A DNA stretch of 64,000 nucleotides from Candidatus Planktophila dulcis (GTDB taxonomy: Bacteria; Actinomycetota; Actinomycetes; Nanopelagicales; Nanopelagicaceae): assembly GCF_002288225.1 (NCBI RefSeq), contig NZ_CP016777.1:434001-498000 (forward strand). Reading direction: 5' to 3'. The notes under the pieces are model-generated. The model saw nothing but the letters and a program-made list of their open reading frames with translations, had not been told where the DNA came from and did not search any database. The translations under genes and the position numbers were made by a program. This document shows positions 1 to 64,000 of the stretch, in pieces. Every line of letters begins with the position of its first letter. The first letter of the stretch is position 1.

Positions 1-372
1 CCATTCATCTTCATTGAGGGGGCGGAAAAGATACTCTCGCAATTTGCCATTATCGGGATCCTTGTATGCGCACCACAAAATTCCATCTTTAAAATATGGT
101 TCAACGTTTGGGTCGAAGTGATGGGCTCGATTACTAAACCACATCCAAGAATTCTCAAATGAGCCATCACTCTCTAGCGCACAGACAACATCCTCAGAGA
201 AGGCAATCCATTCCGAAAGTACTTTGTCGGTAAGTGGAATAGCCAGGCTATCGAGGATTGCCATCGGCCCAGGGATCATTCTTGGTTGAAACTCATCCGG
301 TACACCTATGAGCTTGAGAAATTCTTCAGGTATTTCAACCTTGTCCCAGGGCGTAGGAAGAAAATGAGTCAT
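1..372 (-). CDS. Hypothetical protein, C-terminus cut by window edge
   Basis: The minus strand is open from an ATG at 372 to the left edge, giving at least 124 codons with no stop, so the gene continues outside the window. The peptide starts MTHFLPTPWDKVEIPEEF and is rich in Trp, Asp, Glu and Pro, with no signal peptide, membrane segment or family motif I recognise. It lies 8 bp downstream of the stop codon of the next leftward gene (381-782), so both are probably in one transcript that starts further right. No function is assigned. Confidence 0.6.
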   Translation of the reverse strand, partial: MTHFLPTPWDKVEIPEEFLKLIGVPDEFQPRMIPGPMAILDSLAIPLTDKVLSEWIAFSEDVVCALESDGSFENSWMWFSNRAHHFDPNVEPYFKDGILWCAYKDPDNGKLREYLFRPLNEDEW

Positions 373-380
373 GGTGATAC

Positions 381-782
381 TTACCGAACCGGTTTCACCA
401 AATCATAGAAAGCTTCAGAGCCCAACTTCTGGATTCTGGCCTTTGATGTGAATTTCAGTAGGTCGCCATCGATAAGTGGATCACGATCGTCGTAGTAGAT
501 GTATTCCAAATCCAAATCAGTGGCCGCGTAGATAGCATCTCTAGCCTTCTGCACTTCATCGCTTGCGCCCCAGAAATCATCTTCTGAGAAGTTCTTGGAA
601 ATTCCATACTTACCCAAGATGGCTTGCGATGATGAACCGAGAATTCCATCAACAAGAAAGTTCTCAAGAGAAGGCGTAGATGCCAATTCTTTGAAGGTAG
701 CGTTCTGCCAAACTGGGCGGTCAAAATCGATATAGACCAGCAATTCGCCATTCACCTTTACCGCTGCAATAACATCACTCAT
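381..782 (-). CDS. Hypothetical acidic protein
   Basis: A cytoplasmic-looking protein of about 133 residues with many Asp/Glu, including a run around DDRDPLIDGD, and no recognised domain. An in-frame ATG exists four codons upstream at 794, but the inner ATG at 782 has a GGAG six bases before it, while the outer one has only a crowded GAGAAG, so I prefer 782. It sits between two other leftward unknown genes with gaps of 8 and 18-30 bp, which suggests a small operon. It could be an immunity-like or phage-derived small protein, but nothing in the sequence shows this. Confidence 0.6.
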   Translation of the reverse strand: MSDVIAAVKVNGELLVYIDFDRPVWQNATFKELASTPSLENFLVDGILGSSSQAILGKYGISKNFSEDDFWGASDEVQKARDAIYAATDLDLEYIYYDDRDPLIDGDLLKFTSKARIQKLGSEAFYDLVKPVR

Positions 783-812
783 TTTTTTCTCCATTTCTTC
801 TCAATTAAAGTA

Positions 813-1382
813 TCACTCTTCACTGACATCTGAGCTACCCAGCACTGAAAAATCCTCAATCCGTAAGTACTGTTTAAACGCCGTCACAGATCGTGTTGTG
901 GCTTTGACCTTAGAGAGTGCGAACTTCTCCTCCCACCGCCGTAGGCGGATGAATGGTTCTTTCCTCCACATAGGTACTGATTCAAACAAGGTTCGAGCTT
1001 GAAGATCTCCCCAATCAGAAAGGCTCTGGGCTTTATCTAAGAAGTTGAGCATCTCTGTGATTCCCTCTTCCTGCACGCTCTTCGTGGCATGAATAGGAAT
1101 ACTGATTCCATTCATGATCGAGTGTCGCCCAAGTGGCAGAGAGACTCCATACTTTGTATTCAGGCTGCGATTGAACTTTAAGCAGACTTCACAGACATTC
1201 CAGGAGTAGCGCCCAGTGCCTCCTGCAATAGAGGCAGCACACATAGTGCACAGGTGAAAACCACTAGGGCAATCAACACCTGGATAAGCCTTGTATTTCT
1301 CACATCTACAGCGCTGCATCCCATGTCCTGCAGATGTAAGCCCAAAACAGGTTGTGCACACTAATAAACCAATAGGTGGCAT
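813..1382 (-). CDS. Cysteine-rich hypothetical protein, probable zinc binder
   Basis: A 189-residue protein whose first 70 residues contain four closely spaced Cys pairs or near-pairs (CTTC, CRC, CTMC, CEVC), a pattern typical of structural zinc ribbons or treble-clef fingers. The C-terminal half is basic and amphipathic (KVKATTRSVTAFKQYLRI) without a recognisable motif. It is the first gene of a leftward group with the two hypothetical genes at 381-782 and 1-372. The family is not recognised; a nucleic-acid-binding role is a guess from the finger-like spacing only. Confidence 0.6.
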   Translation of the reverse strand: MPPIGLLVCTTCFGLTSAGHGMQRCRCEKYKAYPGVDCPSGFHLCTMCAASIAGGTGRYSWNVCEVCLKFNRSLNTKYGVSLPLGRHSIMNGISIPIHATKSVQEEGITEMLNFLDKAQSLSDWGDLQARTLFESVPMWRKEPFIRLRRWEEKFALSKVKATTRSVTAFKQYLRIEDFSVLGSSDVSEE

Positions 1383-1569
1383 AACAAATAGTCCTTACTG
1401 GACCTCTATACAAGAGACCCGCTCTTCCAGCGGTGTCTTTCATCGCTGGCAGGTCTTCCTTTAGAACCACCGTGCGCGAGTTATGCGCGGATTGGTACTA
1501 AGCAAGCTAAAGGGCTTAACGCTTAGTTCTTGACCTAGGGAAAGGGTAGCAGGGGGGAGTGTCAAACGA

Positions 1570-1600
1570 TTGGACGGTACAGCATTCTCTGTGTAATGCT
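1570..1600 (+). promoter_or_regulatory. Candidate promoter overlapping an inverted repeat
   Basis: TTGGAC at 1570-1575 and TGTAAT at 1592-1597 are separated by 16 bases and resemble -35 and -10 hexamers. The -10 lies inside the inverted repeat AGCATT (1581-1586) / AATGCT (1595-1600), so a bound repressor could block it. It precedes the gene starting at 1656. The rest of the 1383-1655 gap shows only short imperfect repeats (for example GCGC arms at about 1473-1490) and no convincing ORF. Confidence 0.3.
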
Positions 1601-1655
1601 CTATAGATACTGTGGAAACGGGAGGCCGTAAAGAGGCCAACATCTGGAGGAATTC

Positions 1656-2282
1656 ATGCCTAGCAACTTACAAGATTTCTCACGCGAACAACTTTCACCA
1701 GACTTTATTTCTAGATTCTCCACAGATCTATTCATTGAAGAGATTGAAGAATGGTTTAAATATGCAACTGAATCTGTAATCCCTATGTATGAACAGGTAT
1801 CTCGATTTACATCTAAAGAATCAAATAAAGAATTTGCAAAACAAATGAAAATACTTTGCAATTACCTTGAATTCAAGCTTTATAGTTCAATTAGTAAGAA
1901 ACAAAATTTGCAGAAACAAGGAATGCTTAACGCCAATTTGTCAGAATTAGCCATTATTTCTGAATCTTCAAAAATTCACACAAATGCTGCAATTTTTGAT
2001 TGGATTCATGAATTTTCAAGTGATAGGTTTCCTAGAGAAATTGATTATGAAATGATTCACTTAATTTTTGATTTTATTGGTACTCCTACTTTTTGCTTTT
2101 GTGAGTTTAAAAATGAAGATAAATCGAAGCTAACATTTACTCAGCTAGAGCGATTAATGCATCGGACCACAAGTTTCAACGGCACAGTCATAATCCGCGA
2201 ATTGAAATCTGAGCGATTTATGAAAGTTCTTGAATTTTACGAAACTGCCGCTGGAATCAAACTTTGGAATGAAGGGGAGTGA
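1656..2282 (+). CDS. Hypothetical protein, AT-rich gene
   Basis: A 208-residue predicted soluble protein with no family I recognise. The start is well supported by GGAGG six bases upstream of the ATG. The codon use is strongly A/T-ending (many AAA, ATT, GAA), clearly different from the core genes right of 16 kb, which suggests recent acquisition. The mid-section is aromatic-rich (DFIGTPTFCFCEFKNEDK). It is followed after 33 bp by the GIY-YIG gene in the same direction, with an inverted repeat in between. Function unknown. Confidence 0.65.
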   Translation: MPSNLQDFSREQLSPDFISRFSTDLFIEEIEEWFKYATESVIPMYEQVSRFTSKESNKEFAKQMKILCNYLEFKLYSSISKKQNLQKQGMLNANLSELAIISESSKIHTNAAIFDWIHEFSSDRFPREIDYEMIHLIFDFIGTPTFCFCEFKNEDKSKLTFTQLERLMHRTTSFNGTVIIRELKSERFMKVLEFYETAAGIKLWNEGE

Positions 2283-2311
2283 AAACTAGTCACAATATGA
2301 GAGACTAGTTT
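2283..2311 (+). repeat. Inverted repeat just before the GIY-YIG gene start
   Basis: Arms AAACTAGTC (2283-2291) and GACTAGTTT (2303-2311) are perfectly complementary over 9 bp with an 11-base loop, ending five bases before the ATG at 2316. No clear Shine-Dalgarno separates it from the ATG. It could be an operator, a terminator of the upstream gene (a short T run follows) or an RNA hairpin affecting translation. Confidence 0.6.
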
Positions 2312-2315
2312 AACT

Positions 2316-3365
2316 ATGGCTACCGCAGCAGGCGAGATCTACTTCATCGGCGAGAAAGACCTCCGAACCAAGGAATTAACCCAGTACTTTAAGGTTGGAA
2401 TCGTCCGAGAAAATGAAGAGAACGCAGATCGTGATTCCACACAGAGACTGCTGGAGCATCAAACAGGCAATCCACGCGAGCTCTATATTGAAAGTGTTGT
2501 GAAGACTGAGCTTGTCGAGCTCGTGGAGACGCTTCTTCATAAAAAGTTTGCCCCACTTGGAGTCCGTGGTGAATGGATGTTGTTGAACTCTGATGAACTC
2601 GCCAAGGTTAAGTCGGAGGCAGATTTACTGGCTTCTGAGGCAATAGAAATCATTAGTGATATCCAGAAGGCAGAGAAGCTAGCCAAGATTCAATCCGATG
2701 AGAATGTCATCCCGGCTACTGATGAGCTAAAGCAGCTCAATGAGATTTATCTTGAGTCCAATGCCAAGCTAAAGGCCTGTGAAGATATGTTTGACGTAAT
2801 CAAGGAAATCTTTGCAGAAGCACTCGATGACGAGGATGAAGAAGAGGAAGTCGAGGCATTCGTACAAGTGCAAGAGCGTAAAGGTAAATCCACCTTCGAT
2901 GAAGATGCTTTCAAAGCAAAGTACTTTGATATCTACTCCAAATTCACCATAACTAAGTCCACCGTTAAGGGCACGCCAAGTTATGCGGGCTCTCGTAGCT
3001 TTAAGAAAGAGTTTAAAGATTTTGACCCAAACTTTGCGACAATGGTAGAAAGCTTTGAGCCACTTGTAGAGAAGATTGAGGCTGGAAAGGCAACCAAGGA
3101 ATCTTTACATGGGTTTAGTCTTGAATTACGGCGAGTTAATGCCGAAGCACTATGGGCGAAAATGAAATCTGAAAGCAAGATCAAGGTTGCGTGCGGAACA
3201 CATGCTGGAATCGATGGAGTCTTTAAATGGGTTCGTACAGAAAAGGTCACCGAGTCCTTAGATAAGAAAGCCCTCAAGGATGCCCACCCTGACCTAGTCG
3301 CAGAATTCACCACCGCGGGGGAGTCCACCAAGGCCGTCATCGTTGATCCTAAGAAGGGCTACTGA
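2316..3365 (+). CDS. GIY-YIG nuclease family protein (T5orf172-like)
   Basis: The first 100 residues carry a GIY-YIG-like core of the T5orf172 / MUG113 type: GEIYFIGE at 6-13, FKVGIV at about 24-29, then an Arg- and His-bearing stretch (RLLEHQTGNPRELY) and LLHKKFAPLGVRGEWM, matching the family order Tyr, Val-Gly-(I/V), Arg-x3-H, and Glu. The remaining 250 residues are acidic and helical (DDEDEEEEVEAF near 170) with no second domain recognised. Proteins of this type occur in phages and mobile elements as putative DNA endonucleases. Length 349 residues is longer than stand-alone T5orf172 proteins. It is placed in the accessory region, upstream of the palindrome cluster. Confidence 0.75.
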   Translation: MATAAGEIYFIGEKDLRTKELTQYFKVGIVRENEENADRDSTQRLLEHQTGNPRELYIESVVKTELVELVETLLHKKFAPLGVRGEWMLLNSDELAKVKSEADLLASEAIEIISDIQKAEKLAKIQSDENVIPATDELKQLNEIYLESNAKLKACEDMFDVIKEIFAEALDDEDEEEEVEAFVQVQERKGKSTFDEDAFKAKYFDIYSKFTITKSTVKGTPSYAGSRSFKKEFKDFDPNFATMVESFEPLVEKIEAGKATKESLHGFSLELRRVNAEALWAKMKSESKIKVACGTHAGIDGVFKWVRTEKVTESLDKKALKDAHPDLVAEFTTAGESTKAVIVDPKKGY

Positions 3366-3383
3366 GCGAACCCAGGCTGAGGC

Positions 3384-3493
3384 TTTGTTAGGAATTCCTA
3401 ACAAAGGAGTGTTCGGAATCCGAACGGCTTGTTCGGCTAGCCGAACGGGCTAACAGAGGCCCCCTTTACGCTCAACCGTATGATTATCATACG
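3384..3493. repeat. Cluster of four palindromes
   Basis: Four separate dyads lie within 110 bp: a perfect 22-bp palindrome at 3384-3405 (half site TTTGTTAGGAA); GTTCGGAATCCGAAC at 3411-3425; the perfect GTTCGGCTAGCCGAAC at 3431-3446; and CGTATGATTATCATACG at 3477-3493. The middle two share GTTCGG/CCGAAC arms. No T run follows, so simple termination is unlikely. The cluster fills much of the gap between the GIY-YIG gene and the TPR gene and abuts a SOS box. Confidence 0.8.
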
Positions 3494-3505
3494 AACACCT
3501 GTTCG
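3492..3505 (+). promoter_or_regulatory. Probable LexA (SOS) box
   Basis: CGAACACCTGTTCG fits the Gram-positive SOS core GAAC-N4-GTTC and departs by one base from the actinobacterial consensus CGAACRNRYGTTCG. The same motif class occurs twice in the lexA promoter region of this window (23145-23158 and 23204-23217). It lies 134 bp before the preferred start of the TPR gene, suggesting the cassette at 3639-5826 is induced by DNA damage. Confidence 0.65.
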
Positions 3506-3638
3506 AATTCTGTGTTACTCTCCGCTTCCCCCAAAAACTCCGCTCCAAGCAGCAACCCCAGGCCCAAGCGAAGATGTCAGTGACGGCCTGTAACTTCTCC
3601 AACTGTCAGAAGCACCATTGTCGGAAGAAAAGGAAACG

Positions 3639-4568
3639 GTGAGCACCGAGAAAAACGAGAAAGACACCCGAGAGCAAGAACTCTGGGATCGCATTAGTAC
3701 GTCCGAAGGGACAGAACGCGCTGAAGTTCTAGATGAACTCAGCCACATCGCATACAAGCGAGATAACTACATAGAGTGCTTACATTTAGTAGATACATCC
3801 ATTGATATCTACTTTAAGCAAGGTGGATTAGATCTTTATCTTAAAGAGCTCATTCATCTCTATCATGGCAAAGCTCATTGCTACGAAAATCTCAAGCGTC
3901 ATAAAGAGGCTGCCGAGATGCATGAAGAGCTGGCAAAGATGAAAGATCTCGATGATGATCTTGAAGGCCAAGCAGAGGAACTCCGTGCAGCAGGACGTGC
4001 ATGGTACAGAATTGACGAGTGGCGAAAGTCGCTCGACAACCACATTGCCGCAAAGACAATAACATATCCAGACATTTCAACCATCACGATGGGAATTGAT
4101 CTCCTCAACGTTGGAATGGCGCTAGCGAAGTTAAAGAGCTATCAGGATGCAATCGATAGTTATTTAAATGCTCGCTCCCTCTGCAAAGAGGCAAAGAATC
4201 CAGAATTTGTTGGATGGTGTGATAACTACTTAGCACTTTCCTACATAGCCCTTAAAAATGGCCCAGAAGCAAGATTCCATGCACAGCACTACTTCAATTA
4301 CACGAAAGTAGCTGAAGACCTCGGAATGGAAGCGTATTCACGTTACCGACTAGGGGCAGCGCACCTACTCTGTGAAGAGTATGCAGATGCCGAAAAGCAC
4401 CTAGTTCGATCACTTGAACTACTCACCCTTGATGAGGATAAAGACTGGGAAGATATCGTCGCGGTTAACAAAGAGCTTGCAATAGCGCTGACAGCCCTAG
4501 ACCGCGCTGAAGAAGCCCAAGCCCGTCTTGAGAGAATCAAGACAATTGAAGAGACAATCGCGGCATGA
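3639..4568 (+). CDS. TPR-repeat protein
   Basis: A soluble, fully helical protein of about 309 residues built of tetratricopeptide-like repeats: paired helices with AWYRIDEWRKSLDNHIAA, GMALAKLKSYQDAIDSYLNA, LALSYIALKNGPEARFHA, LGAAHLLCEEYADAEKHL and AIALTALDRAEEAQARL. TPRs usually mediate protein contacts. A TTG seven codons upstream (3618) is possible, but the GTG at 3639 has AGGA upstream and is preferred. It overlaps the next gene by four bases (ATGA), so the two are translationally coupled. A SOS box and a palindrome cluster lie upstream. No enzymatic domain is seen; the partner is unknown. Confidence 0.75.
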   Translation: MSTEKNEKDTREQELWDRISTSEGTERAEVLDELSHIAYKRDNYIECLHLVDTSIDIYFKQGGLDLYLKELIHLYHGKAHCYENLKRHKEAAEMHEELAKMKDLDDDLEGQAEELRAAGRAWYRIDEWRKSLDNHIAAKTITYPDISTITMGIDLLNVGMALAKLKSYQDAIDSYLNARSLCKEAKNPEFVGWCDNYLALSYIALKNGPEARFHAQHYFNYTKVAEDLGMEAYSRYRLGAAHLLCEEYADAEKHLVRSLELLTLDEDKDWEDIVAVNKELAIALTALDRAEEAQARLERIKTIEETIAA

Positions 4569-5047
4569 TGAAGTCTCGAGCAGTATTCGCAGCAGGTGCG
4601 GTGTTCCTATCCGCCGCACTTGCTGCGAGTTTCATCATGAGTGATGACTCATCAAAAACAGTTACAAAACCTCTCAAACTTAAGCCCTCCCAGGTGCTCA
4701 CCTGGGACTGCGAATACCCTGAATACAAGCCTGTATCCATCATGATCTACTGCGGAGACGGCGGGGCTTACATCGACAAGATTAACTGGAAGTCCTGGAA
4801 TCAAGACGGGGCTTCAGGAACAGGGGAGTATTACAAGAATCTCTGTGAGCCAGATTGTGCCGATGGAAAAATCGTTCATGCCCCTGTGAATGTCAGGTTG
4901 AGTGAACTCACCCCTCGCAAAGGAAAGTATTACTTGAGAACACTGGACATGAGCTCTATAAGTGGAAAGGATTTCCCATGGGACGAATCAGGTGTGTTTG
5001 AGTGGGATGTCATGGAGTTCATTGAACATATGAATTGGGATTCATAA
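4565..5047 (+). CDS. Secreted hypothetical protein
   Basis: A 160-residue protein with an N-terminal hydrophobic signal (RAVFAAGAVFLSAALAASFI) and no lipobox. The mature part includes the pattern INWKSWNQDGASGTGEYYKN followed by CxPDC, which I have seen in small exported actinobacterial proteins of unknown role (Trp-rich, Gly-Thr-Gly, Cys pair). Four Cys residues could form disulfides. The gene starts inside the TPR gene (ATGA overlap) and its TAA overlaps the ATG of the next gene, so the three are one coupled operon. An exported product in an otherwise cytoplasmic cassette is odd. Confidence 0.7.
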   Translation: MMKSRAVFAAGAVFLSAALAASFIMSDDSSKTVTKPLKLKPSQVLTWDCEYPEYKPVSIMIYCGDGGAYIDKINWKSWNQDGASGTGEYYKNLCEPDCADGKIVHAPVNVRLSELTPRKGKYYLRTLDMSSISGKDFPWDESGVFEWDVMEFIEHMNWDS

Positions 5048-5826
5048 TGATTACATACGACCCACGGGATTTTGCATTGGAACTAGAAGGCCATCTTAAT
5101 ATTCGCGACGAGATTGAAAAACTCGACCCATCTTTAAAAAGTAGGCTTGAATCAATTTTCTTTTTAGACAATAGAATATTTGAGACTTCAAAATTGTGTG
5201 ACAAATTGCAACTTGAGATATCTAAACTAAAAAAGGAATACGACAGTCACAATTTTAATTATGGACTAGGCGAAGCTCATAGAGATTTTGCTATCAATAA
5301 AAAGCTGAGAAATGAAACTTGGGCGAAAATTTACGAAGCAGGGAAAGAGCGAGACGGCTATTACGAAAAAATACAGGAAATTCAAACTGAGCGTGATCTA
5401 CTTTTAAAAAAGGTAGGAGACAATTACAGAAAGTTTAAAACTTCTAACCAATTTTTTGAGCTTCACGAGAAGAGAGTCGCCTTGTATTCCATCGTGTCAG
5501 TGGATTTCATGGGTAAAATCTCTAAATTCATTCTGCTCACCGAGTATCAACGCGCACAGATTTCCCTTGGTAATCTAGATATCTATTCGGTCGACTCCCC
5601 ACTAGGCAAGGCTTGCGTTGGCAAACGAATTGATCAATCTTTCTCATACACAATTCCGAGTGGAGCAGAAATAACAGGAAAAATTCTCGAATGTGCACTT
5701 CCGTCTCTTGAGCAAATGGAGCAGATTATTTCTAAATTGAATCGCGCGATTGTAAGCAGTCCAAGTGTGAGTCTAAATTTAAATGCCTGGACTTCAAACA
5801 ATACTCGCTATCAAAAGGGAGGATGA
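5047..5826 (+). CDS. Coiled-coil hypothetical protein
   Basis: About 259 residues with long charged helical stretches (LQLEISKLKKEYDS; ERDGYYEKIQEIQTERDLLLKKV) that predict coiled coil between roughly residues 45 and 140, and a more globular C-terminus. The chosen ATG overlaps the stop of the secreted protein gene (TAATG); an ATG four codons upstream is in frame. Codon use is A/T-rich like the restriction genes that follow. The C-terminal part (ISLGNLDIYSVDSPLGKACV, YTIPSGAEITGKILE) resembles the GreA/GreB C-terminal fold in its pattern of a final SPLGKAL-like loop. That resemblance is suggestive only, but would make this a distant Gre-like, RNA-polymerase-binding protein. Confidence 0.6.
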   Translation: MITYDPRDFALELEGHLNIRDEIEKLDPSLKSRLESIFFLDNRIFETSKLCDKLQLEISKLKKEYDSHNFNYGLGEAHRDFAINKKLRNETWAKIYEAGKERDGYYEKIQEIQTERDLLLKKVGDNYRKFKTSNQFFELHEKRVALYSIVSVDFMGKISKFILLTEYQRAQISLGNLDIYSVDSPLGKACVGKRIDQSFSYTIPSGAEITGKILECALPSLEQMEQIISKLNRAIVSSPSVSLNLNAWTSNNTRYQKGG

Positions 5827-5927
5827 TTCGTGGTGTCATGGCAAACGCATCTATCCAGAGTGACACTTTTCAAGTTTCATTCTGTATACCGGAATCTGCA
5901 AATTCGTCGAATGTTAGTAATCTATGT

Positions 5928-5956
5928 TCATGAATGAAATTAAAGGTCATTCATGA
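5928..5956 (+). promoter_or_regulatory. Inverted repeat enclosing the start of the restriction operon
   Basis: Arms TCATGAATGA (5928-5937) and TCATTCATGA (5947-5956) are perfectly complementary over 10 bp with a 9-base spacer. The ATG of the SNF2 helicase gene (5953-5955) is inside the right arm, and the only Shine-Dalgarno-like stretch, AAAGG (5942-5946), is in the loop. It may act as an operator or as an RNA hairpin limiting translation of the restriction genes. Confidence 0.65.
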
Positions 5957-7815
5957 CTCAAGATTTATCAAGCAGATGGATTGTAGAAGATAATTTTGTA
6001 GTTAATTCTTTAAGCAGAGAAGAAGACAATAGAGTCTCAGCCTCAATTTTTTGGGGAGCACGACTCGATGACTTTACTTCGGCAATTGGATTAACGATTG
6101 AAGGCTTTGGTTCATTCCAGTTCAGAGTTGAAGAGCAGAGTCACTTGCTAAAACTTGAAATTAAAAGCCAGAATTCTGCAGCTGATATATCTAAGCTAAA
6201 GAAGTTTCCTGTGGACCATATCGTCAGCGATGAGTCTTGGATTCCATTGGTTCTGGATGAAGCTCAACGATATTCAGATTTTATCACTGAAAATCATCTC
6301 CAATTAGGAGAAGTAATTAATTTGGCAGATTACATGAAATTAATTGCTGGTAAAAATCAGAATCTGGTACAAGTGATTATTGAAGGAAATCTCAATTTTT
6401 TAACGGATTCAGCACTCCTAAAAAGTATCGACGCAGGGCTTGCTCTTGAACCCTACCCGTATCAAAAAAAGGGAATCGATTGGCTATGTGGAGTTAGGTC
6501 TAGTGGCGTAGGGGCTATTTTGGGTGACGAGATGGGTTTGGGAAAAACAGTCCAGCTATTGGGACTTATTAACAACGAGCTGAAAAATGAAGGTAAACCC
6601 AGGGTGCTTGTAATTGTCCCTAGTAGTCTCAAATTGAACTGGATCTCTGAATTCAACAAATTCCTACCTGCTCTAAAACCTTATATACACGCGGGACCTG
6701 ATCGACAGTTAATCCCTTCTCGAATTGGAGAAAATGAAGTCGTTATTACAACGTACCCAATTATAAATCGTGATTGGGGCTTCTTGTGCAAACTAGATTG
6801 GACCCTCATTATTTGCGATGAAGCACACGTGATGAAGAATCCTGCTTCAGTTACTAGAGATTCAGTCAGGAAATTTGCCTCAGCTCCCATTTTCTTATCG
6901 ACCGGAACACCGCTAGAGAATAATCTCGTAGATTTGTGGTCGCTCACAGATTTAATTCGACCAGGGATAATGGGTAGTTTGCACTTTATGAAGGACCTAG
7001 TGCAAAACCAAATTGCAGAAGCTGATCGCATTGGAGAATTAGTCCGACCATTAATCATGCGTAGAATTGTCAAGAATGTATTGCCCGATCTGCCAGAATT
7101 GGTGGAGAAGGTCCACTGGATAGAGCCAAGTCTTCAATTTACTCAAGAATACGAAGACGTGAGAAGAGAATCAGATTTGAGCAAAACAGGAGGCTCAAAA
7201 TTTGGGCTCATCACTAAGCTTCGGCGCTTTTGTACCTATCCGCCGCTAGTTGGGGATTACATGTTGAACGTTCCAGATGCGAAGGTGGATATATTGCTCG
7301 ACTTGCTTGATCGCGTGTACGAGCAAAATCAAAAAGCTATTATTTTTACCTCTTGGCACGACTCTGCGGATTTGATTTTACGTGTAATCCAAGAGGCCTA
7401 TCCAGGTGTTTATTGTGCCGTAATTGATGGCCGAGAAGTATCAGATATTCGGTTTCCAAAAATAGTTGATTTTCAATCTGTAGATGGATTTGCGGTGCTT
7501 GTGTGCAATACTCGCGCAGCGGGCGAGGGTCTAAATATTGTGGCTGCAAACCACGTGGTGCATTTCGATAGGCAGTGGAATCCTGCTAAAGAAGCTCAGG
7601 CTACAGCTCGCTCTCATCGAATTGGTCAAGTCAATACCGTTTTCGTACACAAACTTGTCTATACAGGAACTATTGAAGAAGTCATTGACGATCGCTTACT
7701 ACTTAAGGCTTACTTGGCTCAACAGACATTAGATCCGGCAGTAAAAGAAGAAGATGAAAAGTCCATCGCAGAGGCGCTTGGAATCAGACCCACCTACGTA
7801 AATAACGGAGTATAA
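5953..7815 (+). CDS. SNF2-family DNA helicase/translocase of a restriction system
   Basis: A 620-residue SWI2/SNF2 superfamily II ATPase. Visible motifs: Walker A GDEMGLGKT at 191-199, motif Ia VIVPSSLKLNW, Walker B DEAH at 289-292, motif III STGTPLENN, motif IV IIFTSW, motif V TRAAGEGLNI and motif VI with RSHRIGQ. The N-terminal 160 residues are not recognised. It is the first gene of a run with a GHKL ATPase two bases downstream, then HNH and Sau3AI-type nucleases, and a convergent methyltransferase. This arrangement is known from predicted restriction systems in which a helicase and a MORC-like ATPase work with endonucleases; the helicase would translocate on or remodel DNA. A start-proximal hairpin suggests tight expression control. 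Confidence 0.9.
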   Translation: MTQDLSSRWIVEDNFVVNSLSREEDNRVSASIFWGARLDDFTSAIGLTIEGFGSFQFRVEEQSHLLKLEIKSQNSAADISKLKKFPVDHIVSDESWIPLVLDEAQRYSDFITENHLQLGEVINLADYMKLIAGKNQNLVQVIIEGNLNFLTDSALLKSIDAGLALEPYPYQKKGIDWLCGVRSSGVGAILGDEMGLGKTVQLLGLINNELKNEGKPRVLVIVPSSLKLNWISEFNKFLPALKPYIHAGPDRQLIPSRIGENEVVITTYPIINRDWGFLCKLDWTLIICDEAHVMKNPASVTRDSVRKFASAPIFLSTGTPLENNLVDLWSLTDLIRPGIMGSLHFMKDLVQNQIAEADRIGELVRPLIMRRIVKNVLPDLPELVEKVHWIEPSLQFTQEYEDVRRESDLSKTGGSKFGLITKLRRFCTYPPLVGDYMLNVPDAKVDILLDLLDRVYEQNQKAIIFTSWHDSADLILRVIQEAYPGVYCAVIDGREVSDIRFPKIVDFQSVDGFAVLVCNTRAAGEGLNIVAANHVVHFDRQWNPAKEAQATARSHRIGQVNTVFVHKLVYTGTIEEVIDDRLLLKAYLAQQTLDPAVKEEDEKSIAEALGIRPTYVNNGV

Positions 7816-7816
7816 A

Positions 7817-9445
7817 ATGGCAAATATTGAAACTTTTCAAAATATCCCAGATGCAGTTCGTTCTCTGAATGGTTTTTCCCATATTGGATACACGCCACAA
7901 ACTGCCATCGCGGATATTATCGATAATTCAATATCTGCCAAAGCAACCAAAATAAATGTGCAGATTATTCCTAGAATCGAAGGTACAACTGTCTACATCG
8001 CCGACAACGGAACTGGAATGTCGAGAGAAAGACTAAAAGAAGCCATGAGGTTTGGTTCTTCAACTGACTTAAAGAACTCAGAGCTATCTGTGTATGGACT
8101 TGGATTCAAACTAGCCTCGCTCTCATTTGCGCCAAGATTTACAATGATTAGCCGCGATAGTAAAGGTTCAGTGAATGCTGCTACATGGGATAAAGCGGAC
8201 CAAGCAGAGCACCCTTGGCAAGTAAGCATTACTGATGAACCGGCTCGTCAGCACTTGGACGTATTAACTGCTGCAACGAACGGAAAGTCTGGAACGGTGC
8301 TTGTTTGGGAAAACGCCGATCTCAAACTGGCCGATTCAATCAAAAGACAAACGCTCGACCAAGGAAAAATGTATGAGCGAATCAGGAACAACATCAAGAA
8401 TCATTTGGCTTTAGTTTTTCATAGATTTTTAGAGGGCACCGCTGGTGGCTATCAAAGGGTTGAGATTTTCTTGGATAATGAAGAAATCAAACCATTTAAT
8501 CCTGTTGACAAAGTTTTTGTGCTATCTGACTGGCACCATCCGGTTGAAGAGTTTCAGGAAAAGATTGTGCATGATGGCAAAGAAGTAGCCGTGGCATATT
8601 CCATTCAAGCTTTCTTGCTTAATCCGGATAAATCAGCGGAGAATAAGGAGGTATTGGAAAAGTCAAGACAAGAGCTGAATTTGCAAGGCATTTATGTTTA
8701 TAGAGATTCCCGACTTCTACAAATGCCAGACTGGTTAAGTTTTGCTACAACACGGCACAATGCATATAACGCTTTAAGATTTGTACTTGAAATTGATCCA
8801 AGATTGACGACACATGTTGGTTTAGACGTAAAGAAGAGTAATCTGGAGCTTCCAGTAACAATGTTTGAATCTCTGAGCCCAATTGTAAAACAATTCAGAA
8901 CAGAGGCTGAAAGCAGAAATGTAAAACGTCGTCGTGATGATAATGCAAAAAGAACGCCTGCAGATGTACACGCCGCTTCCTCAGCAAATATTTATAAGCA
9001 TCGAAATGATTTACCATTACCACCGATAGAGCGAATATCTAGAACTGATGTAGAAGTGACTAATTCATATGGAACTAATACTTTACGACTTCGGGAATTC
9101 GCTAGGGCTGTAAAGCCTGAAGAAGTTGTACTACCAGTCGAATCTTTAGATGATGGTGTTTTATACGAGCCAGTATTCAATGGTTCTGACATCTTAATCA
9201 AGCTGAATCAGGGACATGATTTTTACCAAAAGTATTACCTGCGGTGTATTGGAAATCCAATAGCCATGGAAGCTATGGACACACTGCTTTGGTGTTTTGC
9301 TAGAGCCGAGGTTCAAAGTACAGCTGAAATCCGAACACAATTTGCTGAAATGCGAGAATTTGTCTCTACATTATTGCGGAAGATTGCAGAGGAGAAGCAA
9401 TTTGTGGAATTAGACGACTCTGAAGATGGAGATTTGGATGAGTGA
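7817..9445 (+). CDS. GHKL ATPase, MORC/MutL-like, of a restriction system
   Basis: A 542-residue protein with an N-terminal GHKL (Bergerat) ATP-binding fold: N-box DIIDN at 33-37, G1 box ADNGTGM at 62-68, G2 box YGLGFK at 93-98. A probable S5-like transducer region follows to about residue 330 (Lys near KKSNLELP at about 337), and the C-terminal region is unassigned. Such ATPases (prokaryotic MORC/paraMORC) dimerise on ATP binding and clamp DNA, and are known next to helicases and nucleases in restriction systems. It starts two bases after the SNF2 stop and overlaps the HNH gene by 8 bases, so all are co-translated. It is not Hsp90, GyrB or a histidine kinase, since their additional domains are absent. 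Confidence 0.85.
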   Translation: MANIETFQNIPDAVRSLNGFSHIGYTPQTAIADIIDNSISAKATKINVQIIPRIEGTTVYIADNGTGMSRERLKEAMRFGSSTDLKNSELSVYGLGFKLASLSFAPRFTMISRDSKGSVNAATWDKADQAEHPWQVSITDEPARQHLDVLTAATNGKSGTVLVWENADLKLADSIKRQTLDQGKMYERIRNNIKNHLALVFHRFLEGTAGGYQRVEIFLDNEEIKPFNPVDKVFVLSDWHHPVEEFQEKIVHDGKEVAVAYSIQAFLLNPDKSAENKEVLEKSRQELNLQGIYVYRDSRLLQMPDWLSFATTRHNAYNALRFVLEIDPRLTTHVGLDVKKSNLELPVTMFESLSPIVKQFRTEAESRNVKRRRDDNAKRTPADVHAASSANIYKHRNDLPLPPIERISRTDVEVTNSYGTNTLRLREFARAVKPEEVVLPVESLDDGVLYEPVFNGSDILIKLNQGHDFYQKYYLRCIGNPIAMEAMDTLLWCFARAEVQSTAEIRTQFAEMREFVSTLLRKIAEEKQFVELDDSEDGDLDE

Positions 9446-10241
9446 AACGCTCGCTGATCTTTCCCGAGCTTTAGGGCTAGATTTAGTTGATTCTCCTCTT
9501 CAGGAAGGCTCAGGTTTCACATTCGGATTGCGCGTGAGAGACCTCCCTGCTCCCTCTGGGTTTGAGATACGTGTCCAGCAATCACTGATGTCGACGAAGG
9601 CACAACTATTTCTGGACAATTTCCCAGGAGACTTATTGTTAACGTGTAAAGATTCCTTCAAAATGTATCAGGAACAGATATCCAGCGTAATTTGTTCAGC
9701 CGAAACTTCCGGATTGTCAGTAGAACTATTGGTCGATGGAAATCCAAATTTGATGGAGTTTTCAAATTTGAAATGGGAATCGCTCTCGCTGACACTTCAT
9801 AAGAAATTTGTTAATTATGAGGATGCATCAAATTGCTTGAAGCTAACTGTTCTGATTGCATTTTCAATTCTTATTCCCTTAATAGCTGAAGAACCGGAAC
9901 AACTACTGGAAGAAGTTTCATCCGCTTACCAGGAGGAAGGCAGAAAGAGTTCGGTTACCATAAATAAGTATGAACGCAGTAGAGTGAATAGAGCCATTGC
10001 GCTTGAGATACACGGGTTCATTTGTAAAGGGTGCGATTTACGAATGGCAGATCTGTATGGTCCAATCGGTGAGGGCGTAATTCACGTACATCACTTGGAG
10101 CCTGTTTCGTTAATGGATTCACCTCGTATTCTAAATCCTGCAACAGATTTAGTTCCATTGTGTCCAAATTGTCACGCAATTGTTCATCGAAGGAACCCAC
10201 CATTAAGCATTCTAGATTTGAAGATGTCAATTGGCAGATGA
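9438..10241 (+). CDS. HNH endonuclease
   Basis: About 267 residues. The C-terminus holds a full zinc-bound HNH fold: CKGC near residue 192, HVHHLEP near 216, an Asn in NPATDLVPLCPNCH, and a final His in HAIVHRR. The first His of HVHH and the last His are the expected catalytic and metal ligands. The N-terminal 170 residues are of unknown fold and may recognise DNA or partner proteins. The ATG at 9438 overlaps the end of the GHKL gene; an ATG at 9426 is also in frame. As the second nuclease of the locus it may make the cut after helicase/ATPase action, or act on modified DNA like McrA-type enzymes. Confidence 0.88.
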   Translation: MSETLADLSRALGLDLVDSPLQEGSGFTFGLRVRDLPAPSGFEIRVQQSLMSTKAQLFLDNFPGDLLLTCKDSFKMYQEQISSVICSAETSGLSVELLVDGNPNLMEFSNLKWESLSLTLHKKFVNYEDASNCLKLTVLIAFSILIPLIAEEPEQLLEEVSSAYQEEGRKSSVTINKYERSRVNRAIALEIHGFICKGCDLRMADLYGPIGEGVIHVHHLEPVSLMDSPRILNPATDLVPLCPNCHAIVHRRNPPLSILDLKMSIGR

Positions 10242-10267
10242 AGAACTTGGAATTGTAGTGGTTGAAA

Positions 10268-11617
10268 ATGCCTTCGAATATTAGTATCTCAGCCAATGAG
10301 AGTTTCGGGTATGACAAGAACTCGGCTCAATCAATATATAATTTCGCATTACTTCTAACTGATAAATCGCTGGCAGAGGCAATTGTACTGCCAGAGAATC
10401 TTGAGAACTTGAAAGACCGAGGAAAACTAGGGACTCTTGTCGAGAAGTATTATTTTAAACATGAACCACCTAACGACCACAACCCTGATTTTGCAGAGGC
10501 TGGCGTGGAACTAAAAGTTACAGGTGTAATAAAACATGGCTCTGGAAGGTATGTTGCAAAAGAACGATTAGTTCTAACAATGATTAATTACGACCATATA
10601 GTTAAGGAATCCTGGGAATCCAACAGTTTTTTCAATAAATGTAAAAAGATGTTGATTATGTTTTACCTTTACTCGCGTGATATTCCAGTTATAGATCGTA
10701 AATTCGTTCTAAGTCCATTGATGTATGAGATACCTGAATCTGACTTACCCGTAATTAGAGCTGACTGGGAGAAAATTCAAAGCAAAGTCATTCAAGGTAG
10801 AGCTCATGAGTTATCCGAAGGTGACACGTTCTATCTAGGTGCGTGCAGAAAAGGAGCCGGAGGCGTCAAGGAGAAGTTAAAGTCGCAGCCATTTTCTACA
10901 GTAGGAGCACCAGGACGCGCTTTTTCATTCAAGCAAGGCTATTTGAATCAACTGATTTCTAATGTTCAGGATGAATCAGATTTAGGCGTGACAGGGGAAG
11001 TTTCAATAGAAGAGGCTACCCAATCTAGATTCGCCCGGTTTTTGGGGAAGAGTATTGACGAAATATCTATAGAACTAAATCATCATAAACGAGATAAGAA
11101 CCATAAGAATTTTCATCGTGAGATTGCCATAAAGATTCTCGCCAATGGTGGTTCTTCAGTCAGTGAGATTGTTAAGGCTGGTATTGAAATGAAAACTGTG
11201 CGCCTTCAGAGTAATGGCAAGCCCAAGGAATCGATGTCTTTCCCAGCTTTTGATTTCATTGAGATATTGAGTGAGATTTGGGAGGAGTCAGTTTTTTCCG
11301 AGAAAATAGAACGTAAGTTTTTACTGGTTGTATTTACAACTGGTCCTGACGGAAAAGAGAGACTGGAAAAGGTTGGGTATTGGAATATGCCTTATGCCGA
11401 TCGCCTCGAAGCCGAGAGGGTTTGGCACGATACACAAAGAAGATCTGCATTAAATGCTCACGATTTGCCCGGTATGAAGGAAAGTCATGTGGCACACGTG
11501 CGACCAAAGGCTAAGGATGGAAGCGATAAGGCTCTGACTCCTCAAGGCGATATGAGAACTAAACAATGCTTCTGGCTGAATGCTTCTTATATCGCACAAG
11601 TCGTAGCCTCTATTTAG
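10268..11617 (+). CDS. MutH/Sau3AI-type restriction endonuclease
   Basis: About 449 residues with the MutH/Sau3AI catalytic signature: GTLVEKYYF, then NPDFAEAGVELKVTG giving D74, E81 and K83 (D-Xn-E-x-K), and a downstream ERLVLTMINY strand. Sau3AI itself is about 490 residues with two MutH-like halves and cuts GATC; the length here fits that two-lobed plan. An ATG at 10268 is preferred over a TTG at 10262; the Shine-Dalgarno is weak either way. The last bases overlap the convergent cytosine methyltransferase gene, which resembles M.Sau3AI, supporting a matched enzyme pair. Target GATC is inferred from the family, not shown. Confidence 0.85.
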   Translation: MPSNISISANESFGYDKNSAQSIYNFALLLTDKSLAEAIVLPENLENLKDRGKLGTLVEKYYFKHEPPNDHNPDFAEAGVELKVTGVIKHGSGRYVAKERLVLTMINYDHIVKESWESNSFFNKCKKMLIMFYLYSRDIPVIDRKFVLSPLMYEIPESDLPVIRADWEKIQSKVIQGRAHELSEGDTFYLGACRKGAGGVKEKLKSQPFSTVGAPGRAFSFKQGYLNQLISNVQDESDLGVTGEVSIEEATQSRFARFLGKSIDEISIELNHHKRDKNHKNFHREIAIKILANGGSSVSEIVKAGIEMKTVRLQSNGKPKESMSFPAFDFIEILSEIWEESVFSEKIERKFLLVVFTTGPDGKERLEKVGYWNMPYADRLEAERVWHDTQRRSALNAHDLPGMKESHVAHVRPKAKDGSDKALTPQGDMRTKQCFWLNASYIAQVVASI

Positions 11618-12869
11618 ATTTGATTTCCATCGCAAGAACTTTGCCAACTTGTTCAATTAATCCAATTACCAGCGCATTACCCATAAAGAATGCTCGCTTG
11701 GCGTCAGTGACCACTTTGCCTTCTGCATTCATCTGGCTCCACTCGTCAGGAAAGCCGTTGAGCCGCTCAAGTTCGACTGGCGTCAATCTCCTATAGCCAC
11801 TCTTTGTTTTGATGATGTGCTTGAATCTAGATGGAGTTGTCCCACCTTCACCAGTCAAGATTGTTCGACTTGGGTTGGTCAGAAGATCAGGAAAAGCCAT
11901 CTTTCCTTCTGCATAGTTATAGGTAACACCGCTTCCTTTGTGTGTACGCTCAATACTTTTTGCTCCTTTAAGGTATTTCCACTCTTTGAGTCTTTTATCC
12001 TCAACCCAATATTCATCAGGCACTTGTGAGTCTGGTTGCAGAATGTCTCCAAGCACAACTGGATTTGATGCCAGCTTTGCTTGCGACTTAACTGTGTACG
12101 CGACTCCATCAATGAAGTAGCCAGAGTTTAGGAACGGGCTCTTATCCTGCCCTTTGTTGAACTTAGCGCTGATTTCATCCGCTTCTTGATCTAAGTCAAT
12201 TTCCTGAAGGTTGTCCGTTAACTTTTCTATTGGAAGAGCTCTAGCGAGAATGCCGGTCTTTGCAATAACGGACTCGGGCGTCGATTTCTTTGCACCCTTT
12301 TTCAATCTAGTAGCAACGATAAATACGCGAATTCTCCTCTGGGGAAATCCATACTCGGCAGCGTTAACTACGCGCCATTCAATTGAATAGCCTTCGTCTC
12401 CCAAAGTCTTAAGCATTACGGCGAAGTCACGTCCACGTTGATTAGATGGTGACTTTAGAAGTCGATCTACATTCTCAAGAAAAATGAACCTAGGCTTCTG
12501 CCCATTAACCAAACGGAGAATTTCCCACCATAGAACACCTTTTTTACCTTTAAGTCCCTTGGAGGAATTGAGGGTTTTGGCTACTGAATAATCTTGGCAA
12601 GGGAATCCACCTACAAGGAGATCAATATTCTTGGGAAGCGCTTTTACTTTTGCAATATCAAGATTGGTATGGCCCTCTTCACCGAATTGAGCGACATAAA
12701 CATCTGAGGCATGTTGGACTTTGGTTGCGGGTTCCCATTGATTAGAGAATGTGGTTTTCCAACCAGCGCGAGCTAAGCCGATGCGGAAGCCACCAACGCC
12801 AGCGAAGAGTTCAGCCACATTTCCGACTGAATTTGTTGGCTCTTTAAAGCCTTTTGATTTGTATGCCAC
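11610..12869 (-). CDS. DNA (cytosine-5) methyltransferase, Sau3AI-type
   Basis: A 419-residue C5-methyltransferase with ordered motifs: I (ELFAGVGGFRIG, 20-31), IV (GGFPCQDYS, catalytic Cys91), VI (ENV, 132-134), VIII (QRR, 177-179), and IX/X near the C-terminus (ERLNGFPDEW, MGNALV). The stretch SNQWEPATKVQHASDVYV and the long KGLKGKKGVLWW segment are, from memory, typical of M.Sau3AI-like enzymes that make GAT-5mC. The start is GTG with GGAGG six bases upstream. It would protect host GATC sites from the convergent nuclease, and the genes overlap by 8 bases at their 3' ends. A loose inverted repeat ACTGAC/GTCAGT (12903-12908 and 12939-12944) lies in its promoter region. Confidence 0.93.
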   Translation of the reverse strand: MAYKSKGFKEPTNSVGNVAELFAGVGGFRIGLARAGWKTTFSNQWEPATKVQHASDVYVAQFGEEGHTNLDIAKVKALPKNIDLLVGGFPCQDYSVAKTLNSSKGLKGKKGVLWWEILRLVNGQKPRFIFLENVDRLLKSPSNQRGRDFAVMLKTLGDEGYSIEWRVVNAAEYGFPQRRIRVFIVATRLKKGAKKSTPESVIAKTGILARALPIEKLTDNLQEIDLDQEADEISAKFNKGQDKSPFLNSGYFIDGVAYTVKSQAKLASNPVVLGDILQPDSQVPDEYWVEDKRLKEWKYLKGAKSIERTHKGSGVTYNYAEGKMAFPDLLTNPSRTILTGEGGTTPSRFKHIIKTKSGYRRLTPVELERLNGFPDEWSQMNAEGKVVTDAKRAFFMGNALVIGLIEQVGKVLAMEIKSK

Positions 12870-12965
12870 TTATTGCCTCCGGGCTGAAGCATAGGAATAA
12901 GGACTGACAAGGTGTGGGATCGACGCGCCATTCCCTAAGTCAGTGTTGGCCTCTATGGTGGACTT

Positions 12966-13478
12966 ATGAAGTCCTACCTCCTCATCCTGCTGCCTCTCGC
13001 TATCTTCTTGCTTTGGGTCATCCGTCGTGCTCCCAAGAGCTTAACTTCTGCCAATACTCGCCCCGACTTCATCCGCCAGGCAGCTGACTCAATTCATGGA
13101 CCAGAAGTAGTCGTTGCTTCTTCATCCAGTGAAGCAGCACCCCATGGAGTCGATTACAACTATGACGTTGTGGGGGAGAGCTTTCAGAGAGATCACTTGA
13201 TGGCTTTGGTTAGATCTCATAATGCATTTAGCGTGGGTGAGATATATGGAATCGCAACTCTTGAGCCAGAGCCAACAAATGAGTTTGATCCAACTGCTGT
13301 GAAGGTTGTTGTGGAGGGCGTGCAGGTGGGATATATCCCTAAGTTTGATTCAGCTGCTGTGACGCAGATGATTGGAAAGAGCGGTAAGAAAGAGATGCAG
13401 GTTCCGGTTCGAATTGGCTTTGATACTGATTCCCCTCAGCCGCTTATTGGGGTGCGCATTGCACTTGTTGTTAAGTGA
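12966..13478 (+). CDS. Membrane-anchored HIRAN-domain protein
   Basis: A 170-residue protein. Residues 3-20 form a hydrophobic segment followed by RRAPK, giving a single N-terminal membrane anchor with the rest probably cytoplasmic. Residues 70-165 match the HIRAN domain: VVGESFQRDHL, then LEPEPTNEFDPTAVKVVVEG and VQVGYIPKFDSAAV, the usual E-P-x-N-x-x-D-x-x-A-V plus GYIP signature. HIRAN domains bind DNA 3' ends in eukaryotic HLTF and occur alone in bacteria near restriction or phage genes. It is divergent from the methyltransferase and 16 bp upstream of the PRTase gene. A membrane-tethered HIRAN is unusual. Confidence 0.8.
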   Translation: MKSYLLILLPLAIFLLWVIRRAPKSLTSANTRPDFIRQAADSIHGPEVVVASSSSEAAPHGVDYNYDVVGESFQRDHLMALVRSHNAFSVGEIYGIATLEPEPTNEFDPTAVKVVVEGVQVGYIPKFDSAAVTQMIGKSGKKEMQVPVRIGFDTDSPQPLIGVRIALVVK

Positions 13479-13494
13479 TCACCGGTAGTGTGAT

Positions 13495-14121
13495 ATGAGC
13501 AAGCCGAAACACATAATTTTGCCGAACACATATAAATTGTGGGATAAGGGTATTTCACTAAGTCTGTACTCGCGCTCATATGACCCAATCACGCACAAAC
13601 AAGATTTTACAGAGCTCGGCCAGGCAGTTTACGAGTATAAATATTATAGAGACTTATCTTTGGCGAGAAGGCAAGAATTGGTCAGGCTTTGTTCAGGAGC
13701 AATCTCAAAAACTCTCAAGTTAGAGGAAGAAACTGAAAGGTTAAATTTCAATAGCTGCATCGGGGTGATGCCGAACAGAACGACCGGGCATTCACTTCCC
13801 CTAGATCTGGCTTTGCAGTTATCGGTAAAATTCGATTGGTTACGAGATGACTCGAATTGCTTAATTAAGGCAAAGGAACTACCCGTCATGAAGGGTTTGC
13901 TAGATTACAACCTGAGAATAGAAGCCCTGAAAGGTGCCTACGAGGTTGATCCTAAATATGATTTTGAGGGGATTCGAGGATTCTTGATAATTGATGATGT
14001 ATTTGAAAGTGGTTCTACGCTCCGCGAGGTTTGTAGGAGCTTAGAGAGAATCGTGCCCGAAATTCCAAGGTATGTACTCACGTTGACACATTTGAGGAAA
14101 GTTTGGGACGCTCCAAGATGA
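13495..14121 (+). CDS. Phosphoribosyltransferase-fold protein (type I)
   Basis: A 208-residue protein with a clear PRPP-binding loop, LIIDDVFESGSTL at 164-176: the two acidic residues D167-D168 and the following S/G/T-rich loop are the type I PRTase hallmark. An upstream VMPNRTTGHSLPLDLALQL stretch corresponds to the region before the loop in ComF-like and orotate PRTase-like proteins. The substrate is unknown. Its stop overlaps the ATG of the SLOG gene (ATGA), so both are made together, suggesting nucleotide metabolism or signalling as a two-gene module next to the restriction locus. It is not a recognised purine or pyrimidine salvage enzyme by length or by the N-terminal half. Confidence 0.75.
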   Translation: MSKPKHIILPNTYKLWDKGISLSLYSRSYDPITHKQDFTELGQAVYEYKYYRDLSLARRQELVRLCSGAISKTLKLEEETERLNFNSCIGVMPNRTTGHSLPLDLALQLSVKFDWLRDDSNCLIKAKELPVMKGLLDYNLRIEALKGAYEVDPKYDFEGIRGFLIIDDVFESGSTLREVCRSLERIVPEIPRYVLTLTHLRKVWDAPR

Positions 14122-14678
14122 AAATAGTTCTTGCAGGTTCTCGCAAGCTAGCTTTTATTCCTGAACCAGTGATTTCAAGGCTTCAGGATCATATGCAAGC
14201 TGGAGACACTTTTTTCATAGGAGATGCACCTGGCGTAGATTCAACTTTTCAGCAATTTATGGTCAGGAATAGTTACGAGAATGTTGAAGTCTTTTCAAGC
14301 GCTGGTTATGTACGTAATAACATCGGAAAGTGGCAGGAACATCAGATTGAAACAACTTTGAAAAGCAAGTCAAATGCCCTACACGCTTTCAAGGATCGCG
14401 AGATGTGCAAGCGTGCAGATTTAGGAATTATGATTTGGGATCAAGAGAGTGCTGGAACCTTGTCTAACGCACTCGATTTGTTAGAGCAAGAAAAGATTTG
14501 CCTTATTTACAATGCAGTGGACCAGGAATTCGTAAGGTTTGAGACAAGTGAAAGTTTGAATAAATGGCTTGTTTCACACCGAGAGGTAGCTGATGAAGCG
14601 CGGTCTAGACTTAATCGCTTTCGCAATCGCATGAAAATTGGTTCTAAGTTGGATTCGATTCAATCTGAACTGTTTTAG
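14118..14678 (+). CDS. SLOG-superfamily protein (YspA/DUF2493-like)
   Basis: From the ATG at 14118 (ATGA overlap with the PRTase stop) this gives 186 residues. The N-terminal Rossmann-like domain shows KIVLAGSRKL at 2-11 (GSR at 7-9), GDAPGVDSTF at 35-44, FKDREMCKRADLGIMIWD at 91-108 and SAGTLSNAL at 111-119. This is the nucleotide-pocket order of the SLOG superfamily that includes DprA, LOG and YspA. Family members bind or process nucleotides, and several are predicted sensors or effectors in conflict systems. A TTG five codons upstream (14103) is less likely. The 3' end overlaps the convergent PH-like gene by 35 bp. Function is inferred only to the level of nucleotide binding. Confidence 0.75.
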   Translation: MKIVLAGSRKLAFIPEPVISRLQDHMQAGDTFFIGDAPGVDSTFQQFMVRNSYENVEVFSSAGYVRNNIGKWQEHQIETTLKSKSNALHAFKDREMCKRADLGIMIWDQESAGTLSNALDLLEQEKICLIYNAVDQEFVRFETSESLNKWLVSHREVADEARSRLNRFRNRMKIGSKLDSIQSELF

Positions 14679-15471
14679 GCAACTCCAACTTCGGCTCCGC
14701 CCCCACCGCTTCCTTCTCCATCTTCTTCAGTTCTGCAATTACTTCCGCATACCCATGTTCATGAGCTGATGTTGCAGATCCTAGAAAGCGATTGAATTCT
14801 CGCCCTGTTGCAGGTGCAAAGCGCACACCCGATGTCTTCTGGCGGTTTGAGACGCTGATGAAGTAATCGGATTCATCCTCGTTTGTGGAGAGTTGTAATA
14901 GTTTGTCGAAGTTCCACTCTTGAGTCTTGATAGGACCTGTGAAGATAAGGCGCTCAGTAGTGAGCATGACTACTCCTTGATCTTTATCTACTTGAAGCTC
15001 GATGCCGGGAACTATCTGGCCTTTCATTGCGCCAACGCGAAAGCGAATACCTCCCCCTACGGGGATGCTCACACCTGTGGAGCCTCCGACATAGGAGGAA
15101 GGTGTGCGACCTGTCTCGTGGAAGATGCCTGTGGCAGACCAGAGAGTGTGCTCACCCTTTTGTTGCATCAGTGTGTTGGGTACTGAATCTTCACCCTTGG
15201 ATGCTGCTGTGAAGACGGTGATCAATTTGGTCAGTGATTGGACATCTTCTTGCCAGATCTCATGCAGGCGGTTGTATTCATTGGTGGCAGCTTTATCTGC
15301 GCGCTTTGCTTTGAAGCTTGCTATCCATCCCATGTGGATAAGGATAGTGACTGGCAGTGACATTGTGGGGTTTGTGCGGGCACCACGTCTGGTGGCTAAG
15401 AGTGAAACTCTCTCAGCCACTTCAGATGATTCAGCTTCAAAGACCTTGCTAATTGAGTAACGCTGCCTCAA
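14644..15471 (-). CDS. PH/GRAM-like domain protein
   Basis: A protein of up to 275 residues. Residues roughly 135-215 look like a bacterial PH (YokE/GRAM-like) domain: a basic beta strand, then GVVMLTTERLIFTGPIKTQEWNFDKL, matching the family's L-T-(N/T)-x-R-(I/L)-I-F and following W/I-x-(F/Y)-x-x-(I/L) pattern. The middle is helical (EIWQEDVQSLTKLITVFTAA) and the C-terminus is charged (ELKKMEKEAVGAEPKLELP). The start is uncertain: the longest frame begins at a TTG, with a GTG at 15420 and an ATG at 15363 as alternatives. It is convergent with the SLOG gene. Base composition is closer to the core, so it may already be outside the transferred block. Confidence 0.6.
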   Translation of the reverse strand: MRQRYSISKVFEAESSEVAERVSLLATRRGARTNPTMSLPVTILIHMGWIASFKAKRADKAATNEYNRLHEIWQEDVQSLTKLITVFTAASKGEDSVPNTLMQQKGEHTLWSATGIFHETGRTPSSYVGGSTGVSIPVGGGIRFRVGAMKGQIVPGIELQVDKDQGVVMLTTERLIFTGPIKTQEWNFDKLLQLSTNEDESDYFISVSNRQKTSGVRFAPATGREFNRFLGSATSAHEHGYAEVIAELKKMEKEAVGAEPKLELPKTVQIESNPT

Positions 15472-15753
15472 TTCAAAGGCCGGTTGACCAATCCAGCAGC
15501 TTGGTCTGAATTATCGATTTCGGTCGACGGGATCCGAAACTGGTAGCAAAGTAATATCTCTTGAAATAGATGACCATTCAATTGGCTATCTATTGGCAGA
15601 TATTTTTTAGAGTAGTTACAGATAGTTGTGGGGCAGCGGGGATTAATCACTTTCTGTAGTAGAAGCGCATTATTCGACTGTTATATTCTCTATGTGCTTA
15701 TTCGTTAGGTTGGCATACCTGAGATACAAGACGAATTGACACTGGAGGTGGGG
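15472..15753. other. Gap without convincing gene
   Basis: No frame here has a plausible start, Shine-Dalgarno and protein-like composition; the one 60-codon frame on the minus strand looks random. The sequence is AT-rich and contains short direct and inverted words only, such as CCATTCAATTGGC followed by TTGGCAGATA, none clearly functional. It separates the accessory block from the candidate small RNA, tRNA-like gene and conserved core, so it may hold the right boundary of the transferred region, but I find no attachment-site repeat. Confidence 0.4.
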
Positions 15754-15826
15754 AAGAAAAAACCCGCAGATTGCTCTGCGGGTTTATCTCTGTAGCTTCT
15801 GCTTTCGCAGCCGCCCCGTGACTCGG
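15754..15826 (-). ncRNA. Candidate small RNA with own promoter and terminator
   Basis: On the minus strand, TTGAAA (15855-15860) and TATCTT (15834-15839, with an upstream TG giving an extended -10) are 15 bases apart. Transcription would start near 15826. The RNA would contain a CTGC-GAAA-GCAG tetraloop hairpin (about 15798-15809) and end in the strong hairpin AACCCGCAGA / TCTGCGGGTT (15761-15784) followed by a T run on this strand. No ORF is present. The hairpin could also terminate rightward transcripts. I do not recognise the RNA family. Confidence 0.4.
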
Positions 15827-15934
15827 TGAAGCAAAGATAGCACCAAGTTTTGAATTTCAAGAGAGTTACTTATCCACATATTGATTCTTGTTGATCAAGA
15901 AGTTGTCTTCAGTTCTCTAAGTTACGCAACGCAT

Positions 15935-16008
15935 GTGGCTGTAGCTCAAAGGATAGAGCGCCCTGATGACTCGGAGGCAGGTTGTGGGTTCGAATCCCAC
16001 CAGCCACT
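15935..16008 (+). tRNA. tRNA-like gene with irregular anticodon arm
   Basis: 74 bases carry a perfect acceptor stem (GTGGCTG / CAGCCAC), a perfect D-arm (GCTC / GAGC, loop AAAGGATA) and a perfect T-arm (GTGGG-TTCGAAT-CCCAC). The 23 bases between D-arm and T-arm, one more than usual, do not form a 5-bp stem with a 7-base loop: the best 17-base arm has two mismatches and would give anticodon GAC with a pyrimidine at 37. The D-loop resembles Arg tRNAs and the region contains CTCGGA, one base short of an Arg(CCG) loop CTCCGGA. It may be a degenerate Arg tRNA, a functional oddity, or a tRNA whose arm I cannot fold by eye. CCA is not encoded. Confidence 0.6.
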
Positions 16009-16017
16009 TGCACACTC

Positions 16018-16056
16018 AGAAGCCCCAGGGTTAGTCGCCTGGGGCTTCTTTGTTTG
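16018..16056 (+). terminator. Rho-independent terminator after the tRNA-like gene
   Basis: AGAAGCCCCAGG (16018-16029) and CCTGGGGCTTCT (16038-16049) form a perfect 12-bp GC-rich stem with an 8-base loop, followed by TTGTTTG. It begins nine bases after the tRNA-like gene, so that gene is expected to be transcribed as a short monocistronic unit, which argues against simple decay. Confidence 0.85.
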
Positions 16057-16099
16057 TGGAGGTGGTGACATTGTCGGTCTGAGGTTTTAACCTCTAGGT

Positions 16100-17200
16100 A
16101 TGAGAAAGCACCTGCGCTTAGTCGCTCTATTGATTCCTATGGTGCTTGTTGCCTCTAATTCATATGCCGCCGTGAAGGCGGGCAGTGCATGTAGCAAGGC
16201 GGGATCTAAGAGTGTCAATGGTGGAAAGAGTTACACCTGTGTGAAGAGTGGCAAGAAGTTGATCTGGGATAAGGGAGTACTTGTTCCTGTTGCAAAGCCA
16301 AAGGCGAGTGCAAGTGCAAGTCCGAGCGCTGCTCCTGTAAAGGTTTCATTCACCCCATGGGCTAGCTCTTTTGCCACAGAAGATATGACCTTGGTAGCTC
16401 TTACTAATACGAGTGCATATCTAGGTGTTGTGAAGCCAAGTAACGCTTACACATATACCGTCGATCCTGCTATCACTGACTCTGATCGAGCTTGGATCAC
16501 CAAGATGCTTGATTACACCAATGGTGCCTTTAGTGATGTCTTGCAAGGACGCGTGAAGGTATATCTCGGCACGACGCATGAGTGGTCTGCCACTGTGATG
16601 CGCGCTGCTGGTGACTGGGTAGGAGATCCTCGTGGGACATATCCATGTAGTGATGGAACACGAGATGCTTACTGCGCGGGAGAGAACATTGCTCTCATGA
16701 TCTATAGCGATATCTATAAAGCCAACTCGAATTACCGTTGGGATGTGGGTAGACGTTCAACTCCTGCTCACGAGTTATTCCATACTGTTCAATTCGCCTT
16801 AGGTGGAAGAAATCTTGGCCCAGATGATCCAGCTCATATTCCGCGCTGGTTGATGGAGGGAAGCGCCAATTACTTTGGTTTCTACATCGTTGAAAAGCTT
16901 GGATTCGATAGCTATGGAAATGGCAGAGGCAATCAGGTCTCTTTAAATCGTGCCTATAAAACGGTTGTTCCACTTGTTCAATATGACAATTTCACCTCCG
17001 ATCCCTACGGGATCGGGCAGGCAGCAACAGAGTATTTAATCGCCTCCATTGGTTTTGATAATTTCCTAAATATCTGGAGATATACAAAATCTGAAGGCAC
17101 TTTTGCTAAGGGATTTGCTAAGGCTGCAGGAATTGAGCTTTCCGATTTCTATGCCAAGTTTGAGGCAGCAAGAGGATCTATGAAGATAGGTTCTTTGTAA
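16100..17200 (+). CDS. Secreted zinc-metallopeptidase-like protein
   Basis: A 366-residue exported protein. Signal peptide at 1-23 (VALLIPMVLVASNSYA). Residues 24-60 form a small Cys-paired domain (GSACSKAGSKSV, YTCVKSGKKLIWDKG) that recurs at the N-terminus of exported actinobacterial proteins, followed by a Lys/Ala/Ser/Pro linker. The catalytic-looking part has HELFH, an HExxH zinc motif near residue 225, with a downstream EGSANYFGFY whose Glu could be the third, gluzincin-type ligand about 30 residues later. Substrate unknown. It stands alone between the tRNA terminator and the oxidoreductase gene. Confidence 0.7.
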   Translation: MRKHLRLVALLIPMVLVASNSYAAVKAGSACSKAGSKSVNGGKSYTCVKSGKKLIWDKGVLVPVAKPKASASASPSAAPVKVSFTPWASSFATEDMTLVALTNTSAYLGVVKPSNAYTYTVDPAITDSDRAWITKMLDYTNGAFSDVLQGRVKVYLGTTHEWSATVMRAAGDWVGDPRGTYPCSDGTRDAYCAGENIALMIYSDIYKANSNYRWDVGRRSTPAHELFHTVQFALGGRNLGPDDPAHIPRWLMEGSANYFGFYIVEKLGFDSYGNGRGNQVSLNRAYKTVVPLVQYDNFTSDPYGIGQAATEYLIASIGFDNFLNIWRYTKSEGTFAKGFAKAAGIELSDFYAKFEAARGSMKIGSL

Positions 17201-17246
17201 TTTACGTGAGAGTGACATATCCCTGCTTGCAAAATAGAGTGCACCC

Positions 17247-18209
17247 ATGACTACATTTAAATGGGGCTTTGTCGGGGCTGGAATGATTGCCAAGAAGGCG
17301 CTCTATCCAGCGATCTCTCGCTCTAATGTGGGCGAGATTTATGCTGTGGCATCGCGGGACGCAGATAGAGCAATGACTATCTCACCAACGGGCAAGATCT
17401 ATACAGATTACGACTCATTGTTTGCAGACCCTTTGGTAGATGGTGTCTATATCTCACTACCTAATGCTTTTCACTTACCTGTTGCAATCAAGGCTATGAA
17501 GGCTGGCAAGCATGTCTTGTGTGAGAAGCCTTTGGGAATGAATGCAGCAGAAGTGCAGGAAGCAATTGCTGTGTCGGAAGCTGCAGGAGTTCTCTTTGTT
17601 GAGGCATCATGGAATAGATGGCATCCGCGCACACAACGTATTCAAGAGGTTGTGCAATCAGGGCAGTTAGGTGCGATTAAGAGAATTCGCTCGTGCTTTA
17701 CCTACGATGGTCTCGATGGCGGCAATATTCGCCTTGATCCAACTATTGGTGGGGGAATCTTGTATGACTTGGGGCCATATTCAACTGTGGCACCTCTGTG
17801 GTTATTGGACTTTCCTGTTGTTTCAGATTTAGCTGTGCAATCTGTGCGCCACCCAGGTGGTGTTGATGAGACCACTCGTGTGAATTACACCTTGGGTAAT
17901 ACCGTCTGTGAGACGGTGACGTCATGCAATATCCCTGAGACAAGTTGGCTCATTGTTGAGGGGGAGAAGGGCGCAGCTCGCATGCTGGGCCATAACGTCT
18001 TTAACTCACGCCATGCTGAGAGCAAGCTTGAGATTACTGTGGGTGGCAAAGTAACTATTGAAGAGTTTGGGCCAGTTGATCCTTATCAAATCATGGCCGA
18101 TAACTTTGCGCGCAGAGCGCAAGGTGGTTCTGATTGGGTAATGCCGCTGAGTGAATCTCTGCGCTTTGCTCAGTTATTTGATGCAGCCTTTGCCAAGATG
18201 GGAATGTAA
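17247..18209 (+). CDS. Gfo/Idh/MocA family oxidoreductase
   Basis: A 320-residue NAD(P)-dependent oxidoreductase. The N-terminal Rossmann fold starts KWGFVGAGMIAKKA (G-x-G-x-x-A), and the family motif CEKPLGMN with catalytic Lys is near residue 95. The C-terminal alpha/beta domain contains GGILYDLGPYS, the usual G-G-x-x-x-D-x-G signature. Relatives oxidise sugars, sugar acids, inositol or dihydrodiols; the substrate cannot be read. Neighbouring ROK, cupin and mannosidase genes suggest a carbohydrate role. It is convergent with the DUF1801 gene with no gap between stop codons. Confidence 0.88.
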   Translation: MTTFKWGFVGAGMIAKKALYPAISRSNVGEIYAVASRDADRAMTISPTGKIYTDYDSLFADPLVDGVYISLPNAFHLPVAIKAMKAGKHVLCEKPLGMNAAEVQEAIAVSEAAGVLFVEASWNRWHPRTQRIQEVVQSGQLGAIKRIRSCFTYDGLDGGNIRLDPTIGGGILYDLGPYSTVAPLWLLDFPVVSDLAVQSVRHPGGVDETTRVNYTLGNTVCETVTSCNIPETSWLIVEGEKGAARMLGHNVFNSRHAESKLEITVGGKVTIEEFGPVDPYQIMADNFARRAQGGSDWVMPLSESLRFAQLFDAAFAKMGM

Positions 18210-18761
18210 CTACTTAGTCTCAGCAATCCTTGCCTTGACCATGTCAAGGATGAGCTTCTCCTCGACCTTCCAGTCACTGGGAATCACAATGGTCTTCTTA
18301 TTGAGCTTTAAGTGATCCATTTTGTCGCGGAAGGCATCAAGGACATCGGTGCTCCATGGAGAGATAGTGATGTGGTTTTTTGAAGATGATGCGCCGAAGA
18401 TGTAATCATCTCCTAGCTTGAGCATCGGCTGGTTCCATGCGATAACAAGTTCTGTCTTAGGGTATTTGCTCTGAATAGTTCTAAAGATCTTGCGCATTGT
18501 GGTGGCCTGCTTGGGATCGATTGTCTTATAGAACTCTGCTGGAGTGTCATGGCGCCTTGATGATGTGGAGCCACGTGAGAACATGACAAGGGCATTGGCA
18601 TGGGCTTGTGAGAAGCCGTAGTTCTCACGCAGGTGGGCAATCTGCTTGGGGTATTTCTCGTTCTTGATCTCTTTCATGACCTTAAACCAGTAGGACATCT
18701 TCTCCCCATAGCGCTTTTCAATAGCGGGGAAGTGGGCTTCGCGTGAAGGATCTTTAGGCAC
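18210..18761 (-). CDS. DUF4287 / DUF1801 domain protein
   Basis: A 183-residue cytoplasmic protein. The N-terminal half (KRYGEKMSYWFKVMKEIK ... LRENYGFSQAHANALVMFSRG) matches DUF4287. The C-terminal half (FYKTIDPKQATTMRKIFRTI, LVIAWNQPMLKLGDDYIFG, and NHITISPWSTDVLDAF) matches DUF1801/YdhG, a fold linked to frataxin-like iron chaperones without proof of function here. The start is a GTG at 18761; it is divergent from the ROK kinase gene with only 17 bp between the longest frames. Confidence 0.8.
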   Translation of the reverse strand: MPKDPSREAHFPAIEKRYGEKMSYWFKVMKEIKNEKYPKQIAHLRENYGFSQAHANALVMFSRGSTSSRRHDTPAEFYKTIDPKQATTMRKIFRTIQSKYPKTELVIAWNQPMLKLGDDYIFGASSSKNHITISPWSTDVLDAFRDKMDHLKLNKKTIVIPSDWKVEEKLILDMVKARIAETK

Positions 18762-18778
18762 GAAGCAATAGTAATTGC

Positions 18779-19708
18779 ATGAGTGAGTACTATTTCAACT
18801 CTATGAATCAAGCATCGCTGGCTATTGATGTCGGGGCAACGAAGGTGGCAGTGGGCCTTATTGCTCGCGATGGGCAGGTGCTTGCCCGCATCGATGTGAG
18901 TTCAAAGGTGGACTCCATCCAAGAGCTCAACGCATCCCTTGCTGCAGCAATTACATCAGTGATGGCAACTGATGGTGTTTCTGTAGTGGGTGCTGGTATT
19001 GGCTCTGCCGGTCCCATTGATAACGCTAAAGGCACAATCAATCCCGTCAACATTGCTGCCTGGGTTGATTTCTCACTTGTTGATTTTGTCAAAGATGTGT
19101 CAGGACTTTCATCGGTGCGCATCATTGGCGATGCAAGTGCACTTGCCTATGCAGAGTTTGTCTTAGGGGCTGGGCGCGGTGCAACGAATCTGATGGGCAT
19201 CGTTGTCTCAACTGGTATTGGTGGAGGAGTCGTTCTTAATGGCGAATTTCATGTGGGGCGCACAGGCAATGCTGGATATATAGGACATGCAGTTGTTGTG
19301 AAGGACGGAACGCTCTGTGCTTGTGGTCAACACGGATGTGTTGAGGCCTATGCAAGTGGAACCAATATGGCGAAAGATTTCGGCGTCGATAAATTTGAAG
19401 ATGTTGCAGATGCTGCCCGGAAGGGTGATGCAAAGGCAGTTGCTGCAATAGAGAAGGGCGCAGCTGTTCTGGCGCTGGGGCTTTTAAATGCGGTGGCGCT
19501 AATGGATCTCGACACCATTGTGGTGGGTGGGGGAGTCATGAGCGCTGATGATGTCTACTGGCCTATTTTGGTGAAGTGCTTTGAGAAAGAGATGAAAAGT
19601 TTGAATTTCCCTGGAAATGTGGCGTTAAAGAAGGCAACACTCGGCAAGGATTCAGGACTTGTTGGCGCTGGTTTGGTTGGATTCATCTCACACGAGAAAG
19701 GGGCATAA
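18779..19708 (+). CDS. ROK-family sugar kinase (glucokinase-like)
   Basis: A 309-residue kinase of the ROK (repressor, ORF, kinase) family. Seen: ATP-binding phosphate loop LAIDVGATKVAVGL near residue 14, a second segment GTNLMGIVVSTGIGGGVV, the catalytic Asp in the VRIIGDASALAYAE region, and the zinc-binding ROK signature CACGQHGCVEAYASG near 179. There is no N-terminal DNA-binding helix-turn-helix, so it is an enzyme rather than a repressor. It would phosphorylate glucose, mannose or a related hexose at the start of glycolysis. An ATG at 18803 is an alternative start, leaving more room for a divergent promoter. The cupin gene follows one base after its stop. Confidence 0.88.
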   Translation: MSEYYFNSMNQASLAIDVGATKVAVGLIARDGQVLARIDVSSKVDSIQELNASLAAAITSVMATDGVSVVGAGIGSAGPIDNAKGTINPVNIAAWVDFSLVDFVKDVSGLSSVRIIGDASALAYAEFVLGAGRGATNLMGIVVSTGIGGGVVLNGEFHVGRTGNAGYIGHAVVVKDGTLCACGQHGCVEAYASGTNMAKDFGVDKFEDVADAARKGDAKAVAAIEKGAAVLALGLLNAVALMDLDTIVVGGGVMSADDVYWPILVKCFEKEMKSLNFPGNVALKKATLGKDSGLVGAGLVGFISHEKGA

Positions 19709-19709
19709 G

Positions 19710-20054
19710 GTGTTGGAATATTCCGAACGTCCATGGGGCAGCTATCAAGTCCTTCATAGCAATGCCTTCTCTCAGGTCAAAGAGATCAACGTCAAAGCTG
19801 GTGCCCGGCTTTCCTATCAAACACATGAGAAGCGTGCTGAGCACTGGTTTATTACTCAGGGGCCAGCGATTGTCACCATCGATGGCGTCACAAAGACTAT
19901 GCAGACGGGTGAATCAGTAGATATTGCAATCGGCGTTGCACATCGCATGGCAGCACCTGAATCAAACGGTGTGACATTTATTGAGGTGCAGACCGGCACA
20001 TACTTTGGCGAAGATGACATCGTGCGCCTTGAGGATGATTTCGGCCGTAGCTAA
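19710..20054 (+). CDS. Cupin protein, mannose-6-phosphate isomerase type II-like
   Basis: A single-domain cupin of about 114 residues: RPWGSYQVL at the N-terminus, then GARLSYQTHEKRAEHWFITQG (cupin motif 1 with His/Glu metal ligands), VTIDGVTKTMQTGESVDIAIGVAHRM (motif 2) and FIEVQTGTYFGEDDIVRLEDDFGR, the classic end of the type II phosphomannose isomerase cupin. It would interconvert mannose-6-phosphate and fructose-6-phosphate, fitting the mannosidase gene that follows with a one-base overlap. The start is a GTG at 19710 with AAAGGGG upstream; a longer frame reaching back into the ROK gene is unlikely. Confidence 0.85.
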   Translation: MLEYSERPWGSYQVLHSNAFSQVKEINVKAGARLSYQTHEKRAEHWFITQGPAIVTIDGVTKTMQTGESVDIAIGVAHRMAAPESNGVTFIEVQTGTYFGEDDIVRLEDDFGRS

Positions 20055-22471
20055 TGAAGGTTGTTAGGCGCAGCGTTACAGAAGGATTCTCACTCGCCTT
20101 AGAAACACCGCAAGGCCACAAGGTTTTTCCGGCAACTGTTCCGGGTTCTATCCACACAGATCTCATTGCTGCAGGTGTAATTGGGGATATCCGCATTGAT
20201 GGCACAGAAGCTGAACAAGAGTGGATTAGAAATGCAGATTCTGCGTATTCAACCCAGATTCCCGCCCAATCAGGTGGCGGCAACTATGAATTGAAATTCG
20301 ATGGCCTTGATACCTTGGCAACAGTCTCTCTCAATGGCGCCGTGAAGCTGCAGACTGAAAATATGCATCGCGCATTTGTTCTTGATATTTCGGATAGCAC
20401 ATCTGGTGCAATGGATCTGAAGGTGGAATTTAAGGCACCTCTTCCTGAAGCGCTGAAGCGAGAGAAAGAGATGGGTCCATATCCCAATCCCTATGACATG
20501 CCCTATAACTACTTTAGGAAGATGGCATGCAGCTTTGGATGGGATTGGGGTCCGATCACTGTCACAAGCGGAATCTGGAAACCCATCTGGCTCACACAAT
20601 GGGATGAAGGAATTCTTGATGAAGTAGGAATCGTTACTGATGTGGTCGATGGCGTGCCGCAACTACGACTGCGCACGGCAGGACGTGGAAGTGCAACCAC
20701 TGTTGAAGTAGTCATTAGTGGCCATGGCAAAGAGAAGAGAGTGAGGACAACTCTCGGTAGCGATGAAGTCATTACCTGTGAGGGCTTTGAGCTCTGGCAC
20801 CCGCGTGGTTTTGGGCAGGCAACTCTCTATTTAGTTGAAGTAACTCTTCTCAACGCTGCAGGAGATGCCATTGATGAAGTGGTGAAGAGAGTGGGCTTTA
20901 GACATGTTTCGTTAGACCAGAGCAACTTCGGTGATCGCCAGATGTTTGCTATCTGTGTCAATGGCCAGCGTGTGTGGGCAAAGGGAGTGAACTGGATTCC
21001 TGATGACCCATTCCCACATCGTGTTACTCAAGAACAGTATGCGGACAAGATTGCCGATCTCTACTCCGTTGAAGTAAATGCCATCCGCGTGTGGGGTGGT
21101 GGTATTTATGAATCAGATGACTTCTATGACGTGTGTGATGAATTAGGAATTATTGTCTGGCAGGACTTCCTCTTTGCCTGTGCTGCATATCCTGAAACTC
21201 CTGAGATGTTTACTGAAGTTAAAGAAGAAGCCCAACAAGCTATTACCCGACTTGGTTCTCATGCAAGCCTTGTGATGTGGTGTGGTGGAAATGAATGTAT
21301 TGAAGGCTTCCAGCATTGGGGATGGAAAGAACCTCTGGCAGGTAAGGCATGGGGGCTTAACTTCTATCTCGATACCTTGCCTGCAGCCCTTGCCGCCTTT
21401 GATGGATCGCGTCCCTATATTCCAGGCTCTCCTTTTTCTACTGTGAAAGAAGATGTGAAAGATTTTTCATCAGGGACTAATCACATCTGGGATGTATGGA
21501 ATGAGACTGGATATCAGCGCTATGAAGAGTATTCACCATCATTTTCAGCAGAGTTTGGCTATAACGGACCTGGTTCATGGCGCACACTGACTAAGGCAAT
21601 TGGTAAATCGAATTTAGATTCTCGTGATCCTGATCTTGCAACCCATCAGAAGGCATTCTTTGGCATGGATAAAGTGGCAAAGGGATTGGTCCGTGAATTT
21701 AGTAAAGAATTTACCCAAGGCGCTGCTTGGTATTTTGCAGCTCAACTTGTACAGGCGCGTGCTGTGGAGGTGGGTTTAAAGCACTTTAGGTCTCAATATG
21801 AGACATGTTCAGGATCTGTGCTCTGGCAATACAACGATATGTGGCCTGCCATTAGTTGGGCTGTTCTTGATTCTGCCTCTTCTCGCAAACTGTCTTGGTA
21901 TGCGATGCGTGAGGCATATAGGCCGCAGGTTCTGCATTTTTCAGGGGTTGAACGAAAGCTCATTCTGATCAATGATGCAAGCGTTGCATGGAGTGATGTG
22001 TTGAAGGTTCACCTTGTGGGTAAGAACGGTGAGGTACTGGAGAGCTCATCTCGAGAAGTTTCACTTGAGTCACGATCACAGGCCAGCTTTGCTGTAAGTG
22101 AGCTCTTTAAGACTGCCGGTATCTCTGCAATTGATGGCTATCTCATTGCAGAGCTCGGTGCTATTCGCACAGCGCGACGCGTCTTAGATGCTCCGGTGGA
22201 TGAAGTCTGTGCGCATAACGTTGATATCCAAGAGCGTGTGGTGGGCGAACAAGTGCAGGTGCATATTGATGCCAACTGCTTTATCTATGAGCTCTCTCTA
22301 CTGCCTGAGCTAGTAGCACTTGATCGCGTTGAGGTATCGGCAGAGCGCATCACTTTGCTACCAGGTGAATCAATTGATATCACTATCGATTGTTCTTCTG
22401 CCGCAGATGCGAAGAAGGTGGCATCACGGATAGAAGAGATTACCTGGAGCCTTAATCGCTTGATGAATTAA
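20054..22471 (+). CDS. Beta-mannosidase, glycoside hydrolase family 2
   Basis: An 805-residue GH2 enzyme with no signal peptide, so probably cytoplasmic. It has the N-terminal sugar-binding domain (DGLDTLATVSLNG), a beta-sandwich (PYDMPYNYFRKMACSFGWDW, typical of mannosidases), and a TIM barrel with KGVNWIPDDPF, WGGGIYE, acid/base Glu in WCGGNECIEGF, and the nucleophile Glu in FSAEFGYNG. It would release mannose from imported manno-oligosaccharides; mannose could then be phosphorylated by the ROK kinase and isomerised by the cupin protein encoded just upstream. The 3' end overlaps the convergent lexA gene by 4 bases. Confidence 0.92.
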   Translation: MKVVRRSVTEGFSLALETPQGHKVFPATVPGSIHTDLIAAGVIGDIRIDGTEAEQEWIRNADSAYSTQIPAQSGGGNYELKFDGLDTLATVSLNGAVKLQTENMHRAFVLDISDSTSGAMDLKVEFKAPLPEALKREKEMGPYPNPYDMPYNYFRKMACSFGWDWGPITVTSGIWKPIWLTQWDEGILDEVGIVTDVVDGVPQLRLRTAGRGSATTVEVVISGHGKEKRVRTTLGSDEVITCEGFELWHPRGFGQATLYLVEVTLLNAAGDAIDEVVKRVGFRHVSLDQSNFGDRQMFAICVNGQRVWAKGVNWIPDDPFPHRVTQEQYADKIADLYSVEVNAIRVWGGGIYESDDFYDVCDELGIIVWQDFLFACAAYPETPEMFTEVKEEAQQAITRLGSHASLVMWCGGNECIEGFQHWGWKEPLAGKAWGLNFYLDTLPAALAAFDGSRPYIPGSPFSTVKEDVKDFSSGTNHIWDVWNETGYQRYEEYSPSFSAEFGYNGPGSWRTLTKAIGKSNLDSRDPDLATHQKAFFGMDKVAKGLVREFSKEFTQGAAWYFAAQLVQARAVEVGLKHFRSQYETCSGSVLWQYNDMWPAISWAVLDSASSRKLSWYAMREAYRPQVLHFSGVERKLILINDASVAWSDVLKVHLVGKNGEVLESSSREVSLESRSQASFAVSELFKTAGISAIDGYLIAELGAIRTARRVLDAPVDEVCAHNVDIQERVVGEQVQVHIDANCFIYELSLLPELVALDRVEVSAERITLLPGESIDITIDCSSAADAKKVASRIEEITWSLNRLMN

Positions 22472-23112
22472 AGCGAGCGCAGAACCGCTGTCACAATTCC
22501 TAGTACTTCACACTGATCACCATCGATAGGCGCAAAGTCATCGTTGGCAGGTAGTAACCAGATATGGCCACCCTTGCGTGAGAATGTCTTCACAGTTGCT
22601 TCGCCATCGATCATCGCAGCAACGATGTCGCCATTGTTAGCATCTTTCTGCTGACGGATCACAACGTAATCGCCATCGCAGATAGCGGCATTAATCATTG
22701 ACTCACCCTTTACCGTGAGCATAAAGAGATCGCCCTTGCCAACTAGTGATTCAGGAAGAGGCAGTGTCTCCTCCACTTGTTGATCTGCAGTGATGGGAAC
22801 ACCTGCTGCGATGGAGCCAACAAGTGGAATAAAGCGAGTCTTATCTGTGTGGGCGCCAGAGCCGCTCATTGAATCGGGAAGGACAACTTCCATGGCGCGG
22901 CCACGATCTGCATCGCGGCGGATAAAGCCCTTCTCCTCCAAGATATCGAGCTGGTATTTAACGGATGCGGGGGAGTTCAGCCCTGCCGCCTCACCGATCT
23001 CACGCATGGAGGGGGCATAGCCCTGGGATTCAGATGATGTCTTGATGAAGTCAAGGATTGATACCTGGCGGGAGGTCAGCTCAGGCTTGGATGGAATCTC
23101 TTTTTTGGCCAT
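22468..23112 (-). CDS. lexA: LexA repressor
   Basis: SOS repressor of about 214 residues. The N-terminal winged helix is seen in LTSRQVSILDFIKT, YAPSMREIGEAAGLNSPASVKYQL and GFIRRDADRGRAM. The self-cleavage site lies in GSIAAGVPI (Ala-Gly), with catalytic Ser in VKGESMINAAI and Lys in GEATVKTF. RecA-stimulated autocleavage would derepress SOS genes. The ATG at 23112 is chosen since the family begins here; the frame extends 13 codons upstream without support. Two boxes of its own motif lie in the divergent region shared with the LysM gene, consistent with autoregulation. Confidence 0.96.
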   Translation of the reverse strand: MAKKEIPSKPELTSRQVSILDFIKTSSESQGYAPSMREIGEAAGLNSPASVKYQLDILEEKGFIRRDADRGRAMEVVLPDSMSGSGAHTDKTRFIPLVGSIAAGVPITADQQVEETLPLPESLVGKGDLFMLTVKGESMINAAICDGDYVVIRQQKDANNGDIVAAMIDGEATVKTFSRKGGHIWLLPANDDFAPIDGDQCEVLGIVTAVLRSL

Positions 23113-23144
23113 ACACAGATTCTTCCACAGGTTGGGGATAAATT

Positions 23145-23158
23145 CAAACAAATGTTCG
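23145..23158. promoter_or_regulatory. LexA-proximal SOS box
   Basis: CAAACAAATGTTCG differs at one base from the actinobacterial SOS consensus CGAACRNRYGTTCG. It is 33 bp upstream of the lexA start and probably mediates autorepression. Confidence 0.6.
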
Positions 23159-23203
23159 AATTATTCTTGCAGATGTCGGTGGGGGGCTGTATGGTTTTCC
23201 TAT

Positions 23204-23217
23204 CGAACAAGTGTTCG
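23204..23217. promoter_or_regulatory. SOS box between lexA and the LysM gene
   Basis: CGAACAAGTGTTCG is a perfect match to the actinobacterial consensus CGAACRNRYGTTCG. It lies 44 bp before the LysM gene ATG and about 90 bp from lexA, placing the LysM gene in the SOS regulon. Confidence 0.88.
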
Positions 23218-23260
23218 AAAACCTTCCCCAAGGTTTAAGGCGTAGCAGGAGCTGAGAACT

Positions 23261-23629
23261 ATGAGCACAATGACACTATCTACATATGGCTCCAAAGTCA
23301 GTGTAAATCAAGGCTTTTTGGCCAATCCGTCTACGATTACCCTTAATCGTCGTGGCCGCCTTGCTCGCACCTTTGTCGTTCTCTCTCTCGCTATCGTCCT
23401 AGGTTCAGTAGTCAGCGCTAAAGCTGGGGCTGGCATAGATGCAGCACCTCAGGCGGCTGGATCCTTCATCACCGTGACTGTGGCACCTGGAGATACCGTC
23501 TGGTCCCTGGCCAACCGCCTTGCAGGCTCACGGGATGTGCGCTCGCTCGTCTCTGAGATCATCTCGGTCAACTCATTGGCAAGCGTGGATGTAGCCACAG
23601 GGCAGAAGCTACGTATCCCGCTGAAGTAA
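23261..23629 (+). CDS. LysM membrane protein, probable SOS division inhibitor (DivS/ChiZ-like)
   Basis: A 122-residue protein with a transmembrane segment at about residues 43-58 (TFVVLSLAIVLGSVVSA) and an extracytoplasmic C-terminal LysM domain (ITVTVAPGDTVWSLANRL ... SLASVDVATGQKLRIP) that binds peptidoglycan. The position, divergent from lexA and before nrdR, is the one occupied in mycobacteria and corynebacteria by the SOS-induced division regulators Rv2719c/ChiZ and DivS. A perfect SOS box precedes it. It is inferred to delay cell division after DNA damage; no catalytic residues are seen. Confidence 0.82.
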   Translation: MSTMTLSTYGSKVSVNQGFLANPSTITLNRRGRLARTFVVLSLAIVLGSVVSAKAGAGIDAAPQAAGSFITVTVAPGDTVWSLANRLAGSRDVRSLVSEIISVNSLASVDVATGQKLRIPLK

Positions 23630-23699
23630 GCCTGGGCGCGCGACACGAAATAAAGTTTCCTACTCAGCAGGCAGAGTCTCAAGAAATGCTTTATAGTTC

Positions 23700-23715
23700 C
23701 CACTAGATGTAGGGG
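23700..23715. promoter_or_regulatory. Weak candidate NrdR box
   Basis: CCACTAGATGTAGGGG is an imperfect dyad (six of eight pairs match) resembling ACTACA-TGTAGT-type NrdR operators, about 110 bp before nrdR. A second, weaker ATTAGTAGTG follows at about 23736. NrdR autoregulation with nrdJ is known in Streptomyces; here the match is only suggestive. Confidence 0.3.
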
Positions 23716-23823
23716 TCGAAGAGGCAAAAACTTCCATTAGTAGTGTTTTTACGGTAGTTTAGCTAATTCGCCAATACACCCGAATTTGGGAAATATTGAG
23801 CATTCGAAGGGAGACACGCCGAG

Positions 23824-24363
23824 ATGATTTGCCCGTTCTGTAGACACGATGATTCCAGAGTCGTTGACTCTCGCCCGGTCCAAGAAGGCACAGAAATCCG
23901 CCGTCGCCGCGAATGCCCCAAGTGCGGACAGCGCTTTTCAACCCAAGAGGTGGCTCTTCTTAACATCATTAAGCGATCTGGGGCTACAGAGCCCTTTAGC
24001 CGCGAGAAGGTTCTTGTCGGCGTTCGCAAAGCGTGCCAAGGTCGGCCAGTAGGTGAAGATGATTTAGTTTTACTTGCCCAGCGAGTGGAGGAGACCCTTC
24101 GCGGAACTGGACAGGCAGAAATCGAAGCTCAAGAGGTGGGGCTAGCAATTCTTGCGCCACTGCGCGAACTCGATGAGGTGGCTTACCTGCGATATGCATC
24201 TGTATACCGTAACTTTGCCTCCCTTGAAGATTTCGAAGGCGAGATCGCGTTACTGCGAGCAATGCCATCGAGCGCTAATTCCCTCAGCGCAGATTCACAA
24301 GCAGATGAAAAAAGCGATGCCCCATCGCTGAAAGTTAACCAACCAGCAACGAGCAATCGTTAA
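23824..24363 (+). CDS. nrdR: Transcriptional repressor NrdR
   Basis: A 179-residue regulator of ribonucleotide reductase genes. It begins with a zinc ribbon (MICPFC at the start, [11 protein letters not shown] near residue 35) for DNA binding, followed by an ATP-cone ([22 protein letters not shown] ... [19 protein letters not shown]) that senses ATP/dATP. Family length is about 150 residues; the extra C-terminal 25 are a Ser/Asp-rich tail without motif. It is followed after 25 bp by nrdJ, its natural target. Confidence 0.95.
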
Positions 24364-24388
24364 ATAAGAGAAGACGGGAAAACACACG

Positions 24389-27217
24389 ATGTCAGATACG
24401 GTCATCAACCGGCCAGTAAAGATCAAAGCTCATAACACCATCAAAGGTAAGGGCTTAACGATCGAACGTATTTATACAACTGAGGGAGTTCATCCATACG
24501 ATGAAGTCAAGTGGGAACGACGCGATGTTGTGCAGGCAAACTGGAAGACCGGTGAGACTGTATTTGAACAACACGGTGTTGAGTACCCAGACTTCTGGTC
24601 GGTCAATGCTTCAACAATCGTTACAACCAAGTACTTCCGTGGGGCAGTAGGGGCAGAAAATCGCGAGTGGTCACTGAAGCAAGTTATCGATCGCGTAGTT
24701 CTTACATACACAAAAGCTGGAAAAGAATTTGGTTACTTTGCAACAGATAACGATGCAACAATTTTCGAGCACGAGCTCACACATATGCTCATGCACCAGA
24801 TCTTCTCCTTCAACTCACCAGTGTGGTTCAACGTTGGAACAGCTGCGCCACAGCAGGTAAGTGCATGCTTTATCTTGTCGGTTGATGACACGATGGATAG
24901 CATCCTTAACTGGTACCGCGAAGAAGGAATGATCTTTAAGGGCGGCTCTGGAGCAGGTCTTAACCTCTCCCGTATTCGTTCATCAAAGGAATTACTTAAA
25001 TCAGGTGGAACAGCCTCTGGCCCAGTTTCATTTATGCGCGGTGCTGATGCATCTGCTGGAACAATCAAATCTGGTGGTGCGACCCGTCGCGCTGCAAAGA
25101 TGGTTGTACTAGATGTTGATCACCCAGATATCGAAGAATTTATCGAGACCAAGGTCAATGAAGAGGACAAGATTCGCGCCCTTCGTGATGCTGGCTTTGA
25201 TATGGACCTTGGTGGAAAAGACATCATCTCTGTTCAATATCAGAATGCAAATAACTCAGTACGCCTTTCAGATAAGTTCATGAAGGCTGTTGAGAACGGT
25301 GAGCAATTTGGTCTCACAGCTCGTTCAACAGGTGAAGTTATTGACACAGTTGATGCACGCGAACTCTTCACAAAGATTGCACAAGCTGCATGGGCTTGCG
25401 CAGACCCTGGTGTTCAATTCGATGACACCATCAATGATTGGCACACAACTCCTGAGACAGGTCGCATCAATGCGTCTAACCCTTGCTCTGAGTACATGTC
25501 ACTTGATAACTCATCATGTAACTTGGCATCACTTAACTTGATGAAGTTCCTCAAAGCAGATGGCTCATTTGATGCAAAGACATTTGCTAAGGCATCAGAT
25601 TTGATCATCACAGCGATGGATATCTCCATCTGTTTCGCAGATTTCCCAACTGAGGCGATCGGTGACACAACTCGTGCCTACCGTCAGCTCGGAATTGGAT
25701 ATGCAAACCTTGGTGCGCTCCTTATGGCATCAGGTCTTGCCTATGACTCAGAAGGCGGCCGCGCTCTTGCTGGTTCAATCACCTCACTTCTCACCGGAAC
25801 AACATATAAGCGCTCAGCAGAGCTTGCAGGAATTGTTGGAGCCTACGCAGGCTTTGCACAGAACGCCAAGCCTCATGCACGCGTCATGCGCAAGCATGCT
25901 GCTGCTTCCTCTGCTGCAAAGCAAGAGACAACTCTTGATATCGATGTGTGGGCAGAGGCTAATAAGGCATGGGATGCATGTCTGACAATTGGAGATAAGA
26001 ACGGATGGCGCAATGCGCAGATCTCAGTTCTTGCACCTACTGGAACAATTGGCCTGATGATGGATTGCGATACCACTGGTATCGAACCTGACTTCTCACT
26101 CGTTAAGTTTAAGAAGCTTGTCGGTGGCGGATCTATGCAGATCGTGAACCAGACAGTTCCACAGGCTCTTCGTAAGCTTGGATATACAGATGAGACTATT
26201 GAGGCGATTGTTGAATTTATCGCTACCAATGGACACGTCATCGATGCACCAGGGCTTAAGCCTGAGCACTATGAAGTATTTGACTGTGCACTCGGTGCAC
26301 GTTCAATTGCTCCAATGGGCCACGTGCGCATGATGGCTGCATGCCAGCCATTCCTATCAGGTGCTATCTCAAAGACAGTTAACCTTCCTGAGGATGCAAC
26401 TGTTGAAGAGGTAGAAGAAGTTCACCTTGAAGCATGGCGTATGGGCATCAAGGCACTTGCTGTCTATCGCGATAATTGCAAGGTCGGTCAGCCTCTCTCT
26501 GATGGCAAGGCTAAGAAGAAGGATGCACCTGTAGAAGCTGCAGCAACTCCTGTGCGCAAGCGCCTTCCTAAGTCACGTCCTGCAACAACAACATCATTCT
26601 CAGTCGGAGGCGCAGAGGGTTATATGACCGCTGGCGCATACGCTGATGGTGCACTCGGTGAGGTATTCCTTAAGCTCGGTAAGCAAGGATCAACTCTTGC
26701 TGGCGTGATGGATGCATTCTCAATCGCAGTATCAATCGGTCTTCAATATGGAGTGCCTCTTGAGACATTCGTTGAGAAGTTCACCAACTTGCGCTTTGAA
26801 CCAGCAGGTATGACAGATGATGCAGATATTCGTATCGCACAGTCAATGATGGATTACATCTTCCGTCGCTTGGCACTTGATTACCTCCCATTCGAACAGC
26901 GTTCAGCTATGGGTCTCTACACATCAGCAGAGCGTGCGGCAGCTCTCGATAACGGTGGCGAATATGCACCTGTTGCGAGTGCTGATACCCCAAAAGCACC
27001 TGCGGCTGTGGCGGCTCCTGCGGCTGTAAGTAAGCCAGTAGCTGTAAAGATTGAAGCTGCGCCACTTGCAGCAACAATCGGTTCATCATCTGATCTCCTA
27101 GAATCAATGGGAATCAAATCTGATGCACCAATGTGTATGACATGTGGCGTGAAGATGCGTATGTCAGGTGCTTGCTTCGTATGCGAAGGTTGTGGAAACA
27201 CATCTGGTTGCAGCTAA
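24389..27217 (+). CDS. nrdJ: Vitamin B12-dependent ribonucleotide reductase (class II)
   Basis: A 942-residue adenosylcobalamin-dependent enzyme making deoxyribonucleotides. Seen: FNSPVWFNVG near 145, the substrate-site loop KGGSGAGLNLSRIR, NPCSEYMSLDNSSCNLAS with the central N-x-C-x-E radical motif, APTGTIGLMMDCDTTGIEPDF, and a Lys/Ala/Pro linker leading to a C-terminal Cys-rich end (CMTCGVKMRMSGACFVCEGC) that re-reduces the active site and may bind zinc. This form works with or without oxygen but needs B12. The codon use is very regular, as expected for a highly expressed gene. No B12 riboswitch is visible upstream. Confidence 0.96.
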   Translation: MSDTVINRPVKIKAHNTIKGKGLTIERIYTTEGVHPYDEVKWERRDVVQANWKTGETVFEQHGVEYPDFWSVNASTIVTTKYFRGAVGAENREWSLKQVIDRVVLTYTKAGKEFGYFATDNDATIFEHELTHMLMHQIFSFNSPVWFNVGTAAPQQVSACFILSVDDTMDSILNWYREEGMIFKGGSGAGLNLSRIRSSKELLKSGGTASGPVSFMRGADASAGTIKSGGATRRAAKMVVLDVDHPDIEEFIETKVNEEDKIRALRDAGFDMDLGGKDIISVQYQNANNSVRLSDKFMKAVENGEQFGLTARSTGEVIDTVDARELFTKIAQAAWACADPGVQFDDTINDWHTTPETGRINASNPCSEYMSLDNSSCNLASLNLMKFLKADGSFDAKTFAKASDLIITAMDISICFADFPTEAIGDTTRAYRQLGIGYANLGALLMASGLAYDSEGGRALAGSITSLLTGTTYKRSAELAGIVGAYAGFAQNAKPHARVMRKHAAASSAAKQETTLDIDVWAEANKAWDACLTIGDKNGWRNAQISVLAPTGTIGLMMDCDTTGIEPDFSLVKFKKLVGGGSMQIVNQTVPQALRKLGYTDETIEAIVEFIATNGHVIDAPGLKPEHYEVFDCALGARSIAPMGHVRMMAACQPFLSGAISKTVNLPEDATVEEVEEVHLEAWRMGIKALAVYRDNCKVGQPLSDGKAKKKDAPVEAAATPVRKRLPKSRPATTTSFSVGGAEGYMTAGAYADGALGEVFLKLGKQGSTLAGVMDAFSIAVSIGLQYGVPLETFVEKFTNLRFEPAGMTDDADIRIAQSMMDYIFRRLALDYLPFEQRSAMGLYTSAERAAALDNGGEYAPVASADTPKAPAAVAAPAAVSKPVAVKIEAAPLAATIGSSSDLLESMGIKSDAPMCMTCGVKMRMSGACFVCEGCGNTSGCS

Positions 27218-27234
27218 TAAGTAACTCTTAGTAA

Positions 27235-27276
27235 AGAAATCCCTCGACTTGGTGACAGGTCGGGGGATTTCTCTTT
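27235..27276 (+). terminator. Rho-independent terminator of nrdJ
   Basis: AGAAATCCCTCGAC (27235-27248) pairs with GTCGGGGGATTTCT (27259-27272), with one G-T pair and a 10-base loop, followed by CTTTC. It ends the nrdR-nrdJ transcript 18 bases after the stop. Beyond it, 27283-27413 holds only a GGCCGG/CCGGCC pair (27379-27384 and 27417-27422) next to the end of the DUF3800 gene. Confidence 0.8.
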
Positions 27277-27413
27277 CTCCAAAGTGGCCTCTAAGCCTCA
27301 TTATGCGCGCTTGGTTCTGATCTAGATGCTATCTTTTCTCATACGAACAGATGCGCCTCTGCGGACTCGTATCTGGTGGCCGGCAAGTCAGCTTTGATTC
27401 AATTCGAAGGTGG

Positions 27414-28043
27414 CTACCGGCCTCGTTTCTTTTCAGAGAAATCTTTGATTTTAACTTTTTTCTGAATAAGTTCTAGAAATTGATTCTCTTCCAGGCCGAT
27501 ATGCCGCCGAACAATGAAGGCCGTGAAGTCAGCTATTGCAAATCTAAAGTCCTCTTCATCCTTGTGAAAGGAGATATGAGAATTTCGGGGGACCAATCCT
27601 TCTGAAATTAGCTCCGTGAGTGAAGAAGTATCTCTGTCGTTCATCTTCCAGTTTTTCGACTCAAGGTGATCTCGAGAGTCCATGAAGAATCGGTCATACC
27701 CCCTACCAGACCAGAAACTAAATACTTCTTTCAATAAAATCTGCCGAGTCAACTCAGCCGACCTATCAATTGGTTTAATTGCCACGGCGAAACATTCAAA
27801 ATCCTGCGTTTCTAGCCATCGCGACATGGTCCGAAGCCGACCTTGCCGAATAGGTCGTCCATATTTGGAGGATTTGAATCCATTCTTAAATCCTGCAGCA
27901 TCAAATGCAGCCTTAGCTGCTCTTATTTCCGAATGAACTACCACAGAGGAAATTACATACCGGTTAAAGTGATTTTCTGATCCATCAATACTTTCATCGA
28001 TGAATACGTGAGAACGTGCCTTGTTTGAGTTTGTAAAGGTCAT
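27414..28043 (-). CDS. DUF3800 domain protein
   Basis: A 209-residue protein. It opens with HVFIDESIDGS (FIDES at 14-18) and YVISSVVV, and ends with FRFAIADFTAFIVRRH near 171-181. These are the N-terminal D-E-S and C-terminal A-D-x-x-A/G landmarks of DUF3800, a family predicted to adopt an RNase H-like fold with acidic metal ligands. DUF3800 proteins occur in defence contexts and as retron-linked partners, but no reverse transcriptase is near. It sits alone between the nrdJ terminator and the FMN riboswitch, with composition unlike its neighbours, which suggests a separate insertion. The C-terminus is basic (KVKIKDFSEKKRGR). Confidence 0.72.
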   Translation of the reverse strand: MTFTNSNKARSHVFIDESIDGSENHFNRYVISSVVVHSEIRAAKAAFDAAGFKNGFKSSKYGRPIRQGRLRTMSRWLETQDFECFAVAIKPIDRSAELTRQILLKEVFSFWSGRGYDRFFMDSRDHLESKNWKMNDRDTSSLTELISEGLVPRNSHISFHKDEEDFRFAIADFTAFIVRRHIGLEENQFLELIQKKVKIKDFSEKKRGR

Positions 28044-28240
28044 GTACGAATAATTTGAGTGCGGGCTGACAAAGCGAGCTCTTTCGCTACGACTTTAGAA
28101 ATATTTCTTTTTCGAAATTACCGCCCGTCATCGTTTGGTCCCACTTATTACTCACGGCATTTAAATTAACGATTCAAAGCCTGGCCCCTTTGTGCCTAAA
28201 ACCCTAGAAAATCCAAGTTTTCGAGTAGAGGGAAAGGCGC

Positions 28241-28377
28241 TAGAATTACGGTGTTGTTATCGGGGTCGATGTAATTTCGAACCGGCGGTTATAGTCCGCG
28301 ACCCGCACATATCCAATGGGCGGTTGACTCAGTGAAACTCTGAGACCGACGGTTAAAGTCCGGATGAGAGATAACAG
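28241..28377 (+). promoter_or_regulatory. FMN riboswitch (RFN element) of the riboflavin operon
   Basis: From about 28254 the leader shows the RFN core: TCGGGG, AACCGGCGGTTATAGTCCGCGA, then GTGAAACTC, GAGACCGACGGTTAAAGTCC and GGATGAGAG closing with TTAT/ATAA pairing. These are the conserved segments of the six-stem FMN aptamer. A TAGAAT at 28241-28246 is a plausible -10. The aptamer ends 15 bases before the ribD ATG, so control of translation initiation on FMN binding is likely; no separate terminator hairpin is visible. Confidence 0.92.
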
Positions 28378-28392
28378 CGGAATCGGTGCACC

Positions 28393-29388
28393 ATGTTTAT
28401 CGATGACGCCTACGCGCATCTATACACACTGAGCCTTCAAGGCCTCGGTGTGAGTACCCCCAACCCAAATGTTTCTGCCGCAATCTATGGCGCAGATGGG
28501 TCGTTGATTTCAGATGGTTTTCATAATCGCAAAGTTTCAGTCGATCACGCAGAAGTTATTGCACTGAAAAAAGCTGGCAGCGCAGCGCGTGGGGCAACGT
28601 TGGTTGTCTCACTTGAACCATGTGCTCACACAGGAACAACGCCACCATGCGTGCAGGCGATTATTGATGCAGGTATTGCAAAGGTTATTTATGCAGTGGG
28701 AGATCCCAACCCGATTGCTGCAGGCGGTGCCAAGAAACTTATCGACGCAGGTATCGCAGTTGAGCATCACGAATCTAAAGAGCTGAGTTATGTGCAGCGC
28801 GCATGGCTGCATAAAGAGCGCACAGGTCACCCCTTAATGATCTGGAAAGTTGCCACAACTCTTGATAGCAAGGTGGCCGCAAGTGATGGCACATCCCAGT
28901 GGATTACAGGACCTGAATCACGTGAGGATGTTCAACTTCTTCGTGCGCAATCAGATGCCATTCTTATTGGAACAAACACAGCCCTCGTTGATAACCCACA
29001 TTTGATTCCTCGTGGGCATACAGCTCGTCCTGTGCGCATCATTAGTGGTGAGCAAGAAGTTCCTGCCACCAATAAAGTCTTTGATAATGAAGCTCGCACG
29101 ATTTGCGTCAAGAGCAAATCTATTCCTGAGCTGATGAAGGTTCTAAGTGATGAAGGCTTTAACCAAGTATTAGTTGAGGCAGGTCCCACACTGGGATCTG
29201 CGCTGATGGCATCAGGAAATATCGATGAACTCATCATCTATCAGGCGCCAAAGTTGCTGGGTGCAGGCAAAGAGTTTGTGAGCCGCCTTGGTATCTCAAC
29301 CCTTGCTGATCATCTTGAGCTTGAACTTCTGAATGTGAAGGCATTTGGTAGCGATATCAAATCTCACTTTATTGTGAAGGGGCGCTAA
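28393..29388 (+). CDS. ribD: Bifunctional riboflavin biosynthesis protein RibD
   Basis: A 331-residue enzyme with an N-terminal deaminase ([12 protein letters not shown] with HAE zinc motif, and [15 protein letters not shown], the PCxxxGxTPPC site) and a C-terminal reductase ([37 protein letters not shown]). It performs the second and third steps from GTP to riboflavin. It is first in the operon, directly under the FMN riboswitch, and ends immediately before the ribE start. Length is slightly shorter than the usual 360. Confidence 0.95.
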
Positions 29389-30000
29389 ATGTTTACAGGA
29401 CTAATTACAGAGCTGGGCACTATCTCATCCATCGAACGTGGTGAGAGCTCTGCCATCTTTACAATTAAGGCGCCAGAATCAGTTGCGGGTTTATCTCTTG
29501 GTGATTCCATCGCAGTTAATGGCACATGTTTGACTGCAACATCGCTTTCCTCTGATGCCTTTACTGCAGATGTCATGATTCAAACTCTGTCGCTGACATC
29601 CCTTGCTCAATTAGAGGTGGGATCTCGAGTCAACCTAGAGCTTGCTGCGCAGATGGATATGCGTATGGGTGGGCATATCGTGCAGGGCCATGTTGATGGC
29701 ACAGGCACTGTTGTGAGTATGACACCCGGTGAGAAATGGGCAGAGTTTGTTATTGCAGCACCTGAGCACTTAACAAAGTATGTCGTTGCTCAAGGCTCTA
29801 TCGCACTCGATGGAGTTTCACTGACAGTGGGCGCTATCGATGATGCAAAGAACACCATCACAGTGTGGTTGATTCCTGAAACTCTTGCCAAGACAAACTT
29901 GTCAGATAAGAAGGTGGGCGATCTTATTAATATCGAGGTAGATATCTTGGCTAAATATGTCGAGCGCTTGATCTCAAAGGGGGCAACTCGTGGAGAGTAA
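29389..30000 (+). CDS. ribE: Riboflavin synthase alpha chain
   Basis: A 203-residue protein made of two lumazine-binding repeats: MFTGLITELGTI with VNGTCLT and VMIQTLSLTSL in the first, and MGGHIVQGHVDGTG with IALDGVSLTV and WLIPETLAKTNL in the second. It dismutates two 6,7-dimethyl-8-ribityllumazine molecules to riboflavin. The gene abuts ribD and overlaps ribBA by 11 bases, so translation is coupled. Confidence 0.95.
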   Translation: MFTGLITELGTISSIERGESSAIFTIKAPESVAGLSLGDSIAVNGTCLTATSLSSDAFTADVMIQTLSLTSLAQLEVGSRVNLELAAQMDMRMGGHIVQGHVDGTGTVVSMTPGEKWAEFVIAAPEHLTKYVVAQGSIALDGVSLTVGAIDDAKNTITVWLIPETLAKTNLSDKKVGDLINIEVDILAKYVERLISKGATRGE

Positions 30001-31198
30001 TTTCTTAGATGCACTCGATCGCTTTAGACGCGGTGAGATGGTAATTGTGGTCGATGATGATGATCGCGAAAATGAAGGCGATCTGATTATGCTCGCTGAG
30101 CATGCAAGCGCTGAGAAGACTGCCTTCATGGTTCGCTACACCACAGGAATTTTATGTGTGGCAATTACGGCTGAGCATGCACATCAACTGCGTCTTCCCT
30201 ATATGGTGGAGCAGAGCCAAGATCTGCGAAAGACAGCATTTACCGTCTCTATCGATGTGGCTGAAGGCATTACAACGGGAGTGAGTGCTGTGGAGCGCAC
30301 AGCAACAGTGCGTGCTCTGGGAAGTGCGACAACACGGGCTACAGATTTCATCCGTCCAGGACACATCTACCCACTGATAGCTCATAAAGATGGACTTGCA
30401 GCACGTGGTGGGCACACTGAAGCTGGCATTGCACTGGCTGAGCTCACCGGTTCATACCCAGCAGCTCTTCTCTCTGAAATCGTTGCAGAAGATGGATCAA
30501 TGGCACGTGGTGAAACACTCGCCCATTTTGCCCATGATCATCAGATTCCGATTATCTCTATCGATGAAATCAAGGAGTATCAGAGCAAGCTTGCAGCTCT
30601 TCCTCGCGTTGTCACATATCCACGTCATCAATTTGAGTGGGTGAAGGTGCAGTTGCGTGCAGCTGAATGGGATCTTGCTACATATCCATCGCTCAAGCAC
30701 CGTGAGCAAGTTGTGATGCGCTATTGCTTAGAGGATAAAACACCGATGGTGCGCATCCACTCTGAGTGCTTTACGGGAGATGTGATTCATTCACAGCGCT
30801 GTGATTGTGGTCAGCAACTCGATGCCTCCATTGCAGCAATTGAAGAGTATGGCTGTGGTTACATCATCTATATCCGCGACCATGAGGGACGCGGTATTGG
30901 ACTGACAGAAAAGCTCAAGGCATATACCTTGCAGGATGAAGGCCTCGACACTGTCGATGCCAACTTGCAGCTAGGTCACGTCGTTGATTCACGTGATTGG
31001 TCAGAGGCAATTGCAATCCTAAAAAACCTCAACCTTGCATCTATCAAGTTATTGACCAATAACCCTGAGAAGGTCAAGGCTGTGACAGATGGTGGTATTA
31101 CATGTGAACAGATCTCACTCACCGTTGAACCCAATGAATTTAATAAGAAGTATCTAGCGACTAAGGCAGATCGCCTTGGTCACACAGGAGGAAAATAA
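29990..31198 (+). CDS. ribBA: Bifunctional 3,4-DHBP synthase / GTP cyclohydrolase II
   Basis: A 402-residue fusion. The N-terminal RibB half has VVDDDDRENEGDLIMLAEHA (acidic metal site) and GHTEAGIALAELTGSYPAA; the C-terminal RibA half has the zinc-binding CFTGDVIHSQRCDCGQQL, IYIRDHEGRGIGLTEKLKAY and LTNNPEKV. It supplies both branch precursors of riboflavin: the four-carbon unit from ribulose-5-phosphate and the pyrimidine from GTP. The start is GTG inside the ribE end; the stop overlaps the ribH ATG (TAATG). Confidence 0.95.
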   Translation: MESNFLDALDRFRRGEMVIVVDDDDRENEGDLIMLAEHASAEKTAFMVRYTTGILCVAITAEHAHQLRLPYMVEQSQDLRKTAFTVSIDVAEGITTGVSAVERTATVRALGSATTRATDFIRPGHIYPLIAHKDGLAARGGHTEAGIALAELTGSYPAALLSEIVAEDGSMARGETLAHFAHDHQIPIISIDEIKEYQSKLAALPRVVTYPRHQFEWVKVQLRAAEWDLATYPSLKHREQVVMRYCLEDKTPMVRIHSECFTGDVIHSQRCDCGQQLDASIAAIEEYGCGYIIYIRDHEGRGIGLTEKLKAYTLQDEGLDTVDANLQLGHVVDSRDWSEAIAILKNLNLASIKLLTNNPEKVKAVTDGGITCEQISLTVEPNEFNKKYLATKADRLGHTGGK

Positions 31199-31653
31199 TG
31201 GCCGGCCACGCACCAGAGATTGCAGTACCGAAGTTTCCTAAGGCGAAAGTCGCCATCATCTCCTCTTCATGGCACCTCGATATCTGTAACGACCTCATCG
31301 CCGGTGCTAGACGCGCACTTGAGGCAGCGGAAGTAAAGAAGATTAAAGTCATCTATGTTCCAGGATCTTTTGAGATTCCTCTTGCTGCGCAGAAAATGTT
31401 TGAAAAAGGTTATGACGCAGTCGTTGCAGTAGGCCTTGTTCTTAAGGGTGAAACCCCGCACTTTGATTATGTCTGCCAAGGTGTCACACAAGGTGTGGTG
31501 GATGTGCAGCTCAAATGGTCAAAGCCTGTTGGTTATGGCGTCTTGATGTGTGACAACCTTGAGCAAGCAATTGCTCGTTCAGGTCGTGCTGGTAGTAAAG
31601 AAGATAAGGGCTATGACAGTGCAATTGCTGCCCTTTCCTTGATGGGTCTCTAG
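31198..31653 (+). CDS. ribH: 6,7-dimethyl-8-ribityllumazine synthase
   Basis: A 151-residue lumazine synthase: IISSSWHLDICNDLIAGARR at the start, VPGSFEIPLAAQKM (substrate-binding), GLVLKGETPHFDYVC with the catalytic His region, and GVLMCDNLEQAIARSG. It condenses the ribityl pyrimidine with DHBP and probably forms an icosahedral shell or pentamer. It is last of the four contiguous rib genes and starts one base inside ribBA. Confidence 0.95.
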   Translation: MAGHAPEIAVPKFPKAKVAIISSSWHLDICNDLIAGARRALEAAEVKKIKVIYVPGSFEIPLAAQKMFEKGYDAVVAVGLVLKGETPHFDYVCQGVTQGVVDVQLKWSKPVGYGVLMCDNLEQAIARSGRAGSKEDKGYDSAIAALSLMGL

Positions 31654-31662
31654 GATCTACTG

Positions 31663-32238
31663 ATGAAGACGATTGCATGGAGTGAGGGCACCTGGACTCG
31701 TGAACCAGTTTCAGTAAATGAGCAAGGTGCAACACTGGCCGTGGAAGCAGCAGCCGAAAGTGATTGGTGGCGCACAACCGCCTATGGATTTATCCATGAT
31801 GATGGCCATGCGCTCCTTAAAGATTTCCCTAATGAATCAGCAGTCGAAGTTTCTTTCATTCTGAATTACACCCAGCAATTTGATCAAGCCGGAATCTTTA
31901 TCACGAGTGATTCCAAGAATTGGATTAAGGCAGGAGTTGAATACTGTGATGGTTTTCCTCAAGTGGGAGCAGTTGTCACACAGATAAATTCAGATTGGTC
32001 TGTGGCCCCTGTTCCTGAATGGATGAATAAGGAAGTCACTATTCGAGTCAGTCGTTCAGGGGATGCGGTGACTATGCGCGCAGGAATTAACGGTGATCTG
32101 CGCCTAGTTCGTGTGGCACCACTGGACCCATCTCTGTCATGGAGTGCCGGTCCTATGTTCTGTGCACCAACGCGTGCAGGACTCGTTGTTACCTTTACGA
32201 AGTGGGCGCAAGGCGAAGCGGATTCAGAGCTTCATTAA
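31663..32238 (+). CDS. DUF1349 protein (concanavalin-like fold)
   Basis: A 191-residue protein matching DUF1349, a beta-sandwich family sometimes annotated as regulation of enolase protein 1-like: DWWRTTAYGFIHDDGHALL, VEVSFILNYTQQFDQAGIFI, NWIKAGVEYCDGFPQVGAVV and a C-terminal GPMFCAPTRAGLVVTF. No signal peptide. Some family members bind sugars. It follows ribH by nine bases, so it may be read through from the riboflavin operon although no functional link is known. Confidence 0.82.
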   Translation: MKTIAWSEGTWTREPVSVNEQGATLAVEAAAESDWWRTTAYGFIHDDGHALLKDFPNESAVEVSFILNYTQQFDQAGIFITSDSKNWIKAGVEYCDGFPQVGAVVTQINSDWSVAPVPEWMNKEVTIRVSRSGDAVTMRAGINGDLRLVRVAPLDPSLSWSAGPMFCAPTRAGLVVTFTKWAQGEADSELH

Positions 32239-32275
32239 CAAGATAGAGCCCTGTCAGTTGGCCTCTAACTTTTGC

Positions 32276-33253
32276 TTAAGTGCGAAACGGAGGCTGGGGA
32301 ATAAGTTCCTCATGCAATGGCGGATTAGCTGGCAGTGAAGCGTTGAGATGAGCCATCTCATCTGCAGTGAGTTTCACATTCAGACCTGTAAAGGAATCCA
32401 GAATTGATTCTTTGCGAGTTGCACCAGGGATTGGAATTGCAACGGGAGATCCTGCAAGATGCCATGCAATGGCGATCGCAAAGCGAGAGACTTTATGTGT
32501 GGCTGCAACTTCTTCAAAAGCACTGAAGTGAGCATTTTCTAAGCTCTGTGAGTTATCGATTCCACCCAGTGGAGACCACGGTAAGAATGCGATGCCATGC
32601 TCTTCACAAATCTCGAGAACATCAGCCCAGGCGCGAGATCGAGGCGACCATTCGTTTTGGACTGATACAAGACCACCTTGCGCTGGTGTTCCACCGATTT
32701 TGATTGCGCGACGTAGTTGTTCTGCGTTGTAGTTACTGACTCCAACATTTTGCACAATCCCATGTGCTTTAAGTTTCATGACATTCTCAAATTGCTCTTC
32801 AAAAGGCATGAAGTGATTGAGGCGATGGTGTTGCCAAAGTTTGATTGTGTTCATCTGCATTTTGGCAGCTGATGCTTCTACGGCTCTGTAGAGGTAGTGC
32901 TCAGATGCATCACGTCCTGATATCCCAAACCAATTGCCTTCCTCTGGCGCGCGAGTGATTCCACCTTTGGTTGCAATGACAACTTCATCCTTCTGCGCTG
33001 AAGTTGCGCTCCACGTGCGAACTGCCTCTGCGACAAGAATCTCGTTATGACCTACTGAGTTCCATGTTGGTGCGTAAATATCTGATGTATCAAGTAAGCG
33101 CACGCCAGCATCGAGGGCAGCTTGGATTACTCCGATTGCCGTATCGCGCTCCTTAAGAATCCAATCTTTACTTGGCGGCATTCCAGACATTGGCATACAT
33201 CCCAAGCCAATAGCAGGGACTTTATAGGGGCCAATAACGCGTGTTGATGTCAT
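32276..33253 (-). CDS. Aldo/keto reductase
   Basis: A 325-residue NADPH-dependent oxidoreductase with the AKR barrel: GLGCMPMSGM, LLDTSDIYAP (catalytic Asp and Tyr), VIATKGGITR (Lys), LWQHHRLNHFMPFEEQFENV (His), NVGVSNYNAEQL and PIPGATRKESILDSF near the cofactor site. The catalytic Asp-Tyr-Lys-His set appears intact. The physiological substrate is unknown. The gene is divergent from the DinG-type helicase, 29 bp apart. Confidence 0.9.
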   Translation of the reverse strand: MTSTRVIGPYKVPAIGLGCMPMSGMPPSKDWILKERDTAIGVIQAALDAGVRLLDTSDIYAPTWNSVGHNEILVAEAVRTWSATSAQKDEVVIATKGGITRAPEEGNWFGISGRDASEHYLYRAVEASAAKMQMNTIKLWQHHRLNHFMPFEEQFENVMKLKAHGIVQNVGVSNYNAEQLRRAIKIGGTPAQGGLVSVQNEWSPRSRAWADVLEICEEHGIAFLPWSPLGGIDNSQSLENAHFSAFEEVAATHKVSRFAIAIAWHLAGSPVAIPIPGATRKESILDSFTGLNVKLTADEMAHLNASLPANPPLHEELIPQPPFRT

Positions 33254-33282
33254 GCGGTCAGTATCGTCATTGAACCGTTAAA

Positions 33283-35283
33283 GTGCCACTCGTGAGTGAT
33301 CTATCGGCGCAGGTGCGAAGTGCACTCGATGCTGCTGTCACCGCAATTGGTGGTTCTGCTCGTGAAGGTCAGATTGAGATGGCTGAAGCAGTTGCCAATG
33401 CACTCACAGACCGCCATCACCTGATGGTTCAAGCAGGAACAGGAACTGGAAAATCTCTTGCCTATTTAGTTCCAGCACTGGTGCATGGGCGCAAAGTATT
33501 GGTGGCAACTGCAACCCTTGCTCTGCAGCGTCAATTAGTGGAGAGAGATTTACCGGCTGTTGTTCCAGCGCTAGAAAAAGCTCTGGGTCGCGAGATCACC
33601 TTTGCCATCTATAAGGGCGTTGGTAACTATGTCTGTCTGCAGAAGATGAATGCAGATGACACAGATCCTGATGGCGAGCTTTTACTTGAATCTTCCTATT
33701 TGGAAAAAGATGCAAAGAGGCTGATTGCATGGGCGAAGACTCCTGGAGTCTCAGGAGATCGCGATGATGCACCGGAAGTCGACCGGCGCGTGTGGGCTGC
33801 TAACTCTTTATCGGGGCGTGAATGTGTGGGGGCAGATGCCTGCGCATGGGGTGCACAATGTTTTGCAGCAAAAGCTAAGGCAAAGGCGCAAGATGCTGAT
33901 GTTGTTGTCACTAACCACACCTTGCTTGCTATCGAAATTGTTGATTCCCATCCCATCTTGCCTGAGCGCGATGCGGTGATTTTGGATGAGGCACAAGAAT
34001 TTATGGATCGCACGACGCAAGCTGTGACAGAGGAGCTGACATCAGGTCGCGTGCAGCGCGCTGCTGCGATGGCTCGTAAATATATGCCGGGCAAACCATC
34101 GGATGCCTTTACCAATGCAGCAGATAGTTTTCATGATGCGATGGAAGATTATGGCCAGAGCGTCAAAGGTGACTTTGCAGCACAAGGAAGGCTAGAGGAT
34201 ATTCCAAGTTCTCTTGAGGCACCGATTCGTAAGGTGAAAGAGGCGGCAACCGCCCTTGTGCAGTTGATTAACGCCGATGATGAAATTATCGATCCTGATG
34301 AGAATGCAGAGCGGGCGCGTGTTAAGGGCGCCGTGCAAGAGATTGCAACCACTGCAGGCAAGTTGCTGAAGATGGGTAATGAACATGTGCTCTGGTATGA
34401 ACCAACATTTTCAACGCTGCATTTAGCACCGCTTTCTGTCTCACATATCTTGCGCAGTAATTTGTTGACGCAGAATCCTGTGATTGCAACGTCGGCAACG
34501 CTGACTGTGGGAAATAACTTCGATGCGATGGCTCGCAGTATTGGTTTTGTTGTGGGATCAGATACTGATTCTGAAGTAGCACCTGGTGATATCGATCCTG
34601 CCAATGTGCAGATGTTGGATGTGGGATCTCCCTTTGATTTTGCCAATCAAGGTGTTCTCTATATGCCAAAGCACCTACCCGAACCAGGACGCGATGGTCC
34701 AAGTCAAGAAGTACTCGATGAACTCGGTGAACTCATTGATGCAGCAGGAGGGCGCACATTGGCTCTCTTTAGTTCATGGCGTGGTGTTGAGGCAGCAGAT
34801 GCCCATCTGCGCAAAGTATTAGTGGATTTACCGATTGCGATCATCACCCAAAAGCGTGGAGATGCTGTTGGCCCATTGGTGGAGCGCTTTGCAAAGGATG
34901 AGACATCAATTCTCTTGGGCACGATGTCTCTCTGGCAGGGTGTGGATGTGCCAGGTAACTCTTGTATTTTGGTTGCTATCGATCGCATTCCCTTCCCACG
35001 TCCTGACGAACCGGTGATGTCTGCACGTTCTTCCTTAGCTGATGCATCAGGTGGCAGTGGATTTATGCAGGTCTCTGTTCCACGAGCAGCGCTGCTCTTG
35101 GCGCAGGGGACAGGGCGATTAATTCGAAGCATTGATGACAGAGGCGTTGTTGCAATTCTTGATTCACGTATTGTGACTAAGAGATATGGAAGTGTCTTGC
35201 TTAACTCAATGCCGCCGCTATGGCGCACAAGTGATGCAGCGATTGTGCGCGATTCACTTAAACGCTTACGCGATAGCCTCTAA
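33283..35283 (+). CDS. ATP-dependent DNA helicase, DinG/YoaA (XPD-like) family
   Basis: A 666-residue superfamily II helicase. Walker A is VQAGTGTGKSLAYLVPAL near 46-63, motif II is ILDEAQEF (DEAQ rather than DEAH), and motif VI is QGTGRLIRSIDDRGVV near the C-terminus. Four Cys between motifs I and II (CLQK, then ECVGADACAWGAQC) match the XPD/DinG iron-sulfur cluster. Such helicases unwind damaged or R-loop DNA with 5'-3' polarity. The start is a GTG; another GTG lies three codons later. No SOS box is visible upstream. The 3' end overlaps the convergent NUDIX gene by 18 bases. Confidence 0.92.
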   Translation: MPLVSDLSAQVRSALDAAVTAIGGSAREGQIEMAEAVANALTDRHHLMVQAGTGTGKSLAYLVPALVHGRKVLVATATLALQRQLVERDLPAVVPALEKALGREITFAIYKGVGNYVCLQKMNADDTDPDGELLLESSYLEKDAKRLIAWAKTPGVSGDRDDAPEVDRRVWAANSLSGRECVGADACAWGAQCFAAKAKAKAQDADVVVTNHTLLAIEIVDSHPILPERDAVILDEAQEFMDRTTQAVTEELTSGRVQRAAAMARKYMPGKPSDAFTNAADSFHDAMEDYGQSVKGDFAAQGRLEDIPSSLEAPIRKVKEAATALVQLINADDEIIDPDENAERARVKGAVQEIATTAGKLLKMGNEHVLWYEPTFSTLHLAPLSVSHILRSNLLTQNPVIATSATLTVGNNFDAMARSIGFVVGSDTDSEVAPGDIDPANVQMLDVGSPFDFANQGVLYMPKHLPEPGRDGPSQEVLDELGELIDAAGGRTLALFSSWRGVEAADAHLRKVLVDLPIAIITQKRGDAVGPLVERFAKDETSILLGTMSLWQGVDVPGNSCILVAIDRIPFPRPDEPVMSARSSLADASGGSGFMQVSVPRAALLLAQGTGRLIRSIDDRGVVAILDSRIVTKRYGSVLLNSMPPLWRTSDAAIVRDSLKRLRDSL

Positions 35284-35733
35284 TTCATCAATGATGGTGC
35301 GCACCTGCGGCCATGTCTTTGCAAAGCTTGGATGAAGCGGCAGGCGAGTGACATCATCGAATTTCACCCAGCGCACTTCATGTGATTCATCGTTGAGTTC
35401 ATGGCCTTCAAGGTTTTCATTTGCTAGAGCGATAACAGTTGAGTAACTCCAGCCATTGTGATCATCGGTGAAGGTGTGAACGGCTTGCAGATCTGCAGGA
35501 TTAATCCCTGTCTCCTCAACGGCTTCTCTCATTGCTCCATCAATAATCGATTCGTGTGAGTCGCGCGCTCCTCCTGGAATGCCCCATGTATCGCCATTGT
35601 GAACCCAGGGTGCACGATGCTGTAAGAAGATGGCGCCATCTCGAATAATCAGTAAGCCTGCTGCGCCATGTTTGCCCCAATGTTTGGAGCCGCATGCGCA
35701 CTCAATCCATCCATCACCATCTCGCGCAGCCAT
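35266..35733 (-). CDS. NUDIX hydrolase
   Basis: About 155 residues from the ATG at 35733, which opens MAARDGDGWIECACGSKHWG, a Cys-bearing lead common in actinobacterial members. The frame extends further upstream without a good start. The Nudix box is GGARDSHESIIDGAMREAVEETG (G-x5-E-x7-R-E-x2-E-E-x-G; first Gly replaced in context as GGARDSHES). It would hydrolyse a nucleoside diphosphate-linked compound; the substrate cannot be read. It is convergent with the helicase gene and divergent from the PKD protein. Confidence 0.85.
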   Translation of the reverse strand: MAARDGDGWIECACGSKHWGKHGAAGLLIIRDGAIFLQHRAPWVHNGDTWGIPGGARDSHESIIDGAMREAVEETGINPADLQAVHTFTDDHNGWSYSTVIALANENLEGHELNDESHEVRWVKFDDVTRLPLHPSFAKTWPQVRTIIDELEAIA

Positions 35734-35803
35734 ACTCCTAGAGTATCCACAGTTGCCATTTTTTGAACTCTGAAGTGGTGCGTGCGCATCTACCCTGCCG
35801 CGC

Positions 35804-36550
35804 ATGAAGACGCTAATTACACTCTCACTGCTCCTGACATCACTCTCACTGCCAGCCCATGCCACAGATTGCATTGAAAGGGCTTGTATTGATGTCTATA
35901 CCCAAGATGGAAAGATCGTTATTGAGGGACGCAAAGGAAGTGGTCCTGTTGAAAAGAAAGCTGTGGCGCCAGCTCCTGCCAAGACACGTAAAGCGATTGT
36001 GCGAAAGCCTGTTGCACCAAAGCCAAAGGTGACAGGAACTGCAAAGCCAAAGGTAGTGACATCGACCAAAAAACCTGTGGTGCGAAAGAAGCCCACACCA
36101 CAGCCCACAGCAAGTGCAACATCATTAAGCGATAAGTTGGTTGAGATGCTGCCAACGGCAGGTATTTCTTACTCACCATCTTTTCAACCATTAATCAAAG
36201 TTCCTGTCTTCTTCTGGTGCGATATTCCAGATGTTGTCACGAAGAAGATTGAAATTGTTGGTGAGATTGTTGAGGTCTCACTCAAGCCCAGCTTCATCTG
36301 GCATTACGGCGATGGCGTCATCTTTGCAACGCGTAAAGCAGGAGCTCCGTATCCAGATGGGGAAATTCGACATTCCTATTCAACCCCTGGCCACTATCTC
36401 GTGCAGCTCATAACCAGCTGGGATGGTGACTTCACCGTGCAGGGCGTGAAGTTACGCATTCCTGGTGAGATTAAAACCGTCTCCATCGTTCCGATCACCG
36501 TTGTTGCAGCACCGTCTCGTTTTACACCACCTGTTCTCTTTACACGTTAA
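35804..36550 (+). CDS. Secreted PKD-domain protein
   Basis: A 248-residue exported protein: signal peptide at 1-20 (LITLSLLLTSLSLPAHA), a short Cys-paired segment (TDCIERACIDVYTQDGKIVI), a long Lys/Pro/Ala/Thr linker (about residues 45-110), and a C-terminal PKD-like beta domain (SFIWHYGDGVIFATRKAGAPY, then IRHSYSTPGHYLVQLITSWD), the W-x-(F/Y)-G-D-G and Y-x-x-x-G-x-Y pattern. Probably a cell-surface protein or adhesin fragment. It is followed 22 bases later by the DUF4192 gene. Confidence 0.75.
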   Translation: MKTLITLSLLLTSLSLPAHATDCIERACIDVYTQDGKIVIEGRKGSGPVEKKAVAPAPAKTRKAIVRKPVAPKPKVTGTAKPKVVTSTKKPVVRKKPTPQPTASATSLSDKLVEMLPTAGISYSPSFQPLIKVPVFFWCDIPDVVTKKIEIVGEIVEVSLKPSFIWHYGDGVIFATRKAGAPYPDGEIRHSYSTPGHYLVQLITSWDGDFTVQGVKLRIPGEIKTVSIVPITVVAAPSRFTPPVLFTR

Positions 36551-36572
36551 CCCACTTCCCTGAAAGGCTTAT

Positions 36573-37565
36573 ATGACAACTCTTACCTCCCCACATGATC
36601 TCCTTGCAGCAATTCCATTTCTCATCGGGTATCACCCACAGAACTCTTTAGTCCTTGTTGCACTCAAAGATGAGGCGGTGGGGATGGCGATGCGCGTTGA
36701 TATGCCGAGTGATTTGCAGGCAAGTGGTTATGACCTTCTTGCATCGCACTTTCTGCGCGATGAAGCAGATGGCGCATTTGTTGTGGCATATGTGGGGGCC
36801 GGCGCAGTAGATCCTGAGAATGTTCTAATCAATACATCTGCAGCGCTTGTGCGTGCTGGTATTGATATTAAAGAGTCTTTGATTGTGCGTGATAATCGTT
36901 TTCGCTCGATGCTCTGCTCGGATCTCACATGTTGCCCGCCGGAAGGAAGCGTTGTTCCAGATTTAGATTCATCACGTATCGCTGCAGAACATGTCATTGC
37001 AGGACATCCCATGCCATTTGAAAGTGTTGATGGTTTGGTGCAATCCATTGCTGCTGTGCCATCTTCTTTTGAAAGTGCGTGGCAAGATGAAGTGCATGCC
37101 TTCTGGGTCAGTAGCGATAGTGAAGAGATACAAGAGCTGCAGCGCGATGGAGCAACAGCCATCATTGATTTAGCAGGTGAATATCGCGAGGGGCGTGGTG
37201 CAGAAGATAGAGAGCTTGCAGCTCGTGTTATTGGGCGCCTGAGTGATATCCAGGTGCGCGATTTTGCATTGGGATCACATGCAGATGAGAGCACTGATTA
37301 CTACTGGGTGATGTGGCGAGATCTACTGCGTATTGCACCTCGTGGATTTGTAGCCCCTGTTGCCTGTCTCTTTGCAGCGATGGCATATGAACGGGGCGAG
37401 GGAGCACTGGCCCATAAGGGGTTAGACCGTGCGCTGGGCGATGATGATCAATACTCATTGGCCCATCTCTTGCGCCGAGTCTTTACCGCGGGCTGGCCAC
37501 CACAGTCATTTTCTGCGATGCGAGCGCAGCTTCACCCCAAAGTTGTGGCGGCAATCTTCGGGTAA
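36573..37565 (+). CDS. DUF4192 family protein
   Basis: A 330-residue cytoplasmic protein of the actinobacterial DUF4192 family. The start motif is LTSPHDLLAAIPFLIGYHPQNSLVLVAL; later landmarks are CSDLTCCPPEG and the C-terminal AALFAAMAYERGEGALA-like segment (here CLFAAMAYERGEGALAHKGL). The function is not established. It lies just upstream of the SAM-IV riboswitch and metX, a separate transcription unit. Confidence 0.88.
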   Translation: MTTLTSPHDLLAAIPFLIGYHPQNSLVLVALKDEAVGMAMRVDMPSDLQASGYDLLASHFLRDEADGAFVVAYVGAGAVDPENVLINTSAALVRAGIDIKESLIVRDNRFRSMLCSDLTCCPPEGSVVPDLDSSRIAAEHVIAGHPMPFESVDGLVQSIAAVPSSFESAWQDEVHAFWVSSDSEEIQELQRDGATAIIDLAGEYREGRGAEDRELAARVIGRLSDIQVRDFALGSHADESTDYYWVMWRDLLRIAPRGFVAPVACLFAAMAYERGEGALAHKGLDRALGDDDQYSLAHLLRRVFTAGWPPQSFSAMRAQLHPKVVAAIFG

Positions 37566-37572
37566 TATATGT

Positions 37573-37690
37573 AGTGGTCACGAGTTCTCATCGATAGCCC
37601 CGGCTGATGAGACGGCAACCCTCCACCGCGGTGGGGTGCTCCGGGTGACGACCAGGTAGCTACACATCATGTGTTGCTGCAAGTGCGTGA
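37573..37690 (+). promoter_or_regulatory. SAM-IV riboswitch of metX
   Basis: The leader contains TGGTCACGAG, AGCCCCGGCT, GACGGCAACCCTCC, CCGCGGTGGGGTGCTCCGGG and TGACGACCAGGT in that order, the conserved core of the actinobacterial SAM-IV class. A downstream hairpin AGCTACACA / TGTGTTGCT (37658-37678, one mismatch) fits its additional P5-like stem. It would bind S-adenosylmethionine and lower metX expression. The earliest in-frame ATG of metX (37669) falls inside this hairpin, which supports a later start. Confidence 0.88.
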
Positions 37691-37701
37691 AGGATTTATC
37701 T

Positions 37702-38799
37702 ATGAGTAGAACTCCCAACTTCGATGTCACCGGTGCGTGGCTTGAGGGCGATGAGCCAGGTGATCGTAAATTTGTAAAGATTGGTTTCCTGCTTCTTGAA
37801 AATGGCGAGACTCTTCCTGATATCACTATCGCCTATCAAACATGGGGAACGCTGAATGCGGATAAATCCAATGCGATTTTAGTTAACCATGCGATGACAG
37901 GATGGTCTGATGTCACAAGTTGGTGGCCTCAGATGGTTGGACCTGGCCTTGCATTTGATACCGATAAATACTTCATTGTGTGTCCTAACGTTATTGGCGG
38001 CTGTCAGGGATCAACGGGGCCATCGAGCATCGCACCTGATGGAAAGCGTTATGGCTCGCGCTTTCCTATCATCACTATTCGCGACATGGTCAATGCGGAA
38101 GTGGCCTTTAGTGATGCGCTCGGAATCGAGAAGTATTTATTGGCAGTAGGACCATCACTCGGTGGAATGAGATCACTGGAATGGGCTGTCCAACTTCCAG
38201 ATCGCGTGGGAGCTATCTGCACCATTGGTTCCTCAGCTGTTGCCACAGGCGATCAAATTGGAACTGCAGCTATTCAAATCAGGGCCATTAAATCTGATCC
38301 ACACTTTAACGATGGTGATTACTACGAACAGAGCCGCGGGCCCATCGAAGGCATGGGTATTGCCCGTCGCATTGCTCATCTGACCTATCGCACTGAATCT
38401 GAGATGGATGTGCGCTTTGGTCGCCAGCTCCAAGGTGATGAGACTGGCCGATATGCCGTTGAGTCATACCTAGATCACCAGGCCACAAAGCTTGCCAAGC
38501 GATTTGATGCCAATACCTATATCGCCCTGACAGATGCCATGAACTCTCATGACATCGGACGCGACCGTGGAGGAGTGGCTGCAGCGCTTGAGGCCATCAC
38601 AGTGCCGGTCGTTGTGGTCTCTATCGATACCGATCGCCTCTTCCCACCTCGACTTCAGGTTGAGATATCTGAGCTAGTTCCGACTGCAAGCGCCCCCATA
38701 GTCATCAGTTCTGACTTTGGACACGATGGATTCTTGGTTGAGGCTGAGGCGATGGGCGATGCGATTCGGCACGCCTTGGATGTTGCAGGTACAATATAG
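37702..38799 (+). CDS. metX: Homoserine O-acetyltransferase
   Basis: About 365 residues of the alpha/beta-hydrolase-fold MetX: GAWLEGDEPGDRKF at the start, ITIAYQTWGTLN, NHAMTGWSD, GGCQGSTGPSS, the nucleophile Ser in VGPSLGGMRSLEWA, and C-terminal DTDRLFPP (Asp) and GHDGFLVE (His). It acetylates homoserine with acetyl-CoA for methionine synthesis. The ATG at 37702 has GAAGGA seven bases upstream and the N-terminus expected for the family; the frame opens earlier at 37669 inside the riboswitch. It is controlled by the SAM-IV riboswitch. Confidence 0.93.
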   Translation: MSRTPNFDVTGAWLEGDEPGDRKFVKIGFLLLENGETLPDITIAYQTWGTLNADKSNAILVNHAMTGWSDVTSWWPQMVGPGLAFDTDKYFIVCPNVIGGCQGSTGPSSIAPDGKRYGSRFPIITIRDMVNAEVAFSDALGIEKYLLAVGPSLGGMRSLEWAVQLPDRVGAICTIGSSAVATGDQIGTAAIQIRAIKSDPHFNDGDYYEQSRGPIEGMGIARRIAHLTYRTESEMDVRFGRQLQGDETGRYAVESYLDHQATKLAKRFDANTYIALTDAMNSHDIGRDRGGVAAALEAITVPVVVVSIDTDRLFPPRLQVEISELVPTASAPIVISSDFGHDGFLVEAEAMGDAIRHALDVAGTI

Positions 38800-38841
38800 G
38801 TATTACTTCGAGCAGTTCGAAGAAAAACCAAAAGGACAATT

Positions 38842-40803
38842 GTGGCTGTATTTAGTGCGCTCAAAAACAAGGCAAAGAGCAAGAAAGCTGCGGCAAAGCC
38901 AGCAGCAAAGAAATCTGTTGCGAAGAACTCAGCTACAAAGAAATCTGCTCCTGCAAAGAAGGCCGTTGCTAAGAAGTCTCCTGCTAAAAAGGCCGCACCT
39001 GTGAAGAAGGTTGCCGCAAAGCCTGTTAAGCCTGCCAAGGTTGAGCTCAAGAAAGATCTCTCTCCTAAGGAAGTACAGCAACTCGTTGATCTCAAGAACG
39101 CTGTTGCCCGTCAGAAAGAGATTGTTGAAACACTTGCAGCAAGCGGTATCGATAATTATCGCAAGGCAGTGAAGAAAGAATTTATGGCGCTCGCACTGGA
39201 AGCGCGTCAGCTCGATGAAGTAATCCCAGATGCCACAGAGAAGGCCCGCAAGGCAGGACTGGGCGCACCAAGTCGCATCCTGTCTAAGGCTCAGCTTGCA
39301 CTGATCGCACCTAAGGAAGATCCCAAGGCGGCAGATGTTAAGGGCGGCAAAGCTGCCATAGTTCTTGATGAAGATGGCAATGAGATTGTTGTTGAAGAAG
39401 TTGAACTTGAAGATGTTGAAACACTGATTGCTGAAGCATCTGAAATCATTGATGCTGAATCAGATGGTAAAGATCAGCCACGCGTTGTCACTCTCTCTGA
39501 TGAGACTAAGAATGAAGCTGGCTCCTTTACGCTGCAGGAAACTGATGCAGAAGATGAAGAAGAAGATAAGAATGAGCGCGAGAAGCATAAGAAGGACCTC
39601 AAGAATGTGAACCTCGTTCTTGAAGCTATCAATGGCCGTATTCAAGGCGTTGACGTTGCTCCTAAGCACAATATTGATCAGGCAGATGCTAAGGCGCTGA
39701 CTTTTAAGCAGATCCAACAGCAATTTGCGATGAGCACCTTCAATGAGAAGTCAGCGAAGTTGATTGCAGAAGCCGTTAATCAGGGATATTTGAAGAACCT
39801 TGAAGATTTGCAGTATTACTTCAATGAGCAAGCTCGATTTATTCAGATTGAAATCAAGCGCCTTCCACCAGAGCAGACAGTTCTTACAGCAGGTGCAACA
39901 GCTGACCCTGTGAAGGATTACCTCAAGCAGATTGGCCGCGTTGCACTACTGAACGCAGAGCTTGAAGTGGAACTTGCAACACGTGTTGAGGCAGGTCTCT
40001 TTGCTGATGAAGCACTGAAGAATACAAAGAAGATTGATAAGAAACTCAAGCGCGAGCTTGAGTGGATTGTTGAAGATGGAAAGCGCGCAAAGAATCACTT
40101 GCTGGAGGCAAACCTTCGTCTGGTTGTATCCCTTGCTAAGCGCTACACAGGTCGCGGAATGCTCTTCCTTGACTTGATCCAGGAAGGAAACCTCGGTCTT
40201 ATCCGCGCAGTTGAGAAGTTCGACTACACAAAGGGCTACAAGTTCTCTACCTATGCCACATGGTGGATTCGCCAGGCAATTACCCGTGCGATGGCAGACC
40301 AGGCTCGCACCATCCGTATTCCTGTTCACATGGTTGAAGTCATCAATAAGTTGGCACGTGTGCAGCGCCAGATGCTTCAAGATCTAGGACGCGAACCAAC
40401 ACCTGAAGAGCTCGCTAAAGAGCTCGATATGACACCTGAAAAGGTTGTTGAAGTGCAGAAGTATGGTCGCGAACCAATCTCACTTCACACACCACTAGGT
40501 GAAGAAGGCGACTCTGAATTCGGTGATTTGATTGAAGACTCTGAAGCTGTAAAGCCTGAGGAATCAGTGACATTTACTATCTTGCAGGAGCAGTTGATGC
40601 AGGTTCTCGGTGGGCTTACCAACCGTGAAGCAGATGTCATCAAGGCTCGTTATGGACTTACCGATGGTCAGCCAAAGACTTTGGATGAGATCGGCAAAGT
40701 CCACGGTGTGACACGTGAGCGTATTCGTCAGATTGAATCAAAGACGATGTCAAAGCTGCGCCACCCATCACGTTCGCAATCACTACGCGATTACCTCGAT
40801 TAA
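38842..40803 (+). CDS. sigA: Principal RNA polymerase sigma factor (RpoD/HrdB)
   Basis: A 653-residue sigma-70. The N-terminal 60 residues are Lys/Ala repeats ([18 protein letters not shown]) as in actinobacterial HrdB/MysA, followed by an acidic region around 175-250. Region 1.2 is [19 protein letters not shown]; region 2 has [20 protein letters not shown] and [18 protein letters not shown]; region 3 has [13 protein letters not shown]; region 4 ends with the helix-turn-helix [20 protein letters not shown]. It directs housekeeping transcription. The start is a GTG with AAAGGA upstream. Confidence 0.95.
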
Positions 40804-40819
40804 AAAGTAGGTTTAATCC

Positions 40820-41005
40820 GTGGCTGATGCGAAGGTCTTTATCAACCCTAAGAGCGGATCTATCCGCATCACAGGAACCGTTGATATGGTCGATGCCGAA
40901 GGCAATCTGATTGAAACGATGGAGAACCCAAAGTTTTGTGGTTGTGGTCAATCAAAAGAAAAACCCTTATGCGATGGTTCGCATAAGGGCATTCTTAAAG
41001 ATTAA
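40820..41005 (+). CDS. CDGSH iron-sulfur domain protein
   Basis: A 61-residue protein with one CDGSH motif: C-x-C at FCGCGQ, then KEKPLCDGSH, providing three Cys and one His for a [2Fe-2S] cluster. The N-terminal half (NPKSGSIRITGTVDMVDAEG) is a short beta-rich lead. Such small proteins are thought to transfer clusters or electrons. The start is a GTG 16 bases after the sigma factor stop, so it is probably co-transcribed with it. Confidence 0.85.
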   Translation: MADAKVFINPKSGSIRITGTVDMVDAEGNLIETMENPKFCGCGQSKEKPLCDGSHKGILKD

Positions 41006-41006
41006 G

Positions 41007-41216
41007 TTACTTAACTTCTACCAGCTTCTCTGACTCGTCCTGGATCTTTGCTGCAACGGTCTTAAGCTTTTCTGCATATTCCTTGCCGTGATGGGCACAG
41101 AACATTAATTCGCCACCTGTTACCAGAGTTGCACGCACGTAAGCTTGTGCACCACAACGATCGCATCGATCGAGGGCATTTAGAGGTGTGGATTCGAGGA
41201 TTACTTGCTCGGTCAT
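41007..41216 (-). CDS. DUF7455 small zinc-ribbon-like protein
   Basis: About 69 residues starting MTEQVILESTPLNALDRCDR, with CDRCGAQAYVRATLV and MFCAHHGKEYAEKL: a C-x2-C and C-x-H-H arrangement that probably binds zinc. Proteins with this exact layout follow the principal sigma factor gene in many Actinobacteria (DUF7455). The ATG at 41216 has GGAG upstream; the longer frame to 41381 starts without support. It is convergent with the CDGSH gene, one base apart. Confidence 0.8.
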   Translation of the reverse strand: MTEQVILESTPLNALDRCDRCGAQAYVRATLVTGGELMFCAHHGKEYAEKLKTVAAKIQDESEKLVEVK

Positions 41217-41289
41217 CGCGCTCTCCATATCGCTTAGGTGGGAAGTTCTTGTATATCTATGGAACATCATGCCAGTTCTCTTTATTCCC

Positions 41290-41337
41290 CGCTCGGCAAA
41301 ATGATTCCAATATTGTAAATTTTTATCTATCCGAGCG
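41290..41337. repeat. 7-bp inverted arms around an AT-rich tract
   Basis: CGCTCGG (41290-41296) and CCGAGCG (41331-41337) flank 34 bases that are almost all A/T. The element lies in the divergent gap between the DUF7455 gene and the topoisomerase B gene, so it may be an operator or a supercoiling-sensitive promoter element. Confidence 0.4.
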
Positions 41338-41443
41338 TATAAATATCGATAATTAGGGGATATCTCACCCCGGCCAATCAATATATGAGACCTTCGGCGC
41401 GCTTACCTAGATGCGAACCATTGGCTAGATAACCTTTGCCACC

Positions 41444-43531
41444 GTGGCAGATGAATTGAACTTCGATGCAGCGGTGGATTCTAAAGATAGCTACACCGCT
41501 AAAGACTTGGCTGTCCTTGAAGGTCTCGATGCCGTTCGTAAGCGCCCAGGAATGTATATCGGTTCTACCGATTCTCGCGGCTTACAGCATTGCTTGTGGG
41601 AAATTATCGATAACTCTGTGGATGAGGCGCTAGCCGGTCATTGCAAGAAGATTGAAATCAATCTTGAATCAGATGGATCTGTTGAAGTACACGATGACGG
41701 TCGCGGAATTCCTGTTGATAAGGAACCAAAGACTGGTCTAACTGGCGTTGAAGTTGTCATGACAAAGCTACATGCCGGTGGAAAATTCGGCGGCGGTTCA
41801 TATGCGGCATCTGGCGGCCTTCACGGTGTGGGCGCATCAGTTGTGAATGCACTCGCAGAACGTCTTGATGTGGAAGTTGACCGTAATGGCAAGATTTACT
41901 GGATGTCATTTAAGCGCGGAGTTGCAGGCGTATTCGATGGCGATGGACCGAAAGCTGAATTCACACCGCAATCAGGACTTCGCACCATTGGAAAGATTTC
42001 TGCCAAAGTAACGGGGACACGTACTAAGTGGTGGTCAGATCGTCAGATCTTCCTTAAAGAGGCTGAGCTCGATCTTGAGGATATCTACGCACGAGCACGT
42101 CAAACATCATTTTTAGTTCCAGGGCTAGCAATTACTGTCAACGATAACCGCAAGAAGGAGAAGAGCACACAAGTCTTCTTCCATAAGGGTGGAATCTCTG
42201 AATACTGCGACTTCTTACAACCTGATGCACCCGTCGGTGAAGTTATTCGCATCTACGGATCAGGACATTATCAAGAGACAGTTCCTGTCCTTGATGACAA
42301 GGGCCATATGGTCTCAACCGATGTTGAGCGCGATATGGAGGTTGATATTGCACTCAAGTGGGGCGTGGGCTTTGACACCACGCTTCGCTCATTTGTGAAC
42401 ATCATTGCAACTCCTAAGGGCGGCTCTCACGTGCTTGGCTTTGAGCGGGCAATCACGAAGGCCTTTAATGAGGCGATGCGTAGTGCAGGAATTTTGAAGA
42501 AGAACGAAGCCGATGTCATCAAAGATGACGTCATGGAAGGTCTCACAGCCGTTGTCACAGTGCGTATGTCTGAACCACAGTTTGAAGGACAGACAAAGGA
42601 AGTACTCGGTACAGCAGCTGCTACCAAGATTGTTTCAACGGTAGTGGCCGATAAGTTGAAGGAGTTCTTCTCCACTACGCGCCGCATTGATAAAGCAAAT
42701 GGCAAGTTGATCATGGAAAAGATTGCAAATGCCTCACGCACGCGTATTAGCGCACGCGCTCATAAAGATATTCAGCGCCGTAAGAATGCTCTGGAATCTT
42801 CATCTCTTCCCACAAAGCTCTCTGATTGTCGCTCTGAAGATGTCACTCGCACTGAGCTCTTTATCGTTGAGGGCGACTCTGCCCTTGGCACAACCAAGGC
42901 TGCACGTAACTCAGAATTCCAAGCAATCTTGCCTATTCGCGGCAAGATTCTTAATGTGCAAAAGGCATCTCTATCTCAGATGCTTGATGATAAAGAGTGC
43001 GGATCGATCATTCAGGTTATTGGCGCTGGCTCTGGTAAATCATTTGAACTCGATGAAGCGCGCTATGGCCGCATTATCTTGATGTCAGATGCGGACGTTG
43101 ATGGCGCACATATTCGCTGTCTACTTTTGACTTTGATGTATCGCTATATGCGCCCGATGCTCGATGCTGGTCGCGTCTTTGCAGCTATTCCTCCTCTTCA
43201 CCGCATTGAAACAATGGGTGTGGGTGGCAAGAAGGGTGAATACCTTTACACATACTCAGATGATGAGATGAAGAAGGTCACCGCAGATTTGAAGAAGAAC
43301 GGCAAGCGTTGGAAGGAACCTATTCAGCGCTATAAGGGCCTTGGTGAGATGGATGCAGATCAGCTCCGTGAGACCACAATGGATCCTGATGCTCGCACGC
43401 TACGTCGGATCACTGTTCCAGATGGTGAAGCTGCAGAGCGTATGTTTGAACTCTTGATGGGCTCAGATGTTGCCCCACGTAAAGAATTCATTGCAACTGC
43501 TGAGATCGATCGCGAGCAGATTGACGCTTAA
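41444..43531 (+). CDS. parE: Type IIA topoisomerase B subunit (ParE/GyrB-like)
   Basis: A 695-residue ATPase subunit. GHKL motifs: LWEIIDNSVDEALAG, VHDDGRGIPV, and GGLHGVGASVVNAL. The transducer has the conserved Lys region, and Toprim motifs are VEGDSALGTTKAARN and DADVDGAHIRCLLL. The C-terminal end is GLGEMDADQLRETTMDP. It would drive decatenation or supercoiling with an A subunit, probably the product of 45949-47475 encoded nearby on the other strand. ParE versus a second GyrB cannot be settled by eye; the neighbouring CTD-less A subunit favours a topoisomerase IV-like enzyme. The start is a GTG. Confidence 0.9.
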   Translation: MADELNFDAAVDSKDSYTAKDLAVLEGLDAVRKRPGMYIGSTDSRGLQHCLWEIIDNSVDEALAGHCKKIEINLESDGSVEVHDDGRGIPVDKEPKTGLTGVEVVMTKLHAGGKFGGGSYAASGGLHGVGASVVNALAERLDVEVDRNGKIYWMSFKRGVAGVFDGDGPKAEFTPQSGLRTIGKISAKVTGTRTKWWSDRQIFLKEAELDLEDIYARARQTSFLVPGLAITVNDNRKKEKSTQVFFHKGGISEYCDFLQPDAPVGEVIRIYGSGHYQETVPVLDDKGHMVSTDVERDMEVDIALKWGVGFDTTLRSFVNIIATPKGGSHVLGFERAITKAFNEAMRSAGILKKNEADVIKDDVMEGLTAVVTVRMSEPQFEGQTKEVLGTAAATKIVSTVVADKLKEFFSTTRRIDKANGKLIMEKIANASRTRISARAHKDIQRRKNALESSSLPTKLSDCRSEDVTRTELFIVEGDSALGTTKAARNSEFQAILPIRGKILNVQKASLSQMLDDKECGSIIQVIGAGSGKSFELDEARYGRIILMSDADVDGAHIRCLLLTLMYRYMRPMLDAGRVFAAIPPLHRIETMGVGGKKGEYLYTYSDDEMKKVTADLKKNGKRWKEPIQRYKGLGEMDADQLRETTMDPDARTLRRITVPDGEAAERMFELLMGSDVAPRKEFIATAEIDREQIDA

Positions 43532-43534
43532 GCT

Positions 43535-45133
43535 TTAATCGATTGAAACTAAGTCGAAGTACTCATCTTTCCAAATATCTTCATCGCCATCAGGTAGCAA
43601 GATCACACGCTCAGGCTTAAGTGCCTGCACAGCTCCTTCATCGTGAGAGACCATGATGACAGCGCCTTGATACTCACCGAGGGCTCCAAGGATTTCTTCA
43701 CGTGATGCTGGATCTAAGTTATTTGTTGGCTCATCAAGGAGCAGAACATTGGCTGCTGATACAACCAAGGTTGCCAGTGCTAAACGAGTTCTCTCTCCAC
43801 CAGATAAGACCTTCACCTGCTTATGAACATCATCGCCGACAAAGAGGAATGAACCTAAGACATTTCGAGCTTCTGGTTCACGAAGATCATCTTTAGAAGA
43901 CATCATATTTTCAAGAATGGTGCGCTCGAAGTCGAGCATTTCATGTTCCTGGGCGTAGTAACCAAGTTTGAGACCATGGCCATGTTCAACTTTTCCTGTG
44001 TCAGATTCAAGTTGATTGGCAAGGATCTTAAGAAGTGTTGTCTTTCCCGCACCGTTAAGTCCCAAGATAACAACGCGAGAACCCTTATCAATCACGCATG
44101 AAACGTCGGTAAAGATTTCAAGAGAACCATAGTTCTTTGAGAGCTCTTCACCTGAAAGGGGAGTCTTGCCACAAGGAGCAGGGGTTGGAAAACGAAGTTT
44201 TGCCACTTTGTCACTAACACGGACATCTTCAAGAGATGAGCGAAGTTTTTCAGCACGACGTAACATGCCTTGAGCAGCTGTTGCCTTTGAAGCCTTTGCG
44301 CGCATTCGCTCGCCCTGCTTTTGCAAGATTTCAGCTTTCTTCTCAGCGTTGGCGCGCTCTTTCTTGCGGCGATGCTCATCTTGTTCGCGCTGCAAGAGGT
44401 ATTGCTTCCAGCCCATGTTATAGACATCGATGACATTTCGGTTTCCATCGATGTAGAAGACTTTATTGACAACTGTTTCAATCAGGTTCACATCGTGGGA
44501 GATGATGACAAGTCCACCTGAATAGTTGATCAGGTAGTTGCGTAGCCAAATAATGGAGTCGGCATCAAGGTGGTTTGTTGGCTCATCGAGAAGAAGAGTT
44601 TCTGCCCCTGAGAAGAGGATGCGAGCGAGTTCAATACGACGGCGCTGACCACCTGAGAGTGTGTCGAGCTGGTTATGAAAGACAGCTTCTGTGACGCCAA
44701 GAGAAGTTGCAATTGCCTCTGCCTCAGATGTTGCTGCATATCCACCGGCAGCTGAGAACTCTGCATCAACGCGTGTGTATCGCTCAAGTGCTTTTTCAAG
44801 TTCGGCGCCTTCTGTCGTTGCCATCTCTTGTTCTACTTGTGTCATGCGCGCTGCAATTTGATCGAGGTCGCGAGCAGACAGGATGCGATCGAGTGCGGTT
44901 CCTTGATCTTCACCTGTGCGCGGATCCTGGGGGAGATAGCCAATCTTTCCTGTGCGCTGAACGCCGCCACCTGCAGGAAGATTTTCACCGGCAAGGACCT
45001 TGGCAAGAGTTGATTTGCCAGCGCCATTGCGGCCAACGAATCCAATACGGTCGCCATGATTGATGCGCACATTCACGCCTGATACTAAAAGGCGCGCTCC
45101 AGCACGGAGTTCAAGAGCGGTAGTGGCAATCAT
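43535..45133 (-). CDS. ABC-F family ATPase
   Basis: A 532-residue soluble protein with two ABC domains and no membrane segments. Domain 1: Walker A GRNGAGKST near 36-44, signature LSGGQRRRIELARI, Walker B ETLLLDEPTNHLD. A charged linker (EQDEHRRKKERANAEKKAE) joins domain 2: GLNGAGKTT, LSGGERTRLALATL, NVLLLDEPTNNLD. ABC-F proteins act on the ribosome in translation control or antibiotic protection. The subfamily cannot be told by eye. It is convergent with the topoisomerase B gene, three bases apart. Confidence 0.92.
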   Translation of the reverse strand: MIATTALELRAGARLLVSGVNVRINHGDRIGFVGRNGAGKSTLAKVLAGENLPAGGGVQRTGKIGYLPQDPRTGEDQGTALDRILSARDLDQIAARMTQVEQEMATTEGAELEKALERYTRVDAEFSAAGGYAATSEAEAIATSLGVTEAVFHNQLDTLSGGQRRRIELARILFSGAETLLLDEPTNHLDADSIIWLRNYLINYSGGLVIISHDVNLIETVVNKVFYIDGNRNVIDVYNMGWKQYLLQREQDEHRRKKERANAEKKAEILQKQGERMRAKASKATAAQGMLRRAEKLRSSLEDVRVSDKVAKLRFPTPAPCGKTPLSGEELSKNYGSLEIFTDVSCVIDKGSRVVILGLNGAGKTTLLKILANQLESDTGKVEHGHGLKLGYYAQEHEMLDFERTILENMMSSKDDLREPEARNVLGSFLFVGDDVHKQVKVLSGGERTRLALATLVVSAANVLLLDEPTNNLDPASREEILGALGEYQGAVIMVSHDEGAVQALKPERVILLPDGDEDIWKDEYFDLVSID

Positions 45134-45189
45134 TTGGCGTATCTTCCCACAGTATTCCGATTACCTTGTAATCACTCTAGAATCGCCAA

Positions 45190-45948
45190 ATGCTCAGCGT
45201 CATCTTGCTACTGATTGCTCTCACATTACTTGCCCTCTCCATCTATCAGCTGCGCATCATCAAGCGCATCAATGAGAAACTCATCAAATTAGTCTCACCT
45301 GAAAGAGATATACGTCGCATCGCAAAGGCGCAGAGCGATGCATCATGGGAGCACTACAGACAGAGTGAGTATTACGCCCAACTCATCAAGCTTTTAGATC
45401 TCAAAGCACCTATCCCTTCAACTCGTAGTTGGGCGGCATCTCCTGATGTGTTGCTGACTCTCTTAGATTTGGCCAAGAGTTCTAAGCCTTCTCGCATCCT
45501 TGATTTGGGATCTGGAATGTCGACTCTGGTCCTTGCTGTGAGCGCACCTGGTGCAAAGATCTTTAGCGTTGATAATTCAGCCGAATATGCAGGTAAAACT
45601 GAGAATCTTCTTACATCTCACGCCATCACCAACGTTGATATCCGCATTGCACCTCTTACACCACACTCATCTGGTGTGGATTGGTATGACCTATCAAAGT
45701 TAGGCGATATTTCATCTATTGATCTTCTCTTTGTCGATGGCCCACCGGGATCTAAGAATCCCAAGGCTCGTCATCCAGCCATTGCTGAGTGCGTTGCAAA
45801 GCTAAGCCCACGCGCCATTGTTGTGATCGATGATGCCGGCCGTGATGGTGAGAAAGATATGGCGCACGAGTTTGCAAAGGCGCTACCGAACCACACACTG
45901 GAATTTCTCTCCCATGAAAAGGGAACAGCAGTACTACTGCCTAAGTAA
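45190..45948 (+). CDS. Membrane-anchored class I methyltransferase
   Basis: A 252-residue protein: an N-terminal hydrophobic helix (VILLLIALTLLALSIYQL), then a class I SAM-dependent methyltransferase-like domain with ILDLGSGMSTLVLA (motif I, near 98-111), FSVDNSAEYAGKT (acidic end of strand 2), and LLFVDGPPGSKNP and AIVVIDDAGRDGE. The pattern is like O-methyltransferase or glycan-modifying enzymes encoded in surface clusters. Substrate unknown. Its stop directly abuts the stop of the convergent topoisomerase A gene. Confidence 0.8.
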   Translation: MLSVILLLIALTLLALSIYQLRIIKRINEKLIKLVSPERDIRRIAKAQSDASWEHYRQSEYYAQLIKLLDLKAPIPSTRSWAASPDVLLTLLDLAKSSKPSRILDLGSGMSTLVLAVSAPGAKIFSVDNSAEYAGKTENLLTSHAITNVDIRIAPLTPHSSGVDWYDLSKLGDISSIDLLFVDGPPGSKNPKARHPAIAECVAKLSPRAIVVIDDAGRDGEKDMAHEFAKALPNHTLEFLSHEKGTAVLLPK

Positions 45949-47475
45949 CTACTCTTTGCCGATACGAGTACGGCGAGGAACTGCAAATGATTTTGATACC
46001 GCAGTGAGCTCATCAGAGACCTGCTTGCGGATCGCATCTTCATTCTTCAGAAGAGTTGCAAGGGCTGCAATGATTGCCTTGAGCTCTTTTGACTCTGTTT
46101 CAAGTTCAAGCTTGCTCATCTTTGTCAGACGGCGAAGTGGCATATCCAGGATGTAGGTGGCCTGCTCATCATTAAGTTTGAAATCCTTAATAAGCTTCTC
46201 TTTTGCAGCTGCTGCATCATCGCTACCGCGAATGATCTTGATGACCTTATCGATATCGATAATCGCTTTAAGTAGGCCATCAACGAGTGAGAGGCGATCT
46301 TCTGCCTTTGCCTTACGAAATTCTGAGCGGCGACGCACAACTTCGATGCGGTGATCGATAAAGACCTGCAAGAGTTCCTTAAGGCCTAGCGTCTGTGGCT
46401 TGCCCTTGACGAGTGCGACTGCGTTGATTGCAAAGGCATCTTCCATAGGTGTGAGTTTGAAGAGTTTTTCTAGGACATCTTCAGGTTCAAAACCATTCTT
46501 GAGCTCAATGACAACGTTGGTGCCCGTCTGGCCATCGGTGAGATCGATGATGTCTGAGATGCCTTGAATTTTCTTCGCCTTTGCAAGATCTGCAATACGT
46601 TCAACAATCTTCTCAGGTCCCACGTTAAAGGGCAGCTCGCGGATAACAAGGCCCATCTTGCGGGATGTGACCTTAGAGATTTCAACAGATGCGCGGATTT
46701 TAAATGAACCCTTACCGGTTGCATATGCCTCACGCACGCCTTCAAGTCCAACAATCTCTCCACCCGTTGGGAAATCTGGAGCAGGCATATGTTTCATCAA
46801 TTGATTCAGCGTTGCCTTGGGGTTATCAATCAGAAACTTCGTTGCTGCAATTACTTCACCAAGGTTGTGTGGCGCCATATTGGTTGCCATACCCACTGCA
46901 ATTCCTGAACCGCCGTTTACAAGAAGATTGGGAAATGCTGCTGGAAGCACAAGAGGCTCAGCAAGTTGTCCATCGTAGTTAGGGCCAAAGTCGACTGTGT
47001 TCTCATCTGCCTCTGCCACCATCGACATCGCAGCGGAAGCAAGACGTGCTTCTGTGTAACGCATGGCGGCCGGGCCAGCATCGAGTGAACCGAAGTTTCC
47101 GTGGCCATCAATCAGTGGAAGCTGCATTGAAAATGATTGCGCCATACGAACGAGTGCGTCATAAATTGCTGAGTCACCGTGTGGGTGCAACTTACCCATT
47201 ACTTCACCGACAACACGTGCGCTCTTCACATGGCCACGCTCTGGGCGAAGACCCATATCGCTCATCTGATGAAGGATGCGGCGATGAACTGGTTTTAATC
47301 CATCGCGAGCATCAGGAAGAGCACGTGAGTAAATAACTGAGTATGCATACTCAAGAAATGATTCAGACATTTCTGAAGAGACATCGATATCAACGATCTT
47401 GCCAGGAAATTCTCCTGGCTTAGGTCCAACGACCTTCGCTGACTTCTTTGGAGCTGCTGCCTTCTTCGTTGCCAT
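45949..47475 (-). CDS. parC: Type IIA topoisomerase A subunit lacking the C-terminal domain
   Basis: A 508-residue A subunit. Present: a Lys/Ala/Pro lead, the winged-helix part with [23 protein letters not shown]-like start (seen as [20 protein letters not shown]), [20 protein letters not shown], active-site Tyr in [10 protein letters not shown], and the coiled-coil gate ending near [19 protein letters not shown]. Usual GyrA/ParC proteins continue another 250-300 residues into a beta-pinwheel DNA-wrapping domain, which is absent: the frame stops at [10 protein letters not shown] and the next gene abuts. Without wrapping, negative supercoiling is not expected, so decatenation or relaxation is likely. 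The partner is probably the B subunit at 41444-43531. Confidence 0.9.
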
Positions 47476-47564
47476 GGCGCGTATTCTGCCAAGCGATAGT
47501 GCTAAATCTTGGTACCTACACGCCCCCAGAGCACATCAATTGCTACCCGTGAGAAGATAGCGCC

Positions 47565-48665
47565 GTGCATTTATCGCAAATCATGCCCTCGATCTTCTCG
47601 AGTTTAGGATTAACAACAGCGCATGATTCGATTCAATGCGGGAATAGTCCAAGCGGGCGAGAGCTGGTATTTCTGGTTGATGGGCTCGGCGCAGATGTTT
47701 TAAGTGCATATGCTTCCGTTGCTCCATCACTTTCTGCGATGGCCGTGCATGGAACTGTGACGACATCCTTTCCATCGACAACAGCGACAAGTCTTGCAAC
47801 GCTGACAACCGGTGAGATGCCAGGTGCTCACGGCATGTTGGGTTACACAGTTCAAGTTCCTCGTAGCGGTGGCCGCATTCTCAACACTCTTAAGTGGGAT
47901 GAACGCGTGGATCCGGTGATCTGGCAACCAGTTCCGACTCTCTTTGAGCGCGCAACTGCTGCAGGAATTACCACAACACATGTTGCAGCAAAGAGATATG
48001 AAAATACAGGTTTCACGCGCGCAGTCTTTCGTGGAGCGAACTATAAAGGCGCGAATATTCCAGCTGATCTCATCTCTGAAACTGTTGCAGCTCTTGAAAA
48101 GTCGCCATCTTTTGTCTATCTCTATGTCAATGATTTGGATTCAGCAGGTCACTCAGATGGTGTGGGTTCCGATAAGTGGCTGGCAGCGCTGACGAGCATT
48201 GATGAATTGGTAAAGAATTTGATGCAGAAGCTGCCACGTGGAACCAGAATGTGGCTGACTGCAGATCACGGAATGATCAATGCGAGCGAGAAGATTGTGT
48301 TGGGCCGCGATAACGAACTACTGACAGATGTTGCACTCATTGCTGGTGAACCACGGATGCGCCATCTCTATCTCTCTAGCGATAGTGCTAACGCTGAGAA
48401 GGAAGTCATTGCACGGTGGGAGAGCGCTCTAGCTTCTAAGGTCACCATGCACACAAGAGCAAGCGCTATCACTGCAGGGCTCTTTGGTCCTCATGTCTCA
48501 CTCGATGCTGCAGAGCGCGCTGGTGATGTGATTGCAATTGCTCAAGCAGATGTCGTTCTGCTGGATCCTGATCGCGCCGATAAAGAGGGCGCAATGATTG
48601 GCCACCATGGTGGCGATAGTGTGATTGAAAGCTCTGTGCCGCTACTTGTGTACAGTATTAATTAA
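47565..48665 (+). CDS. Nucleotide pyrophosphatase/phosphodiesterase family protein
   Basis: A 366-residue member of the alkaline phosphatase superfamily. The start region has VFLVDGLGADVL (first metal Asp), TTSFPSTTATSLATLTTGEMPG with the nucleophile Thr, YLYVNDLDSAGHSDG (Asp and His), WLTADHGMI (Asp-His) and IGHHGGDS near the end (His). All metal-ligand positions of NPP-like enzymes appear present. No signal peptide, so it probably acts in the cytoplasm. The start is a GTG. Confidence 0.88.
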   Translation: MHLSQIMPSIFSSLGLTTAHDSIQCGNSPSGRELVFLVDGLGADVLSAYASVAPSLSAMAVHGTVTTSFPSTTATSLATLTTGEMPGAHGMLGYTVQVPRSGGRILNTLKWDERVDPVIWQPVPTLFERATAAGITTTHVAAKRYENTGFTRAVFRGANYKGANIPADLISETVAALEKSPSFVYLYVNDLDSAGHSDGVGSDKWLAALTSIDELVKNLMQKLPRGTRMWLTADHGMINASEKIVLGRDNELLTDVALIAGEPRMRHLYLSSDSANAEKEVIARWESALASKVTMHTRASAITAGLFGPHVSLDAAERAGDVIAIAQADVVLLDPDRADKEGAMIGHHGGDSVIESSVPLLVYSIN

Positions 48666-49498
48666 TTATCTTCAGGTGTTTCTTCAGATTTACGGCCGAA
48701 CATAATTTCATCCCATGAAGGAACCTTTGCTCGGGATGTAATGCCATCTTGAGAATCTGCAGCTGTTGGAGTCTCACGAATAACTGCAAGGCGTGGAGTC
48801 TCAGGTTTTTCATCAATTGCATTGATTAAATCTGCAATGCGAACAATCTCAGGCTCTATCTTGGGCTCTTCCAAACGTGATGGATGAGTTGGCTCTGAGT
48901 AAATCATTGCAGAAGTTGAAATACGCGTTGGAGCTTCTTCATCAATGAGCCATGCGCCATTGTCATCGGATGCATCCAGTGCGCGACGAGCGAGATCAAA
49001 GTTCCATGTTGCAACGCCGTTGCCATCACGGTTTGGATAGTGAAGTTCGATATGCCACACACCATCGAGTTGGCGCCATGTGTTCCATGAAACCTGGTCG
49101 GTATCAACACCGCGCGGTGCAAGCTTTGCAAGTACTACTTCACCGAAGGTGAGGTCTATGCGATGTGAATCTTTGCGCATGACGAGATCCCGAGCGTTAG
49201 AGAGAATGTATTCGCGCTCTTGCATGATGGGACCTGAGAAGCGCTCAACCTTTTCAACAGTTGTCTGTCCATCGCGAGCAATCTGTTCAAAGCTTTCACC
49301 GGCGCGCAGTCTGCGCTGGATCTCTTTCACAGAGATTGTTTCCTGTGCATCCACTGCTGGGACAGAGGTTAAACGTGGTTGATTAACAGTTGCGCGCAAG
49401 GTGTCGCTAATGCGCACGGAATAATTATTCCCATCGCCGTCGACAAGTGAGAGATGGTTGCCATCTTCAGTCTTGCCATCTAAACGAAGCTCGGTCAT
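48662..49498 (-). CDS. sepH: SepH (DUF3071), cell division regulator
   Basis: About 278 residues from the ATG at 49498 (MTELRLDGKTEDGNHLSLVDGDG). The N-terminal domain shows SVKEIQRRLRAGESFEQIARDGQTTVEKVERFSGPIMQERE in two parts, a helix-turn-helix typical of SepH, which in Streptomyces and mycobacteria binds FtsZ and promotes filament bundling. The middle resembles the DUF3071 end (WHIELHYPNRDGNGVATWNF), and the C-terminus is a disordered Glu/Pro tail. It is divergent from the inositol monophosphatase gene and overlaps the phosphodiesterase gene by 4 bases. Confidence 0.9.
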   Translation of the reverse strand: MTELRLDGKTEDGNHLSLVDGDGNNYSVRISDTLRATVNQPRLTSVPAVDAQETISVKEIQRRLRAGESFEQIARDGQTTVEKVERFSGPIMQEREYILSNARDLVMRKDSHRIDLTFGEVVLAKLAPRGVDTDQVSWNTWRQLDGVWHIELHYPNRDGNGVATWNFDLARRALDASDDNGAWLIDEEAPTRISTSAMIYSEPTHPSRLEEPKIEPEIVRIADLINAIDEKPETPRLAVIRETPTAADSQDGITSRAKVPSWDEIMFGRKSEETPEDN

Positions 49499-49560
49499 GT
49501 GGGTGAGAATATCCGATAGGACGGTAATTTCCCGAGAGATTGACCCTCTAGACTTCACTT

Positions 49561-50325
49561 ATGCATGAGGAGTTACTTGAATTAGCGCGCAAAGTTGGAG
49601 CTGAGGCGGCTGCCCTGCTCATGGACCGCCCTCCTGCCTTTGAAATCGAAGAGAAGACCACGGCAATCGATATCGTGACGCAGATGGATAAGAAGGCTGA
49701 AACCTTTATCGTCCAATCAATTCTTGCCAAGCGACCTGATGATGGAATGATCGGGGAAGAAGGCGCTGCTATTGAAAGCAGATCAGGAATTACCTGGGTT
49801 ATCGATCCACTTGATGGAACAGTCAATTACTTCTATGGCCTTCCTGGTTGGAATGTCTCCATCGCTGCAAAAGATAGAGATGGCTCTGTTGTTGGCGTTG
49901 TGAGCGCTCCGACCATTAATTCAACGTGGTGGGCAACGCGTGGAGGCGGCGCATTCTTTAACGGCAGCAAGATTAAGGTCAATGAACCTGTGGAATTTAA
50001 TCGCGCATTTATCGGAACTGGATTTCAATACGATGTTTCACATCGCGTGCGCCAGATTGAAAATGTGGGACGGATGCTTCCTCTGATTCGCGATATTCGC
50101 CGCAATGGAGCTGCAGCAGTTGATATCTGCTCTGTTGCAATGGGCTCACTCGATGCCTACTTTGAAGATGGATTGAAAGAGTGGGATTGGGCAGCAGCTA
50201 GTTTGGTTGCAACTGAGGCAGGTGCTCGCTTTGGTCTCTATGGAGCCGCGCCCTATATGACGACGCTGGCAGCAGGTCCGACCCTCTTCGCTGAGCTCGA
50301 GGCATTTCTGAACCTACACGCGTAG
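49561..50325 (+). CDS. Inositol monophosphatase family protein
   Basis: A 254-residue Mg-dependent phosphatase: EEKTTAIDIVTQMD, GEEGA (metal Glu), WVIDPLDGTVNYFYGLPGWNV (the D-P-L-D-G-T signature) and EWDWAAASLVATEAGA (W-D metal site). It may hydrolyse inositol-1-phosphate, histidinol phosphate or 3'-phosphoadenosine phosphates; which one cannot be told. It is a single gene between sepH and the L19 gene. Confidence 0.9.
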   Translation: MHEELLELARKVGAEAAALLMDRPPAFEIEEKTTAIDIVTQMDKKAETFIVQSILAKRPDDGMIGEEGAAIESRSGITWVIDPLDGTVNYFYGLPGWNVSIAAKDRDGSVVGVVSAPTINSTWWATRGGGAFFNGSKIKVNEPVEFNRAFIGTGFQYDVSHRVRQIENVGRMLPLIRDIRRNGAAAVDICSVAMGSLDAYFEDGLKEWDWAAASLVATEAGARFGLYGAAPYMTTLAAGPTLFAELEAFLNLHA

Positions 50326-50406
50326 ATTTCGGCGGGGATTGGCCGATTTACGCTCAAGGCCCCTTCTATGGCAAGATACGCAGTCTGCACGGCGATATCC
50401 GTGCTC

Positions 50407-50423
50407 AATTAACATAGTTAATT
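50407..50423 (+). repeat. Inverted repeat in the L19 leader
   Basis: AATTAAC and GTTAATT are perfectly complementary with a 3-base centre, ending 20 bases before the rplS ATG at 50444. It may be an operator or a small mRNA hairpin; no known L19 leader motif is recognised. Confidence 0.4.
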
Positions 50424-50443
50424 AGTAATGAACAGGAATCACC

Positions 50444-51010
50444 ATGAATATTCTCGACGTAGTAGATGCAGTCTCTCTTCGTAGGGACATCCCACAGTTC
50501 CGCGCAGGCGATGAGCTCAAGATCCATGTCCGTGTTATCGAAGGTAGCAAGTCACGTCTTCAGGTATTCCAGGGCATCGTTATCGGTCGCCAAGGTGATG
50601 GAGTTCGCGAAACTTTCACAATCCGTAAGGTTTCATACGGCGTTGGCGTAGAGCGCACATTCCCAGTTCACACACCAGTTATTGAAAAGATTGAACTCGT
50701 CACAAAGGGCGATGTTCGTCGTGCAAAGCTCTACTACCTCCGCGATCTTCGCGGTAAGGCTGCAAAGATTCGCGAAAAGCGCGATGGCGTTGTTGGCTAC
50801 GGTGATGGAATCCTTTCAACTCCTGTTGCTGAAGCACCTGTAGTTGAGGAAGTTGTTGAAGCTCCGGTAGTTGAGGCAGTAGTTGAGGCACCCGTTGCTG
50901 AAGCAGTTGTTGAAGCGCCAGTTGCAGAGGCAGTTGCAGAAGAAGCTCCAGTTGCAGAAGAAGCTCCAGTTGCAGAAGCACCAGCAACTGAAGAAAAGCC
51001 TGCAGAGTAA
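50444..51010 (+). CDS. rplS: Ribosomal protein L19 with repetitive C-terminal tail
   Basis: The first 115 residues are a normal L19: [78 protein letters not shown]. About 70 further residues form a low-complexity acidic tail of VVEAPVAEA-type repeats, ending PATEEKPAE. Bacterial L19 is usually 110-120 residues, so the tail is an extension. L19 sits at the 30S-50S bridge, where an acidic tail would be exposed. It is followed by the signal peptidase gene 14 bases downstream, a common actinobacterial arrangement. Confidence 0.95.
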
Positions 51011-51024
51011 CTTCACCTCTTCTT

Positions 51025-51675
51025 ATGCCACGCAAGGGCTCAGTCCTTCGTGAGTTCCCGATTCTTGTAATCGTTGCGCTCGCCGTCTCACTTCTTATCA
51101 AGACTTTCCTTGTGCAGTTCTTCTATATCCCTTCAGGGTCTATGGAGAACACGCTACAAATTCAAGATCGCGTAGCAGTCAATAAAGTTCCCTTTATCTC
51201 AGGTTCTATCAATCGCGGTGATGTCGTTGTATTTAGAGACCCCGCCAATTGGTTACCTGAACCATTTGAAGGCGCTGAGAATAAAGTTGTAGCAAAGCTC
51301 AAAGATGGTCTTGTTGCGGTGGGAGTACTTCCCAATCCTGCAAAGCAATACCTTGTTAAGCGCGTTATTGGCGTTGCAGGCGATCAGATTATCTGTTGCA
51401 GCAATGGAAAGCTCACTATCAATGGCAAAGAGACCAATGAGCCCTATCTCTTTGCTGGCAATAAGGCGAGTGAATTAGATTTCAATATCACCGTTCCTGA
51501 AGGCAAAGTATGGGTCATGGGAGATCACCGCGGTTCATCTGCTGATTCTCGATATCACCAAGATGATGTCAACAATGGTTTTGTTCCAGTGGATAAGGTC
51601 ACCGGTCGAGTCTTTGCAATTATCTGGCCAGTGAAACACGTTGGCCTTGTTCCAAGCCAAGACCCTATCAAGTAA
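51025..51675 (+). CDS. lepB: Signal peptidase I
   Basis: A 216-residue membrane protease: transmembrane helix near residues 12-32 (ILVIVALAVSLLIKTFLV), catalytic Ser in PSGSMENTL, catalytic Lys in YLVKRVIGVAGD, and the box E region WVMGDHRGSSADSRYH. It cleaves signal peptides of exported proteins on the outer face of the membrane. It lies between rplS and rnhB, a typical gene order. Confidence 0.95.
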   Translation: MPRKGSVLREFPILVIVALAVSLLIKTFLVQFFYIPSGSMENTLQIQDRVAVNKVPFISGSINRGDVVVFRDPANWLPEPFEGAENKVVAKLKDGLVAVGVLPNPAKQYLVKRVIGVAGDQIICCSNGKLTINGKETNEPYLFAGNKASELDFNITVPEGKVWVMGDHRGSSADSRYHQDDVNNGFVPVDKVTGRVFAIIWPVKHVGLVPSQDPIK

Positions 51676-51681
51676 GAAGTA

Positions 51682-52290
51682 ATGATGAAAGCGATCGAAG
51701 AACTTCTTCGTAACGCTGGTATTTCTCCGATTGCAGGAGTTGATGAGGCAGGTCGCGGACCGTGTGCAGGACCACTTGTTGTCGCAGCCGTCATCTTGAA
51801 AGATCCCACAGCGCCAGAGCTATCTGAGGTGCGCGATTCAAAAGAAGTCTCTGAGAGTAAACGAGAGATTCTCTTTGATGTCATTATGAAACTAGCTGAA
51901 AGTGTCAGTGTGATTATTGTGCCACCATCAGAAATTGATGAACGTGGTGTGCATGCTGCAAACCTTGATGGAATGCGCAGAGCTGTTAAGGGCCTGAGTA
52001 TTGAACCTGCCTATGTCCTTACAGATGGCTATACCATTGAAGGATTAGCTATTCCCAATGTGGCAGTGTGGAAAGGCGATCAGGTGGTGACAGCAATTAG
52101 CGCTGCCTCCATTATCGCCAAGGTAACGCGAGACCGGATCATGATTGAACTCGATAGCAAATATCCGCAGTATGGCTTTGCCAAACATAAGGGCTATATC
52201 ACAGCAGTTCACACCAAAGCGTTGGCAGAACATGGCCCGTGTATAGAGCACCGCACATCGTTTTCAAATATCGCAGCACTTCTTCCATAG
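51682..52290 (+). CDS. rnhB: Ribonuclease HII
   Basis: A 202-residue enzyme with the signature GVDEAGRGPCAGPLVVAAVIL (Asp-Glu metal ligands), VRDSKEVSESKRE, a third Asp in VLTDGYTI, and SIIAKVTRDRIMIELDSKYPQYGFAKHKGY with the final Asp. It cuts RNA in RNA-DNA hybrids and at misinserted ribonucleotides. It starts six bases after lepB, so it is probably co-transcribed. Confidence 0.95.
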   Translation: MMKAIEELLRNAGISPIAGVDEAGRGPCAGPLVVAAVILKDPTAPELSEVRDSKEVSESKREILFDVIMKLAESVSVIIVPPSEIDERGVHAANLDGMRRAVKGLSIEPAYVLTDGYTIEGLAIPNVAVWKGDQVVTAISAASIIAKVTRDRIMIELDSKYPQYGFAKHKGYITAVHTKALAEHGPCIEHRTSFSNIAALLP

Positions 52291-52350
52291 TTTCCACAGC
52301 ACACTCACTTCCCTCCCTTTTCTTACCCAGCGGCATTTACCCTGCCGCCC

Positions 52351-53223
52351 ATGATGATTCGAGCCAATACAACGCTGCTGCAACGCTTAGCTCTCTTTGA
52401 CGCCATTGAATGTGGGAATCCATATTGGAGTGCGCAGATATCTGAATTTGGTATTCCAACTGTCTATGAGCACCTTTTTCTAGGCGTATATAAGAAGGAG
52501 AAATATGCGCAGATCATTGAGAAGGTGCGCAACTTTAATGCTGAGAGAGCTTTTGCGGCAATTGATGAAGCGGGTGCAACCTTCTTAACTCCCGAAGATT
52601 CCCAATGGCCGATGAGAGTCAATCAATTACCGTGCCCACCTATTGGGTTGGTGGTGAAGGGAAACGTTGAGATTCTCAGCAACAACTCATTTTCTATTGT
52701 GGGAACGCGAAAGCCAACGGCTTATGGAGTTGGCATTGCAACAGAATTTGCAACAGGTTTTGTTGATCGTGGGTGGGACATCGTCAGCGGGGGAGCATAT
52801 GGAATCGATTCAGCAGCACACCGTGGAGCATTACTTGCCGAAGGACGAACCATTGCAGTGATTGCATCAGGAGTTGATCTGCACTATCCATCCGGTAATG
52901 CGCGACTCTTTGAAGAGATATGTGAGAACGGAGCGATTGTCTCTGAGGTGATGCCAGGAGTATCTGCCCTTCCACATCGATTCCTCACTCGTAATCGACT
53001 TATTGCAGCTCTATCGGATGCAACTCTCGTTGTGGAAGCTGCATTTCGAAGTGGATCCCTTCGCACTGCCCGAGATGCTGCCGAGTTAATGCGACCTGTG
53101 ATGGCGATACCGGGTCCTATCAACTCGCCATCATCTGATGGATGTCATCGTTTGATAGGCGAGAGGGCTGCAGAACTTGTGACATCAGTTGCTGATGCTG
53201 TGGAGTTGATTTCAGCCCTTTAG
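52351..53223 (+). CDS. dprA: DNA-processing protein DprA
   Basis: A 290-residue DprA/Smf protein: an N-terminal helical part, then the Rossmann-like core with FSIVGTRKPTAYGVGIA, IVSGGAYGIDSAAHRGAL, YPSGNARLFEEICENGAIVSE, RFLTRNRLIAALSD and TRDAAELM-like GSLRTARDAAE. It loads RecA on incoming single strands during transformation. The C-terminal winged helix common in longer forms is missing. Along with a ComF-like PRTase at 13495 this hints at DNA uptake capacity, but no com operon is in view. Confidence 0.92.
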   Translation: MMIRANTTLLQRLALFDAIECGNPYWSAQISEFGIPTVYEHLFLGVYKKEKYAQIIEKVRNFNAERAFAAIDEAGATFLTPEDSQWPMRVNQLPCPPIGLVVKGNVEILSNNSFSIVGTRKPTAYGVGIATEFATGFVDRGWDIVSGGAYGIDSAAHRGALLAEGRTIAVIASGVDLHYPSGNARLFEEICENGAIVSEVMPGVSALPHRFLTRNRLIAALSDATLVVEAAFRSGSLRTARDAAELMRPVMAIPGPINSPSSDGCHRLIGERAAELVTSVADAVELISAL

Positions 53224-53249
53224 GTACATCAGGCATGTAATGAGAGAAT

Positions 53250-54173
53250 ATGTCCATGAGTGATTTCCGTTCGGGCTTCGTCGCTATTGTCGGCCGCCCC
53301 AACACTGGTAAATCAACTCTCATTAACGCACTCGTGGGAAGCAAGATTGCAATTACATCTCCTCATCCCAACACCACGCGCCATGCAATTCGCGGCATTG
53401 TGAATAACCCTGAATACCAAGCTGTCTTAGTTGATACTCCTGGAGTTCATAAGCCAAAGACTCTCCTAGGTTACAGACTCAACGCTGTCGTCAATGAGAG
53501 CCTTGATTCCGTCGATATCGTCATGATGTGTTTGCCCGCCGATGAGACATCAGGTGCTGGAGATGAGTTCATTGCTGCAGAAATTGCGAAGTATTCACGT
53601 GCGAAGAAGTTTGCACTCGTCACAAAGACAGATTTAGTCTCTAAGAAGAATCTTGCAGGACGCTTGCTTGGAATCTCACAACTTGCCAAGGGTTTCACCT
53701 GGGATGAGATTGTTCCTATCTCTGCAGCAATTCATGAGCAGATTGATCTGCTGGAGAAGTTAATTGGCGATAATTTGCCGGCAGGTCCTGCTTTCTATCC
53801 CACCGATGTGAAGAGTGATCAGAAGATTGAAACCCTTATCTGTGAGCTTATTCGTGAGGCTGCGCTACGCGATGCTCGAGAAGAGCTCCCACACTCCATC
53901 ATGGTCACCATTGATGAGATGGGCGAGCGTGAAGAAAAGGGAAGCCGTCCCTTCTTTGATATCCACGCAACTATCCATGTTGAGCGCGATTCACAGACTG
54001 GCATCTTGCTAGGCCATCAGGGTGAGAGACTCAAAGATATTGGTATGAGAGCGCGTAAAGATATTGAACGCGAACTCGGAGCACGCATCTTCCTTGGTCT
54101 TCACGTGAAAGTTTCCAAGGAGTGGCAGCGCGATCCTAAGCTGCTTGAACGACTAGGTTTTACTGAGCGCTAA
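53250..54173 (+). CDS. era: GTPase Era
   Basis: A 307-residue GTPase: G1 GRPNTGKST near residue 15, G2 TTRHAIRGI, G3 DTPG near 63, G4 TKTD, and a C-terminal KH domain (ILLGHQGERLKDIGMRARKDIEREL, then VSKEWQRDPKLLERLGF). It binds 16S rRNA for 30S maturation. It overlaps the convergent uppP gene by 14 bases. Confidence 0.96.
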   Translation: MSMSDFRSGFVAIVGRPNTGKSTLINALVGSKIAITSPHPNTTRHAIRGIVNNPEYQAVLVDTPGVHKPKTLLGYRLNAVVNESLDSVDIVMMCLPADETSGAGDEFIAAEIAKYSRAKKFALVTKTDLVSKKNLAGRLLGISQLAKGFTWDEIVPISAAIHEQIDLLEKLIGDNLPAGPAFYPTDVKSDQKIETLICELIREAALRDAREELPHSIMVTIDEMGEREEKGSRPFFDIHATIHVERDSQTGILLGHQGERLKDIGMRARKDIERELGARIFLGLHVKVSKEWQRDPKLLERLGFTER

Positions 54174-54969
54174 TAAGACCTGTTGCAAGTGCAATCAGGA
54201 GCGCTGATCCAAGTGCAACGCGATAAATCACAAAAGGTGTGAAGCTCTTGGTGGAGATGTATTTCATCAGCCAAGCGATTACTGCATAGCCAATAACGAA
54301 TGCGGTAATCGTTGCGATGAGAATCTCTGGCATGGAGTAGACAGAAACTGTTGAATCACCCATAGCCTTCTGCAATTGATAGAGACCGCTACCAAAGACT
54401 GCAGGAAGGGCTAATAAGAATGAGTAGCGAAGTGCGGCCTCTCGCTTATATCCAAGGAATCGCCCCAGTGCGATTGTTGCACCTGAGCGAGATACGCCAG
54501 GGATTAGCGCCATCGATTGAGCAAGGCCGTAGAAGATTCCATCTCGTGCATTGAGCGTTGATAAATCTTTCTCACTTCTTCCAACGCGATCGGCAAATCC
54601 CAGAATCAAACCAAAGATAATGAGTGTGCATGCAATGACCCACAGTGATCTGAAGTTATTGGTGATGTAATCCTGGCCTAAGTAACCGAGTGCCACGATG
54701 GGAAGTGTGCCGATGATGATGAGATTTCCAAGGCGCGCTTCAGGTGAGCCATCGCGCTTAAACCAGGCACCTGCAATGTTGAGAATATCTCTCCGGAAAT
54801 AAAGTAGAACTGCAAGCTCTGTGCCGATCTGAGTAATAGCGGTAAAGGTGGCACCTGGATCTTTAGCATTAGGTAGAAATTCACCCACGATGCGAATATG
54901 TGCACTCGATGAAATCGGTAAGAATTCTGTAAGACCTTGGACTATTCCGAGAAAGAGCGCTTCAAGCAT
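54160..54969 (-). CDS. uppP: Undecaprenyl-diphosphatase
   Basis: A 269-residue polytopic membrane enzyme of the BacA/UppP family: LGIVQGLTEFLPISSSAHI with catalytic Glu at the start, and PGVSRSGATIALGRFLG near 155. It recycles undecaprenyl pyrophosphate for cell-wall synthesis and can give bacitracin resistance. The start ATG is shared by no other gene; the EamA transporter gene lies 19 bases upstream in the same direction. Confidence 0.95.
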   Translation of the reverse strand: MLEALFLGIVQGLTEFLPISSSAHIRIVGEFLPNAKDPGATFTAITQIGTELAVLLYFRRDILNIAGAWFKRDGSPEARLGNLIIIGTLPIVALGYLGQDYITNNFRSLWVIACTLIIFGLILGFADRVGRSEKDLSTLNARDGIFYGLAQSMALIPGVSRSGATIALGRFLGYKREAALRYSFLLALPAVFGSGLYQLQKAMGDSTVSVYSMPEILIATITAFVIGYAVIAWLMKYISTKSFTPFVIYRVALGSALLIALATGLISAQ

Positions 54970-54988
54970 TGTGAAAGTATCTCAATAG

Positions 54989-55876
54989 TTAGGCATCGGC
55001 AGGCTTGCGGCTCGCGAAGTATGAACCGATTAATACCAGTGGAAGTCCGAGAATGATTCCCGTTGTGAGTGGTTCATTGAGAATTACCACTCCAAGTACA
55101 ACGGCAAATGCGGTGTTGAGGTATGTCACCAGAGATCCTCGGGCAACGCCGATGATATTTGCCAATGTGAAGAAGGCTGCAAATGCAGCGCCTGTCGACA
55201 ATACGCCAAGACCAATAATTGCGCGGATTGCTCCTTGAGAAATCTCGTGGGTTGGCCACTGCGCGATGCTCCATGGCAGGTAGAAGATCGCTGTCATCGC
55301 CATCGCTACGGCGTTAATTGCAATTCCTGAGACATGAGGAAGTGCGCTTTGCACCATCATGACAGCATAGGAATAACCGATTGAAGCAACCAGAACCATT
55401 GCGATGGAGAGTGGATCAGCGCTTCCCGCAATGCTCTCAATCCCAACAACTGCAATAAGGCCGATAAATCCAACAACGATTCCAAGGAGACGCTTGCGTT
55501 GCCACACTGTCTTATCGCCTCGCATGGATGCAAAGATTGTTGCCCAGATCGGAACGGATGCAACGAGAAGGCCAGCAAGACCAGATGAAATCTTCTGCTC
55601 TGCGGTGCCAATCAGGATCCATGGACCGATCATTTCTAGGAGTGCGTAGGCGCCGACATAACGCCATCCGCGAACAGCTGCAAAGAGTTGTCGCTGCTTG
55701 ATTGCGATCGGAATCAATATTGCAGCACCGATTGCTGTGCGCAGAAAGACTACAGTGGCAGGACTAAATCCATTCTCCGGGTCCACGGCAACTTTGATGA
55801 AGAGATATGGAATGCCCCACAGGAATCCAACAAGGATGAAGAGAAAGAGACCGCGACGTGACATGGGTGAAATCAA
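54989..55876 (-). CDS. EamA/DMT family transporter
   Basis: A 295-residue membrane protein with about ten hydrophobic segments arranged as two EamA repeats (GLFLFILVGFLWGIPYLFIK; GLIAVVGIESIAGSADPLSI; the second repeat begins near LVASIGYSYAVMM). DMT carriers export metabolites such as amino acids or purines; the substrate is unknown. A few extra codons before MSRRGLFLF are uncertain; ATG at 55864 is an alternative start. Confidence 0.87.
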   Translation of the reverse strand: MISPMSRRGLFLFILVGFLWGIPYLFIKVAVDPENGFSPATVVFLRTAIGAAILIPIAIKQRQLFAAVRGWRYVGAYALLEMIGPWILIGTAEQKISSGLAGLLVASVPIWATIFASMRGDKTVWQRKRLLGIVVGFIGLIAVVGIESIAGSADPLSIAMVLVASIGYSYAVMMVQSALPHVSGIAINAVAMAMTAIFYLPWSIAQWPTHEISQGAIRAIIGLGVLSTGAAFAAFFTLANIIGVARGSLVTYLNTAFAVVLGVVILNEPLTTGIILGLPLVLIGSYFASRKPADA

Positions 55877-55901
55877 GCTCCTTGTTAGGTAAGAGGCAAC
55901 C

Positions 55902-56828
55902 TTACTGGGTTATCTTCTTTACTTCAGAGGCCACAAAATCAATTGCTTCCTGCGCAGTAGGGGTCACTGCCATATTGCTAAAGAAGCCGTGAATCATTCC
56001 CTCATAGCTCTTGTAGATAACTGGGACGCCATCGCCTTGAAGGAGCTCGGCATATTTTTCGCCATCATCGAGTAGCGGGTCGTATTGGGCTGTGATGATG
56101 ATTGCTGGTGCTAATCCTTTAAAGGATGCAGCTCGCATCGGAATTGCATAGGCATTCTCATCATGGCTAGCACCTTGCAGGTATTGATCCCAGAACCATT
56201 GCATCGCCTGAGTTGAAAGCCCATAGCCTGTCGCATTCTCTTTATAGGAATTGGTTTCAAGATTGCGATCATTGCACGGGTAAATCAATATCTGGAATGA
56301 GAGGGCAATCTTGTTATCCCGAGCTTTGATTGCAACGCCTGAAGCCAAATTTGCACCAGCGCTATCGCCTGCAATACCAATTCTGTTCTCATCTATTCCT
56401 AGATTCTCTGCATTTGCTATCGCCCAGAGAAGGGTTTCATAGCAATCATCAAAGGGAACTGGAAATGGATGCTCTGGCGCTTTTTGGTAGTTCACGCTGA
56501 TGATGACAGCGCCGGTTTGGTTGGCAAGACGGGCAAGGGATGCGTCATAGATATCGAGAAAGTTAAGTACCCATCCGCCGCCATGGAAGTAGATGATGGC
56601 AGGTGCGTTGGTATCAGTTGTTGGTCGATAGATGCGAATTGGAAGATCAGCAGTGGGACCTGGAATAAATCTATTTGAGATTTCCTGAATGGCTTCTACT
56701 GGCCCTGATGTAGCTACACGTCCTTGAGTATTGCGCCTTATGACATCAACGGGTGCTTCCCAGACTTGAGGCAGATTGAGAGCTTCTAATCTTTTGAGGT
56801 ATTCCTGTATCTCAGGAGCAAGTGACAT
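55902..56828 (-). CDS. Alpha/beta hydrolase, hormone-sensitive lipase-like esterase
   Basis: A 308-residue esterase: oxyanion-hole motif YFHGGGWVLNF near 80, nucleophile elbow GDSAGANLASG near 155, a later Asp in AQYDPLLDDGEKYAELL and His in MIHGFFSNM. This is the HSL family (type IV) layout. It lacks a signal peptide, so it is cytoplasmic, acting on short-chain esters. It lies between the transporter and photolyase genes in the same direction. Confidence 0.92.
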   Translation of the reverse strand: MSLAPEIQEYLKRLEALNLPQVWEAPVDVIRRNTQGRVATSGPVEAIQEISNRFIPGPTADLPIRIYRPTTDTNAPAIIYFHGGGWVLNFLDIYDASLARLANQTGAVIISVNYQKAPEHPFPVPFDDCYETLLWAIANAENLGIDENRIGIAGDSAGANLASGVAIKARDNKIALSFQILIYPCNDRNLETNSYKENATGYGLSTQAMQWFWDQYLQGASHDENAYAIPMRAASFKGLAPAIIITAQYDPLLDDGEKYAELLQGDGVPVIYKSYEGMIHGFFSNMAVTPTAQEAIDFVASEVKKITQ

Positions 56829-56840
56829 GGCGTAATTGAA

Positions 56841-58340
56841 TCAGAGTTCACCATGAGAGAGAAGTTCTAAAACTTCCTTGGCGCGCTCTCGTAATTCTGG
56901 AAGATCACTTAATCTTTTGATTCCAGCTAGTTGTTGTCCCATGCGGTGGTTCTTTGCAAACCGCACTTGATTGCGGTCAAGGAAGTCCCAGTAGAGAGTG
57001 GTGAATGGACATGCATCATCACCAACTCGTTTCTTGGGATCGAATTTGCATCCTTTGCAGAAACTTCCCATCTTTGAGATGTAGGAACCACCTGATGCAT
57101 AGGGTTTAGTCGCAAGTTTGCCGCCATCTGCATGCAAGCTCATTCCAATGACATTTGGAACCATTACCCAATCTGCGGCATCAATAAATGCCCTGCGCAT
57201 CCAATCGAGAAATTCTTGAGGTGAGGTTCCCGTAATAAGTGCCAAATTACTTAAGACCATCAGTCGTGGAATGTGGTGCACCCACGCACGCGCTTCGATA
57301 TCTCGCACCTGCGTTGAAACACAGTTCATCTGCGTCTTACTTGAATCCGTGAAGAGCGGCAGAAGTGGGCGAGTGGCTTGCAGCGCATTCTCATTTCGAT
57401 AGAGATCACCAAAGTGCCAATACAGACCGTTGATGTATTCGCGCCAACCAATAATTTGCCGGATAAATCCTTCAGCACTTGCTAGTGGAATATCGCCCTT
57501 CTTAAAGCGCACCATTGCTGCATCGATTACTTCTTGGGCGTGAAGTAAACCGATATTCAGATATGGGCTTAAGAGTGAGTGATTAACCGCCCAAGTCTCA
57601 GCGACCATTGCATCTTCGTAGGCGCCGAATTCAGCAAAGGCAGTGTCAAAGAAGTGGTGCATCTGTGCCAGTGCAGCAGTGCGAGTGGTGCCCCAAGTTG
57701 TGTCAGGATCATCGCCAAAGACGGGAATCTTTCTCTTCTTGATATCTGCAAGAACTGCTTCATCAATCTCATCGCGCGGATGCTCTAGATAGTCAGGCCA
57801 CGTATGAGCACCTTTGGGTGGTGGAAGACGATTATCGGCATCGTAATTCCACTTGCCACCGACAGGATCACTTCCCTCCATCAGGATGTTAAGGCGCACG
57901 CGTTGGGCGCGATAGAAGTTCTCCATCACCAAGTTCTTCTGTGAGTTCGCCCATTGTGCAAAGAGTGGGCGAGATGTCAGAAAGAAATCATTCGGGATAA
58001 GAGTCACTCCAAGCTTGTCTAACTGTTCATACTGTTGATGGGAGGAAGGCTCAGCAACCTCAATCTCTATGCCGGGATGTGACTTTCGAAATTCTTCAAT
58101 GCCCACTTCAGTATTGGCACTTTGCATAAAGGTGACAGTAAATCCTTCATCGCGCAGCTCTTGTAGGAAGTGATCACGAGCTGACATGAGAAAGAAGAGG
58201 CGCTGGATATGCCAAGTACGGGTCGTGAGCATTCGCTGGCTCTCGATAAAGAGAATCTGATGGGTCTTTGGATCTGCGCCTTTGAGCGCACCGTAGTTGC
58301 GATTGAGATGATCGTTAAGAAGAAGTACAGCTTTTACCAA
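56841..58340 (-). CDS. Iron-sulfur photolyase/cryptochrome (FeS-BCP, PhrB-like)
   Basis: A 499-residue flavoprotein of the iron-sulfur bacterial cryptochrome/photolyase group. The N-terminal domain begins [14 protein letters not shown]; the FAD/catalytic part has [19 protein letters not shown] and [17 protein letters not shown]. Cys in MNCVST, FCKGCKF and DDACPF provide the four [4Fe-4S] ligands. Known members repair (6-4) photoproducts. It fits a light-exposed surface-water organism. The stop is 12 bases from the esterase gene; the start overlaps the xylulokinase gene by 7 bases. Confidence 0.9.
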
Positions 58341-59743
58341 TTGGCGGTTCTATCTCGCAGAGTTCGGTATGCGCTAACAACTTCTGGTGTTGCAACAGAG
58401 TGAGTTGAGCTGACTTCACCGAGATTCCATTGAGGTGGAGTTGCTCCACCAAGTAGTGCCCATGCAGCTTGTCGCGCTGCTCCATCTGCAACATATTCAC
58501 CTGGTTGCGGAACGAGTACTTCGCGACCAAAGAGTGATGATGCGATGGATGAGATAGCAGGATTCTTGGCAGCGCCACCAATGAGTAAGACGCGGTTGAT
58601 TGAGACGCCTAGCTTTTCAAGTGCATCGACTGCATCGACAAGGCCGCAGAGCATTCCTTCAATCATCGCCCGTGCAATATCGGCAGGGTTTGAGTTGTTC
58701 AGGTTCATTCCTGAAAAGACACCCGTCGCATCAGGGCGGTTAGGTGTGCGCTCTCCTTCAAAGTAGGGAAGAAGAGAAAGACCATTAGCACCTGGCTTTG
58801 CAGTCAGCGCTAGTGCGCCAACCTCATCATGCGTTTTTCCTAAGATGCGAGTTGCTGCATCTAAAATGCGAGCAGCATTGAGTGTGCAGACAAGTGGCAA
58901 GAAGCGACCTGTTGCATCAGCAAATCCTGCAACCGCACCACTTGGATCATGTGTTGGAGTGTCAGAGACTGCAAATGCTGTTCCACTTGTTCCAAGTGAG
59001 ACAACTACATCACCAGGTTGTGCCTGCACACCGAGGGCTGCGCCTGCGTTATCTCCAGCACCTGCTGCGATGGGAATACCTGAAAGTGTGGTGCCGCCAA
59101 ATGCGCTAGGTGCAGTGATGCGTGGGGTAATGATGGTGCGATCTGTGCGAAGTGCGGACTTCAAAAGGTCATCGCGATATGTAGAGGAAACAGAATCAAA
59201 GTATCCAGTACCCGATGCATCTGAGCGATCAGTAAATAACTTATCGAAATCTTTTCCACCCTGCAGGCGCCACGAGAGCCAATCATGGGGGAGTGCAACT
59301 GCTGCAACTTTGGCGGCATTAGCTTTCTCATTGTCGGCAAGCCACCTGAGTTTTGTTGCAGTAAATGATGCAACGAGAACAGATCCGACTTTCTGCGCAG
59401 CTTGTGCATCTCCGCCCATTTCAGCGTTGAGATCACGAGCAGATTGTGCAGAGCGAGTGTCATTCCATAGAAGTGCGGGGCGGATAACTTCACCGCTGCT
59501 ATCAAGTGCGACCATTCCATGTTGCTGGCCACCAATTGAAATTGCGGAGACATCATCAAGGCCACCTGCATCTGCTATTGCTTTATCTAGGGCGCTCTCC
59601 CAATGGGCTGGATCTACTTCTGTTCCATCAGGGTGAGATGCGCGACCGTGCCGTACTAACTCGCCTGTTTCTGCGTTACGAATGACGACCTTCACCGACT
59701 GGGTTGAAGAATCCACGCCTGCGGTGAGTTGGGTCTTTGCCAT
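58334..59743 (-). CDS. xylB: Xylulokinase
   Basis: A 469-residue FGGY sugar kinase: [15 protein letters not shown] at the start, [13 protein letters not shown] and NDTRS (substrate contacts, catalytic Asp near [14 protein letters not shown]), [13 protein letters not shown], and [17 protein letters not shown] with the adenosine site. It phosphorylates D-xylulose into the pentose phosphate pathway. No xylA is in view, so another pentulose could be the substrate. The gene overlaps the photolyase gene at its 3' end and is divergent from pfkA. Confidence 0.92.
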
Positions 59744-59830
59744 GACGAAAGGCTAGACTGTGCCAGTCAGTGTTGACCACAGTGCGGCTTAATTAGTTAG
59801 CCAAATCTCACTTAATTTTGGAGCGTTGCA

Positions 59831-60856
59831 ATGCGTATTGGAATTCTTACAGGTGGCGGAGACTGCCCAGGACTTAACGGTGTTATTCGTGGCGTAGTCA
59901 CAAAGGGAATCAAAGAGTACGGATATGAATTCGTCGGATTCCGCGATGGTTGGAAAGGCCCTCTTGAGGCGCTGACCATGCCACTTGATCTTGCAACAGT
60001 GAAGCCAATCCTTGCAAAGGGCGGAACCATCCTTGGTTCATCTCGCACCAACCCATTTAAGATGGAGAACGGTGTTGAGCGCATCAAGCAGAATCTTGCT
60101 GACCAGGGAATTGATGTTCTCATCGCAATCGGTGGAGAAGACACACTCGGAGTTGCAACAAAGCTCGATGCACTAGGCGTTAAGGTCATCGGAGTTCCTA
60201 AGACAATCGATAACGACCTCAACAACACAGACTTTACTTTTGGATTTGATACATCAGTCAACATTGCGATGGAGGCAATCGATCGCCTTCACACAACAGC
60301 TGAGTCACACCACCGCCCACTAATCGTTGAGGTTATGGGTCGCCACGCAGGATGGATTGCCCTTCACTCAGGAGTTGCAGGAGATGCTGCATGCATCTTG
60401 ATTCCAGAAGTTAAGTTCTCAGTCGATAAGGTCTGTGAATATGTGAAGTCTCGCTTTGCAACAGGAACTGCTCCCATCATCGTTATTGCAGAAGGTGCGA
60501 TTCCTCAAGATGGCGACATGATCACTAAGGATCAGCCACTTGATGCATTTGGCCACGTTCAGCTATCCGGTATTGGTGATTGGCTTGCTGCAGAGATTGA
60601 GACAAAGACTGGCTACCAAACACGTTGCACAGTTCTAGGTCACATCCAGCGCGGTGGAACACCATCAGCATTTGACCGCGTTCTGAGCTCACGCTTTGGA
60701 CTTGAGGCAATCACAGCTGTTCACGAAGGTGACTTCGGCAAGATGATGGCTCTCCACGGAACAAAGATTGCTCGCGTGCCATTGGCATCAGCGACAGATG
60801 TTCTCAAGACCGTTCCATTCGAGCGATATGAGGAGATCACTTCGTTCTTTGGATAA
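59831..60856 (+). CDS. pfkA: 6-phosphofructokinase, group III-like
   Basis: A 341-residue PFK: GILTGGGDCPGLNGVIRG, GGEDTLGVATKL, PKTIDNDLNNTDFTFGFDT (catalytic T-I-D-N-D), and MGRHAGWIALHSG. The Glu-Asp in GGEDT and the Lys in PKTIDND replace Asp-Gly and Gly of classical ATP-PFKs; both substitutions occur in actinobacterial group III enzymes, some of which use pyrophosphate instead of ATP. The phosphate donor therefore cannot be assigned by eye. It catalyses the committed glycolytic step, or a reversible step if PPi-linked. Confidence 0.92.
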   Translation: MRIGILTGGGDCPGLNGVIRGVVTKGIKEYGYEFVGFRDGWKGPLEALTMPLDLATVKPILAKGGTILGSSRTNPFKMENGVERIKQNLADQGIDVLIAIGGEDTLGVATKLDALGVKVIGVPKTIDNDLNNTDFTFGFDTSVNIAMEAIDRLHTTAESHHRPLIVEVMGRHAGWIALHSGVAGDAACILIPEVKFSVDKVCEYVKSRFATGTAPIIVIAEGAIPQDGDMITKDQPLDAFGHVQLSGIGDWLAAEIETKTGYQTRCTVLGHIQRGGTPSAFDRVLSSRFGLEAITAVHEGDFGKMMALHGTKIARVPLASATDVLKTVPFERYEEITSFFG

Positions 60857-60892
60857 TCTCCCTGCGAGATTGCTACTGAACTCTCTACTCTT

Positions 60893-62254
60893 ATGACTAT
60901 GAACTCGACTTCCTCGCAGCTCGATAACCTCTTCGACTCATCACTCGTTGCTGCCCAGCAACCTAACTGGCCTGGTGGCCACGATGGTGAGCAGATGAAG
61001 AAGGCTGTTGCTGATCTTCGTGCACTTCCTCCACTTGTCTTTGCCGGTGAGTGCGATGATCTCAAAGCAAAGATTGCAGAAGCAGCAGCTGGTCGAGCAT
61101 TCTGGTTACAAGGTGGAGATTGCGCTGAGACTTTCACATCAGCTACAGCAGATTCCATTCGTAATCGCATCAAGACAATTTTGCAGATGGCTGCTGTCTT
61201 GCAGTACTACTCAAGTTTGCCTGTGATCAAAGTCGGCCGTATGGCGGGGCAGTTTGCAAAGCCACGTTCTAATGATCTTGAAACTCGCGGTGATGTCACA
61301 CTTCCTGCCTATCGCGGAGATGCAGTCAACGATATTGAATTCACTGAGGCAGCTCGCACGCCAGATCCCAACCGTCTTGTTCGTGTTTACAACACATCTG
61401 CTGCAACGCTTAACCTCGTTCGCGCATTTACTCGTGGAGGTTTTGCAGACCTTCGCCAGGTGCATGAGTGGAATAAGGGATTTATCCGCGACTCCACCTT
61501 CGGTGAGAAGTATGAGCAGATGGCAAATGAAGTCGGTCGCGCCCTTGCATTTATGAAATCTGCAGGCGTTGACCCAGAACAATTCAAGGCTGTTGATTTC
61601 TATGCAAGCCATGAAGCTCTCATTATTGAATACGAGAAGGCACTGACCCGTATCGATTCACGCACGCAGCTTCCATATGATGTTTCAGGTCACTTCATCT
61701 GGATTGGTGAGCGCACACGTCAACTCGATGGCGCACATGTTGATTTCGCATCGAAGGTTCGCAATCCCATCGGCATCAAGCTCGGACCTAAGTCCACAGT
61801 TGACGATGCGCTAGCTCTGATTGCAAAGCTCAATCCAGATAATGAGCCAGGGCGCATTACATTTATTACTCGCATGGGTGCCGGCACAATCCGCCAAGCA
61901 CTTCCAGCTCTCGTTGAAGGTGTGACAAAGAGTGGTGCGCAAGTTCTCTGGGTATGCGATCCGATGCATGGCAATACCTTTGAATCAAAGAATGGCTATA
62001 AGACACGCAATTTTGAAGATGTACTCGATGAAGTAAGAGGATTCTTTGAAGTCCATAAGAAGCTGGGAACTCACCCTGGTGGCATCCATATCGAGCTCAC
62101 CGGTGATGATGTCACTGAGTGTCTCGGTGGTGGCAATCAAGTTTCTGAGAAGGATCTTGAATCACGTTATGAGACAGCGTGTGACCCACGCTTGAATCAC
62201 TCACAGTCACTTGAGCTCTCATTTTTGGTTGCTGAAATGTTGCGCGACCGCTAA
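60893..62254 (+). CDS. aroF: 3-deoxy-7-phosphoheptulonate synthase, class II
   Basis: A 453-residue class II DAHP synthase: PPLVFAGECDDLKAKIAEAA, FWLQGGDCAETF with metal Cys, GRMAGQFAKPRSND, DFYASHEALI, SGHFIWIGERTRQLDGAHV, NPIGIKLGPKS, ITFITRMGAG, DPMHGNTF and GIHIELTGDDVTECLGG. It starts the shikimate pathway by joining PEP and erythrose-4-phosphate. This class is the usual one in Actinobacteria. It follows pfkA by 36 bases in the same direction. Confidence 0.95.
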   Translation: MTMNSTSSQLDNLFDSSLVAAQQPNWPGGHDGEQMKKAVADLRALPPLVFAGECDDLKAKIAEAAAGRAFWLQGGDCAETFTSATADSIRNRIKTILQMAAVLQYYSSLPVIKVGRMAGQFAKPRSNDLETRGDVTLPAYRGDAVNDIEFTEAARTPDPNRLVRVYNTSAATLNLVRAFTRGGFADLRQVHEWNKGFIRDSTFGEKYEQMANEVGRALAFMKSAGVDPEQFKAVDFYASHEALIIEYEKALTRIDSRTQLPYDVSGHFIWIGERTRQLDGAHVDFASKVRNPIGIKLGPKSTVDDALALIAKLNPDNEPGRITFITRMGAGTIRQALPALVEGVTKSGAQVLWVCDPMHGNTFESKNGYKTRNFEDVLDEVRGFFEVHKKLGTHPGGIHIELTGDDVTECLGGGNQVSEKDLESRYETACDPRLNHSQSLELSFLVAEMLRDR

Positions 62255-62264
62255 CTTAGTTTGC

Positions 62265-62759
62265 GTGACGCTGCTTCTCACCACTCTGGCAACACCCCTA
62301 GGCAATCTCAATCTGATTGCCGATGAACACATTCTCCTTGGGGCAAATCTCTCAACACTCAAAGCGCTGAAAGAGAGTTTGAGCGCAGCTGATGCAATGC
62401 GAGAGATTAAGTCTGTTTCTAAGATTCCTGTCATCACAGATCTGATTAACGATTACTTCGATGGAGATATCTCTGCCATTAATGCGATTCAGGTTCGCCA
62501 GCCAGGTGCTCACTTTTCACAAGCTGCGTGGAAGGCGATGAAGAAGGTGAAGGCCGGTTCAGTGATTTCCTATGGTGAATTGGCAGAACGTGCGGGAAGT
62601 CCTGCGGCAGTTCGAGCTGCGGGAAGTGCGTGCGCAAAGAATGCAATTGTTCTGGTCGTTCCATGCCATCGCATAGTTAAAACTGGTGGAGCGCTTGGAA
62701 ATTATGCCTACGGTTTAAATAAGAAAGAGTGGCTACTTCACCACGAGGGCGCGCTTTAG
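62265..62759 (+). CDS. ogt: Methylated-DNA--protein-cysteine methyltransferase
   Basis: About 164 residues from a GTG at 62265, chosen because the frame upstream runs into aroF and TLLLTTLATPLGNLNLIAD is a normal family N-terminus. The active site is VLVVPCHRIVKTGG, with the alkyl-accepting Cys, and the helix-turn-helix GSVISYGELAERAGSPAAVRAAGSAC is intact in two parts. It repairs O6-alkylguanine by suicidal transfer. The 3' end overlaps the convergent aldolase gene by 27 bases. Confidence 0.93.
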   Translation: MTLLLTTLATPLGNLNLIADEHILLGANLSTLKALKESLSAADAMREIKSVSKIPVITDLINDYFDGDISAINAIQVRQPGAHFSQAAWKAMKKVKAGSVISYGELAERAGSPAAVRAAGSACAKNAIVLVVPCHRIVKTGGALGNYAYGLNKKEWLLHHEGAL

Positions 62760-63770
62760 TATTTCAATAGATTGATCGCATTGCGCATCATCGAAATCAA
62801 GATGGGTAACAAGGCGCGCATAGTGAGGACCAAGAGCGCTAATCCACAGCCCAGCATCCTTACAGCGCGCTGTTAACTCAGCTGCCGTGATCCCAATCTT
62901 TGATAGTTCAAGGCCAACAATATTTGTGTGAACCTTAGAAGGATCAACGAGGGATGAGTCGATGGCGGCAAGTGCTGTGGCAATCTTCTTAGCCCGTGCA
63001 TGATCTTCAGCTAGGCGAGCAATGTTGTTATCGAGTGCATAGTGAGCAGCAGCTGCGATGATGCCGACTTGGCGCATTCCAGCCCCATAGCGCTTGCGCC
63101 AGATGCGAGCCTCGGCAACCCGTTCTTTCGTAGAGAGCATGACTGAACCAATCGGTGCACCGAGTCCCTTAGAAAGACAGACGCTAATAGTGTCGAAGTG
63201 CTTGCCATATTCAGCACATGAAACACCGGATGCCACATGGGCATTCCAGATGCGCGCACCATCGAGGTGCATCGCAATTCCACGAGCAAGGGCTGCTGAT
63301 GAAAGTTTTGCAATCTCATCAATCGGTTGCACAGTTCCGCCACCAAAGTTGTGAGTGTTCTCAACTGCAATTGCCTTAGTTGAAACTAAATATGGACCTG
63401 CATTTTCGTGGGCGATGGCGAGTGCATCATCTGCCTTCAATAGTCCATCAGTGGATGGCCATGTGCGGGTTGTGATGCCGCTAAAAGTTGCAGCAGCACC
63501 AAGTTCTGCGCGAACGATATGGCTACGAGTTTCAACAAGAAGTTCTTCACCAGGCTTTACCAGCGTGCGAATTGATAATTGATTGGCAAGGGATCCGGTA
63601 GGAGTGAAGAGGCCAGCTTGGTGGCCAAACATTGCAGCAACGCGTTCTTCAAGTGAGTTAACGGTGGGATCATCACCATAGACATCATCGCCAACTTCAG
63701 CAGATGCCATAGCAGCGCGCATGGCTTCACTTGGCTTTGTAACCGTGTCAGAGCGAAGATCGATTGCCAT
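62733..63770 (-). CDS. ltaE: Low-specificity L-threonine aldolase
   Basis: A 345-residue PLP enzyme: DLRSDTVTKPSEAMRAAMASA at the start, GDDPTVNSLE, NTHNFGGGTV, HLDGARIWNA (Asp contacting the PLP pyridine) and SVCLSKGLGAPIGSVM with the PLP-binding Lys. It splits threonine or allo-threonine to glycine and acetaldehyde. It is three bases downstream of the transporter gene at the window edge. Confidence 0.94.
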   Translation of the reverse strand: MAIDLRSDTVTKPSEAMRAAMASAEVGDDVYGDDPTVNSLEERVAAMFGHQAGLFTPTGSLANQLSIRTLVKPGEELLVETRSHIVRAELGAAATFSGITTRTWPSTDGLLKADDALAIAHENAGPYLVSTKAIAVENTHNFGGGTVQPIDEIAKLSSAALARGIAMHLDGARIWNAHVASGVSCAEYGKHFDTISVCLSKGLGAPIGSVMLSTKERVAEARIWRKRYGAGMRQVGIIAAAAHYALDNNIARLAEDHARAKKIATALAAIDSSLVDPSKVHTNIVGLELSKIGITAAELTARCKDAGLWISALGPHYARLVTHLDFDDAQCDQSIEILKRALVVK

Positions 63771-63773
63771 GGC

Positions 63774-64000
63774 TTACTCCTCCTTGAGAACAATCATAAA
63801 CATGGCAGTTAACACCATCAGTCCACCAAGAGTAGCTTGCAGAGTTAAGCGTTCGCCACCAAAGATGATTGCAAAGAGCGCCGCAAAGACAACTTCCATA
63901 GTCAGAATGACCGCAACCTTCGTTGTGGTCATATGAGCCTGGGACCATGTCTGCACAACAAATGCGACTGCGGTGCAGATCACCGCTGTGAAGACCACAA
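63774..64000 (-). CDS. EamA-type transporter, C-terminal part only
   Basis: The minus strand is open from the right edge to a stop at 63774, giving about 75 residues with two to three hydrophobic helices (FTAVICTAVAFVVQTWSQ; VILTMEVVFAALFAIIFGGE; GGLMVLTAMFMIVL). The E-x-x-F-A-A-L-x-A motif with GGE and L-x-x-G-x-L-M/I is the typical last part of an EamA carrier. The N-terminal part is outside the window. Confidence 0.8.
   Translation of the reverse strand, partial: VVFTAVICTAVAFVVQTWSQAHMTTTKVAVILTMEVVFAALFAIIFGGERLTLQATLGGLMVLTAMFMIVLKEE

Follow-up and report, generated by a model that had tools for sequence, protein, structure and literature searches.

The window analysed here, a 64,000-nt stretch of contig NZ_CP016777.1 of Candidatus Planktophila dulcis, contains five contiguous genes (positions are those of the window):

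5953..7815, + strand: SNF2-family ATPase, 620 aa, putative motor of an ATP-dependent engine (Pfam SNF2-rel_dom 8.6e-52, Helicase_C 3.1e-16)
7817..9445, + strand: GHKL ATPase of the MORC family, 542 aa, predicted to clamp DNA in an ATP-driven manner (HATPase_c_3 4e-26)
9426..10241, + strand: HNH nuclease, 271 aa, with an N-terminal domain (about 1-157) and a C-terminal HNH domain (profile match to EcoKMcrA)
10262..11617, + strand: type II restriction endonuclease of the Sau3AI family, 451 aa, proposed to read GATC and to act as a second nuclease (NCBIfam restrict_Sau3AI; MutH 6.7e-36)
11610..12869, - strand: C5-cytosine methyltransferase, 419 aa, Sau3AI-associated clade, predicted to serve self-protection (DNA_methylase 2.5e-61)

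HMM searches confirmed, at these positions, all five families named in a first-pass annotation of the sequence (SNF2, GHKL, HNH, MutH/Sau3AI-type nuclease and a convergent C5-methyltransferase). Its description of the genes as contiguous and overlapping holds for contiguity, but for overlap only in part: MORC and HNH overlap by 20 nt and the convergent Sau3AI and methyltransferase genes by 8 nt, whereas gaps of 1 nt and 20 nt separate SNF2 from MORC and HNH from Sau3AI, respectively, the latter two lying on the same strand. The Sau3AI gene yields 451 aa from a TTG start, and an ATG is also present at 10268. A single co-directional operon of SNF2, MORC, HNH and Sau3AI is supported. Further defence-like genes share the low-GC stretch (about 1-15900 of the window) in which the locus is embedded. 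A search of 57 kb for a tRNA att site gave no direct repeat of at least 16 nt of window positions 15921-16060; in inverted orientation, 16-nt matches to the same interval occur at one site 20.65 kb upstream of the window.

The first three genes form a cassette found in at least nine bacterial phyla, a recurrence which argues that the grouping is not due to chance. Among the best 80 of 539 relatives in GTDB, 77 loci contain the complete SNF2-MORC-HNH cassette; because only these best 80 were kept and four of the five seeds came from loci with EcoRII-N, the proportions of reader classes given below are biased towards EcoRII-N. Custom HMMs were built from few seeds, that for EcoRII-C from two. 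We annotated 98 loci, of which 94 have a cassette-type MORC and 90 all three genes; after removal of three that failed length filters and of L099, located on the same contig as L040, 86 copies entered the trees. HNH directly follows MORC in every one of them, with a gap of at most 21 nt. A related SNF2-MORC pair in locus L105 has no HNH match and is accompanied by an AAA ATPase and an LlaJI nuclease. Within the EcoRII-N class (70 loci, window excluded), the distances of SNF2, MORC and HNH correlate with r of 0.95-0.97 (999 permutations; largest r in any comparison 0.26), showing that the three parts of the engine are co-inherited in this class.

The GKT and DEA motifs of SNF2 are invariant in 86/86 orthologues, including the window protein, which aligns over its length with the SNF2s of four plasmid cassettes at 31-33% identity. 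Likewise, the MORC residues N37, D63, G65, G67, G94 and K340 of the GHKL ATP-binding motifs are invariant in 86/86, window included. The published MORC-specific S5 motif (GhXhhpXXRhl) is present in 79 of the 86 orthologues and in 0/86 shuffled sequences; in the window protein it reads GIYVYRDSRLL, at residue 291. This motif supports the assignment of the window GHKL protein to the true MORCs, in agreement with the MORC-like ATPase of the first-pass annotation. A profile search returned MORC2 and MORC3 as the best solved relatives, with MutL close behind, and in the MORC tree the window protein falls with the cassette proteins at a 100/99 branch. The lengths of the window SNF2, MORC and HNH proteins (620/542/271 aa versus medians of 628/542/278) leave no space for an extra domain, and a reader hidden within any of the three was thus ruled out.

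The Pfam HNH match of the third protein is weak alone (19.2 bits, under the cut-off of 21.4); a profile of six orthologues matches the HNH domain of EcoKMcrA (6ghc) at 7.2e-07, and 86/86 orthologues retain, without change, all four Cys and all four His that make up the HNH motif. We modelled the protein (pLDDT 88.1), and its HNH part aligns with 6ghc at Z 6.9 and rmsd 4.8 over 90 residues (26% identity), the likeness to EcoKMcrA being restricted to this domain. The best structural match of the N-terminal half is the DUF1054 protein 3mqz (Z 9.2, rmsd 3.8, 144 residues), and Foldseek at E 0.001 returned no match for this domain.

The gene most often accompanying the cassette encodes EcoRII-N, the domain with which the type IIE enzyme EcoRII binds its effector. 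This domain is B3-like, and one weak B3 match was obtained for it. A stand-alone EcoRII-N protein is present in 64 of the 77 cassettes among the best 80 of 539 GTDB relatives. Within 7 kb around these 64 cassettes, or up to the contig ends, full-length EcoRII-C nuclease was detected in 14 loci, a fragment in 4 and neither in 46; in the tree-filtered set, 49 of 62 EcoRII-N loci are without full-length EcoRII-C within 7 kb. Since most EcoRII-N cassettes are thus without EcoRII-C, the engine seems independent of the classical nuclease and HNH looks like the engine's own nuclease, with Sau3AI as the address and perhaps a second nuclease too. The earlier suggestion that the two nucleases of the operon target two DNA states finds no support. 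A methyltransferase occurs in 47 of the 49 loci, and in 40 of these 47 there is no further ORF of at least 150 aa inside the block; among the non-core genes around EcoRII-N cassettes, eight proteins were scanned, and of the seven loci whose block has an extra ORF, two are covered by this set. On the 19-kb plasmid L013, dcm, vsr, MORC, HNH, SNF2 and EcoRII-N are found among 11 features over 15 kb, with no other restriction gene among those 11 in the PLSDB gene tables, which are incomplete.

The remaining cassettes of the 77 comprise 11 with another conserved protein, one with an HpaII nuclease (L075) and one with neither; an MvaI/BcnI nuclease lies beside the cassette in L055. The protein of the 11 loci belongs to an unrelated conserved 275-aa family located upstream of SNF2, in place of EcoRII-N. 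Its structural model (pLDDT 75.5) yielded no Foldseek match at E 0.001 and a best VIA-align Z of 3.2 among 419 chains; judging by position only, the family is perhaps a candidate reader. Sau3AI accompanies the cassette in the window and in 0/77 other cassettes among the best 80 of 539 GTDB relatives. On plasmids L015 and L018, as in L172, a near-copy of L018 (99% in SNF2), Sau3AI C-terminal domains that have no catalytic half are encoded next to PLD-SNF2 and C5-methyltransferase genes. EcoRII-N was detected neither at the P. dulcis locus in a Pfam scan nor in the genome with PF09217, a genome search that is weak alone, control genomes being likewise blank. Vsr was not found in the P. dulcis genome either, which says little, since it was also not detected in 17 of the 64 EcoRII-N loci.

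The window nuclease scores 397 bits against restrict_Sau3AI (cut-off 300), its residues 32-394 match the Sau3AI chain 4pxg at 6.5e-48, and the predicted catalytic motif D-ExK is intact (D76...E83-x-K85). EcoRII and Sau3AI are both assigned to type IIE, each having an effector domain of its own (PMC548270). The window methyltransferase is 43-51% identical to Sau3AI-adjacent enzymes of eight distinct loci and 38% to that of L015. Its identity to 88/88 cassette methyltransferases is 23-37%, and 24-28% when only the 18 with an alignment of at least 380 residues are taken. In the methyltransferase tree, from which L044 was left out for length, it forms a clade of 10 with nine Sau3AI-associated enzymes (support 100), as the first reading of the gene as Sau3AI-like had implied, and this class membership makes GATC its probable specificity. 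It is the only methyltransferase at the locus, whereas 61 of the 64 EcoRII-N loci hold one of another class. GATC is rare in the P. dulcis genome: its observed/expected ratio is 0.64 in the window and, over 80 kb taken as four 20-kb stretches from other parts of the genome, 0.72; four congeners range from 0.62 to 0.83. Because the congeners are similarly GATC-poor, overlapping both P. dulcis values, GATC avoidance was discarded as uninformative and gives no sign of activity in P. dulcis DNA.

On the methyltransferase tree, the reader classes need four changes, the minimum (0/200 shuffles were as low), and the engine tree likewise requires the minimum of four, implying that reader and engine are mostly passed on together, without free swapping. 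Inside the EcoRII-N class, r is 0.82-0.84 between reader and engine and 0.63 between reader and methyltransferase, the latter value being hardly above that for methyltransferase and engine (0.47-0.58). Free exchange of readers between engines was rejected on these grounds. One case of reader change is supported by the trees: the 11 loci with the 275-aa family fall inside the EcoRII-N cassettes (FastTree; 99 for their own branch, 82-100 for the forks around it), and one of them does so in the rooted MORC tree with 99/97. The methyltransferase type of the 11 loci also occurs in L054, where their 275-aa protein is missing. No cassette has a longer branch than that of the window (1.86 and 2.42); in one tree it meets L054 with support of 94, a joining flagged as a long-branch meeting. 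With such a branch and such a joining, Sau3AI may have replaced EcoRII-N or the lineage may never have had EcoRII-N; a reader change at the P. dulcis locus, with Sau3AI where EcoRII-N is missing, is suspected.

A second locus combining Sau3AI with the cassette was found neither in viral contigs (HNH, MORC and Sau3AI queries) nor in 150 relatives, 296 genomes of the order, 394 of the class or 396 of the phylum (Sau3AI and HNH queries). Among plasmids and phages, the 8 of 18 Sau3AI plasmid records and 3/3 phage records examined had no MORC or HNH match. Moreover, the cassette adjoins 0/12 other Actinomycetota Sau3AI loci, 8 of which had at least 7 kb on both sides; the contigs of L150 and L156 are shorter than 5 kb, and L145 and L151 have less than 2 kb on one side. 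The HNH search of the phylum retrieved one further cassette, L164, with EcoRII-N. It also retrieved five HNH genes with neither SNF2 nor MORC in the stretch examined; for three of the five, the contig is shorter than 9 kb. With one Sau3AI-cassette locus only, recurrence gives no support for a selected pairing. The conservation of neighbours expected by the first-pass annotation thus holds for SNF2, GHKL and HNH and not for their link to Sau3AI, and its interpretation as a whole is partly supported.

We read the locus as a GATC-specific R-M system in which a type IIE restriction enzyme supplies the address for the conserved ATP-dependent engine of SNF2, MORC and HNH, a reading to which we give not quite an even chance. 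The activities, the contact between Sau3AI and the engine and the order of events that we infer are as follows. The methyltransferase would mark C in host GATC, and Sau3AI would recognise incoming DNA by binding its unmethylated GATC sites, probably with the MutH-like effector-binding domain at the C-terminus of Sau3AI. This binding would load a MORC dimer and the SNF2 motor, which would remodel or travel along DNA, and HNH would cut either close to the site or at the meeting point of complexes, with Sau3AI perhaps cutting as well. In most of the relatives found, the stand-alone EcoRII-N protein would take over the binding step.

Sau3AI pairs normally act alone, which counts against such coupling, and the locus may instead hold two independent systems, a normal Sau3AI R-M pair downstream of a cassette that lost or never had a separate reader. 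The 12 other Actinomycetota Sau3AI loci without a cassette (8 with at least 7 kb on both sides), the low-GC surroundings with other defence-like genes, and a long branch that could reflect relaxed constraint would all fit this explanation. We nevertheless regard it as rather unlikely, given the shared strand and 20-nt spacing of HNH and Sau3AI, the intact catalytic motifs and normal lengths of the cassette proteins, and the sole methyltransferase of Sau3AI class, unlike in 61 of 64 EcoRII-N loci; furthermore, an ATP-dependent nuclease without an address or matched protection would be expected to be hazardous.

Sau3AI could also cut unmethylated GATC first, leaving the engine to degrade or trap the cut DNA or to block its repair without reading any sequence. 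The full nucleases adjoining some cassettes (EcoRII-C in 14 of 64 EcoRII-N loci, HpaII in L075, MvaI/BcnI in L055) are consistent with such a clean-up, but it is made improbable by the 49 of 62 EcoRII-N loci without full-length EcoRII-C within 7 kb and by plasmid L013, whose incompletely tabulated features include no other restriction gene. The resemblance of the HNH domain to modification-dependent EcoKMcrA, in both sequence profile and structure, would suit a division of labour in which HNH attacks wrongly methylated and Sau3AI unmethylated DNA. However, the likeness covers the HNH domain only, the N-terminal half being nearest to DUF1054 proteins at best, the locus's own methyltransferase should itself make 5mC, and EcoRII, the source of the usual reader, restricts its unmodified site; we consider this explanation very improbable.

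If the engine is indeed addressed by Sau3AI, the locus could belong to a general class of ATP-dependent engines (SNF2+MORC+HNH and, in parallel, PLD-SNF2) addressed by type IIE effector-binding domains (EcoRII-N, the Sau3AI C-terminal domain, perhaps also HpaII and the 275-aa family) together with a matching C5-methyltransferase, a joint proposal that we advance tentatively and with some doubt. If true, the window would be a case with a whole type IIE nuclease as the address, effector domains, up to now viewed as allosteric parts, would serve as targeting subunits too, and exchanging the effector domain could direct the engine to a new target. The question is made direct: does the reader (EcoRII-N, Sau3AI or the 275-aa family) aim a common engine? 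If so, the cassette would be a re-addressable ATP-dependent restriction machine and a bacterial model for the clamp action of MORC on DNA, MORC being also found in eukaryotic chromatin.

Several known systems resemble the locus in part. Cut-offs for Zorya and DISARM were not reached (NCBIfam ZorD 223.5 of 1500, DrmD 104.1 of 950), nor was that for MzaB by the window MORC, which does resemble MzaB (150.7 bits, cut-off 850). MZA (MzaABCDE) has a Z1 protein where the window has SNF2; an AIPR/MzaE-like gene family flanks 10 of the 49 EcoRII-N loci without EcoRII-C, and no AIPR match was found in the 16 window proteins scanned with Pfam. CglI and NgoAVII are alike in working, combining an SF2 ATPase, a B3-like sequence reader and a nuclease with ATP-driven travel away from the site (PMC5737866, PMC4267653, in their accessible parts). 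In contrast to the window, their reader and PLD nuclease are united in a single protein, their ATPase carries a Z1 domain, and MORC is not described in the accessible part of PMC5737866; none of the five window proteins has a PLD or B3 match at E 0.01. A Prevotella paper was rejected as a precedent, its SNF2-like helicase belonging, in the text available, to a different R-M system (PMC5608340).

The closest counterpart is the MORC+SNF2+HNH operon type with EcoRII-like partners, described in 2008 from gene neighbourhoods by Iyer, Abhiman and Aravind (PMC2292703), and its inclusion of MORC, SNF2 and HNH bears out the connection drawn in the first-pass annotation to their MORC operons with helicase and nuclease. 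As set out in the main text of that paper, where Sau3AI and GATC are absent, the SWI2/SNF2-type operons share with the window MORC, an SNF2 helicase, an HNH (EndoVII-fold) nuclease and a cytosine methyltransferase, but carry EcoRII-like nucleases, VP1/RAV DNA-binding proteins and Vsr where the window has Sau3AI and its methyltransferase. An EcoRII-like or VP1/RAV (EcoRII-N-like) partner occurs there often or in some operons, not in all, and the window locus has none. An experimental test of the operon type was not found in a non-exhaustive survey of the open-licence literature. The operon class with EcoRII being known since 2008, what is new here is the Sau3AI version and the idea of a reader change. 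With the Sau3AI R-M system itself (type IIE, GATC) the locus shares a nuclease above the NCBIfam cut-off and a methyltransferase of the Sau3AI-associated clade; unlike that system, the window pair is operon-linked to SNF2, MORC and HNH.

All five genes that the first-pass annotation had assigned to a multi-subunit GATC restriction system are present, with their families and motifs intact:

5953-7815, forward strand, SNF2 ATPase
7817-9445, forward strand, MORC-type GHKL ATPase
9426-10241, forward strand, HNH nuclease
10262-11617, forward strand, Sau3AI nuclease
11610-12869, reverse strand, C5-methyltransferase

The first four form one co-directional operon, to which the methyltransferase gene is convergent. 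The locus lies within a low-GC stretch of ~16 kb (GC 0.41-0.46 vs 0.45-0.51 in the surroundings), the end of which adjoins a tRNA (15935-16008), in a genome consisting of a single 1.35-Mb contig. Upstream of the SNF2 gene, at a distance of 126 nt, lies a gene for a 263-aa protein whose C-terminal domain is of the GreA/GreB type (5035-5826, forward; PF01272, 1.2e-8), and a HIRAN-domain protein (12966-13478, forward; PF08797, 1.4e-6) adjoins the methyltransferase start. The same island encodes a protein with T5orf172/MUG113, a GIY-YIG-type domain (2316-3365, forward), and a possible PsyrTA/ShosTA-like toxin-antitoxin pair, namely, a phosphoribosyltransferase-like gene (13495-14678, forward; PADLOC PsyrT match, 3.2e-6) overlapped by a small gene (14103-14678) that is SLOG/DprA-like by eye and has no Pfam match. 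FMN and SAM-IV riboswitches (28252-28379 and 37576-37691, forward) are located outside the restriction locus.

Judged by its sequence, the GHKL protein is a MORC, as had been proposed. It contains the S5 motif, the defining mark of MORCs according to Iyer et al. Among solved structures, its family profile matches MORC2 and MORC3 best and MutL almost as well. Moreover, a tree branch with support 100/99 separates it and the cassette MORCs from nine MORCs found in other contexts.

Searching plasmids with the HNH protein first and the MORC second revealed cassettes of SNF2, MORC and HNH together with EcoRII-N (the effector-binding domain of the type IIE enzyme EcoRII, here a stand-alone protein), dcm and vsr in Marinobacter, Sphingomonas, Rhizobium, Pseudomonas and Fuscovulum. 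An EcoRII-type nuclease is present in the first three and none is annotated in the last two. GTDB genomes were then scanned with a MORC alignment and the loci annotated using HMMs built in this analysis. The best 80 loci of 539 relatives include 77 complete SNF2-MORC-HNH cassettes, bearing out the expectation that these neighbours are conserved across genomes; the cassettes in the tree cover at least nine bacterial phyla. HNH follows MORC in 86 of 86 tree loci, the main gene orders being SNF2-EcoRIIN-MORC-HNH (36/86) and MORC-HNH-SNF2-EcoRIIN (34/86). Distance matrices of SNF2, MORC and HNH correlate at r 0.95-0.97 (n = 70 EcoRII-N loci), and the three genes therefore travel together as an engine.

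The classical nuclease appears to be optional for this engine. Among the best 80 GTDB loci, full-length EcoRII-C, the nuclease part of EcoRII, is found in 14 of 64 EcoRII-N loci and a fragment in 4. Of the 62 EcoRII-N loci passing tree filters, 49 lack full-length EcoRII-C; a methyltransferase gene is present in 47 of these 49, of which 40 have no further ORF of at least 150 aa inside the block. HNH is thus likely the blade of the engine. Seven loci do have an extra ORF in the block; of the two scanned, L055 holds an MvaI/BcnI nuclease and in L093 none was found. Recurrent flanking families are AIPR/MzaE-like (10 loci, three members scanned) and a second one (6 loci) with helix-hairpin-helix/RNAP-alpha-CTD matches in one of two scanned members.

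The protein proposed to give the DNA address, the reader, varies. Among the best 80 GTDB loci, retrieved mostly with EcoRII-N seeds and hence biased to this reader, EcoRII-N accompanies 64 of 77 cassettes. In 11, an unnamed family is found in its place, upstream of SNF2, with proteins of ~275 aa, or the same with ~110 extra N-terminal residues. One cassette (L075) has an HpaII nuclease, likewise listed as type IIE, and a second MORC, and another (L054) has neither EcoRII-N nor the 275-aa family and encodes an additional protein containing the C-terminal part of MORC. Since the 11 cassettes nest among EcoRII-N cassettes in the engine tree, at least one change of reader has probably occurred. 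On the methyltransferase tree, four changes account for the reader classes, the fewest possible and a value as low in 0 of 200 shuffles; the engine tree also requires four. Within the EcoRII-N class, EcoRII-N tracks the engine (r 0.82-0.84) more than the methyltransferase (0.63), and methyltransferase and engine agree at 0.47-0.58. These counts and correlations suggest that engine plus reader is the usual unit, with methyltransferases exchanged within a class and reader-class change rare. The rule is blurred by L054 and L105, which carry the methyltransferase type of the 11 cassettes without their 275-aa-family protein. L105, on a viral-collection contig (3187-12207), combines SNF2 and MORC genes with those for an AAA_5 ATPase, a LlaJI nuclease and an additional protein resembling the C-terminal part of MORC; its methyltransferase shares 62% identity with the L054 enzyme, and its SNF2-MORC pair is accompanied by no HNH hit.

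EcoRII-N was not found at the window locus, nor in the window's genome, where the search control was weak; Vsr was not found in the genome either, with a positive control. The window encodes a complete Sau3AI, and the methyltransferase at the locus belongs to the Sau3AI clade, with 43-51% identity to those of eight distinct Sau3AI loci vs 23-37% to 88 cassette ones. EcoRII, NaeI and Sau3AI are described as three type IIE enzymes with independently gained effector-binding domains (PMC548270). The Sau3AI C-terminal domain, without its catalytic half, also occurs beside a PLD-SNF2 gene and a C5-methyltransferase on Lactiplantibacillus and Priestia plasmids (L015, 4208-8738, where Vsr is also present; L018, 30-4257; L172, 6806-11033, whose SNF2 is 99% identical to that of L018). 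It thus appears that type IIE effector domains accompany SNF2 machines in two separate classes, which is the main reason for our proposal that the window Sau3AI may serve as the engine's address. Single-chain fusions of full Sau3AI and C5-methyltransferase (864-904 aa) were observed in Actinomycetota (L148, L151 and L154, NCBIfam-confirmed; L150 and L152, ~900 aa, by length only), and a MutH/Sau3AI-family gene adjoins pglZ in a BREX-5-like locus of a Haladaptatus plasmid (L174, 6926-7774).

Against this proposal stands rarity. The link of SNF2, MORC and HNH to Sau3AI was not conserved in the loci compared: the combination was seen once, and no cassette lies beside Sau3AI in regions fetched from 12 other Actinomycetota genomes, eight with at least 7 kb on both sides. 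Sau3AI family matches at E 1e-20 occur in 13 of 396 Actinomycetota genomes; 11 of these, among them the window's own, exceed the cut-off. The cassette MORC is found in 1 of 296 genomes of the order, the window's own; at class level, 15 of 394 genomes give matches at E 1e-60, all of them partial except the whole-length match in the window's genome. GATC counts do not set this genome apart from its congeners. The MORC tree places the window at the base of the cassette clade (support 81/81), a position that is unsure because its branch is the longest among cassettes; the three-gene tree pairs it with L054 through a flagged long-branch meeting.

Operons of MORC and SWI2/SNF2 with HNH or EcoRII-like nucleases and VP1/RAV proteins were already described in 2008 (Iyer et al., PMC2292703), where the word Sau3AI is absent from the main text. 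New here are the Sau3AI version and the reader change, for which no describing paper was found in the open-licence literature, supplements aside; the latter reading is a general idea open to test. In CglI, as reported (PMC5737866), a B3-like domain of the nuclease subunit reads the site, an SF2 ATPase drives travel, and collision is followed by cleavage. By analogy, Sau3AI would read unmethylated GATC, MORC would close on DNA, SNF2 would drive movement, HNH would cut and the methyltransferase would protect.
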